This document shows, one piece after another, positions 1 through 33,059 of a stretch of 33,059 nucleotides of DNA. This DNA comes from Oscillospiraceae bacterium (GTDB lineage: Bacteria > Bacillota > Clostridia > Oscillospirales > Oscillospiraceae), in NCBI GenBank assembly GCA_017482385.1, contig JAFUNI010000009.1, positions 1-33,059 on the forward strand, read 5' to 3'. The translations under genes were made by a program, and so were the position numbers. The notes under the pieces are model-generated. The model saw only the letters and a list, made by a program, of their open reading frames with translations, was not told the DNA's origin and did no database searches. Each line of letters starts with the position of its first letter. Position 1 is the first letter of the stretch.

Positions 1-1
1 C

Positions 2-745
2 CACAAGGCTCGTAAGTCCTTCTTCATCATCGAGCTGCCCGAGTACAAGGTTCCCTCCGTCAAGCGCGCATTCATTTCCATGTGCAGCCGTGGCTGGGCT
101 TACATTGTGAAGGCCGGTACTGTCATCCTGGTCTGCAACACGGTTGTTCAGATCATGCAGACTTTCAACTGGTCTTTCCAGGAGGCTGAGGTTGCTTCCG
201 AGTCCATTCTGGCTACCATCGCTTCTCCCATCGCATACCTGCTGGTTCCCATTGTTGGTGTTGTTTCCTGGCAGCTGGCTGCAGCCGCTGTTACCGGTTT
301 CATCGCTAAGGAAAATGTCGTCGGCACCCTGGCTGTCTGCTTCGTCGGCCTGGAGAACCTGATCGACACCGAAGAGCTGGCTCTGATGGAAGGCGCAGGC
401 GCAGAAGTTGCTACCGTCTTCGCTATTACCAAGGTCGCTGCGCTGGCTTACCTGATGTTCAACCTGTTTACCCCTCCTTGCTTCGCTGCTCTGGGTGCTA
501 TGAACTCTGAGATCAACGACCGCAAGTGGTTCTGGGGCGGCGTTGCACTTCAGTTCGCTACCGGTTATGTAGTTGCTTACCTGGTCTACACTATCGGCAC
601 TCTGATCACTGCTCCTGCTTCTCTGAACATTGTTGCTGCGATCATTGGCCTTGCCGTTGTGGTGGCAATCGGTGTTGTGATCGCAGGCATGATCAAGAAG
701 ACCAATCAGAGCCTGGCTGCTGAGTACGCTCTGAGCGGTAAGTAA
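2..745 (+). CDS. feoB: Ferrous iron transporter FeoB, C-terminal part (5' end outside window)
   Basis: The reading frame is open from base 2, so the gene begins before the window; about 247 C-terminal residues are visible. FeoB imports Fe2+ across the cytoplasmic membrane using an N-terminal G-protein domain (not present here) and a C-terminal polytopic channel domain. What is seen is the second half of the channel: the ELPEYKVPS segment followed by a helix near VKAGTVILVCN, then hydrophobic helices separated by short loops, and the FIAKENVVGTL motif typical of the second Gate region of FeoB. The protein ends in a short polar tail. The next gene, a small Cys-rich membrane protein, starts 6 bases after the stop and is a regular partner of clostridial feoB, which supports the call. 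Regulation cannot be seen because the promoter lies upstream of the window. Confidence 0.93.
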   Translation, partial: HKARKSFFIIELPEYKVPSVKRAFISMCSRGWAYIVKAGTVILVCNTVVQIMQTFNWSFQEAEVASESILATIASPIAYLLVPIVGVVSWQLAAAAVTGFIAKENVVGTLAVCFVGLENLIDTEELALMEGAGAEVATVFAITKVAALAYLMFNLFTPPCFAALGAMNSEINDRKWFWGGVALQFATGYVVAYLVYTIGTLITAPASLNIVAAIIGLAVVVAIGVVIAGMIKKTNQSLAAEYALSGK

Positions 746-751
746 TTTCTT

Positions 752-940
752 ATGAAACCCATCGATATTCTTGTCATTGCAGTAATCGCTGTGATTGTCG
801 GCGCTGTGCTTTGGTATATTCACAGATCAAAGAAAAAGGGCATTCAGTGCATCGGTTGCCCGGATAGCGCCAAATGCTCCGGTAACTGCTCTGGATGTTC
901 TGGCAATTGTGGCGGCTGCAGTGGCAGCGGAAATAAGTAA
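752..940 (+). CDS. FeoB-associated Cys-rich membrane protein
   Basis: This 62-residue protein has one N-terminal membrane helix (about residues 4-22, IDILVIAVIAVIVGAVLWYI), a short basic stretch, and a C-terminal tail with seven cysteines arranged in CxxC and GCSG-type repeats. That layout matches the FeoB-associated Cys-rich family found directly downstream of feoB in many Firmicutes; its exact role is unproven but is thought to help FeoB-dependent iron handling. It starts 6 bases after the feoB stop with no good ribosome binding site of its own, so translation is probably coupled to feoB. A strong terminator follows at 987-1018, marking the end of the feo operon. It could also be read as a generic metal-binding peptide, but the position makes the family call secure. 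Confidence 0.85.
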   Translation: MKPIDILVIAVIAVIVGAVLWYIHRSKKKGIQCIGCPDSAKCSGNCSGCSGNCGGCSGSGNK

Positions 941-986
941 TAATCAAGGCAACTTTTTCCTTCAAATATTCCCCCCCAACATGTGC

Positions 987-1018
987 AAAAGCGGTTTTCC
1001 GTCCGGAGAGCCGCTTTT
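987..1018 (+). terminator. Terminator of the feo operon
   Basis: An 8-bp inverted repeat (AAAAGCGG at 987-994 and CCGCTTTT at 1011-1018) closes the feoB unit. It is A-rich on the 5' side and T-rich on the 3' side, so it could act on both strands. Confidence 0.75.
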
Positions 1019-1141
1019 GTTCGTGTATGACATTTACTTGTGGTATTATGCGTTTACGTGTTAGGGAAGGAACAGCAGGCAACCCGTATTTGAATGACAC
1101 TCGGGTTAGAGCACTATTTATGTAAAATTTCCTAAAACCGA

Positions 1142-1170
1142 TTGACAAGGTAGGTTTTAAGTGCTATATT
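1142..1170 (+). promoter_or_regulatory. Sigma-A-type promoter of the metY-cysK unit
   Basis: TTGACA (1142-1147) and TATATT (1165-1170) are separated by exactly 17 bases, a near-consensus housekeeping promoter. Expected transcription start is around 1177. The spacer contains GGTAGG (1149-1154), the reverse complement of CCTACC (1178-1183), so the start region and spacer could be contacted by the same regulator. Confidence 0.75.
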
Positions 1171-1179
1171 TTAATCACC

Positions 1180-1192
1180 TACCAACTTGGTA
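1180..1192. promoter_or_regulatory. 13-bp palindrome at the metY start site, candidate Rrf2/CymR-type operator
   Basis: TACCAA-C-TTGGTA is a perfect palindrome with one central base. It lies just downstream of the expected transcription start of the metY-cysK unit, a position where a bound protein would block transcription. A gene for an Rrf2-family regulator lies 3 kb downstream (4228-4656), and Rrf2-family CymR is the known cysteine-metabolism repressor of Bacillus-type Firmicutes. The link between this site and that protein is inference. Confidence 0.5.
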
Positions 1193-1220
1193 AGTATTTA
1201 GACAAGAAGGTGTGTTCACA

Positions 1221-1325
1221 GTGAAGAACTACTTTGAAGCTCTGGTCAGAGCCAATTTCCGTTTTGGTCGAATGTATGGCTGTTACCCCCGCATATCCAC
1301 ACTTTATGATCAGAAAGGAAATTGA
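1221..1325 (+). CDS. 34-residue upstream ORF (candidate leader peptide) before metY
   Basis: A GTG-started ORF of 34 codons lies within the metY leader. It is preceded by an AAGGTG Shine-Dalgarno-like sequence at 1207-1212 and its TGA stop (1323-1325) is two bases before the metY ATG (1328). The metY ribosome binding site (AAAGGA, 1314-1319) is inside its last codons, so translation of the two would be coupled. The peptide is rich in aromatic and basic residues, with FRFGRMYGCYPRIS near the middle, including one cysteine. It resembles no peptide I can name with certainty. A role as a sensor of sulfur amino-acid supply (stalling or coupling) is inference from position. The alternative is chance, but start signal, length and exact stop/start spacing argue against it. 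Confidence 0.55.
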   Translation: MKNYFEALVRANFRFGRMYGCYPRISTLYDQKGN

Positions 1326-1327
1326 CT

Positions 1328-2617
1328 ATGTCTAACTACAAATTTGAAACCTTGCAGCTCCATGTTGGCCAGGAGGCTGCTGACCCCGCAACCGATTCCC
1401 GCGCCGTTCCCATTTACGCCACTACTTCCTATGTGTTCCATAACTGCGCTCACGCCGCAGCCCGATTTGGCCTTGCGGATGCCGGCAATATCTACGGACG
1501 CCTTACTAACTCCACCCAGGAGGTTTTTGAGAAGCGCATCGCTGCCTTGGAGGGCGGTGTGGCTGCGCTGGCGGTTTCCTCCGGTGCTGCTGCCATCTCT
1601 TATGTTTTGCAGGCTCTGGGGCAGAATGGCGGCCACTTTGTTGCCCAAAAGACCATTTACGGCGGCAGCTATAACCTGCTGGAACATACACTTCCTAATT
1701 TCGGCATCACCGCCAGCTTTGTAAATATCCATGATCTTGCTGAAGTAGAAAACGCAATTCAAGAGAACACCCGAGCTATCTATATTGAAACCCTTGGCAA
1801 TCCCAACAGTGACATTCCTGACATCGATGCTTTGGCTAGCCTTGCTCATAAGCACGGCCTGCCCTTGGTGGTGGATAACACCTTTGCTACACCTTACCTG
1901 CTTCGCCCCATCGAACACGGCGCAGACATTGTTGTCCACTCTGCCACCAAGTTTATCGGCGGTCACGGCACCACATTGGGCGGTGTTATCGTGGATTCCG
2001 GCAAATTCGACTGGGCTGCTTCCGGTAAGTATCCTGCCATTGCAGATCCTAACCCCAGCTACCACGGTGTTTCCTTTGTAAAAGCCGTCGGCCCTGCCGC
2101 GTTTGTGACCTATATCCGGGCGGTCCTGCTCCGGGATACCGGTGCCTGCATTTCTCCCTTTGCAGCATTTCTGCTGCTGCAGGGCACAGAAACATTGTCC
2201 CTGCGTTTGGAGCGCCATGCGGAAAATGCTAAGAAAGTTGTTCAGTTCCTGGCAAATCACCCTCAGGTGGAGACGGTCAACCATCCCAGCGTGCCGGACC
2301 ATCCCGACCATGCACTGTATGAAAAGTATTTCCCCAATGGCGGTGCATCTATCTTCACCTTTGAGATCAAGGGCGGCGTGAAAGAGGCGCACAAGTTTAT
2401 CGACAGCCTGCAGATTTTCTCCCTCCTTGCCAACGTGGCGGATGTGAAGAGCTTGGTGATCCACCCGGCTACCACTACCCACAGCCAGCTGACGGAAGAA
2501 GAACTGCTGGACCAGGGCATAAAGCCTAATACCATCCGTTTGTCCATCGGCACGGAGCATATTGACGATATTCTTGCCGATCTGCAACGCGGTTTTGACG
2601 CAGTAAAGGAGGTATAA
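1328..2617 (+). CDS. metY: O-acetylhomoserine aminocarboxypropyltransferase (sulfhydrylase), MetY-like
   Basis: This 429-residue PLP enzyme belongs to the Cys/Met metabolism family and is expected to make homocysteine from O-acetylhomoserine and sulfide in the cytoplasm. Visible motifs are the TLQLHVGQ N-terminus, YGRLTNSTQ, the PLP phosphate-binding region around VSSGAAAI, the [11 protein letters not shown] segment with the cofactor-contacting aspartate, and [10 protein letters not shown], whose lysine (about K208) would form the Schiff base. Length fits the MetY branch (about 430) rather than the shorter MetB/MetC enzymes (about 380). I chose ATG 1328 because AAAGGA sits 8 bases upstream; a TTG two codons earlier has worse spacing. 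cysK starts 2 bases after the stop, so both genes are co-transcribed and cover sulfide fixation into homocysteine and cysteine. Confidence 0.92.
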
Positions 2618-2619
2618 TT

Positions 2620-3552
2620 ATGGCTAACATTTACACTTCTGCCGACCAACTGATTGGAAAAACGCCCCTTTTGGAGCTGACCCACATTGAAAAAGAATTT
2701 AATCTGAAAGCAACGATCCTTGCTAAATTGGAGTATTTTAACCCCGCAGGCTCCGTTAAGGACCGGATTGCCAAGGCGATGATCGATGATGCGGAAAGCA
2801 CCGGCAAACTGAAGTCTGGCAGCGTGATCATTGAGCCAACTTCCGGCAACACAGGCATTGGATTGGCTTCTGTGGCTGCTGCAAGAGGCTACCGGATTAT
2901 CATCGTTATGCCCGACACCATGAGCGTGGAACGTCGGCAGTTGATGAAAGCCTACGGCGCAGAGCTCGTACTGACCGAAGGTGCGAAGGGTATGAAAGGT
3001 GCTATCGCAAAAGCTGAAGAACTGGCAGCGGAGATTCCGAACAGCTTCATTCCCGGACAGTTCACAAATCCTGCGAACCCTGCTGTTCATAAGGCAACCA
3101 CTGGTCCGGAAATCTGGGCGGATACCGATGGCAAGGTAGATATCTTTGTTGCCGGTGTCGGCACCGGCGGTACTGTTACCGGTGTTGGCGAATATTTGAA
3201 GAGCCAAAATCCTGCTGTAAAAGTCGTAGCAGTAGAGCCTGCTGGCTCGCCGGTTTTGAGTAAGGGTACGCCTGGCACCCATAAGATCCAGGGCATCGGC
3301 GCAGGCTTTGTCTCTGCCGTGCTGAACACCGGTGTCTATGATGAGATCATCACCGTGGAAAATGAGGATGCCTTCGCCACCGGAAAGCGGATCGGCAAAT
3401 CTGAAGGTGTTTTGGTGGGTATTTCCTCCGGCGCTGCTGTTTGGGCTGCTATAGAGCTGGCAAAGCGGGAGGAAAACACCGGTAAGACCATTGTCGTCCT
3501 CCTGCCTGATATTGGCGACAGATATTTGTCCACCCCACTTTTTAACGACTGA
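2620..3552 (+). CDS. cysK: Cysteine synthase A (O-acetylserine sulfhydrylase)
   Basis: This 310-residue PLP enzyme of fold type II converts O-acetylserine and sulfide to cysteine. The N-terminal [11 protein letters not shown] motif carries the Schiff-base lysine (K47), followed by [11 protein letters not shown], the substrate-loop signature, and by [13 protein letters not shown], the glycine-rich loop that grips the PLP phosphate. The C-terminus keeps LVGISSGAA and [11 protein letters not shown] as in bacterial CysK. Length matches the family. The start is set by an excellent AAAGGAGG 7 bases upstream of the ATG. It follows metY by 2 bases in one operon, and a stem-loop at 3559-3591 separates it from the transporter gene. 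Nothing in the protein suggests a cystathionine beta-synthase or cysteate synthase. Confidence 0.95.
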
Positions 3553-3558
3553 CTTGGA

Positions 3559-3591
3559 ACTCCGGCAGCCGCCAAAAGCAGCTGCCGGAGT
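3559..3591 (+). terminator. Stem-loop after cysK, terminator or mRNA-stabilising hairpin
   Basis: ACTCCGGCAGC (3559-3569) and GCTGCCGGAGT (3581-3591) form a perfect 11-bp stem with an 11-base loop. Only a short T run (TGTTT) follows, so termination may be partial and the ECF gene may still be read from the metY promoter. Confidence 0.55.
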
Positions 3592-3614
3592 GTTTATGGA
3601 AAGGAGTATACATT

Positions 3615-4151
3615 ATGTCTTTTACAAGTAATGTAAAAATGAGGCACACAACATACTGGATTTGCACCACCGCGTTATTTATGGCGCTCAATATTGCTAT
3701 GAGCTCTTTCAGCGTACCGGTTCCCGGAGGACATTTATATATGAATGACATCATCATCTGCACCGCAGCTATTTTATTAGATCCTCTAGCAGCTTTTATG
3801 GTCGGTGGTGTGGGCGCATTTTTGGGCGACCTGTTTTTCTACCCGACTCCAATGTTTGTATCACTGGTAACTCACGGTCTTCAGGCGGTCACCATTTCGC
3901 TGTTTTCCCACTATGTTATGAAAAAGCACCGGGTAATTTCCTCCGGAATCGGAGTTGCAATTGGTGCTGTTATTATGATCGTAGGTTATTCGCTAGGCAG
4001 AGCATTTGTTTACAGCACACCGGAATATGCGATTTTGAAATTGCCTTATCAGATATTGCAAGCCGTTGTGGGAGCGATTGCTGGAATGGTTCTATGCTGG
4101 AAGTGCAGATTAGTTGAACTTTTCGACCGGAAAGTATTCCTTAGAAAATAG
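3615..4151 (+). CDS. ECF transporter substrate-binding (S) component
   Basis: The 178-residue protein has about six hydrophobic helices and the pattern of an ECF S component: an N-terminal TTALFMALNIAMS helix, the conserved PGGHLYMNDII loop, LLDPLAAFMVGGVGAFLGDLFFYP and a last helix with GAIAGMVL. S components bind a vitamin or metabolite outside the membrane and dock onto a shared EcfA-A'-T module encoded elsewhere. The HmpT/ThiW-like family gives no sure substrate. Its place behind two PLP enzymes would fit a B6 vitamer, and the sulfur context would fit a thiamine precursor; both are guesses. AAGGAG lies 8 bases before the ATG. The short gap after the hairpin suggests partial co-transcription with cysK. 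Confidence 0.8.
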   Translation: MSFTSNVKMRHTTYWICTTALFMALNIAMSSFSVPVPGGHLYMNDIIICTAAILLDPLAAFMVGGVGAFLGDLFFYPTPMFVSLVTHGLQAVTISLFSHYVMKKHRVISSGIGVAIGAVIMIVGYSLGRAFVYSTPEYAILKLPYQILQAVVGAIAGMVLCWKCRLVELFDRKVFLRK

Positions 4152-4170
4152 CTATGCAGAGAAATCCTGC

Positions 4171-4199
4171 TGGAAAGTTACCTGCTTACATGATATAAT
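4171..4199 (+). promoter_or_regulatory. Probable promoter of the rrf2-HAD unit
   Basis: TATAAT (4194-4199) is a perfect -10. The -35 position 17 bases upstream reads TGGAAA (4171-4176), a poor match, so the promoter may be weak or activator-dependent. Confidence 0.5.
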
Positions 4200-4227
4200 G
4201 ACAAAAAAGATTAAGGAGTAACTGATT

Positions 4228-4656
4228 ATGATGATTTCATCCAGAGGACGCTACTGTTTGCGTGTCATGATCGACTTGGCAGAGCATCAGGGCGAGGGTT
4301 ACATTCCTATGAGGGATGTGGCAGAGCGTCAGGTGATATCTCTGAAATATATGGAAAAGATCCTGCCCGTGCTTGTGAAAAACAATATCGTGGAGGGTCT
4401 TCAGGGAAAATCCGGTGGTTATCGTCTGACTCGCAAACCAGAGGAGTACACACTTGGGGAGATTCTGCGATTGACAGAAGGCTCCCTTGCCCCCGTGGCA
4501 TGTCTGGAATGCGGCGCTGCTCCCTGCGACCGAGCCGGTGAGTGCCGGACACTGCCCGTCTGGACAGAACTGGATCGACGTATCAACGAATACTTGGATA
4601 GTGTGACAGTTGCCAATTTGTTGAAATCCGTTACCGTGATGGATTCTATATGTTAG
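4228..4656 (+). CDS. Rrf2/IscR-family transcriptional regulator
   Basis: This 142-residue protein has the Rrf2 fold: an N-terminal winged helix (MISSRGRYCLRVMIDLA, then ISLKYMEKILPVL as recognition region), the wing KSGGYRLTRKPEEYTLGEIL, and a dimerisation helix. It carries C92, C95, C100 and C106 in the loop where IscR and NsrR hold an iron-sulfur cluster, so it may sense Fe-S, iron, NO or cysteine status. CymR, the cysteine regulator of Bacillus, lacks this cluster motif, so the sensing mode here is open. Location between sulfur genes and a HAD phosphatase, plus the palindrome at the metY promoter, suggests a local regulator of sulfur assimilation. AAGGAG is 9 bases before the ATG at 4228; a second ATG follows directly and may be used instead. 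Confidence 0.88.
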   Translation: MMISSRGRYCLRVMIDLAEHQGEGYIPMRDVAERQVISLKYMEKILPVLVKNNIVEGLQGKSGGYRLTRKPEEYTLGEILRLTEGSLAPVACLECGAAPCDRAGECRTLPVWTELDRRINEYLDSVTVANLLKSVTVMDSIC

Positions 4657-4667
4657 GAGATATTATC

Positions 4668-5375
4668 ATGCCAATTACGACTATTCTTTTTGATCTGGAT
4701 GGTACATTGCTGCCGATGGACCAGGATGTATTTGTTAAGGATTATTTCAGTCGGATCGCTGCAAAGCTGGCACCACAGGGATACGATCCTAAAAAACTGA
4801 TTGATACCATATGGCGTGGAACTGCTGCCATGGTGAAAAACGATGGCACCAAGACAAACGAAGAGGCGTTCTGGGAATATGCTGTTACTGTCTATGGTGA
4901 CCGGATTGTACAAGATAAGCGCTTCTTTGATGAATTCTATGAAGAGGAATTTGACAAGATCAAGGCTGTTTGCGGTTATCATCCCGCTGCAGCACAGATC
5001 GTGAATGGTCTGAAGGAACAGGGATACCGGGTTGCACTGGCAACCAATCCTATCTTCCCGGCCCGTGCGACCCAGTGGCGCATCCAGTGGGCAGGCTTAA
5101 CACCGGAGGATTTTGAACTGTACACCACCTACGAAAATTCCCGGTACTGCAAACCCAACCTGGATTACTATCGGGATATTCTGACGCAACTGAATGTCAA
5201 AGCCGAAGAATGCCTGATGGTGGGCAACGATGTGGTTGAAGATATGATTGCCGAGGAACTTGGTATGAAGGTGTTCCTGCTGACCGACTGCCTGATCAAC
5301 AAAACAGGGGAAGATATCGATCAATATCCCCATGGTGGCTTTGATGCGTTGGAGGAATTCCTTTCCATACTTTAA
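4668..5375 (+). CDS. HAD-superfamily hydrolase (phosphatase)
   Basis: The 235-residue protein opens with the HAD motif I FDLDGTLLP, whose two aspartates are the nucleophile and the acid/base. ATNPIF is the motif II threonine region, KPNLDYY supplies the motif III lysine and MVGNDVVEDM is the motif IV aspartate pair. The cap between motif I and II is helical (C1 type), as in phosphoglycolate phosphatase-like enzymes. Substrate cannot be predicted. I chose ATG 4668, which has TAGGAGA 7 bases upstream; an ATG at 4650 would overlap the regulator gene and add six residues before the conserved core. It is the last gene before a strong terminator and is probably co-transcribed with the Rrf2 gene. 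Confidence 0.87.
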   Translation: MPITTILFDLDGTLLPMDQDVFVKDYFSRIAAKLAPQGYDPKKLIDTIWRGTAAMVKNDGTKTNEEAFWEYAVTVYGDRIVQDKRFFDEFYEEEFDKIKAVCGYHPAAAQIVNGLKEQGYRVALATNPIFPARATQWRIQWAGLTPEDFELYTTYENSRYCKPNLDYYRDILTQLNVKAEECLMVGNDVVEDMIAEELGMKVFLLTDCLINKTGEDIDQYPHGGFDALEEFLSIL

Positions 5376-5380
5376 GATTA

Positions 5381-5412
5381 AAAAACGGCATCGCTTCGGC
5401 GGTGCTGTTTTT
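5381..5412 (+). terminator. Intrinsic terminator after the HAD gene
   Basis: A 14-bp stem (AAAAACGGCATCGC / GCGGTGCTGTTTTT, with G-U pairs) is closed by a TTCG tetraloop and ends in a T run. It separates the sulfur block from the MarR unit. Confidence 0.88.
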
Positions 5413-5425
5413 GTTGCACAAAGAT

Positions 5426-5475
5426 GTTGACATATCAACTTTTGGGGTGTATAATGCAGAGGTTGACATTTCAAC
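5426..5475 (+). promoter_or_regulatory. MarR promoter with two matched palindromic operators
   Basis: The promoter is TTGACA (5427-5432), a 17-base spacer and TATAAT (5450-5455). Two 14-bp palindromes, GTTGACATATCAAC (5426-5439) and GTTGACATTTCAAC (5462-5475), differ at one base. The first covers the -35; the second covers the expected transcription start, 36 bp away. This is the classic layout of an autorepressed MarR promoter, and MarR proteins bind TTGA-N-TCAA-type palindromes. Confidence 0.85.
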
Positions 5476-5498
5476 ATCTGTACTCTTGGAGGTATTAT

Positions 5499-5954
5499 AT
5501 GTTAGACCGATTTGCGCGTTTCTCACTTGCTATTTCTGAAATCAGCCGATGCTGGCACAAACTGGCAGCAGAGGAACTAACAAAATATAAGCTGAACAGT
5601 CCGCATGTAGTTTACCTGATCACATTGTATCAGCAAGAGGACGGAATTACCGCTGCCAAGCTGGGCGAACTGTGCTGCAAAGATAAAGCCGATGTATCCC
5701 GTATGGTTTCCATTCTGGAGCAGAAAGGTCTTCTGCGGAAGGAAGCTACTGGAGGGAATATGTACCGGGCGCTGCTGAAACTGACGGACGAGGGCAAAAT
5801 CGCCGCCCAGCACCTGCAGGAGCGTGCCGCTCTTGCGGTGGAACTGGCAGGCTCCGGTATGACAGACGAGGAGCGGGAAGTATTTTACCGTTGCCTGGAG
5901 CTGATCACCACCAATCTCCAAACTCTTAGCAAGGAAGGTCTCCCCAAACGATGA
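5499..5954 (+). CDS. MarR-family transcriptional regulator
   Basis: This 151-residue winged-helix protein has helices around LAAEELTKYKLNSPHVVYLITLYQ, the HTH GITAAKLGELCCKDKADVSRMVSILEQ, the wing LLRKEATGGNMYRALLKLTDEG, and a C-terminal dimerisation helix. CC in the HTH may make it redox-responsive, which is inference. ATG 5499 is chosen because GGAGG lies 6 bases upstream; the longer frame back to 5424 would run through the promoter and operators. It overlaps the next gene by 4 bases (ATGA), so it heads the dehydrogenase operon and likely represses it together with itself through the two operators at 5426-5475. FabT, a MarR protein, controls fatty-acid genes in streptococci, which fits the lipid-type content downstream, but the ligand is unknown. 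Confidence 0.9.
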   Translation: MLDRFARFSLAISEISRCWHKLAAEELTKYKLNSPHVVYLITLYQQEDGITAAKLGELCCKDKADVSRMVSILEQKGLLRKEATGGNMYRALLKLTDEGKIAAQHLQERAALAVELAGSGMTDEEREVFYRCLELITTNLQTLSKEGLPKR

Positions 5955-7156
5955 ATATTTTTGCAAAAATCTACTGCCGTGTCTTTCAAACAGCTTTTAG
6001 AATGGCGTTACCGGTCCTTCCGTACAGAGAGCCGGAGATCATTTCATCCTGCTCTAAGCTCGATATCGTATTCAAAAAAGAAAAGGTCAGCTCAGTCCTT
6101 GTTGTGACGGATAAAGGGATCACCGCCAACGGACTTGTTGTACCGGTAGAGCAGATCCTAAAAAAGAAGAAAATTCCTTATGTGATTTATGATGAAACCA
6201 TGCCAAACCCCACAGTTCAAAATGTGGAGGATGCCCTCTCAGTTTATCAGCAAAATGCGTGCAATTGCCTGATCGCCATTGGCGGTGGTTCGGCTATGGA
6301 CTGCGCCAAAGCGGTTGGTGCCCGTGTTGCCTATCCCAAAAGAACTGTTAATCAGTTGGGCGGAAAGCTGAAGGTATGGCGCAAGCTACCTACATTGATC
6401 GCTATTCCCACTACCGCAGGCACCGGCAGTGAAACCACACTGGCGGCCATGATCACCGATACAACCACGCATCACAAATACGCAATCATGAGTTTTCCCC
6501 TCATTCCAAAATACGCGGTGCTGGATGCTTCTCTTACATATTCGTTGCCAACCCATCTTACGGCATCTACAGGTGTGGATGCACTGACCCATGCAGTGGA
6601 AGCCTATATTGGCCGTTCAACTACAAAGGAAACGCGCAGACTTGCGTTGGAGGCAACAAAGCTTGTATTCCAAAATGTGGAAGCAGCATATCAAGATGGC
6701 AATAATCATAACGCCAGAGAGAATATGCTCCATGCAGCATACAAGGCAGGTATTGCCTTCTCCAAGTCGTATGTTGGCTATATTCATGCCGTTGCCCATT
6801 CTTTGGGCGGCAAGTATGGCACACCCCATGGTCTTGCCAATGCGGTGTTGATGCCTTACGTATTGGAAAACTACGGAAAATGCGTGTATAAAAAGCTGCG
6901 CCGCTTGGGCATTGCCGCAGGCGTCGCAACGGAAGACGATGCACCTATGACTGGTGCCGTCAAATTTATCAATGCTATCAAGACGTTGAATGCTAATATG
7001 AATATTCCGACCAAGCTGTCGGGTATTCAGAAGGACGATATTCCGGCACTTGCCAAGCACGCTGCAAAGGAAGCAAATCCCCTTTATCCTGTGCCGAAGC
7101 TGATGACAGTGAAGGAACTGGAGCAGTTTTATTACCAGGTGGCAGATTGGAGTTAA
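5951..7156 (+). CDS. Iron-containing alcohol dehydrogenase
   Basis: The 401-residue protein belongs to the group III (iron-type) alcohol dehydrogenases, which interconvert alcohols and aldehydes with NAD(P)H. Visible are the cofactor loop GGGSAMDCAKAVGA, the TTAGTGSETT segment, the metal ligands in STGVDALTHAVEAYIG, and the later HAVAHSLGGKYGTPHGLANAVLMPYVLE with the remaining histidines. Unlike most relatives it begins with about 25 hydrophobic/basic residues (AKIYCRVFQTAFRMALPVLPY), which may be an amphipathic membrane-binding helix and would suit a lipophilic substrate. It overlaps marR by 4 bases and is followed after 3 bases by an aldehyde dehydrogenase. Together the two could oxidise long-chain alcohols to acids or run the other way. 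Substrate is not shown by the sequence. Confidence 0.9.
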   Translation: MNIFAKIYCRVFQTAFRMALPVLPYREPEIISSCSKLDIVFKKEKVSSVLVVTDKGITANGLVVPVEQILKKKKIPYVIYDETMPNPTVQNVEDALSVYQQNACNCLIAIGGGSAMDCAKAVGARVAYPKRTVNQLGGKLKVWRKLPTLIAIPTTAGTGSETTLAAMITDTTTHHKYAIMSFPLIPKYAVLDASLTYSLPTHLTASTGVDALTHAVEAYIGRSTTKETRRLALEATKLVFQNVEAAYQDGNNHNARENMLHAAYKAGIAFSKSYVGYIHAVAHSLGGKYGTPHGLANAVLMPYVLENYGKCVYKKLRRLGIAAGVATEDDAPMTGAVKFINAIKTLNANMNIPTKLSGIQKDDIPALAKHAAKEANPLYPVPKLMTVKELEQFYYQVADWS

Positions 7157-7159
7157 GTT

Positions 7160-8533
7160 ATGAAGATTGATGAGATTTTGCAAAAGCAGCGCTCCTACTT
7201 TCAAAGCGGCGCAACTCTGCCGGTAAGTTTTCGGATTGCCATGCTGAAAAAGCTGTTGGCGGCAGTTAATAAGTATGAAAAGCATATCGGCGAAGCACTG
7301 ACCGCCGATCTGGGCAAGAGTGATTTTGAAGGCTTTATGTGCGAGACCGGTCTTGTGCGCAGCGAGATCAGCTATATGATTAAGCATGTCCGTTGCTATG
7401 CAAAAGAAAAGACGGTCTATACGCCCATTACCCAGTTCGCTTCCCGCAGCTATGTGAAGCCTTCGCCTTATGGCAATGTACTGATCATGAGCCCCTGGAA
7501 CTATCCGTTCCTGCTGACTATGAATCCTCTGGCGGATGCCATTGCGGCAGGTAATACAGCTGTGGTCAAGCCCAGCGCCTATTCTCCTGCTACCAGCGCT
7601 ATCATCGAGAAGATCATTACCGAATGTTTTGATCCTCAGTATGTGGCAGTGGTAACCGGCGGCAGAAAAGAAAATGCTGCCCTGCTGGAACAGAAGTTTG
7701 ATATGGTGTTCTTCACCGGCTCTCAGAGCGTGGGCAGGGAAGTGCTGCGGCATACTGCTGAAACCTTGACCCCTGCGGTGCTGGAACTGGGCGGCAAGAG
7801 CCCCTGCATCGTGGACAGCAGTGCCAAGATCAAATTGGCTGCAAAAAGAATCGTATTCGGTAAGTTCCTGAACTGCGGACAGACCTGTGTGGCGCCGGAC
7901 TATATCCTCTGCCACGAAAGCGTGAAGGACGAGTTGATCGCGGAACTTCGTAAGCAGATCGGAAAGCAGTACGGTGAGAATCCGCTTTGCAACCCTGACT
8001 ACGGCAAGATCGTCAACCAAAAGCATTTTGACCGCATCAAGGGGCTGATCGCCCCCAACAAGGCCGTCATCGGCGGCAAATGGAACGAGGACACCTTGCA
8101 GATTGCGCCTACTGTTTTGAGTGATGTCACTTGGGACGACGCAGTGATGCAGGAGGAGATTTTCGGGCCTGTTCTACCCATTCTGACTTACAAGAATTTA
8201 GAAGAAGTATATGCTATGCTGGCAAATAAAGCGAAGCCTTTGGCACTGTATATTTTCTCCGAGGACAAAAAGGTCATCCGTGATGTGACCCAGCGATGCC
8301 GCTATGGCGGTGGATGTGTCAACGATGTGGTCATCCATCTTGCTACTTCCAACATGGGCTTCGGTGGTGTTGGTGAAAGCGGTATGGGCTCCTACCATGG
8401 CAAAACCGGGTTTGATGCCTTCAGCCATACCAAATCCGTTCTGGATAAGAAGACCTGGATGGATCTTCCTATGCGGTACCAACCCTACAAGCGCGGCCTA
8501 TACGGCAAGTTGCTGCACTTCTTCCTGAGATAA
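7160..8533 (+). CDS. Aldehyde dehydrogenase, ALDH3-like
   Basis: At 457 residues this is the short ALDH3 type rather than the usual 490-residue ALDH2 type. Motifs are the oxyanion region MSPWNYPFLLTMNPLADAI, KPSAYSP for NAD(P) binding, FTGSQSVGREV, the general-base glutamate in LELGGKSP, and the active-site cysteine C243 in NCGQTCVAPDY. EEIFGPVLPIL and GESGMGSYHGK complete the family pattern. The C-terminus ends with MRYQPYKRGLYGKLLHFFLR, a basic-amphipathic tail; mammalian ALDH3A2, the fatty aldehyde dehydrogenase, also carries a C-terminal membrane segment. This suggests fatty aldehydes as substrates, but it is inference. It sits 3 bases after the alcohol dehydrogenase, with GGAG overlapping that stop, and 23 bases before a DegV gene. 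Confidence 0.9.
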   Translation: MKIDEILQKQRSYFQSGATLPVSFRIAMLKKLLAAVNKYEKHIGEALTADLGKSDFEGFMCETGLVRSEISYMIKHVRCYAKEKTVYTPITQFASRSYVKPSPYGNVLIMSPWNYPFLLTMNPLADAIAAGNTAVVKPSAYSPATSAIIEKIITECFDPQYVAVVTGGRKENAALLEQKFDMVFFTGSQSVGREVLRHTAETLTPAVLELGGKSPCIVDSSAKIKLAAKRIVFGKFLNCGQTCVAPDYILCHESVKDELIAELRKQIGKQYGENPLCNPDYGKIVNQKHFDRIKGLIAPNKAVIGGKWNEDTLQIAPTVLSDVTWDDAVMQEEIFGPVLPILTYKNLEEVYAMLANKAKPLALYIFSEDKKVIRDVTQRCRYGGGCVNDVVIHLATSNMGFGGVGESGMGSYHGKTGFDAFSHTKSVLDKKTWMDLPMRYQPYKRGLYGKLLHFFLR

Positions 8534-8556
8534 ATTTGAGAAAGTGAGATGTAAAA

Positions 8557-9423
8557 ATGAACGAGTATATTATCTTTACCGATTCCTGCTGTGACATTAA
8601 GCCTGAGCTGCTGCAACAGTGGGGCGTACCCTATGCCAATATGACCTTTTCTTTTGACGGAGAGGACAAGGAATATATTGGCACCGATATTTCTAACAAA
8701 GAATTCTATGAGCGTATGCGTCAGGGTGCTTGTGCCAAGACCGCAGCGATCAACGCAGATGCCTTCGCCCGTGCCTTCATGCCGATTTTAGAAGAAGGCA
8801 AGGACATCCTCTATGTGGCGTTTTCCTCCGGCCTGAGTACCACATTCAATTCGGCCCACATGGCAGCAGAAGAACTGAGGGAGCAATATCCGGACCGGAA
8901 AATTGTCATTGTGGATACGTTAGCAGCTTCTGCCGGCAGCGGTTTGATGGTGTATATGGCAGTTGCCAAGAAAAACGAAGGTGCTTCTTTGGAGGAGAAT
9001 GCTGCCTATATCGAATCTCTGACTTCTCAGCACTGCATTTGGTTTACCGTAGATGATCTGGAATACTTGAAGCGCGGTGGCCGTGTCAGCCCTCTGGTTG
9101 CCTTTGCAGGCGGTGTGCTTGGAATCAAGCCGGTGCTGCAGATGGACAGCGAAGGTCATCTGATCAAGGTCTCCACTACCCGTGGCAGAAAGAAGGCTAT
9201 TGAAGCACTGGCAGATAAGTATGCTGAGCTGTCCTACGAAGAGAAGAATACGCCTGTTTTCATTTCCCATGCCGAGTGCGAGGAGGACGCAAAGCACTTA
9301 ACAGAAATTCTGTTGCAGCGCCACGGAGTCAAGGTGACTTTAATTACAGAAATCGGCCCGGTCATCGGCTCCCACGCGGGCCCCGGCACTCTTGCAATCT
9401 TCTTTATCGGTAAGCATAGATAA
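8557..9423 (+). CDS. DegV/FakB-family fatty-acid-binding protein (first copy)
   Basis: The 288-residue protein has the DegV fold: N-terminal IIFTDSCCDIKPELL, the loop FSSGLSTTFNSAHMAAEEL, the VDTLAASAGSG segment, and the C-terminal domain with DDLEYLKRGGRVSP and IKPVLQMDSEGHLI, both family hallmarks. DegV proteins bind one fatty acid in a deep pocket; the characterised members (FakB) present it to the kinase FakA to make acyl-phosphate for lipid synthesis. No fakA is in the window, so the kinase would be elsewhere or the protein has another job. It lies 23 bases after the aldehyde dehydrogenase, so an acid released by that enzyme could be taken up directly; this is inference. The second copy follows after 123 bases. 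Confidence 0.92.
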   Translation: MNEYIIFTDSCCDIKPELLQQWGVPYANMTFSFDGEDKEYIGTDISNKEFYERMRQGACAKTAAINADAFARAFMPILEEGKDILYVAFSSGLSTTFNSAHMAAEELREQYPDRKIVIVDTLAASAGSGLMVYMAVAKKNEGASLEENAAYIESLTSQHCIWFTVDDLEYLKRGGRVSPLVAFAGGVLGIKPVLQMDSEGHLIKVSTTRGRKKAIEALADKYAELSYEEKNTPVFISHAECEEDAKHLTEILLQRHGVKVTLITEIGPVIGSHAGPGTLAIFFIGKHR

Positions 9424-9546
9424 CATAGGAACTTGCGGTAGAGTCGTATTTCTACCCACAAGAGAGTCCAAATCCCTGTAGTAGGTGGAAAACTGCCTGC
9501 TGAAATGATACCCTAAGTTAGAAATCGAAAGGCAGGTATATTACCT
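9424..9546 (+). promoter_or_regulatory. Leader between the two degV genes with hairpins and a maskable ribosome binding site
   Basis: The gap holds a 6-bp hairpin (GGTAGA / TCTACC, about 9437-9458), then AGAGAGT and GGTGGAAAACTGCC stretches that recall part of a T-box stem I. CTGCCT in the middle can pair with AGGCAG just before the start, and AGGTA-TAT-TACCT forms a palindrome next to the ATG. Either would hide the ribosome binding site. There is no TGGNACCGCG antiterminator, so this is not a complete T-box. Confidence 0.3.
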
Positions 9547-10383
9547 ATGAGAACTGTAAAAATTGTTGCGGATTCCTCCGCGAATTTGATGGAATTAAAG
9601 GCCGTCGCATTTGACGCGGCACCGCTGAAGATCATTACCGGCCAGCGGGAATTTGTGGACGACCGGAATCTGGATTTAGAGGAAATGATTCGATTCTTCA
9701 AATCCTACAAAGGAAGATCTCAAAGCTCTTGCCCCAATCCCGAGGATTGGCTGAAAACCTTTGGCGATGCAGATGATGTTTTCTGTGTTGCCATTACCAG
9801 CGGTCTGTCCGGCAGCTATAATGCTGCCTGTATTGCAAAGGATATGTATGAAGCGGAGCATCCCGGCAGACGAGTCTTTGTGATCGACTCTCTTTCTGCC
9901 GGTCCGGAGCTGACACTGATCGTAGAAAAGTTGGAAGAGCTGATTGTCGCAGGAAAGTCCTACGAAGAGATCTGCTCTTACATGCCGGAGTATCAAAAGA
10001 AGACCGGACTACTATTCATGCTGGAATCTCTCAATAACTTTGCGGCCAATGGCAGAGTTTCTCCGGCTGTCGCTAAGATCGCCGGCGTTCTGGGCATTCG
10101 CATTGTAGGCAAGGCCAGCGATGCAGGCACTTTAGAGCCTACAGATAAGTGCAGGGGCGAGGCAAAATCCTTGAATACGATTCTTAAGCATCTGAAGGAT
10201 AGCGGCCTCAAGACCGGCAAGGTGCAGCTGGCGCACTGCCAAAACGAATCCGCTGCCAATACACTGAAAAGTATGATCGAGACAGATCTGCCGGGCGTGA
10301 CCGTGAAGATCGGTATCAATCTGGGCCTGTGCAGCTTCTACGCAGAAAAGGGCGGCCTGCTGGTTGGCTTTGAAAAGTATTAA
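9547..10383 (+). CDS. DegV/FakB-family fatty-acid-binding protein (second copy)
   Basis: This 278-residue DegV protein is clearly diverged from its neighbour. It keeps the N-terminal KIVADSSANL, the ITSGLSGSYNAACIAKDMY loop, VIDSLSAGPEL, and the C-terminal LNNFAANGRVSPAVAKIAGVLGI where the first copy has LEYLKRGGRVSP. The family normally has the start TDS; here ADSSAN is the equivalent. Two FakB-type proteins in one bacterium usually differ in preference for saturated or unsaturated fatty acids, so different acyl chains may be delivered to the downstream acyltransferases. Its own leader contains structure that could hide the start site. The next gene begins 4 bases after its stop, making a tight pair with the condensation-fold acyltransferase. 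Confidence 0.9.
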   Translation: MRTVKIVADSSANLMELKAVAFDAAPLKIITGQREFVDDRNLDLEEMIRFFKSYKGRSQSSCPNPEDWLKTFGDADDVFCVAITSGLSGSYNAACIAKDMYEAEHPGRRVFVIDSLSAGPELTLIVEKLEELIVAGKSYEEICSYMPEYQKKTGLLFMLESLNNFAANGRVSPAVAKIAGVLGIRIVGKASDAGTLEPTDKCRGEAKSLNTILKHLKDSGLKTGKVQLAHCQNESAANTLKSMIETDLPGVTVKIGINLGLCSFYAEKGGLLVGFEKY

Positions 10384-10387
10384 CGGC

Positions 10388-11671
10388 ATGGAAAAGAAGC
10401 AGGCACTAAGATGGGTCCGGCTGGATAATGCTGCAAAGATATATCCGGCGGCCCGAAGAAAAAACTGGAGCAATCTATTCCGCCAGTCTGTAACACTGAC
10501 AGAAGATGTAGATGTTCAGGTGCTTCAAAGTGCACTGGATGTAACGGTGAAACGGTTTCCGTCCATTGCAGCAAGGTTGCGTAGAGGCGTGTTTTGGTAT
10601 TACCTGCAGCAGGTTGCCGAAGCTCCGGAAATAAGCAGGGAGTATAGTTATCCTCTGGTATTTATGGACCGGGAGGAAATGCGGAAATGTGCCTTTCGGG
10701 TCATAGCCCACGAAAACCGCATTGCCGTAGAATTCTTCCATTCGCTAACAGACGGAACAGGCGCTCTAATCTTTTTGAAAAGCTTGACAGCGGAATATCT
10801 GGAGCAAAAGTACGGTGTATCTATCCCGGCGGAAGATGGCATTTTAGACAGACGGCAGGAACCGCTGGAAGAAGAACTGGAAGACAGTTTTCTAAAATAC
10901 GCCGGAACAGTAGCAGCCAGCCGAAGGGACACAAACGCATGGAGAATGCGCGGTGTGCCCCAGCCCGGCGGTGGCCTGAATCTGACCTGTTTCAGACTTC
11001 CTGTAAAGGAAGTGCTTGCTTCGGCGCACAATCGCAGTGTTTCGTTAACAGTATTCTTAAGTGCGGTCATGATGCAGGCACTGCTGAATTTGCAGCAGGA
11101 AAAAGTAAGATCTTACCGAAGACGGAAGGGTATCAAGTTGCTGATACCGGTGAATTTGCGGCAGCTGTTTCCCAGTAAGACCCTTCGCAATTTTGCTATG
11201 TATACCATTCCGGAGATCGATCCCCGGTTGGGCGAATATACCTTTGATGAAATATGCAAAGTGATTCAGCACAAAATGGGTAGCGAAATAACTCCGAAGC
11301 ATATGAGCACTGTGATCGCTACCAATGTGAATGACGAAAAAAATCCTTTGGTACGACTAATCCCACTGCCGATCAAGAATATGGTTATGAAAGCCATTTT
11401 TGACAGTGTGGGCGAGAGAAAGTCCTGCCTGACCTTATCGAATTTGGGTTTGGTAAAGGTTCCTCAGGCTATGGAACCTTACATTTGCCGTTTTGATTTT
11501 ATCCTGGGCGTACAGGCAGCAGCACCCTATAACTGCGGCGTAGTATCTTACGGGGACACGGTCTATATCAATTTCATTCGAAATATCCGGGATGCAGAAT
11601 TGGAACGGCATTTTTATCTGGTCTTACGGGATATGGGTGTCCCTGTAACTGTAGAAAGCAATCAGGAATGA
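10388..11671 (+). CDS. Condensation-fold acyltransferase (alcohol acetyltransferase-like)
   Basis: The 427-residue protein resembles the CoA-dependent acyltransferase superfamily that includes NRPS condensation domains, PapA5 and yeast alcohol acetyltransferases. The N-terminal half has VRLDNAAKIYPAARRKNWSN, then the active-site motif HSLTDG (H118, D122, the HxxxDG form) followed by TGALIFLKSL. The C-terminal half has PVNLRQLFPSKTLRNF, equivalent to the NLRxR region, and LSNLGLV near the latch. The natural acceptor and donor are unknown: candidates are long-chain alcohols from the upstream dehydrogenases or the amino group of a sphingoid base made by the downstream SPT-like enzyme. I chose ATG 10388, 4 bases after the degV stop; a TTG at 10364 would overlap degV. 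No strong ribosome site is present, so coupling is likely. Confidence 0.75.
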   Translation: MEKKQALRWVRLDNAAKIYPAARRKNWSNLFRQSVTLTEDVDVQVLQSALDVTVKRFPSIAARLRRGVFWYYLQQVAEAPEISREYSYPLVFMDREEMRKCAFRVIAHENRIAVEFFHSLTDGTGALIFLKSLTAEYLEQKYGVSIPAEDGILDRRQEPLEEELEDSFLKYAGTVAASRRDTNAWRMRGVPQPGGGLNLTCFRLPVKEVLASAHNRSVSLTVFLSAVMMQALLNLQQEKVRSYRRRKGIKLLIPVNLRQLFPSKTLRNFAMYTIPEIDPRLGEYTFDEICKVIQHKMGSEITPKHMSTVIATNVNDEKNPLVRLIPLPIKNMVMKAIFDSVGERKSCLTLSNLGLVKVPQAMEPYICRFDFILGVQAAAPYNCGVVSYGDTVYINFIRNIRDAELERHFYLVLRDMGVPVTVESNQE

Positions 11672-11681
11672 GGTGTGTGGT

Positions 11682-12374
11682 ATGTATTGCGTAAATTGCG
11701 GTGTCAAGCTTGCTGACACGGAGGAGAAGTGTCCTTTATGCAACACGGTACCTGGGGAACCTCTCAATAGAAGAGAACCGGCGAGAGCATTATATCCCAA
11801 AAACCGTTATCCCGAAGTAACTGTAAAACCCAGCGCGGTTAACAGTACGATCCTTGTCTTGTTTTTGATACCACTGCTTGTTACATTTTTCGTGGACCTG
11901 CAAACTGGGCAGAAGCTGGATTGGTTCTGGTATGTGGCCGGAGCGCTTGTGCTGGCGTATGTTGTACTTGCGCTGCCGATCTGGTTTCGAAAGCCAAATC
12001 CCGTGATTTTTGTCCCCTGTGATTTTGCCGCATCGGCACTGTATTTACTGTTGATCAATCTGCTGACAGGAGGCAAATGGTACTTAAGCTTTGCACTCCC
12101 GGTGACCGTGAGTGTTGGCCTGATCGTAACCTCAGTGGTGGTACTGCTGCGGTACTTGCAAAAAGGCAGATTGTACATTTTTGGCAGCGCGATCATTGCC
12201 ATGGGCACGGTGATGCTTCTGGTGGAGTGGCTGCTGTCGGTAACATTCCACATTGCGTTTGTGGGTTGGTCAGTGTATCCGCTGATCGTGTTTGTGCTGC
12301 TGGGTGGATTACTGATCTTCTTGGCTATTAACAGCTCTGCCCGGGAAAGAATGGAGAGAAAATTCTTTTTTTAG
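11682..12374 (+). CDS. Zinc-ribbon membrane protein, DUF6320-like
   Basis: This 230-residue protein begins with a zinc ribbon (CVNCGVKL at the start, CPLCN about 16 residues later), a short basic linker, and six hydrophobic helices (about residues 48-66, 75-97, 104-123, 130-154, 163-188 and 196-218) before a basic tail. The ribbon would face the cytoplasm. I recall a family of this layout named DUF6320 next to alcohol-acetyltransferase-like genes, which is the arrangement here; its function is not known. ATG 11682 has GAGGTG about 7 bases upstream. A second zinc ribbon occurs in the DedA-PlsC fusion of the same island. The next promoter starts at the base after its stop, so this is probably the last gene of the MarR-led operon. 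Confidence 0.65.
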   Translation: MYCVNCGVKLADTEEKCPLCNTVPGEPLNRREPARALYPKNRYPEVTVKPSAVNSTILVLFLIPLLVTFFVDLQTGQKLDWFWYVAGALVLAYVVLALPIWFRKPNPVIFVPCDFAASALYLLLINLLTGGKWYLSFALPVTVSVGLIVTSVVVLLRYLQKGRLYIFGSAIIAMGTVMLLVEWLLSVTFHIAFVGWSVYPLIVFVLLGGLLIFLAINSSARERMERKFFF

Positions 12375-12403
12375 TTGGCAAATATCAGCGCATCCTTTAT
12401 AAT
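12375..12403 (+). promoter_or_regulatory. Promoter of the SPT-like/SDR pair
   Basis: TTGGCA (12375-12380), a 17-base spacer and TATAAT (12398-12403) lie directly after the previous stop codon. A single, near-consensus promoter would start RNA near 12410, about 32 bases before the SPT-like start codon. No palindrome like the MarR operators is visible here. Confidence 0.75.
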
Positions 12404-12441
12404 CGTCCCGAAAGATATATAGAAGAGAGGAACAACTACAT

Positions 12442-13617
12442 ATGGACATCTTTGAAAAATGCAGAAAACGCGGCATGGTACACGAAGTAAGAGAAAAGGG
12501 CATATATCCTTACTTCCACGCGCTGGAGAGCCGCCAGGATGTTGAGGTCATTATGGAAGGCAAACGCCGCATTATGCTTGGCTCTAACAATTACCTGGGT
12601 CTGACCACACAGCCGGAGGTTGTGGAGGCCGGCATAAAAGCTTTGGAACAGTACGGTACCGGCTGCTCCGGCTCCCGTTTCCTCAACGGCACTTTGGAAA
12701 TGCATCTGGAGTTGGAGTGGGAGCTGGCAGCATTCCTGAAAAAGGAGGCAGTGATAACCTTTTCCACCGGCTTCCAGTCCAATCTTGGCATCATCAGTGC
12801 CATTGTCGGTATGGGCGACTATGTCATTTTGGACCGGGAGAATCACGCATCCATTTATGATGCCTGCCGCTTGAGTTATGGAAAAATGCTCCGCTTCAAG
12901 CATGCAGATATGGCAGATTTGGAAAAGAAGCTCCAGGAGGTGCCGGAGAACAAGGGCTGCTTGATCGTCACGGACGGTGTGTTTTCCATGGGTGGCGATA
13001 TTGCCAAGCTTCCGGAGATCTGCGCCTTGGCGAAGAAATACGGTGCCCGTGTGATGGTGGACGATGCCCATGGCCTCGGCGTGATTGGCGAAGGCGGCAG
13101 AGGCACTGCCAGCCATTTCGGTCTGGAGGATCAGGTGGATATTTATATGGGTACCTTCAGCAAGTCCCTTGCCTCGTTGGGCGGCTATATGGCAGCCAGT
13201 GCAGAGGTGGTGGACTATGTGAAGCATGCGTCCCGGCCCTTTATCTTTTCCGCGTCCATTCCACCGTCATCCTGTGCAGTCGCGTTGGCATCCCTTCGTT
13301 ATATGAGATCCCATCCGGAAATCGTGCAGAAGTTGGCTGACAATAGCTCTTACTTCCGCAACGCCTTGAAAACCAGAGGTGTTCGGATCATTGAATCCAC
13401 CACTCCTGTGGTACCCATCTACACATACGAGGCATTTAATACATTGGAAAAGACCAGAAAGGCTTACGATGCAGGTGTCTATGCCAATCCTGTGCTTCCT
13501 CCTGCCTGCGCTCCTAATGAGTGCCTGATCCGCACAAGCCTGATGGCAGCACACACTTATCCGCTTCTGGATGAAGCTGCGGATATCCTAGCTGCGGTGA
13601 TGAACGATGAAAACTAA
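12442..13617 (+). CDS. Serine palmitoyltransferase-like alpha-oxoamine synthase
   Basis: The 391-residue PLP enzyme is of the alpha-oxoamine synthase family (SPT, KBL, BioF, ALAS), which joins an amino acid to an acyl thioester with loss of CO2. Several stretches look like Bacteroides-type SPT rather than KBL or BioF: YPYFHALESRQD near the start, GTGCSGSRFLNGTLEMHLELE, GVFSMGGDIAKLPEI, DDAHGLGVIGEGGRGT, MGTFSKSLASLGGY with Schiff-base lysine K241, and ANPVLPPACAP close to the C-terminus. Expected product is 3-ketosphinganine from serine and palmitoyl thioester; alanine, glycine or cysteate as amino acid cannot be excluded. It has its own promoter, and overlaps the SDR gene by 11 bases, so the two are translated together. 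BioF is less likely because no other biotin gene is near. Confidence 0.82.
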   Translation: MDIFEKCRKRGMVHEVREKGIYPYFHALESRQDVEVIMEGKRRIMLGSNNYLGLTTQPEVVEAGIKALEQYGTGCSGSRFLNGTLEMHLELEWELAAFLKKEAVITFSTGFQSNLGIISAIVGMGDYVILDRENHASIYDACRLSYGKMLRFKHADMADLEKKLQEVPENKGCLIVTDGVFSMGGDIAKLPEICALAKKYGARVMVDDAHGLGVIGEGGRGTASHFGLEDQVDIYMGTFSKSLASLGGYMAASAEVVDYVKHASRPFIFSASIPPSSCAVALASLRYMRSHPEIVQKLADNSSYFRNALKTRGVRIIESTTPVVPIYTYEAFNTLEKTRKAYDAGVYANPVLPPACAPNECLIRTSLMAAHTYPLLDEAADILAAVMNDEN

Positions 13618-14401
13618 AGTTGCAATCGTAACTGGCGGCAGTTCCGGAATAGGCCGCTGCACCGCAATTGCTCTCAGTCAGGCCGGATGCAAGGTTTATG
13701 AATTCAGCCGTAGAAACAATGCGATTGACGGAGTGATCCATATCGGTGTTGATGTGACAGACGAAAACAGTATTGCCACTGCTATTGATCAGATAACCGC
13801 TGATAACGGACGAGTTGATATCTTGGTTAACTGCGCAGGTAACGGTATTTCCGGTGCGGTGGAGTTCACGGAACTCAAAGATGCCAAAGCACAGTTTGAA
13901 GTGAATTTCTTCGGCATGGTTAATATGAACAAGGCTATATTGCCCGTTATGAGGCAGCAAGGGCTCGGAAAAATTGTAAATATTAGTTCCGTTGCCGCAG
14001 TTGCACATATTCCGTTCCAGACCTACTATTCCGCATCTAAAGCAGCTATCGAATCCTATACCTGCTGTCTTGCGAATGAAGTCAAGCCATTTGGTGTATC
14101 TGTAACCTGTGTTCAGCCTGGGGATATTGCTACAGGCTTTACACAAGCTCGCCGCAAATCGGCTGTGGGAGATGATGTGTACCACGGTCGAATTTCCAGA
14201 AGTGTTGCCGGTATGGAAAAGGACGAGCAAAACGGTATGAGACCGGAGACTGCAGGTAAGTATATCGCTAAGATTGCACTTAGAAAGAATGTAAAGCCGA
14301 TCTACACCTTGGGCATGGGGTATAAGTGTCTGAGTGTACTGTGCAAAATTCTTCCTTGCCGCCTGCGAAACTGGATAGTTGGAATGCTGTATGCACGATG
14401 A
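13607..14401 (+). CDS. Short-chain dehydrogenase, candidate 3-ketosphinganine reductase
   Basis: This 264-residue SDR has the NAD(P) loop TGGSSGIG, NCAGNG, the catalytic serine in NISSVAA, and Y141-x-x-x-K145 (YSASK). After the catalytic core it has a basic and hydrophobic C-terminus (YKCLSVLCKILPCRLRNWIVGML) that could sit in the membrane surface, as in 3-ketodihydrosphingosine reductase and other lipid-acting SDRs. Its coding region overlaps the SPT-like gene by 11 bases, which makes reduction of that enzyme's keto product the natural reading. It is followed by a perfect terminator, so SPT-like and SDR form a two-gene transcription unit. Other SDR substrates (for example 3-ketoacyl thioesters or steroids) cannot be ruled out from sequence. 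Confidence 0.8.
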   Translation: MKTKVAIVTGGSSGIGRCTAIALSQAGCKVYEFSRRNNAIDGVIHIGVDVTDENSIATAIDQITADNGRVDILVNCAGNGISGAVEFTELKDAKAQFEVNFFGMVNMNKAILPVMRQQGLGKIVNISSVAAVAHIPFQTYYSASKAAIESYTCCLANEVKPFGVSVTCVQPGDIATGFTQARRKSAVGDDVYHGRISRSVAGMEKDEQNGMRPETAGKYIAKIALRKNVKPIYTLGMGYKCLSVLCKILPCRLRNWIVGMLYAR

Positions 14402-14427
14402 CCGGTAAGATAATAAACGAAATAATC

Positions 14428-14456
14428 AACAAAGGCGGCGTTTGGCCGCCTTTGTT
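14428..14456 (+). terminator. Terminator of the SPT-like/SDR unit
   Basis: AACAAAGGCGGC (14428-14439) and GCCGCCTTTGTT (14445-14456) form a perfect 12-bp stem with a 5-base loop, ending in a T-rich stretch. Confidence 0.88.
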
Positions 14457-14468
14457 ACTTACGAAATA

Positions 14469-14497
14469 TTGAAATGGTATTATTCCTGTGGTAAACT
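14469..14497 (+). promoter_or_regulatory. Promoter of the plsY unit
   Basis: TTGAAA (14469-14474), a 17-base spacer and TAAACT (14492-14497) precede plsY by about 44 bases. Confidence 0.55.
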
Positions 14498-14540
14498 TTA
14501 CGTAGAAACAATCTAGACTTACTGACGGGAGGGTTGGTAT

Positions 14541-15152
14541 ATGGCATATTTCGTTATGTGTATAATTGGATATTTGCTCGGCTGCTCCAATCTGGCCTTT
14601 CTTCTTGCTAAAGCAAAGGGCGTTGATTTGGCAGGGGGAGGAAGTGGAAATCCCGGCGCATCCAATGTAACGATTCTGATGGGATGGCGTCTCGGCATTC
14701 TTGTCGCTGTTCATGACGCGGGGAAGGCGTTACTTGCCGTTATCTTGGCTAAAGTATTGTTTCCGGACACGAATGGTATTGCGGTGGTCGCTGGTGCTTC
14801 CTGCGTCTTAGGTCATATCTTCCCGATGTTTTTGAAATTCAAGGGCGGCAAAGGATTTGCGTCTTACATAGGAATGATACTGGCACTGAACTGGAAATTT
14901 GCCTTGATCATATTGGCTGCTGTGATCGTGATCACGATCGTTTTGGACTATTTGGTGCTTGGTACGACCTTTACAGTCATTAGTCTTCCGGTTTATCTAA
15001 TGGTTACCTCTGCCGGTTGGGTTGCGATTACTGCCGCCTGCATTGCAACTGTGGTAATCATTGCGAAACACAACGTCAACTATGTTCGCATATGGAAAGG
15101 AACAGAGATCGGCTTACGCTCTACTATGAAACGAGAACATCGGGTTAAATGA
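14541..15152 (+). CDS. plsY: Acyl-phosphate:glycerol-3-phosphate acyltransferase, PlsY family
   Basis: This 203-residue integral membrane protein carries the three PlsY signatures: GSGNPGASNV near residue 35, KFKGGKGFASYIG in the middle, and HNVNYVRIWKGTE near the C-terminus. Five hydrophobic helices are visible. PlsY moves an acyl group from acyl-phosphate to sn-1 of glycerol-3-phosphate, the first step of phospholipid synthesis in most Gram-positives. The acyl-phosphate can come from FakA/FakB, which ties it to the two DegV proteins upstream. The middle motif VHDAGKALLAV departs from the usual DxLKG form, so this may be a second, specialised PlsY rather than the housekeeping copy; the genome would have to be checked. 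GGGAGG lies 8 bases before the ATG. Confidence 0.85.
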   Translation: MAYFVMCIIGYLLGCSNLAFLLAKAKGVDLAGGGSGNPGASNVTILMGWRLGILVAVHDAGKALLAVILAKVLFPDTNGIAVVAGASCVLGHIFPMFLKFKGGKGFASYIGMILALNWKFALIILAAVIVITIVLDYLVLGTTFTVISLPVYLMVTSAGWVAITAACIATVVIIAKHNVNYVRIWKGTEIGLRSTMKREHRVK

Positions 15153-15189
15153 TAGCCGTATGAATCATTCGAGAAAAGGAGTACAGCGT

Positions 15190-15858
15190 ATGAAAAAACG
15201 AAGCACGACACTCGTTCTTTTTGTAACGGTTATATGCTGTCTTGCGATGGCACTGGTGGACGGCGTGCTGCGTCCCGGCTATGCGGTCAAATCCGCAATC
15301 AAAATAGCACTCTTTATGTTGATCCCGCTGATTGCCTCCAAAATGGATCGTAGTGTCCTGTATCTACAACTGCTCCGACCCAAGAAGAAAGGATTGCTTC
15401 CGGCCATCGCTCTTGGCGTAGGCATCTATGTGGTGATCCTCGGTGGGTACTTCCTGATATCGCCGTTCTTTGACTTCTCACAGATTGCCGGTGCCTTGAC
15501 AGATAACGCAGGTGTCACAAAGGATAACTTCCTTTATGTGAGCCTGTATATTTCCTTTGCAAATTCTTTTTTGGAAGAATTCTTTTTCCGAGGTTTTGTC
15601 TTTACCAATCTGAAACAGCACTCCAGCAGAAAACTGGCGTACATATTCAGTGCTTCAGTGTTCAGTCTGTACCATGTGGCTATGATGATCGGTTGGTTCT
15701 CTCCGGCGCTCTTCCTGCTCGTCATGGCGGGACTGGTGATCGGTGGTATGATTTTCAACTGGCTGAATGAAAAGCTGGATACGATCTACTGCTCCTGGCT
15801 GACCCATATGTTTGCCAATTTTGCCATTAACACGATTGGCTTTATGCTGTTGCAGTGA
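15190..15858 (+). CDS. CPBP-family intramembrane protease-like protein
   Basis: The 222-residue protein has about six to seven membrane helices and the CPBP/Abi motifs: LEEFFFRG (motif 1, EExxxR), SLYHVAM (motif 2 with the conserved histidine), and LTHMFANFAIN (motif 3). The family includes type II CAAX prenyl proteases and bacteriocin-immunity proteins; the glutamates and histidines needed for catalysis are all present. Its substrate is not known. ATG 15190 is chosen since AAAAGGAG sits about 8 bases upstream; an upstream ATG at 15160 would place that site inside the coding region. It lies 37 bases after plsY and is probably in the same operon. Confidence 0.85.
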   Translation: MKKRSTTLVLFVTVICCLAMALVDGVLRPGYAVKSAIKIALFMLIPLIASKMDRSVLYLQLLRPKKKGLLPAIALGVGIYVVILGGYFLISPFFDFSQIAGALTDNAGVTKDNFLYVSLYISFANSFLEEFFFRGFVFTNLKQHSSRKLAYIFSASVFSLYHVAMMIGWFSPALFLLVMAGLVIGGMIFNWLNEKLDTIYCSWLTHMFANFAINTIGFMLLQ

Positions 15859-15933
15859 AAGGCTCTGCAGATGTATAGGCCGAGGTTGCGTGCTATGGCA
15901 CAGATAATCAATAGATAGGTAAGAGGAAATGGT

Positions 15934-16338
15934 ATGAAAGAAAATAGAAAACAGTTTTGGCAGGCACTGAAATTTACACTGTTCTCCATCTCCGCAGGTG
16001 TGATTCAGATTGGTTCTTTTGCACTACTGGAAATCTTTATTAAGGATTATTGGATTCCATATCTGATCTCTCTGGTGCTGTCAATTCTATGGAACTTTAC
16101 CCTTAACCGCCGCTATACCTTTAAGTCTGCGGTCAATGTACCGGTGGCTATGGCGAAGGTGGTTGGATTCTACCTGGTGTTCACACCTCTGTCTACATAT
16201 CTAGGCAATCTGGCAGAGGGTGCAGGCATAAATGACTTTATCATTCTGATCGTCACTATGCTGTCAAACTTTGTATTGGAATTCCTGTTCTGTAAGTTTG
16301 TTGTCTATCGTGGCAAGGAAGACACATTGAGTAAGTAA
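15934..16338 (+). CDS. GtrA-family membrane protein
   Basis: The 134-residue protein has four hydrophobic helices and the GtrA pattern: FTLFSISAGVIQIGSFALLE, SLVLSILWNFTLNRRYTFKS (with the NRxYTF signature), a third helix VVGFYLVFTPLSTYLG, and a last helix with FVLEFLFCKFVVYR. GtrA proteins are thought to flip or help transport polyprenyl-linked sugars for cell-envelope glycosylation. In this island it may take part in adding or moving a sugar on a lipid; that is inference. AGAGGA precedes the ATG by 7 bases. Gaps of 75 and 96 bases separate it from its neighbours, which are all in the same direction. Confidence 0.88.
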   Translation: MKENRKQFWQALKFTLFSISAGVIQIGSFALLEIFIKDYWIPYLISLVLSILWNFTLNRRYTFKSAVNVPVAMAKVVGFYLVFTPLSTYLGNLAEGAGINDFIILIVTMLSNFVLEFLFCKFVVYRGKEDTLSK

Positions 16339-16352
16339 ATAACTTTTGCTAT

Positions 16353-16387
16353 AAAAAACTGTACAGAGCTTATGCAAATAGTTTTTT
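16353..16387 (+). terminator. Weak AT-rich hairpin after gtrA
   Basis: AAAAAACT (16353-16360) and AGTTTTTT (16380-16387) form an 8-bp stem with a long 19-base loop followed by a T-containing run. It may be a weak terminator or read-through attenuator before the fusion gene. Confidence 0.35.
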
Positions 16388-16434
16388 GATTCCTGTAAAT
16401 GAATAGTGAGAGATAGAGAGGTGAGTTCGTTCTA

Positions 16435-18345
16435 ATGGCGTTCAAGCAACATGCGAAGCAAAAAATCCTGATTGTAATTAGTGTAGCTGTCGTTTTGACA
16501 CTGCTGATGCTGCTTGCGCTTTCCGGAGGCAATTTGGCGCTAATAAAAAGCCTGTTTATCCACGACCTCTCCAACGAGGAGATGAAGGAACTCTTAGCCG
16601 GCTTTGGGTGGCGTGGTTATATTGTGATCACGGCGCTGTCTATGCTGCAAGTCGTGTGCACTTTTCTTCCGGCGGAGCCCATTCAAGTTCTAGCTGGTGT
16701 TACCTTTTCATTCCCAGTTGGCCTTCTGTGCTGCATGATTGGTATTCTGTGTGGGAATTCACTGATCTACATATTGCAAAAGACCTACGGCGACCGTTTG
16801 CGAAGCTTCTTTGTTAAGAAGCTGAATCTGAATCTACAATTGATTGCCCAATCCAGCAAAGCCATTATTATCATTTTTATTCTGTATTTCCTTCCGGCAA
16901 TTCCATACGGTATGATTTGTTTTCTGGCCGCCAGCCTGGGAATGTCCTACCGACGTTATATCACTGTCACAATGTTAGGTTCATTACCGTCTGCTTGCAT
17001 TGGTGTAGGATTGGGTTATATAGCCATTATGTCCGACTGGATCGTGACAGTCTGCATATTCGCAGTGCTTATCTTATTTGCAGGCGTTCTAGTTTGGAAG
17101 AAGGACATTCTGTTTGACAAACTGCACAGCTACGCAAAGCACCATAAAGGTGCGGCTCAATACAAGGTCCGTTCGGTGAATGGTTTCTTGATGACCGTTC
17201 TTTACTGCGCTGTAAGAGTTTGCCTTTCTCTTTGCGGCGTAAGTTTGAAGACAATCAACAAAATTGGTAAGCCGAAAGAACCTTCCATCATTCTGTGCAA
17301 CCACGGTTCTTTTATCGACTTCATTTATGCGGCAGCATTGCTTCGTAAATATAGGCCGCACTTCATTGTGGCAAGACTTTATTTTTATCACACCATATTA
17401 GGTTGGCTTCTACGGCAGGTAGGTGCATTCCCTAAGAGCATGTTTGCAATGGACATGGAGAACGCCAAGAACTGTTTGACAGTGCTGAAAAACAATGAGA
17501 TCCTGGCAATGATGCCAGAAGCGCGGCTTTCTACAACCGGCCGGTTTGAGGACATTCAGAGCAACACCTATTCCTTTATCAAGAGGGCAGGAGTCAGTGT
17601 GTATACCATCAAGATCCACGGCGATTATCTTGCCGACCCCAAGTGGGGCAAGGGCTTCCGTAGAGGTTCTGTGGTGGAAGCAGAGCTGGATATTCTATAT
17701 ACCGCAGAACAGGTGAACAGCCTTTCTTTGGAGCAGGTGAAGCAAGGGATCGAGCAGCGGCTGTCCTATGATGAGTTCGACTGGCTACAGCAGCGTCCCA
17801 ATGTACACTACCGGTCAGGACATTTGGCAGAGGGCCTGGAAAATATTCTGAGCGCCTGCCCAGTTTGCGGCAGAAAGTATACCATCACAACCAAGAAGAA
17901 TGCGGTCAGTTGCGAACACTGTGGTTATCTAACATCATTAAATAACCGTTATGCGTTTGATGGCGATTTCCGCTTTGACAATTTTACTCAGTGGTATGAT
18001 TGGCAGAAGATGCTTATACAGCAGGAAATTGCTGAGAACGAGGACTATACTTTAATTTCCAAAGTGGAGTTGCGGTTGCGTGGAAATGGCAACAGTTTGA
18101 CAAGACACAGCGGCTTTGGCGTTTGTACTTTAAGCCGGGACGGACTGACATATTCCGGTACCAAGGATGGAGAAATCGTCGAACTCCATTATTCTATACA
18201 GAAAATATATCGGTTGCTTTTCGGAGCCGGTGTGAATTTTGAGATATACGATGGGTCTGAGATTTTGTTCTTTGTGCCCGAAGAAAAACGTTCGGCTGTG
18301 GAATGGTATATGACCTCTATGATCCTTCACGACCGAGCCAAATGA
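16435..18345 (+). CDS. DedA/SNARE-assoc membrane domain fused to PlsC-like acyltransferase and zinc ribbon
   Basis: The 636-residue protein has three parts. Residues 1-225 form a VTT/DedA-type membrane domain: helices around KILIVISVAVVLTLLMLL, FLPAEPIQVLAGVTFSFP and YFLPAIPYGMICFLAASLGM, the last being the typical second re-entrant motif. Such domains move phospholipids or undecaprenyl phosphate between leaflets. Residues about 270-460 form a PlsC-like acyltransferase with the catalytic NHGSFID (N289-H290, D295) and the MPEARLS acceptor-binding motif. Residues 475-496 are a zinc ribbon (CPVC...CEHC), followed by about 140 residues with no family I recognise (beta-rich, GNGNSLTRHSGFGV). A scramblase joined to an acyltransferase would fit acylation and flipping of the same lipid. 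The gene follows gtrA and precedes a carrier gene by a few bases. Confidence 0.85.
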   Translation: MAFKQHAKQKILIVISVAVVLTLLMLLALSGGNLALIKSLFIHDLSNEEMKELLAGFGWRGYIVITALSMLQVVCTFLPAEPIQVLAGVTFSFPVGLLCCMIGILCGNSLIYILQKTYGDRLRSFFVKKLNLNLQLIAQSSKAIIIIFILYFLPAIPYGMICFLAASLGMSYRRYITVTMLGSLPSACIGVGLGYIAIMSDWIVTVCIFAVLILFAGVLVWKKDILFDKLHSYAKHHKGAAQYKVRSVNGFLMTVLYCAVRVCLSLCGVSLKTINKIGKPKEPSIILCNHGSFIDFIYAAALLRKYRPHFIVARLYFYHTILGWLLRQVGAFPKSMFAMDMENAKNCLTVLKNNEILAMMPEARLSTTGRFEDIQSNTYSFIKRAGVSVYTIKIHGDYLADPKWGKGFRRGSVVEAELDILYTAEQVNSLSLEQVKQGIEQRLSYDEFDWLQQRPNVHYRSGHLAEGLENILSACPVCGRKYTITTKKNAVSCEHCGYLTSLNNRYAFDGDFRFDNFTQWYDWQKMLIQQEIAENEDYTLISKVELRLRGNGNSLTRHSGFGVCTLSRDGLTYSGTKDGEIVELHYSIQKIYRLLFGAGVNFEIYDGSEILFFVPEEKRSAVEWYMTSMILHDRAK

Positions 18346-18357
18346 GGAGGAATTGTT

Positions 18358-19806
18358 ATCCTTACGAAAGAGAGAAAGAAAAGAGAGCAGCAGAAGGCAT
18401 ATTCCAACATCAGCTTCCGTTCTTTTGTGACGGTGGCAGTGCTCCTGCTGGTGGTGTTGTTTTTCTGCGGATCACTTTCCTATTTCATCCCACAGGGAGC
18501 CTTTGAAAGGGATGCAGACACCAACATTATCCCCGGTACATACCAGGCGGGAACCGTAGAAGGAATTGCGCTCTGGCGTGTAATCACCGCCCCAATCCGT
18601 GTGTTTGCATCGGAGGATGCGCTGACTATCATTATGATCAGCATTTTCCTGCTGGTGATGAGTGGCGTTTTCAACCTGCTGGACAAAACCGGAGGCATTA
18701 AAACATTCATTGAGTTTATTATGCGCCGCTTGCGGGACAGCGGTGGCCCGGTGGTATGTATTATGATACTACTGTTTATGCTCTTCGGAAGTCTGTTTGG
18801 TATGTTTGAGGAGCTGGTGACCCTTCTTCCGCTGATCATTGTGTTCATGCTGTCTATGAAGCTGGACACGATGGCGGGACTGGGTGCGTGCCTGATGGCA
18901 GCGTGCTTTGGCTTTTCTACCGCCATTACCAATCCCTTTTCAGTGGGCACAGCCGCTCAACTGGCAGGGGTTCCGGTATCCTCCGGTGTTTGGCTCAGAG
19001 TGGTATTCTTTGTAATCGTCTATCTGATTTTGTGCTGCTTTCTGATAAGCTATCTAAGAAAGATCCAGCAAAACCCCCAAGCATCACCTACTTATGAAAT
19101 GGATCAGAAAAAGCGTGAGAGCCTGATCCTGTGCAGAGATGATGCTCCCCGGGACCAACAGAAGATCTTTCGGGTATATGCTACATTCTTTGCCATCCAA
19201 GGCGTACTGTTGGTAGCAATTGCCAGCATAAGAGCAATTTCCGGCCTTGCAATTCCGATCCTTGCAGCAAGCTTTTTGGTATTCGGCTTAATTGCAGGAC
19301 AGATCGTGTGCAAAGACTTCCGGAAAGTTTTTGCATTCTTCCTGCAAGGAGCTGTGGCAATGCTCCCGGCTGTTGCGATGATTGCGCTGGCCTCCTCGGT
19401 GAAGCTGGTTATGGTGGAGAGTAATATCATAGACACGGTCATGAATGCCGTGTTGCAGCTTTTGGTTGGCAAGGGCAAGTTTGTAACGATCCTTTTGATC
19501 TATGCCTTGATCCTGTTCCTGCAGCTCTTTATCGGCTCGGCATCGGCAAAAATATTCCTGGTTATGCCCATTGTCCTGCCCATTACCAATGCATTAGGCA
19601 TCTCACCCACGTTGGTAATCCTGACCTATTGTATGGCAGACGGATTTACCGATGTGATCCTGCCCACAAATCCCGTGTTACTGATCGGCCTGTCTATGGC
19701 GAATGTGTCGTACTGGAAATGGCTGAAATGGACTTGGAAACTCCAGATGTTGCTGTTTGCAGTTTCCGTAGCAGTGCTGTATTTCGGTGTTCTGGTGGGA
19801 TATTAA
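18358..19806 (+). CDS. YfcC/DcuC-family membrane carrier, non-standard start codon
   Basis: The protein is a 10-12 helix carrier of the YfcC (C4-dicarboxylate anaerobic carrier, DcuC-like) family, with NLLDKTGGIKTFIEF, LFGSLFGMFEELVTLLPLII, FGFSTAITNPFSVGTAAQLAG and LTYCMADGFTDVILPTNPVLLIGLSMA as typical stretches. Substrate is unknown; relatives take up acetate, dicarboxylates or basic amino acids. The frame lacks any ATG, GTG or TTG near its strong GAGGAGG site (18344-18350). Codon ATC at 18358, 7 bases downstream, or ATT at 18352 fits; either gives the basic leader TKERKKREQQK before the first helix, usual for the family. The first standard codon, GTG 18427, has no ribosome site and would start inside the first helix. 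It is probably translated with the preceding fusion gene. Confidence 0.75.
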   Translation: MLTKERKKREQQKAYSNISFRSFVTVAVLLLVVLFFCGSLSYFIPQGAFERDADTNIIPGTYQAGTVEGIALWRVITAPIRVFASEDALTIIMISIFLLVMSGVFNLLDKTGGIKTFIEFIMRRLRDSGGPVVCIMILLFMLFGSLFGMFEELVTLLPLIIVFMLSMKLDTMAGLGACLMAACFGFSTAITNPFSVGTAAQLAGVPVSSGVWLRVVFFVIVYLILCCFLISYLRKIQQNPQASPTYEMDQKKRESLILCRDDAPRDQQKIFRVYATFFAIQGVLLVAIASIRAISGLAIPILAASFLVFGLIAGQIVCKDFRKVFAFFLQGAVAMLPAVAMIALASSVKLVMVESNIIDTVMNAVLQLLVGKGKFVTILLIYALILFLQLFIGSASAKIFLVMPIVLPITNALGISPTLVILTYCMADGFTDVILPTNPVLLIGLSMANVSYWKWLKWTWKLQMLLFAVSVAVLYFGVLVGY

Positions 19807-19875
19807 CCGAGATTAGAACTAAATTGTAAAAAAAGGAAAATCGGCATAGCTGGAAACTAATTACTAAGATTTAAG

Positions 19876-19946
19876 TGACAGAATGGTGGCACATATTTGG
19901 CAGGATGCTGGCACGGTTTTGGCAGAAGAATGACAATGACTTGGCA
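19876..19946 (+). repeat. Seven-box iteron array, TGRCA every 11 bp (array 1)
   Basis: TGACA at 19876, TGGCA at 19887, 19898, 19909 and 19920, TGACA at 19931, and TGGCA at 19942 all start exactly 11 bases apart. Such helical-phase direct repeats suggest a cooperatively binding protein on one DNA face; OmpR/PhoB-type response regulators use 11-bp direct repeats. The last boxes overlap the -35 region of the promoter whose -10 is at 19959. Confidence 0.8.
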
Positions 19947-19964
19947 GAACATCTGTGCTATAAT
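19947..19964 (+). promoter_or_regulatory. Promoter A: LexA-like box plus TATAAT
   Basis: GAACATCTGTGC (19947-19958) is followed directly by TATAAT (19959-19964). The 18 bases are identical at 20649-20666. GAAC-N4-GTGC differs by one base from the Firmicute SOS box GAAC-N4-GTTC. There is no good -35 hexamer; box 7 of the iteron array lies there instead, which suggests activator dependence. Confidence 0.6.
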
Positions 19965-19974
19965 CCTAATATGA

Positions 19975-20010
19975 AAAACTGGGACTTCGGAAGAAGCCCC
20001 AGTTTTCTTG
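19975..20010 (+). terminator. Strong terminator immediately after promoter A
   Basis: AAAACTGGG / CCCAGTTTT (19975-19983 and 19998-20006) enclose an inner CTTC-GGAA-GAAG hairpin, with T-rich sequence behind. If promoter A is active, RNA would stop after about 40 bases unless antiterminated. It could also serve as the terminator of the carrier gene 170 bases upstream. Confidence 0.75.
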
Positions 20011-20127
20011 TATATACAACCGCTGATGATCGGGATATATGATCATCTTGCGTATTATCTTGCATACTATCTGGCTCTGCTACACAGATCCAGCCGATCT
20101 CGGATTCGAATATTCTCATTTTTAAGT

Positions 20128-20160
20128 AAGGTGCAGCCTATGAAAGACTGCACCTTTTAA
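20128..20160 (+). terminator. Second terminator downstream of promoter A
   Basis: AAGGTGCAG (20128-20136) and CTGCACCTT (20148-20156) form a 9-bp stem ending in TTTT. Between the two terminators lie further small hairpins (GATGATC/GATCATC and a TGGCT/AGCC stem), so read-through RNA of about 190 bases would be structured. I see no protein gene between 19807 and 21369. Confidence 0.65.
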
Positions 20161-20293
20161 TATTTGAAAAATGTTAGAAATATTTTTCATATTTAGTTGC
20201 ATTTTGGGGGTGTGAATCGTGTAATAAGATTGAATGGATAAATTTATGACATTTTTCTTGAAGGTGAAAGATTTTCGCCCTCTGAGAATGTGG

Positions 20294-20556
20294 TTATATA
20301 GTAGAGGGGATGCAACCGAAAACAACACAAAGTGTGAATTTTTTGAAAACATTTTACCAAAGTGGCAGAAATGCCGTTTTTGAAAGCATCTTTATAGGTA
20401 GAAGAGAAAATATTTTTCAAAACTGAAACAAATCGAGGTTTTGAATGCGTTTTTATAGGTAGAGGGGGGATCACACGATGATTTGAAAATAATCGAAATA
20501 TTTTTGCAAATTGATAGAATTTTCTGTTTTATATGACTCCTTTATATGTAGAGGGG
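20294..20556 (+). repeat. Four copies of a TTTATA-N-GTAGAGGGG motif in AT-rich DNA
   Basis: The motif occurs at 20294-20309, 20391-20406 (GTAGAAGAG variant), 20452-20467 and 20541-20556. Core GTAGA starts are 97, 61 and 89 bases apart. Copies two and three also share upstream TTTTGAA-N-GC. The DNA between is very AT-rich. It could be a protein-binding or replication/transfer region; no known family is recognised. Confidence 0.55.
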
Positions 20557-20637
20557 TACCCTATGTAACTTGACAATAAAATATCAAAAAATTTTTTGAA
20601 ATTTATCTCCCAGACTCATTTGGGAACGGGAGTTAAA

Positions 20638-20666
20638 TTGACTTTGTCGAACATCTGTGCTATAAT
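20638..20666 (+). promoter_or_regulatory. Promoter B of the structured RNA, with LexA-like box
   Basis: TTGACT (20638-20643), a 17-base spacer and TATAAT (20661-20666) form a near-consensus promoter. The spacer ends with CGAACATCTGTGC (20648-20660), near-identical to a Firmicute SOS box and part of the 18-bp sequence shared with promoter A. No TGGCA iterons are present here. Confidence 0.75.
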
Positions 20667-20672
20667 ATTACT

Positions 20673-20890
20673 AAGGCAAGATCAAGCACCCAGGCTACCG
20701 TCTCGGTGGAAGTGCGCCCACCGTTTGACACTGTCGGGTGACAGTGGAACGGTACGGACCAGCGAAAGAAGGAGTAGTGGTCTATAATCGGTGAAGGTCT
20801 TCGAATCGATTGCCGGGAGTGCTGGCTACGCCGAAGTGATGTTTGCAGACGTGCAGGCAAAGCTTGTAGCCATCCTCCCGGTCCTTGTTT
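20673..20890 (+). ncRNA. Candidate structured RNA of about 220 nt (RNA B)
   Basis: Starting just after promoter B, ACCGT (20697-20701) and ACGGT (20749-20753) close a three-way junction holding two hairpins: CGGTGG/CCACCG (20704-20709, 20718-20723) and CACTGTC/GACAGTG (20729-20735, 20740-20746). Then comes GACCA/TGGTC (20757-20761, 20778-20782), an AATCG/CGATT hairpin, and a long final stem: CCGGGAG with CTCCCGG (20813-20819, 20875-20881) and TGGCTAC with GTAGCCA (20823-20829, 20866-20872). The final stem followed by TCCTTGTTTT may terminate transcription. No long ORF follows the promoter. It does not fit RNase P, tmRNA, SRP RNA or any riboswitch I know. Confidence 0.6.
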
Positions 20891-20892
20891 TG

Positions 20893-20974
20893 TGGCAAAA
20901 CTGGTAAAATAATTTGGCAACATTTTGGCACAATTGTGGCACAAAATTGGCAGTAAATTGGCAGGGAAATGCCG
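20893..20974 (+). repeat. Second TGGCA iteron array, 11-bp spacing (array 2)
   Basis: TGGCA occurs at 20915, 20926, 20937, 20948 and 20959, exactly 11 bases apart, with one more at 20893 (22 bases before the first) and a degenerate TGCCG in register at 20970. Slot 20904 does not match. The -10-like TAGGAT at 20998 lies in the same register relative to the boxes as TATAAT does in array 1. Confidence 0.8.
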
Positions 20975-20984
20975 ATGACATCCG

Positions 20985-21003
20985 GGGAAATCTGTGATAG
21001 GAT
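20985..21003 (+). promoter_or_regulatory. Promoter C, degenerate relative of promoters A and B
   Basis: GGAAATCTGTGA followed by TAGGAT (20998-21003) resembles the GAACATCTGTGC-TATAAT block of promoters A and B but lacks the GAAC half. It follows iteron array 2 and has no clear -35, so it would need an activator bound to the boxes. Confidence 0.4.
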
Positions 21004-21009
21004 GGAATT

Positions 21010-21160
21010 ACAGATAAAGCAGCGGCCCTGTTTGATACCCGGAAAAACGGATCGATATTATTAGATACACAAATGCCTTTTATCGATTCGGCGCGAATCA
21101 AAAACAGGTGAATACAGTGATTTCTCCGCAGCAGGTTCTGTTAAGACTTGCTGCGTTTTT
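21010..21160 (+). ncRNA. Candidate structured RNA of about 150 nt (RNA C)
   Basis: Between promoter C and a strong terminator, CCTGTTT (about 21029) can pair with AAACAGG (about 21104), enclosing ATCGATA/TATCGAT. The remainder has no ORF with a ribosome site. Boundaries are estimates; it could also be the leader of the excisionase gene, cut short by the terminator. Confidence 0.4.
21127..21160 (+). terminator. Terminator of RNA C
   Basis: CGCAGCA (21127-21133) and TGCTGCG (21149-21155), extended by four further pairs including G-U, are followed by five T. Confidence 0.85.
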
Positions 21161-21322
21161 GTATTCGATTATTAGTGCTGCGTAATTGTTGAGGTGATGA
21201 ATTCAGGAAAAAACAATAGAACCCTAGGCAAGTTCGTTGAATAACTATCCTATTCGAAAGAGAAATCATACCATGAAGAAAAAAGTTTACAAAGAATTTT
21301 GTTTCGGGGAGTCGAACGGTAT

Positions 21323-21330
21323 GGTATAAT
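21323..21330 (+). promoter_or_regulatory. Extended -10 promoter of the xis-int unit
   Basis: GGTATAAT preceded by T (TGG-TATAAT, an extended -10) lies 40 bases before the excisionase start. The sequence ATACCAT about 50 bases upstream is an inverted copy of ATGGTAT here, which may be an operator or fold-back. Confidence 0.5.
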
Positions 21331-21369
21331 ATAAATGTACCTGTGGCTTACCTGAAGAAAGGAGTTTTT

Positions 21370-21567
21370 ATGAGTAAGTTGCAGGAAAGCAATGTCGCGA
21401 ATGAGCGGGTATACACGGTGGAGGAGATCGCGAAGTTAGCGCGGATCAGCCGCACCGGTGCATACGAGCTTATCAAGAAGGAATACTTCCCGGTGATCCG
21501 AGTCGGTAGTCTGATCCGGATCCCCAAGGAGCCCTTCGATGCATGGTTAGACGGTCGAGGAAACTAA
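21370..21567 (+). CDS. xis: Excisionase-family DNA-binding protein
   Basis: The 65-residue protein is nearly all one winged helix of the MerR/excisionase type: YTVEEIAKLARISRTGAYELIKKEYFPVIRVGSLIRIPKEPFDAWL. Such proteins bend DNA at attachment sites and steer integrase toward excision, and some also regulate transcription. It lies 20 bases before the integrase gene, the usual xis-int order at the end of Gram-positive integrative elements. ATG 21370 has AAAGGAG 7 bases upstream; an in-frame start at 21343 lacks a ribosome site. The 11-bp iteron arrays upstream could be its target, since excisionases often bind tandem direct repeats, but this is inference. Confidence 0.85.
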   Translation: MSKLQESNVANERVYTVEEIAKLARISRTGAYELIKKEYFPVIRVGSLIRIPKEPFDAWLDGRGN

Positions 21568-21587
21568 TCATGTAAAGGAGTAGTGTT

Positions 21588-22982
21588 ATGGCGACAATTG
21601 TTAAGCGAGGAAAAAATTTCTATGTAGTTTTTCGCTATGATGACGCGAACGGTAATTCCCAGCAAAAATGGGAGTCGTTTAAGACCAAGAAGGAAGCCCA
21701 AAAGCGTAAAAGCGAGGTCGAGCATGAGATCGACACTGGTACATTTATTCCACCCGCCAGCATAAAGATCAAGGATTTTCTCGTTGATTTTGTGGATATG
21801 TATGGCAAGCGGAAGTGGGGGTTGTCTATGTACACCTCCAATTCGGGACTAATCCGGAATTATATCAACCCCGTTTTGGGTGAGGTAAACGTTCAGGATG
21901 TGGATGCCCGGGTGGTGGACAAGTTTATTGCCACATTGCAGAAAACCAAAGCGGTGGACTGCAACGGAAGAAGGGCAAAAACGGAGTTTGTCACCCCGTG
22001 TACCATTGAGAAGATCTGTAAGCTGATGCGTTGCGCGTTTGGACAGGCAATCCGCTGGGGTATGGTTGGCAGAAATCCCTTTATTGGCGCGACCCTTCCC
22101 AAGAGGGAACAGAGGAAGCGCGCCATATGGGATGCAGAGACCATTCGTAGGGCGCTGGATGCCTGTGAGGATGACCGTTTGTACTTAGCTATCCATCTTT
22201 CCTTTGCCTGTTCTCTTCGCTTTGGGGAGATCTGTGGGCTCACATGGGACTGTCTGGATGTTTCCGATGCGGCTATCGCCAGTGGCAATGCCTATCTAAA
22301 GGTTGAGAAGGTGTTGGCCCGTGTGGACGAAGGCGCAGTTGATGCGCTGGGAGAGAATGACATATTCTTTACTTTCCCGGCTGTTGTTAACGGAAAGTCC
22401 AAGACCCGGCTGGTTCTGAAGAAGCCTAAGACCGAATCCAGTATCCGCAAGGTGTGGATCCCGGTGACTCTTGCCAAGCTGCTGAGAGCCTGGAAGGAAA
22501 GTCAGGACAAGGCAAAGGCCTACTTAGGGGATGCCTACTACGATTACAACCTGGTGCTCACCCTTGATAATGGACGGCCTTGTGAGGATCGGGTGATCGG
22601 CAATGCCTTCAACCGACTCAAAAGGAACGCAGACCTTCCGGATGTGGTCTTTCACTCTCTCAGGCACTCCAGCACGACCTATAAGCTGAAGCTGAACCAC
22701 GGAGACATCAAGGCAACACAGGGCGATACGGGCCACGCACAGCCTGACATGGTCACTGAGGTTTACGCCCACATTCTGGACGAAGACCGCAAGGTCAATG
22801 CCCAGCGCTTTGAGGCAGGCTTCTATTCGAGGGCTGATCTGCGTGGACTGGAGCAGTCATTCCGCACGCAACCCGTGCAACAGCCGGGAATGGATATCGT
22901 GCAGCTGCTCGTTCAGCTGCAGCAAAATCCGGCACTGTTGACCCTTCTGAATGGGCTCGCGAATGCAAATGTGTCCGGATAA
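21588..22982 (+). CDS. int: Tyrosine recombinase / integrase
   Basis: The 464-residue protein is an element-type tyrosine integrase. It has an N-terminal arm-binding domain (KRGKNFYVVFRYDDANGN, about residues 1-55), a SAM-like core-binding domain (about 60-165) and the catalytic domain. Catalytic residues seen are R211 in SLRFGEICGL, H356 and R359 in HSLRH, H383 in GHAQPD and the nucleophile Y393 in VYAHILD. A polar tail rich in Q follows. AAAGGAG lies before the ATG. The stop is 185 bases before a tRNA-Arg(CCU) 3'-half sequence, the expected attachment site for this enzyme class. It is most simply read as the right-end gene of an element lying to the left of that site, not of the parA element to the right. 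Confidence 0.93.
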   Translation: MATIVKRGKNFYVVFRYDDANGNSQQKWESFKTKKEAQKRKSEVEHEIDTGTFIPPASIKIKDFLVDFVDMYGKRKWGLSMYTSNSGLIRNYINPVLGEVNVQDVDARVVDKFIATLQKTKAVDCNGRRAKTEFVTPCTIEKICKLMRCAFGQAIRWGMVGRNPFIGATLPKREQRKRAIWDAETIRRALDACEDDRLYLAIHLSFACSLRFGEICGLTWDCLDVSDAAIASGNAYLKVEKVLARVDEGAVDALGENDIFFTFPAVVNGKSKTRLVLKKPKTESSIRKVWIPVTLAKLLRAWKESQDKAKAYLGDAYYDYNLVLTLDNGRPCEDRVIGNAFNRLKRNADLPDVVFHSLRHSSTTYKLKLNHGDIKATQGDTGHAQPDMVTEVYAHILDEDRKVNAQRFEAGFYSRADLRGLEQSFRTQPVQQPGMDIVQLLVQLQQNPALLTLLNGLANANVSG

Positions 22983-23006
22983 TCCCAAACCGTTCAAAAC
23001 CGTCTG

Positions 23007-23037
23007 TTAGCAAAAATGCGATTTTGTTAGCAAAAAT
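23007..23037 (+). repeat. Integrase arm-type repeats, left of the attachment core
   Basis: TTAGCAAAAAT occurs at 23007-23017 and 23027-23037, 20 bases apart. The same TTAGCA motif recurs right of the core at 23315-23369, as expected for arm sites bound by an integrase N-terminal domain. Confidence 0.55.
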
Positions 23038-23044
23038 TCAAAAA

Positions 23045-23100
23045 AGTGTTCGAATCCATTTGGCAGCCCATAAGAGCTGCGGCTGCCAAATGGAAACACT
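23045..23100 (+). terminator. Long hairpin after int
   Basis: CCATTTGGCAGCC (23056-23068) and GGCTGCCAAATGG (23081-23093) form a perfect 13-bp stem, extended after a bulge by AGTGTT/AACACT. There is no strong T run, so it may be a terminator or a structural att-region element. Confidence 0.6.
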
Positions 23101-23133
23101 CTGACAATTTAATAATGGGACAAATAGTTATGA

Positions 23134-23167
23134 AAACACCGTGATTTACGGTGAAATCACGGTGTTT
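23134..23167 (-). terminator. Perfect hairpin directly beyond the tRNA-Arg fragment, likely tRNA terminator
   Basis: AAACACCGTGATTT (23134-23147) and AAATCACGGTGTTT (23154-23167) are a perfect 14-bp inverted repeat. Read on the minus strand it starts at the CCA end of the tRNA fragment and ends in TTTTC, the usual place for the terminator of a tRNA gene. Confidence 0.7.
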
Positions 23168-23211
23168 GGCACCCCCGGCGAGACTCGGACTCACTACCTC
23201 GCGCTTAGGAG
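23167..23211 (-). other. 3' half of tRNA-Arg(CCU): attachment-site core
   Basis: On the minus strand these 45 bases parse exactly as the tRNA 3' half: anticodon loop CTCCTAA (anticodon CCT), stem GCGCG, variable loop AGGTA, T arm GTGAG-TCCGAGT-CTCGC (five pairs, one G-U), acceptor CGGGGGT and GCCA. The 5' half is absent: the bases to the right do not pair with these arms. The T loop has C where T is nearly always found, fitting a non-functional copy. This is the usual core duplicated by tRNA-targeting integrases. The missing 5' half means the DNA to the right is element DNA, and an intact tRNA-Arg should exist at the other end. Confidence 0.8.
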
Positions 23212-23314
23212 TTTAGAAGTCACTTAAAACCGGAGTACACCGATGTTTCCTTAAATGCACTAAAACCCTTGTGGCGCAAGGCTTTTTGGACTTTCTGAGT
23301 TTCCTACTGTTTCA

Positions 23315-23369
23315 TGCTAAATTTGCTAATATCACGCCGTTCAGCGGTTTCTATTAGCAAAAAATTAGC
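23315..23369 (+). repeat. Arm-type repeats, right of the attachment core
   Basis: TGCTAA at 23315 and 23324 (reverse complement of TTAGCA), TTAGCAAAAAA at 23354-23364 and TTAGC at 23365 match the TTAGCAAAAAT boxes left of the core. The 342 bases from 23212 to 23553 hold no gene; besides these repeats they carry two GAAC-N3-GTTC palindromes and parA promoter sequences. Confidence 0.5.
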
Positions 23370-23386
23370 GCTGGGGCGGTTTTTAG

Positions 23387-23448
23387 GAACAACGTTCAAC
23401 TGAAAAAGTGAACATAGTTCCCCCGTGTATCCTTTAGTATAGTTGACA
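23387..23448 (+). promoter_or_regulatory. Paired GAAC-N3-GTTC palindromes and promoter region of parA
   Basis: GAAC-AAC-GTTC (23387-23397) and GAAC-ATA-GTTC (23410-23420) start 23 bases apart, about two helical turns, upstream of the parA gene. TATAGT at 23438 and TTGACA at 23443 are nearby promoter-like hexamers; which are used is not clear. The pair suggests an operator bound by a dimeric repressor of the element. Confidence 0.45.
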
Positions 23449-23553
23449 TTCTTAATAAAATCAAGAGGTTTGTTGCCCCCAGCTTACATAGCTTACATAG
23501 CCGTCCACCGGAAAACCGATGGGCGGCTAATTCTATGTAAAGGAGGAAACCCA

Positions 23554-24375
23554 ATGGCGAAAACCAAAGTAATTGCCGTAGCCAACCAAAAGGGCGGCGT
23601 AGGAAAAAGCACCACGGTGTATAACCTGGGTGCCGGTCTTGCGCTTAACGGCAAAAAGGTCTTGCTTGTGGATGTTGACCCGCAGGGCGACCTAACCAAG
23701 ATGTTGGGACAGAGAAAGCCGCATGATCTGCCGCTGACCCTTGCGAACTGCATGAACGATGTGGTGGCTGGGGTCGGCGGCAATGAACACCCGGAGATTA
23801 TGCACCATCACGAAGGCTTTGACTTTGTACCCGGCAACCGTAGCTTGTCGGCGGTGGAAATCGGGCTTGTGAATGTTATGAGCCGAGAAACTGTACTGCG
23901 CCAGTACATCGACAGCGTAAAGCGCGATTACGATTATGTGTTGCTCGATTGCCGTCCCTCCCTTGGTATGCTGGTCATCAATGCGCTTGCCGCGTCGGAT
24001 CATGTGCTGATTCCCGTGCAGGCGGATTATCTGGCAGCCGAGGACATGACGGAACTGCTTGGCACGGTGCGGCAGGTCAAACGGCAGATCAACCCTAAAC
24101 TGCAAGTCGGCGGTATCTTTTTGACAATGGCGAATGAAACCAATTTTCGCAAGGATATTGTCGCCACCGTCAAGGAGAACTACGGAAAGCATTTTCCCGT
24201 GTTGCAGACGGTCATTCCCGCAACCGTGCGGCTTGCCGAGATCAGCACCGCAGACAAGAGCATTTTTAAGCATGAGCCAAACGGAAAAGCCGCCCAAGCC
24301 TATGGCAGTCTGGTAAAGGAGGTGCAGAGCATTGGCGAAAAACAGCGCAGCAAGCCTTCTGACATCAGTAGATGA
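23554..24375 (+). CDS. parA: ParA-family partition ATPase of the conjugative element
   Basis: This 273-residue ATPase has the deviant Walker A box KGGVGKSTT (lysines at both ends) close to the N-terminus, Walker A' LLDCRPSLG, and the ADYLAAEDMTELL and TMANETNFRKDI regions typical of Soj/ParA proteins. In integrative conjugative elements ParA helps keep the excised circle in the cell or aids transfer. ATG 23554 is set by AAAGGAGG 8 bases upstream; the longer frame from 23443 would start inside promoter sequence. parB starts within its 3' end (44-base overlap), so the two are made together. Two palindromes at 23387-23420 probably regulate it. Confidence 0.92.
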   Translation: MAKTKVIAVANQKGGVGKSTTVYNLGAGLALNGKKVLLVDVDPQGDLTKMLGQRKPHDLPLTLANCMNDVVAGVGGNEHPEIMHHHEGFDFVPGNRSLSAVEIGLVNVMSRETVLRQYIDSVKRDYDYVLLDCRPSLGMLVINALAASDHVLIPVQADYLAAEDMTELLGTVRQVKRQINPKLQVGGIFLTMANETNFRKDIVATVKENYGKHFPVLQTVIPATVRLAEISTADKSIFKHEPNGKAAQAYGSLVKEVQSIGEKQRSKPSDISR

Positions 24376-25288
24376 ACTGTTCACGACTCAAGAGGAACGG
24401 GACGAAGCCAAGAGCGAAAGAATCGTAAAACTTCCGCTGGATGAAATCAGCGATTTTCCAAACCACCCTTTTAAGGTGCGTATGGATGACTGCATGATGG
24501 AAATGGTGGAAAGCGTGAAGGCCCACGGCGTACTTGTTCCTGCCATTGTTCGTCCTAACCCGGACGGTGGCTATGAAATGATCGCAGGACACCGGCGAAA
24601 ACTGGCAAGCAACCTTGCCGGACAGATGGAAATGGATTGTATCGTCCGTAATCTTACCGACGATGAAGCCATTATCATTATGGTCGATTCCAATTTGCAG
24701 CGCGACCAAATCCTGCCCTCCGAGAAAGCGTTTGCTTATAAAATGAAGCTGGATGCTATGAAACGGCAAGGTCAAAGAACGGATTTAACTTCTGACCCAC
24801 TGGGGCAGAAGTTAAAAGGGGTCGTATCGGTGGAACAGCTTGCCGCAGACGCTCCCGACAGCAAGACCCAAATCCAGCGATTTATCCGTTTGACCTATCT
24901 TATCCCGGAGCTTTTGGAAATGGTAGATAATTCTGTCCTTAAAGATAAGGAAATAAAGCAGATCGCTTTGCGGCCTGCCGTGGAACTGTCCTACCTTTCC
25001 GAAAACGAACAGCGGCTTGTGCTTGATACCATTGACTTGGAGGATTGCACACCGTCCCATGCCCAGGCAATCCAAATGCGCGCGGCTTCAGAACGGGGCG
25101 AACTGACGGAAGAAACGATCCTGTCCCTCATGCAGCAGGAAAAGCCTAACCAAAAGGAGCAGTTTCGTATGCCACGAGAAAAAATCAACCGCTTTTTTGC
25201 GCCGGGGACGCCCGCGCAGAAGATCGAGGACACCATTATCAAGGCTTTGGAGCTTTATCGGAAAAGACAACGCGAACAGCAGCGATAA
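24332..25288 (+). CDS. parB: ParB-family partition protein of the conjugative element
   Basis: The 318-residue protein has the ParB N-terminal domain: DEISDFPNHPFKVRMDD, GVLVPAIVRPNPDGGYEMIAGHRRKLAS (with the GHRR CTP-binding motif) and DSNLQRDQILPSEKAFAY, then a helix-turn-helix core (VSVEQLAADAPDSKTQIQRFIRLTYLIPEL). The C-terminus has a basic REKINRFF segment and a predicted helix. ParB binds parS near its own genes; no classical parS is visible, so the element may use another centromere. It starts with TTG at 24332, justified by AAAGGAGGTG 7 bases upstream. The 197 bases after it hold no convincing gene. Confidence 0.9.
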   Translation: MAKNSAASLLTSVDELFTTQEERDEAKSERIVKLPLDEISDFPNHPFKVRMDDCMMEMVESVKAHGVLVPAIVRPNPDGGYEMIAGHRRKLASNLAGQMEMDCIVRNLTDDEAIIIMVDSNLQRDQILPSEKAFAYKMKLDAMKRQGQRTDLTSDPLGQKLKGVVSVEQLAADAPDSKTQIQRFIRLTYLIPELLEMVDNSVLKDKEIKQIALRPAVELSYLSENEQRLVLDTIDLEDCTPSHAQAIQMRAASERGELTEETILSLMQQEKPNQKEQFRMPREKINRFFAPGTPAQKIEDTIIKALELYRKRQREQQR

Positions 25289-25485
25289 CCCACTAACAAG
25301 GGGTCAGTGCGCCCATTTTAAGGACGGGAACGGCGGTGCTTCGGCGGCTCCCCCTCTCCACACCTCACCCCCTCAAAACCTTGCTGTACCAGCCGAAAAA
25401 AGAGTATTTGCAGTCGGCTGTATGTCGCACCTTTGCGTCAATCGACAGTTTTCGGTAAACTGAAAGCGCAAAGGAGGTTTTGCAC

Positions 25486-26382
25486 ATGAGAAAATTGTTA
25501 GTAATCATCGCTATGCTGCTTGTTCTACTGACGGGCTGTAATCGCAATTCGACGGAATTGAATAGCGGATCGGAAAGCACGGCGGTATCCACCGTGTATG
25601 AAACGATAGAGGAAAGCCACGACACCGCGCCCACGGATACAAAATCTGCGGAAGATGCGGATGAAACCCTGCCTTCTTTTTCGGCTGGTAATGAAACCAC
25701 CGAGGAAACCGAGCCTACCGTAGAAAGCACAGAGGAAAGTACAGCGGCTACCCAGCCACAGAAGACCCCTGTGCAGGAAACTACGCAGACAACGGAGCCG
25801 GTGCAGACAGATCCTCCCGAAACAACAGCACCTATAGCCACAGAACCACCGCAGACCGAAACGACCGAGCCTGTTACTACAACAGAGCCGGAAGAAACCG
25901 AAACCATTGAAACCACCGAGCCACCCCGCTTGGCGCAGGCTGATAGCTATGAGGTTGCCGCATTGGTCGCACAGTATGTTAATCAATACCGCAGCACACC
26001 GGCGACCATTCTGCCGGGACTTGGCGAGGTAGCGACCTACCGCGCAAATCAGCTTATCAGCAATTTCTCACATGCAGACAGCGCAACCGTCTGTACTGCG
26101 CTCCAGTACGGTGAATTTGTGGATATGACCTTGTATGGATGCCCGGAAAGCTCCAATTATTATCAAGGCTATAACCGCGAAGCCATTGCTAAAGGTAACT
26201 GGACAGGTACGGCTGATGATCTCGCCCAGCGCATCGTCACCGGCTTTAAGAACAGTGCAAAGCATTGGGCGTATGTCGGCAGCGATGAATACGGCTATAT
26301 GGCTGTGGGTGTTGTCTATGACCCCTCCAACTCCACATGGTACTGCTGCATCTGCATGAGCAGTAAGAACTACGGTGGCTGA
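25486..26382 (+). CDS. CAP-domain surface lipoprotein with Thr/Glu/Pro-rich stalk
   Basis: The 298-residue protein begins with a lipoprotein signal peptide (KLLVIIAMLLVLLTGC, lipobox LTGC with Cys18). Residues about 20-150 are a low-complexity stalk of Thr, Glu and Pro (repeats such as TTEPVQT and ETTEP), likely to span the cell wall. The C-terminal 145 residues look like a CAP/SCP domain (YEVAALVAQYVNQYRSTPA, YRANQLISNFSHADS, WAYVGSDEYGYMAVGVVYDP), a fold found in secreted bacterial proteins of varied function. It lies just before the giant adhesin and is probably an exposed part of the element's donor-cell surface. AAAGGAGG precedes ATG 25486; a TTG two codons earlier is less likely. A strong terminator follows. 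Confidence 0.82.
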   Translation: MRKLLVIIAMLLVLLTGCNRNSTELNSGSESTAVSTVYETIEESHDTAPTDTKSAEDADETLPSFSAGNETTEETEPTVESTEESTAATQPQKTPVQETTQTTEPVQTDPPETTAPIATEPPQTETTEPVTTTEPEETETIETTEPPRLAQADSYEVAALVAQYVNQYRSTPATILPGLGEVATYRANQLISNFSHADSATVCTALQYGEFVDMTLYGCPESSNYYQGYNREAIAKGNWTGTADDLAQRIVTGFKNSAKHWAYVGSDEYGYMAVGVVYDPSNSTWYCCICMSSKNYGG

Positions 26383-26403
26383 AACTGAATACTCCCCACA
26401 CAC

Positions 26404-26438
26404 AGAACGCTTGAAAAACCAAGCGTTCTTTTTTTATT
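26404..26438 (+). terminator. Terminator after the CAP lipoprotein gene
   Basis: AGAACGCTTG (26404-26413) and CAAGCGTTCT (26420-26429) form a 10-bp stem followed by seven T. The adhesin gene begins 28 bases later, so it needs read-through or a promoter not identified here. Confidence 0.9.
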
Positions 26439-26465
26439 TCTTGATTTGAAAGGATGGATAACCCT

Positions 26466-29400
26466 ATGAAGAAAAACAAGTTTTCCACGCGCCTTTTGAC
26501 GGCGCTTTTGGCGGTCATCATGGTATTTTCCATTATGCCCATGTCGGCATTTGCCGCCCCTGCCAGCGACATCCCGGAAGAAATGCTCGACAACTCCATT
26601 TTGAGAGCATTGGAATACACCGGTTACGACGTGCAGGCACAGAAAGACAAAGGCACCCTTTATCAGTACGGACATTACGGGTCGCAGCTTCTCAATAATG
26701 ACCCCAATATCCTGTCGGATATTCACTACGGCACATCTCCTTCCGGCAGAGAAACCGTCGCGGACAGCTCTACCATCACAGGATTGGCACCCGACCTTGC
26801 AAGATTTGAACAGTACGGTTTGTGCTGTGCCGGTTTTGCAAGCTACTTTGTTTGCAACTACCTCCCGAACATTGAGGGTAAGGACACGCAATTTATTACG
26901 GACGAGCTGTTAGCCACCGGGATGAACACACAGGCTGTTATCACATGGCAGACGGCGCTCAACAAATTGGCAAATGAGGGTAAGATCGAAAAGGTCGGCA
27001 CCAGCAGCAGTAATGTGGACTACTCCAAAATGGTTCCCGGCGACCTTGTTATTTTTGGCACAGCGGAAAACTCTCACACCCACATCGGTATGTATGCCGG
27101 TCATTATAACGGCATCCCGTTTATGATCCATGTGGGCAATGATCGTGGCCCCGAAATTACCCGTATCGACTGGATGAGCCAAGCCGGTGACAAATCCTCC
27201 TACCCCAACGCCTTTTTCCATTTGCCTGATGAGATTTGGGAGGATGACGGCAGCATTGAAGTTTTCAAGACTGATGATAAAGCAACCGGACTTGCCGGTG
27301 CAGTTTTCATTGCTACCAACAAGGACACTGGCGTTCAGTACCGCATCGGCCCCACTGACAGCACGGGATATGCAAAATCTGAAATGCCTATCCCTTACGG
27401 CGAATATGAAATCGTAGAATCGGTGTTCCCGGCCAATTACCAATCCGGTGGAACGACCTCTTGGACAAGAACATTGGATGCAGATACACCCAACGCTACC
27501 ATCACGCTTGAGGTGGTCAATATCCCTGTTCCCGGCTCCGTAAAGATCGTCAAAACCTCCGAGGATGGCGTAGTGGACGGTGTTCCTTTCCGCATTGTTG
27601 GCGAAGGTGTTGACCAAACAGTGGAAACCGCAAACGGCGGCGTTATCACCGTAGATGGCTTGCGACCCGGCACATTTACTATCACCGAACTTGTGGATGA
27701 CCGTTACGAGCCGCAGAACAGCCAGACCGTCACCGTAGTCAGCAATCAGACTGCTACCGTAACCTTTGATAATGTTTTGAAGCGCGGATCGGTGAAAGTC
27801 ATTAAAAATTCTGAGGATAACATGGTGGCCGGTATCGAATTTAAGTTATCCGGCACCTCTTTGAGTGGTCATGCCGTAGAGCAGTTTGCCACGACCGATG
27901 AAAACGGCGTGGCGATCTTTGAGAATGTGCTGATTTCCGGTCACAGCCCCTATGTGATTGAAGAAATCAACACCGGGGAGCAATATATCGTCCCGGATGC
28001 ACAGGAAGCCATTGTCGAATGGGACGCAGTTTCCGAGGTGTATTTTGAAAACATTTTGAAGCGCGGCACCGTTAAGGTCACGAAAACCGCAGACGATGGC
28101 TTGACAGAGGGTATCAAATTCCACCTGTACGGCACATCTTTCAGTGGTATTCCCGTGGATGAATACGCTGTGACCAATTCCGAAGGCATTGCCGTTTTTG
28201 AGGATGTTTTGATGTCCTCCAATCTTACACTGGAGGAAGTAAACACCCCCAACCGCTATGTACTGCCCGAAAAACAGACCGTAGCTGTGGAATGGGCTAC
28301 CGTTACCGAAGCCAGCTTCCACAATGTCACAAAGAAGTGGCGCGCCGATGTGTTCAAGGTGGACTACGACCTTTACTATGACACCGACATGGGCGGTGGT
28401 GTTCCGGAAGAACTTGTGCCGATGGCGCTCTCCCTTGATTCCGATGCTATGGTCGAGGATTACGGCTACCCCTACGGTGTAGCACAGGGCGACGCGACCC
28501 TTGCCGGTCACACCTACGGTGTTTTTGACGGCGACACCCTTGTGGACACCTATGTGACCGATGAAAATGGTTATTTCTTGACCGATTATTACCCCTGCGG
28601 TGATAACAACTGGAATATTCGTGAAATCAGTGTTGCAGAGGACGGCGGCTATCTGCTGTCTGATGAAGTGTACTGGTTGGATGTGGACTGCGGTAACTAC
28701 TCTGTGGAACTGAATACCGAGTATCTGGATGTTACCGAGTATGTCATCATCGGTAAGATCAGTATTATCAAACACTCCGACGATGGCAGCACACAGATCG
28801 AAACCCCGGAGGTCGGTGCAGAATTTGAAGTCTATCTCAAATCTGCAGGCAGCTATGAGGATGCCAAAGAATCCGAGCGCGACTATCTAATCTGTGATGA
28901 AAACGGCTTTGCCGAAACCAAGTGGCTGCCCTACGGCACCTATGTGGTGCATCAGGTATCGGGCAAAGAGGGCTGTGAACTGCTCCCGGACTTTGAGGTG
29001 TTTATCTCCGAGGAAGGGCGCACCTACCGTTTTCTTGCCAACAACTCCCTGTTTGAAAGCCATGTGAAGATCGTTAAGACCGACGCGGAGACCGGCAACA
29101 CCATCCCTTGCGCCAATGTAGGCTTTCAGCTCTACACCCCGGAGGGTGAGCTGATTACCATGACCTACACCTATCCGCAGGTAACGGAGGTTGACACCTT
29201 CTACACCAATTCTGATGGATATTTGATTACCCCGGAGCCGTTGGAGTACGGCAAGGGCTATTATCTTGTGGAGGTATCTGCGCCGGAGAACTATGTGCTT
29301 GACCCTACGCCCGTCTATTTTGATGTTGTTCCCGATGATACAACCGACGAGGACGGCGTAAAGGTCATTGAAGTCGTGCGCCCGAATATGCCGCAGAAAG

Positions 29401-31157
29401 GCATTATCAAGATCAGCAAGACCGGCGAAGTGTTCGCCACCGTGACCGAAACAGACGGCGTATATCAGCCGGTGTATAAGGTACAGGGCTTGCCCGGTGC
29501 CGTCTATGACATTATCGCTGCCGAGGACATTTACAGCGGCGGTGTTCTCCGCTATGCAAAGGGTACGGTCGTTGATACCGTCACCACACTGGCGGATAAG
29601 CCTGTATCGTCCATCGAATTGTACCTGGGCAAATATACCATCGTAGAAACCAAGGCAAGCTACGGCACCGTGTTGAACACCGAGCCGAAAGATGTAGAAC
29701 TGACCTATGCGGGACAGGAAGTGGAAATCACTGAAATCGCCGCTGATATGGTCAATGAGCGCCAGAAAGCGGTCGTAACACTTTCCAAGGATATGGAACA
29801 GAATGACCTCTTTGGTATCGGCGGCAACGGCGAAATCTCTGCTGTTTCATTTGGCTTGTATGTTAAGGAAACACTGACCGCCGCTGACGGTACGCAGATC
29901 CCGGCAGGCGCATTGCTTGAAATTGCCACCTGCGCGGTTGACGGTAGCATCGTATTTACTACCGACATTCCCGTGGGTGCATCCCTGTATATCAAGGAGT
30001 ACGCAACAGACGGTCACTACAAGCTGTCCGACACCGAATATCCCGTGATATATGAGTACGCCGATCAGACTGTGGCACTTGTTGAAATCAAGGTAAACAA
30101 CGGTGAAGTTATCCACAATGAACTGAAATACGGCAGCATCCACGGAGTGAAAAAGGACGAGGATGGCAACCTCCGCGCCGGTGCTGTATTTGGTCTGTTC
30201 CTCTCCACTACCGAGGAATTTACCGAGGAAAACGCCCTTATGCTTGCGACCTCCGGTGAGGACGGCAGCTTTGCTTTTGAACAGATCCCCGTAGGCGATT
30301 TCATCGTGCGCGAACTGGAAACCGGCAACCCTGCCTTTATTCTCAATGAAACACTGTACCCGGTATCTGTAACCGAGGATGGGCAGATTATTGAAATCGA
30401 GGTTGTAAACACCTTTGTGCGCGGCTCCGTTGCAGTAAACAAGGTGGATAAAGATAATCCCGAAACCATGCTGCCCGGTGCCGGTTTTGAAATCTATGCT
30501 GATGTGGATGAAAACCGCGAATTTGACCCTGCCATTGATACGCTGGTCGGTGCTATGACCGAACTGGAAACAGGCGCTTTCCGTATGGATGACCTGCGCT
30601 ACGGTGGCTATTTCCTGCATGAAAGCACCACACCGGAGCTTTACAACGGCGATGACAATTACTACTATTTCCGCATTGAAACGGACGGCGAAACCGTAAC
30701 CGTTGAGAATGTGGAGGGCGTGGGCTTTGTCAATGCGGCAAAAGTCGGCAGCATTAAGATCGTCAAAACCTCCAGCGATGGTAAGGTCGAAGGCTTCTCT
30801 TTCCGCGTCACTGGCCCCAACGGTTATGACGAGGTGTTTGTGACCGATGCTAACGGTGAAATCTTGATTGAAAACCTCCGCATTGGCGACAACTATATCA
30901 TTTCCGAGGTGGATGACGAAGCCGCAGACGGCTATATCCTTCCCGAAGATAAGACGGTGGCTGTGTTCGAGGGTGCTGTCACGACCGTGGAAATGCACAA
31001 CGAGCGCGAGCCGGAGCCGGTCGTACCCGATAATCCCAAGACCGGTGACACCTCCAATCTTGCCCTTTGGTTTGGGCTTGCCGGACTTTCCGGCGCTGCC
31101 TTGATCGGCTTAACCTTTGTAAGCCTTAAAAAGCGCAGAAAGGAGGAAATCGAATAA
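26466..31157 (+). CDS. Giant cell-wall-anchored adhesin: NlpC/P60-like domain plus about 12 SpaA/Cna-B-type repeats
   Basis: The 1563-residue protein starts with a signal peptide (FSTRLLTALLAVIMVFSIMPMSAFAA). Residues about 60-255 form an NlpC/P60-like papain-fold domain with Cys near residue 120 (LCCAGFASYF) and histidine near 204 (HTHIGMYAG). Beta-sandwich repeats follow, starting near residues 261, 356, 440, 533, 624, 762, 863, 978, 1099, 1221, 1318 and 1427. Most begin with a G[ST][VI]KxxK strand whose lysine forms an isopeptide bond in the SpaA/Cna-B family. Near 1522 is the sortase signal NPKTG, then a membrane helix and KKRRKEE tail. It is a wall-linked rod with a peptidoglycan- or amide-cleaving head, probably for cell contact during transfer. 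ATG 26466 is used; an upstream ATG at 26454 has no proper ribosome site. Confidence 0.92.
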   Translation: MKKNKFSTRLLTALLAVIMVFSIMPMSAFAAPASDIPEEMLDNSILRALEYTGYDVQAQKDKGTLYQYGHYGSQLLNNDPNILSDIHYGTSPSGRETVADSSTITGLAPDLARFEQYGLCCAGFASYFVCNYLPNIEGKDTQFITDELLATGMNTQAVITWQTALNKLANEGKIEKVGTSSSNVDYSKMVPGDLVIFGTAENSHTHIGMYAGHYNGIPFMIHVGNDRGPEITRIDWMSQAGDKSSYPNAFFHLPDEIWEDDGSIEVFKTDDKATGLAGAVFIATNKDTGVQYRIGPTDSTGYAKSEMPIPYGEYEIVESVFPANYQSGGTTSWTRTLDADTPNATITLEVVNIPVPGSVKIVKTSEDGVVDGVPFRIVGEGVDQTVETANGGVITVDGLRPGTFTITELVDDRYEPQNSQTVTVVSNQTATVTFDNVLKRGSVKVIKNSEDNMVAGIEFKLSGTSLSGHAVEQFATTDENGVAIFENVLISGHSPYVIEEINTGEQYIVPDAQEAIVEWDAVSEVYFENILKRGTVKVTKTADDGLTEGIKFHLYGTSFSGIPVDEYAVTNSEGIAVFEDVLMSSNLTLEEVNTPNRYVLPEKQTVAVEWATVTEASFHNVTKKWRADVFKVDYDLYYDTDMGGGVPEELVPMALSLDSDAMVEDYGYPYGVAQGDATLAGHTYGVFDGDTLVDTYVTDENGYFLTDYYPCGDNNWNIREISVAEDGGYLLSDEVYWLDVDCGNYSVELNTEYLDVTEYVIIGKISIIKHSDDGSTQIETPEVGAEFEVYLKSAGSYEDAKESERDYLICDENGFAETKWLPYGTYVVHQVSGKEGCELLPDFEVFISEEGRTYRFLANNSLFESHVKIVKTDAETGNTIPCANVGFQLYTPEGELITMTYTYPQVTEVDTFYTNSDGYLITPEPLEYGKGYYLVEVSAPENYVLDPTPVYFDVVPDDTTDEDGVKVIEVVRPNMPQKGIIKISKTGEVFATVTETDGVYQPVYKVQGLPGAVYDIIAAEDIYSGGVLRYAKGTVVDTVTTLADKPVSSIELYLGKYTIVETKASYGTVLNTEPKDVELTYAGQEVEITEIAADMVNERQKAVVTLSKDMEQNDLFGIGGNGEISAVSFGLYVKETLTAADGTQIPAGALLEIATCAVDGSIVFTTDIPVGASLYIKEYATDGHYKLSDTEYPVIYEYADQTVALVEIKVNNGEVIHNELKYGSIHGVKKDEDGNLRAGAVFGLFLSTTEEFTEENALMLATSGEDGSFAFEQIPVGDFIVRELETGNPAFILNETLYPVSVTEDGQIIEIEVVNTFVRGSVAVNKVDKDNPETMLPGAGFEIYADVDENREFDPAIDTLVGAMTELETGAFRMDDLRYGGYFLHESTTPELYNGDDNYYYFRIETDGETVTVENVEGVGFVNAAKVGSIKIVKTSSDGKVEGFSFRVTGPNGYDEVFVTDANGEILIENLRIGDNYIISEVDDEAADGYILPEDKTVAVFEGAVTTVEMHNEREPEPVVPDNPKTGDTSNLALWFGLAGLSGAALIGLTFVSLKKRRKEEIE

Positions 31158-31246
31158 TGGATGCGAAAACGATTGTGGGTATTGTCCTTGTGCTTTGCGT
31201 TGTCGCGGCGCTTGTCATCGTGAAGATCCGAAGCAGTAAGAAATAA
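31157..31246 (+). CDS. 29-residue single-pass membrane peptide
   Basis: Its ATG overlaps the adhesin stop by one base, and AGGAGG (31141-31146) within the adhesin's 3' end is its ribosome binding site. The peptide is one membrane helix (TIVGIVLVLCVVAALVIV) between a short polar start and a KIRSSKK tail. A terminator follows 8 bases after the stop. Function is unknown; position suggests a helper for adhesin export or sorting, which is inference. It is below the length usually annotated. Confidence 0.7.
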   Translation: MDAKTIVGIVLVLCVVAALVIVKIRSSKK

Positions 31247-31253
31247 TGTCCCT

Positions 31254-31278
31254 GGGCGGCTGAACAAGCCGCCCTTTT
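31254..31278 (+). terminator. Terminator after the adhesin/small-peptide pair
   Basis: GGGCGGCT (31254-31261) and AGCCGCCC (31267-31274) form an 8-bp stem followed by TTTT. Confidence 0.85.
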
Positions 31279-31310
31279 ACATACCCAAATTGAAAGGAGT
31301 GTATGCACTT

Positions 31311-31559
31311 ATGAAAAGAGAACGATTTGAACAGCGCCTGTTCCGCATATTCGCACAGGCCGGGTATTCTCCCATCCGTATTCTGACGGTCACACCGGAG
31401 GAGATGGTGGAGATACCGGGTATCACTGTCCCCAATATCCGCGCCGTGCTGTGTGTGCAGAACAAGATCCTTGCGGAGAGCAACACACGAAAACAGGGAC
31501 AGCTTATCCGCGAACTGCTGAACGGTGCAGAAAGTGAGGTTGAACATGGAACAGAATGA
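31311..31559 (+). CDS. Small conjugative-element protein, helix-hairpin-helix-like
   Basis: The 82-residue basic protein is not one I can name. Its middle TPEEMVEIPGITVPNIRAVLCVQ reads like a helix-hairpin-helix DNA-binding motif (EIPGI), and the rest is helical and charged. ATG 31311 follows AAAGGAG by about 11 bases. It overlaps the next gene by 14 bases, and heads a run of tightly packed small genes that belong to the element. It could help with nucleic-acid binding during transfer, but nothing proves it. Confidence 0.6.
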   Translation: MKRERFEQRLFRIFAQAGYSPIRILTVTPEEMVEIPGITVPNIRAVLCVQNKILAESNTRKQGQLIRELLNGAESEVEHGTE

Positions 31560-32163
31560 GAAACGTATGGCCGGTGATTATGAAATCATACAGGCTGTGC
31601 ATATTGGCGACCGTGAAATTGTCCTCGGAGAAAACCAAGCAGATACCAACGGGCAAAAGTATATGTGTGCTTATTGCCGCAAAAACGATATTCTGGTATT
31701 TTACGACGATTGCATGGGTAGCGACGACTACCCGGAAATGGTAAAGATGTTTGGTGAGCGTATTGCAGAACAAGCCGAAAAAACACGGATTGAACTGCGA
31801 ACACCTGTAATCCAAGGCATCAATAACACACCGCTAACGATTGCAGACTGCACCCCTATCAGCTACGAGGATGATATTAACGACAGGTTTATCGTCATCA
31901 AGCAGGATGTTTTACGCCGCGAGTACCGTTCTGCTACCCACCAAATCAAGCTGTGTACCGGTGGCTTTGGAGCATACCCAAACAGCCGAGGCTCTGCTTG
32001 TTATTGTGTTGACCTTTATAGCGGAGATCAAGCGCGCTATGAGCGCCGGGATGTTCTTGGTACATTGACCAGGGAGCAGTTACCCAAATGGGCGGAACAC
32101 GGTCTGCAAAATTATCTGCAACAGCAGCGCCAGAAGAAAGCAAAAGCAAAGGAGGATCGCTGA
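31546..32163 (+). CDS. Conjugative-element protein of unknown function
   Basis: The 205-residue soluble protein has no family I can identify. N-terminal residues (YEIIQAVHIGDREIVLGENQ) resemble the start of the next gene product (YTIVQSLMIGNSEFVIGHH), suggesting a shared small domain. The C-terminal half has CTGGFGAYPNSRGSACYCVDLYSG, a Gly/Tyr/Cys-rich stretch often seen in proteins of Firmicute integrative elements, and then EQLPKWAEHGLQNYLQQQR and a charged tail. AGGTTG precedes ATG 31546. It is translated in an overlap with its upstream neighbour and one base short of its downstream one. Confidence 0.7.
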   Translation: MEQNEKRMAGDYEIIQAVHIGDREIVLGENQADTNGQKYMCAYCRKNDILVFYDDCMGSDDYPEMVKMFGERIAEQAEKTRIELRTPVIQGINNTPLTIADCTPISYEDDINDRFIVIKQDVLRREYRSATHQIKLCTGGFGAYPNSRGSACYCVDLYSGDQARYERRDVLGTLTREQLPKWAEHGLQNYLQQQRQKKAKAKEDR

Positions 32164-32164
32164 T

Positions 32165-32434
32165 ATGAGTGAGCGCCAATGTGCTGGTTATACCATCGTC
32201 CAATCGCTGATGATCGGCAATTCAGAATTTGTTATTGGGCATCATCCCACAGCGCCACAGCCCTTTGTCACTTGGGAGTGCAGTAACGGTGATAACTACT
32301 ATTGGGGGCATTATTTCAATGAACGCCACCAAGCAGACCGCGATCTCTTGGAACGTGCGAAGGACGAGCTGGATCGTCAAGACCAGCGCCGGGGCGACCG
32401 GCAGAAAAACAAAGATAAGGAGCGTGAACGATGA
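32165..32434 (+). CDS. Small conjugative-element protein
   Basis: The 89-residue protein starts with YTIVQSLMIGNSEFVIGHH, similar to the N-terminus of the previous gene product, then FVTWECSNGDNYYWGHYF, and a highly charged tail ending KERER. It may be a shortened relative of the preceding protein's N-terminal domain. AAAGGAGG is 10 bases before the ATG. Its stop overlaps the next start (ATGATG). No function can be assigned. Confidence 0.68.
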   Translation: MSERQCAGYTIVQSLMIGNSEFVIGHHPTAPQPFVTWECSNGDNYYWGHYFNERHQADRDLLERAKDELDRQDQRRGDRQKNKDKERER

Positions 32435-32841
32435 TGTATGAACCCATTTATTCCCCCTGGGGAAAGGTACAGAACTGCAAAGAACTCTGTCCCGGTATCT
32501 ATTCCGTCAGCACCGCAAGTCACGGCGGTATTATGGCGGTTAAAGATGTTGCAACGACCGTTCTTTCCGAAAATGCGCAGAAATGCGGCTTTTGGGACGG
32601 ACGATTTCTTTGTTTTGAGGAAGATTGCGACGCGCCTGTTGCGATCCGCGAACTGCTGGATAAAAACCTGTATGCCGCCCCTGTCAATGAACACTGGAAA
32701 CCCGGCGAATACAGCGCGTGTATCGACGGCAGCTTACAGCGACACCACCCGGATTATTGGACTGCTTATACGCAGTCTGCTGACAAAGGCAGCAAGGATG
32801 ATAACCAACGGCAACACAGCCGAAAGGAGCGTGAGCGATGA
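32431..32841 (+). CDS. DUF7007-like conjugative-element protein
   Basis: The 136-residue protein has YSPWGKVQNCKELCPGIYSVSTASHGGIM at its start (in parts YSPWGK, CPGIYSVSTASHGG), which I associate with the DUF7007 family of plasmids and integrative elements. The C-terminal half has YSACIDGSLQRHHPDYW and another KERER tail. Function is unknown. It starts at ATG 32431, overlapping the upstream stop, and ends overlapping the downstream start. Confidence 0.7.
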   Translation: MMYEPIYSPWGKVQNCKELCPGIYSVSTASHGGIMAVKDVATTVLSENAQKCGFWDGRFLCFEEDCDAPVAIRELLDKNLYAAPVNEHWKPGEYSACIDGSLQRHHPDYWTAYTQSADKGSKDDNQRQHSRKERER

Positions 32842-33059
32842 TGGAAATGACCATAAGACCCATGACCCCGCAGGAACGAAATTACAGCTATTCGCAGAGC
32901 CAGCAGCTTACTATGCAGACAGGCTGTATCGGTCATCTCCGTGCGGACTTTGGCAGTAATGGTTTAGGCTTCTTTTCGTCATGGGATGACCACCGTGCAG
33001 ACCTTAAAAATGATGCGTTTAAGGCAGAATTTGATGATGTTATCAATGGACTGCGTGAG
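32838..33059 (+). CDS. Conjugative-element protein, 3' end outside window
   Basis: Seventy-four codons from ATG 32838 remain open to the end of the window. The start overlaps the previous stop by 4 bases (ATGA) and follows an AAGGAG ribosome site. The visible part (YSYSQSQQLTMQTGCIGHLR, then GFFSSWDDHRADLK) is typical of short helper proteins in Tn1549-like elements, but I cannot name the family. Confidence 0.7.
   Translation, partial: MMEMTIRPMTPQERNYSYSQSQQLTMQTGCIGHLRADFGSNGLGFFSSWDDHRADLKNDAFKAEFDDVINGLRE

Follow-up and report, generated by a model that had tools for sequence, protein, structure and literature searches.

Organization of the locus

The window, i.e. the whole stretch of DNA analysed, is the entire contig C30 (33,059 bases) of an Oscillospiraceae bacterium genome of 35 contigs and 2.39 Mb, listed with a completeness of 95.1% and a contamination of 1.8%. 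Two overlapping genes on its forward strand are the subject of this work, and the features in and around them are as follows.

8557..9423, + strand: DegV-family protein, distantly FakB1-like (TIGR00762 above cut-off; 120 bits with the FakB1 model, which requires 350)
9547..10383, + strand: second DegV-family protein, a neighbour upstream of the pair
12375..12403, + strand: promoter-like site TTGGCA-17-TATAAT (11 of 12 consensus positions)
12442..13617, + strand: predicted serine palmitoyltransferase (SPT)-type alpha-oxoamine synthase (AOS), 391 aa, ATG start (best matches to SPT, tree, residues)
13607..14401, + strand: SDR, 3-ketosphinganine-reductase-like, 264 aa, ATG start (best NCBIfam model KdsR NF049977)
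14427..14457, + strand: terminator-like hairpin after the SPT-SDR pair (scan, and fold of 14402-14475 at -23 kcal/mol, z -4.1)
14541..15152, + strand: PlsY-like glycerol-3-phosphate acyltransferase, a neighbour whose cluster has as its only other member L001, the window's own copy

Both ORFs exist as the original prediction described them, and the 11-base overlap that it reported between SPT and SDR, which includes the stop codon, is borne out. A promoter and a terminator belonging to the pair had also been claimed. The promoter-like site holds up, with its 11 of 12 consensus positions and its place between the stop of the ORF at 11673-12374 and the ATG at 12442; since shuffled sequence would give 5.8 sites where the scan returned 4 in 4 kb, this call rests on place and quality and not on number. 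The hairpin is a likely terminator but not a clean one, because the scan scores it on the minus strand only and the T-run of the + strand lies inside the stem. Compared with its counterpart at L003, the SPT gene differs in 37/13/218 places at codon positions 1/2/3 over 391 codons; it is under purifying selection.

At a distance from the pair, window positions 21588-31157 encode a tyrosine-type integrase with an Arm domain, ParA/ParB homologues and a protein of 1567 aa in which ten SpaA-type matches occur; an integrative element may have one of its ends here.

The PLP enzyme falls within the SPT clade

Among the NCBIfam models the PLP enzyme scores best with SPT of the CFB type (NF047600, 524.8 bits), followed by TIGR01825 (397.0), SPT-beta (396.8), KBL (385.8), BioF (371.8) and ALAS (249.1). 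The curated cut-off of NF047600 is 640, which the enzyme misses and which is reached in none of 200 genomes of its family; we accordingly describe the protein, from its sequence, as placed in the SPT clade and outside the curated equivalog. Its best PDB match is the SPT of S. multivorum (E 1.5e-125, 422 bits), followed at lower scores by a bifunctional BioF/KBL (273 bits), the best KBL entry (250 bits) and the cysteate acyltransferase 28eh (238 bits). The identity to the S. multivorum enzyme, which is a solved SPT, is 50% over 382 residues, so the SPT fold of the PLP enzyme is not in doubt. The three sequence blocks quoted in the original prediction as shared with Bacteroides SPT are all found in the window (GTGCSGSRFLNGT, GVFSMGGDIAKLPEI and NPVLPPACAP). 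Two of them have the S. multivorum counterparts GTGCAGSRFLNGT and GIFSMEGDIVNLPEL, and the third, which reads NPVVSPAVPA in that enzyme, is only partly alike.

For the phylogeny, 147 sequences were thinned to 54, and 53 rows were left after removal of one long Streptomyces row; the rows include neither ALAS nor SulA, both of which are judged from scores only. The PLP enzyme lies within an SPT clade (support 100/99) alongside the SPTs of S. multivorum, S. paucimobilis and Bacteroidota, and this clade excludes the KBL, BioF and TIGR01825-type rows, the support covering the clade and not the order within it. Among the Bacteroidota rows, B. finegoldii is above the SPT cut-off and the S. multivorum enzyme has a solved structure; the remaining three are SPTs by similarity only. 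The PLP enzyme belongs to a 24-row subclade (100/98) in which one row is from Chloroflexota and the others are from Bacillota.

The AOS core residues N49, H135, D207, H210, K241 and R364 are invariant in all 109 window-type rows; they are common to SPT, KBL and BioF and do not discriminate among them. Ten further columns were chosen as conserved in the window-type rows, common to the Bacteroidota SPTs and rare in KBL/BioF, and five of these (G47, N82, S242, A271 and L362 in window numbering) recur in both of the two S. paucimobilis-type SPTs, while column selection in the reverse direction, as a control, yielded two columns. Position by position, the window residues are SPT-like and not KBL/BioF-like at 29 positions, with the reverse at 4. 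A second AOS gene of the genome, on contig C16, scores 627 bits with a KBL model (cut-off 460). Its partner in the tree is E. coli Kbl, and this genome therefore already has a gene for the KBL role. Placement inside the KBL or BioF clades, the outcome that the original prediction had named as speaking against it, was looked for and is not what the clade support, the residue count and the separate genomic KBL indicate. KBL, BioF and SulA identities were rejected on the tree, the residues and the scores, and by ancestry, as judged from these comparisons, the PLP enzyme is an SPT.

Distribution of the clostridial SPT

Scanning a single genome of each species gave 117 places; 80 of them were retained, with 75 in Bacillota/Clostridia-type records and five in Chloroflexota or Anaerolineaceae. 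The titles of 29 of the 80 loci mention an animal or gut site, and 18 further titles carry the label RUG, which we take to stand for rumen. The three closest SPTs, 91-92% identical, come from bins of deer colon and goat rectum that carry the title Oscillospiraceae, which suggests a gut member of Clostridia as the host of the window. One carrier, Lachnospiraceae bacterium C6A11 (L058), has a strain name and no metagenome label and is presumably a cultured rumen isolate; its SPT is 70% identical to that of the window, and its KdsR-like SDR scores 212 bits. The names of the nearest relatives suggest that the host of the window is Gram-positive.

Three samples of genomes, each counted with the window's own genome included, show how far the enzyme extends. 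In the family sample SPT is present in 69 of 200 genomes at 484 bits or more, and the next full-length protein stands at 349 bits, which sets the SPT matches apart as a separate score class; four of the 69 matches hold one internal stop, and SPT fragments occur at contig edges in four family genomes. The order sample has SPT in 41 of 295 genomes (E 1e-130 or better), spread over 11 families, ten of them besides that of the window, with Bacteroides ihuae as the sole positive among 14 control genomes. At the phylum level 20 of 398 genomes score at least 525 bits, with further families of the phylum among the carriers, and the match that follows has 430.

Two observations touch on carriers further afield. 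The Chloroflexota/Anaerolineaceae bins at L070-L074, two of them titled goat gut, have the same overlapping SPT-SDR pair with an SPT about 71% identical to that of the window, which would be explained either by transfer of the pair across phyla or by mis-binning in all five bins. A plasmid of Priestia megaterium (CP109762, L104) encodes an SPT-like protein that reaches 522 bits against the SPT-CFB model and whose gene adjoins a methyltransferase and an acyltransferase and has no SDR annotated within 4 kb.

The SDR and its linkage to SPT

The SDR finds its best NCBIfam model in KdsR NF049977, which it matches with 243.3 bits over profile positions 2-267 of 267, below the curated cut-off of 400; the next best SDR in the window's genome scores 84 bits with this model. 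It is plausible from the sequence that the protein works like a 3-ketosphinganine reductase, although it is not filed as a member of NF049977. In an alignment of 55 SDRs, residues T9, G10, G14-I15-G16, S127, Y141 and K145 are kept in 97% or more of the sequences, and N100 is also conserved; a Prevotella SDR, the 56th, served for comparison and did not enter the count; the GxxxGxG cofactor motif and the S-Y-K motif are general SDR features. The KdsR model is of low specificity, being matched at E 1e-35, by E-value only, in 9 of 14 control genomes including E. coli and B. subtilis. It may not stand for the Bacteroides enzyme either, because the Bacteroides ihuae control genome stays short of E 1e-35. 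SDRs of the f31 type score higher with PRK06182 than with KdsR. The Prevotella SDR, which is among the top plasmid matches, had first been taken as a KdsR reference and was discarded; it scores as PRK06182.

Since the KdsR model also matches SPT-less controls, it is gene linkage and the within-family contrast that tie the SDR to SPT. A stretch of 900 nt or more is available downstream of SPT in 76 of the 80 loci, and in 54 of these 76 the SDR is the next gene on the same strand. The other 22 are without an adjacent same-strand SDR. In family f31 SPT and SDR are convergent, and a non-adjacent SDR can sit on another contig, as in G004, G041, G420 and the genome of L058. The presence of an SDR in a genome was taken as a KdsR-like match of at least 160 bits, and the SDR was re-tested by BLAST. 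By this measure 69 of 69 SPT genomes in the family sample have the SDR against 17 of the remaining 131 (Fisher P 7e-38, kinship ignored). Two of those 17 hold SPT fragments, and with edge fragments counted as SPT the SDR is found in 71 of the 73 family genomes that have SPT. Beyond the family, 18 of 19 SPT genomes have it against 1 of 19 hand-chosen SPT-negative genomes, four of which are from SPT-carrying families (kinship again ignored); the nineteenth SPT genome, G536, has a 152-bit partial SDR match with a stop. The dedicated reductase of the original prediction is thus favoured by the full-length best model, by linkage and by co-occurrence, while the model's low specificity counts against it.

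No conserved third gene was found beside the pair, the gene clusters spanning 96 loci for SPT (the window and the KBL locus L002 included), 59 for SDR and 9 for the next. The PlsY-like gene is a neighbour, with no evidence of membership in the pair. In 14 of 100 loci there are DegV genes no more than 8 kb from SPT; they number 15, against 2.6 expected at the density of the window's genome, and some of the loci are relatives or share a contig. They occur near SPT in the window (8557-10383) and at L005, L021, L027, L036, L063, L155, L158, L159, L163, L164, L167, L171, L172 and L173. These neighbours are enriched and not conserved, and a part for them in acyl supply could be considered as a lead only. 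Among the f31 loci (L155-L159), a gene of one cluster adjoins the SDR at L155, L157, L158 and L159; its L155 member matches OmpH with 27.9 bits, under the Pfam cut-off of 32.4, which is a faint hint at an outer membrane.

Proposed pathway and alternative readings

We propose, with a probability of about 0.75, that SPT and SDR are encoded as one operon and carry out the two opening steps in the synthesis of long-chain bases, a PLP-dependent condensation followed by a reduction by the SDR. The PLP enzyme would condense an L-amino acid, most likely serine and possibly alanine, with a long-chain acyl thioester, perhaps an acyl-ACP, and the condensation would proceed with loss of CO2 to a 3-ketosphinganine-type base. 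The product of the overlapping and presumably co-transcribed SDR gene would then reduce the 3-keto group with NADPH to give a sphinganine-type base, which may in turn be built into a membrane lipid. The order of steps would be that of Bacteroides, with reduction followed by N-acylation, and not N-acylation by bCerS followed by reduction by CerR. Against the pathway reading, both proteins score below their curated equivalog cut-offs (525 vs 640 and 243 vs 400 bits).

Other assignments of the PLP enzyme would change its amino acid or its acyl substrate. An SPT that prefers alanine (or glycine), with which the pair would make 1-deoxysphingoid bases instead of sphinganine, is improbable: every SPT core residue agrees with the S. 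multivorum SPT, a serine user, even though none of the tested residues separates serine from alanine use and Spt with alanine is discussed as a source of 1-deoxyceramides in the available text of PMC11334938. Much harder to sustain is a SulA-type cysteate acyltransferase, which would make the pair a route to capnine-type sulfonolipids and the SDR a 3-ketocapnine reductase. The SPT-like fold and core residues of SulA, and the sulfur amino-acid-type PLP enzymes (Cys_Met_Meta_PP, PALP) at window 1322-3552, would suit such a route, but the position of SulA Lys281 is Ala271 in the PLP enzyme and Ala in 108 of the 109 window-type rows, and 28eh is matched far below the S. multivorum SPT. We give still less credence to KBL, BioF or another short-chain AOS standing beside an unrelated SDR. 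Membership in the same superfamily, the KBL and BioF scores (386 and 372 bits) and the four window positions that side with KBL/BioF against Bacteroidota SPT could be cited for it; it is excluded by the tree, the genomic KBL is a different gene, and Sm position 364, an Arg in 16 of 16 KBL/BioF-type rows, is Leu362 in the window.

A further alternative leaves the PLP enzyme as SPT and concerns the SDR, which might not be a 3-keto reductase and might act elsewhere, for example on a 3-oxoacyl or other carbonyl substrate, its linkage having another reason. Its score under the cut-off, the KdsR matches in the control genomes, and its presence in family genomes without an SPT-class match (17 of 131, two with SPT fragments) are all compatible with this. 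The co-occurrence figures (69/69 and 18/19) are not readily explained in this way, and neither is the retention of both genes in the same genome through tandem, convergent and other-contig arrangements; we consider this alternative about as unlikely as the alanine-preferring SPT.

Later steps and implications

A bCerS-like model (A1) was built from two rows, the GNAT proteins adjoining SPT in Rubrobacter and Aureispira, which we take to be bCerS from their gene order and protein family. With this two-row model no bCerS-like GNAT was found in the window's genome at E 0.01. In the family sample such a protein occurs in 6 of 200 genomes at E 1e-20, four of them among the 69 SPT genomes (65 of the 69 being without), which is no association (P 0.18). 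In the phylum sample outside the family, at E 1e-30, it turns up in 17 of the 19 SPT genomes (six families), compared with 42 of 378 SPT-less ones, and both misses among the 19 are f34. At L184 a bCerS-like GNAT gene (7839-8981) follows six pyrimidine biosynthesis genes, which leaves its role unsure, and a second, at L185 (6885-8012), has the same layout, the first of the L185 pyrimidine genes having been scanned. bCerS was rejected as the missing N-acylation step, as model A1 found none in the window's genome and the L184 gene comes after pyrimidine genes. The statement in the original prediction that the pair would imply sphingolipids goes beyond the data: no bCerS-like protein was found in the genome with this model.

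The sphingolipids of gut bacteria are generally ascribed to Bacteroidota. Sphingolipid detection is largely limited to Bacteroidota and certain alpha-Proteobacteria according to the available text of PMC10191378, and Gram-positive carriers of SPT have already been predicted in print, in the text accessible to us. The accessible part of PMC11334938 predicts Spt-like genes in several Black Sea phyla, Chloroflexota among them, and its main text, to the same extent, is without the words Firmicutes or Bacillota. In the literature searched, whose coverage is incomplete and which is not proof, no statement was found of Clostridia carrying SPT or making sphingolipids. COG0156 is the group used for counting 'spt' in the accessible text of PMC12816596, and counts made on this basis could mix the window's SPT clade with KBL and BioF. 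What we predict from the sequences is a new, widespread lineage of SPT with a likely reductase in Clostridia, the enzyme types themselves being already known.

A broader proposal, which we offer tentatively and at somewhat less than even odds, is that a broad group of gut and rumen Clostridia makes sphinganine-type or 1-deoxy bases by means of the pair, that these are finished by a novel N-acyltransferase or left as a new class of amino-lipid, and that some of the sphingolipids now attributed to Bacteroides are theirs. Bacteroides may not be the sole gut bacteria able to start the sphingolipid pathway. If about one third of a clostridial family can start it, the source and amount of gut sphingoid bases and their effects on the host need to be revisited. 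With the N-acylation step missing, a new enzyme can be searched for directly.

Comparison with known systems

The Spt-bCerS-CerR cluster of Rubrobacter begins with an SPT of the same clade as that of the window. In Rubrobacter, Spt is followed by a GNAT and an epimerase-type protein, presumably bCerS and CerR in view of gene order, whereas the window's SPT is followed by an adh_short SDR; a relative of the Rubrobacter GNAT was not found in the window's genome with model A1 (E 0.01). SulA, the cysteate acyl-ACP transferase (PDB 28eh), resembles the PLP enzyme in fold and core residues, and the position of its Lys281 is proposed, in the available text of PMC9304779, to tell sulfonolipid from sphingolipid enzymes. 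The window has Ala271 there and a far lower score with 28eh than with the S. multivorum SPT (238 vs 422 bits), and SulA-type cysteate use by the PLP enzyme appears unlikely from these comparisons.

The 3-ketosphinganine reductase of Bacteroides is BT_0972 (PMC9278070, available text). By its description BT_0972 is, like the window's protein, an SDR with GxxxGxG; the window SDR matches the KdsR profile over its full length, the C-terminus included, and differs from NF049977 members in scoring 243 bits where the cut-off is 400. The SPT of S. multivorum and Bacteroides (NF047600; PDB 3a2b) is distinguished from the window's enzyme by its scores, the B. finegoldii row reaching 700 bits against 525 for the window (cut-off 640), and by the window's position in a separate 24-row clade (100/98) together with its pairing with an SDR; among the genes annotated within 3-4 kb of the Parabacteroides and B. 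finegoldii SPTs there is a diacylglycerol kinase but no SDR. The two are alike in sequence, with 50% identity to 3a2b and 46-49% to the four Bacteroidota rows, in all PLP and carboxylate residues, and in their membership of the same SPT clade.
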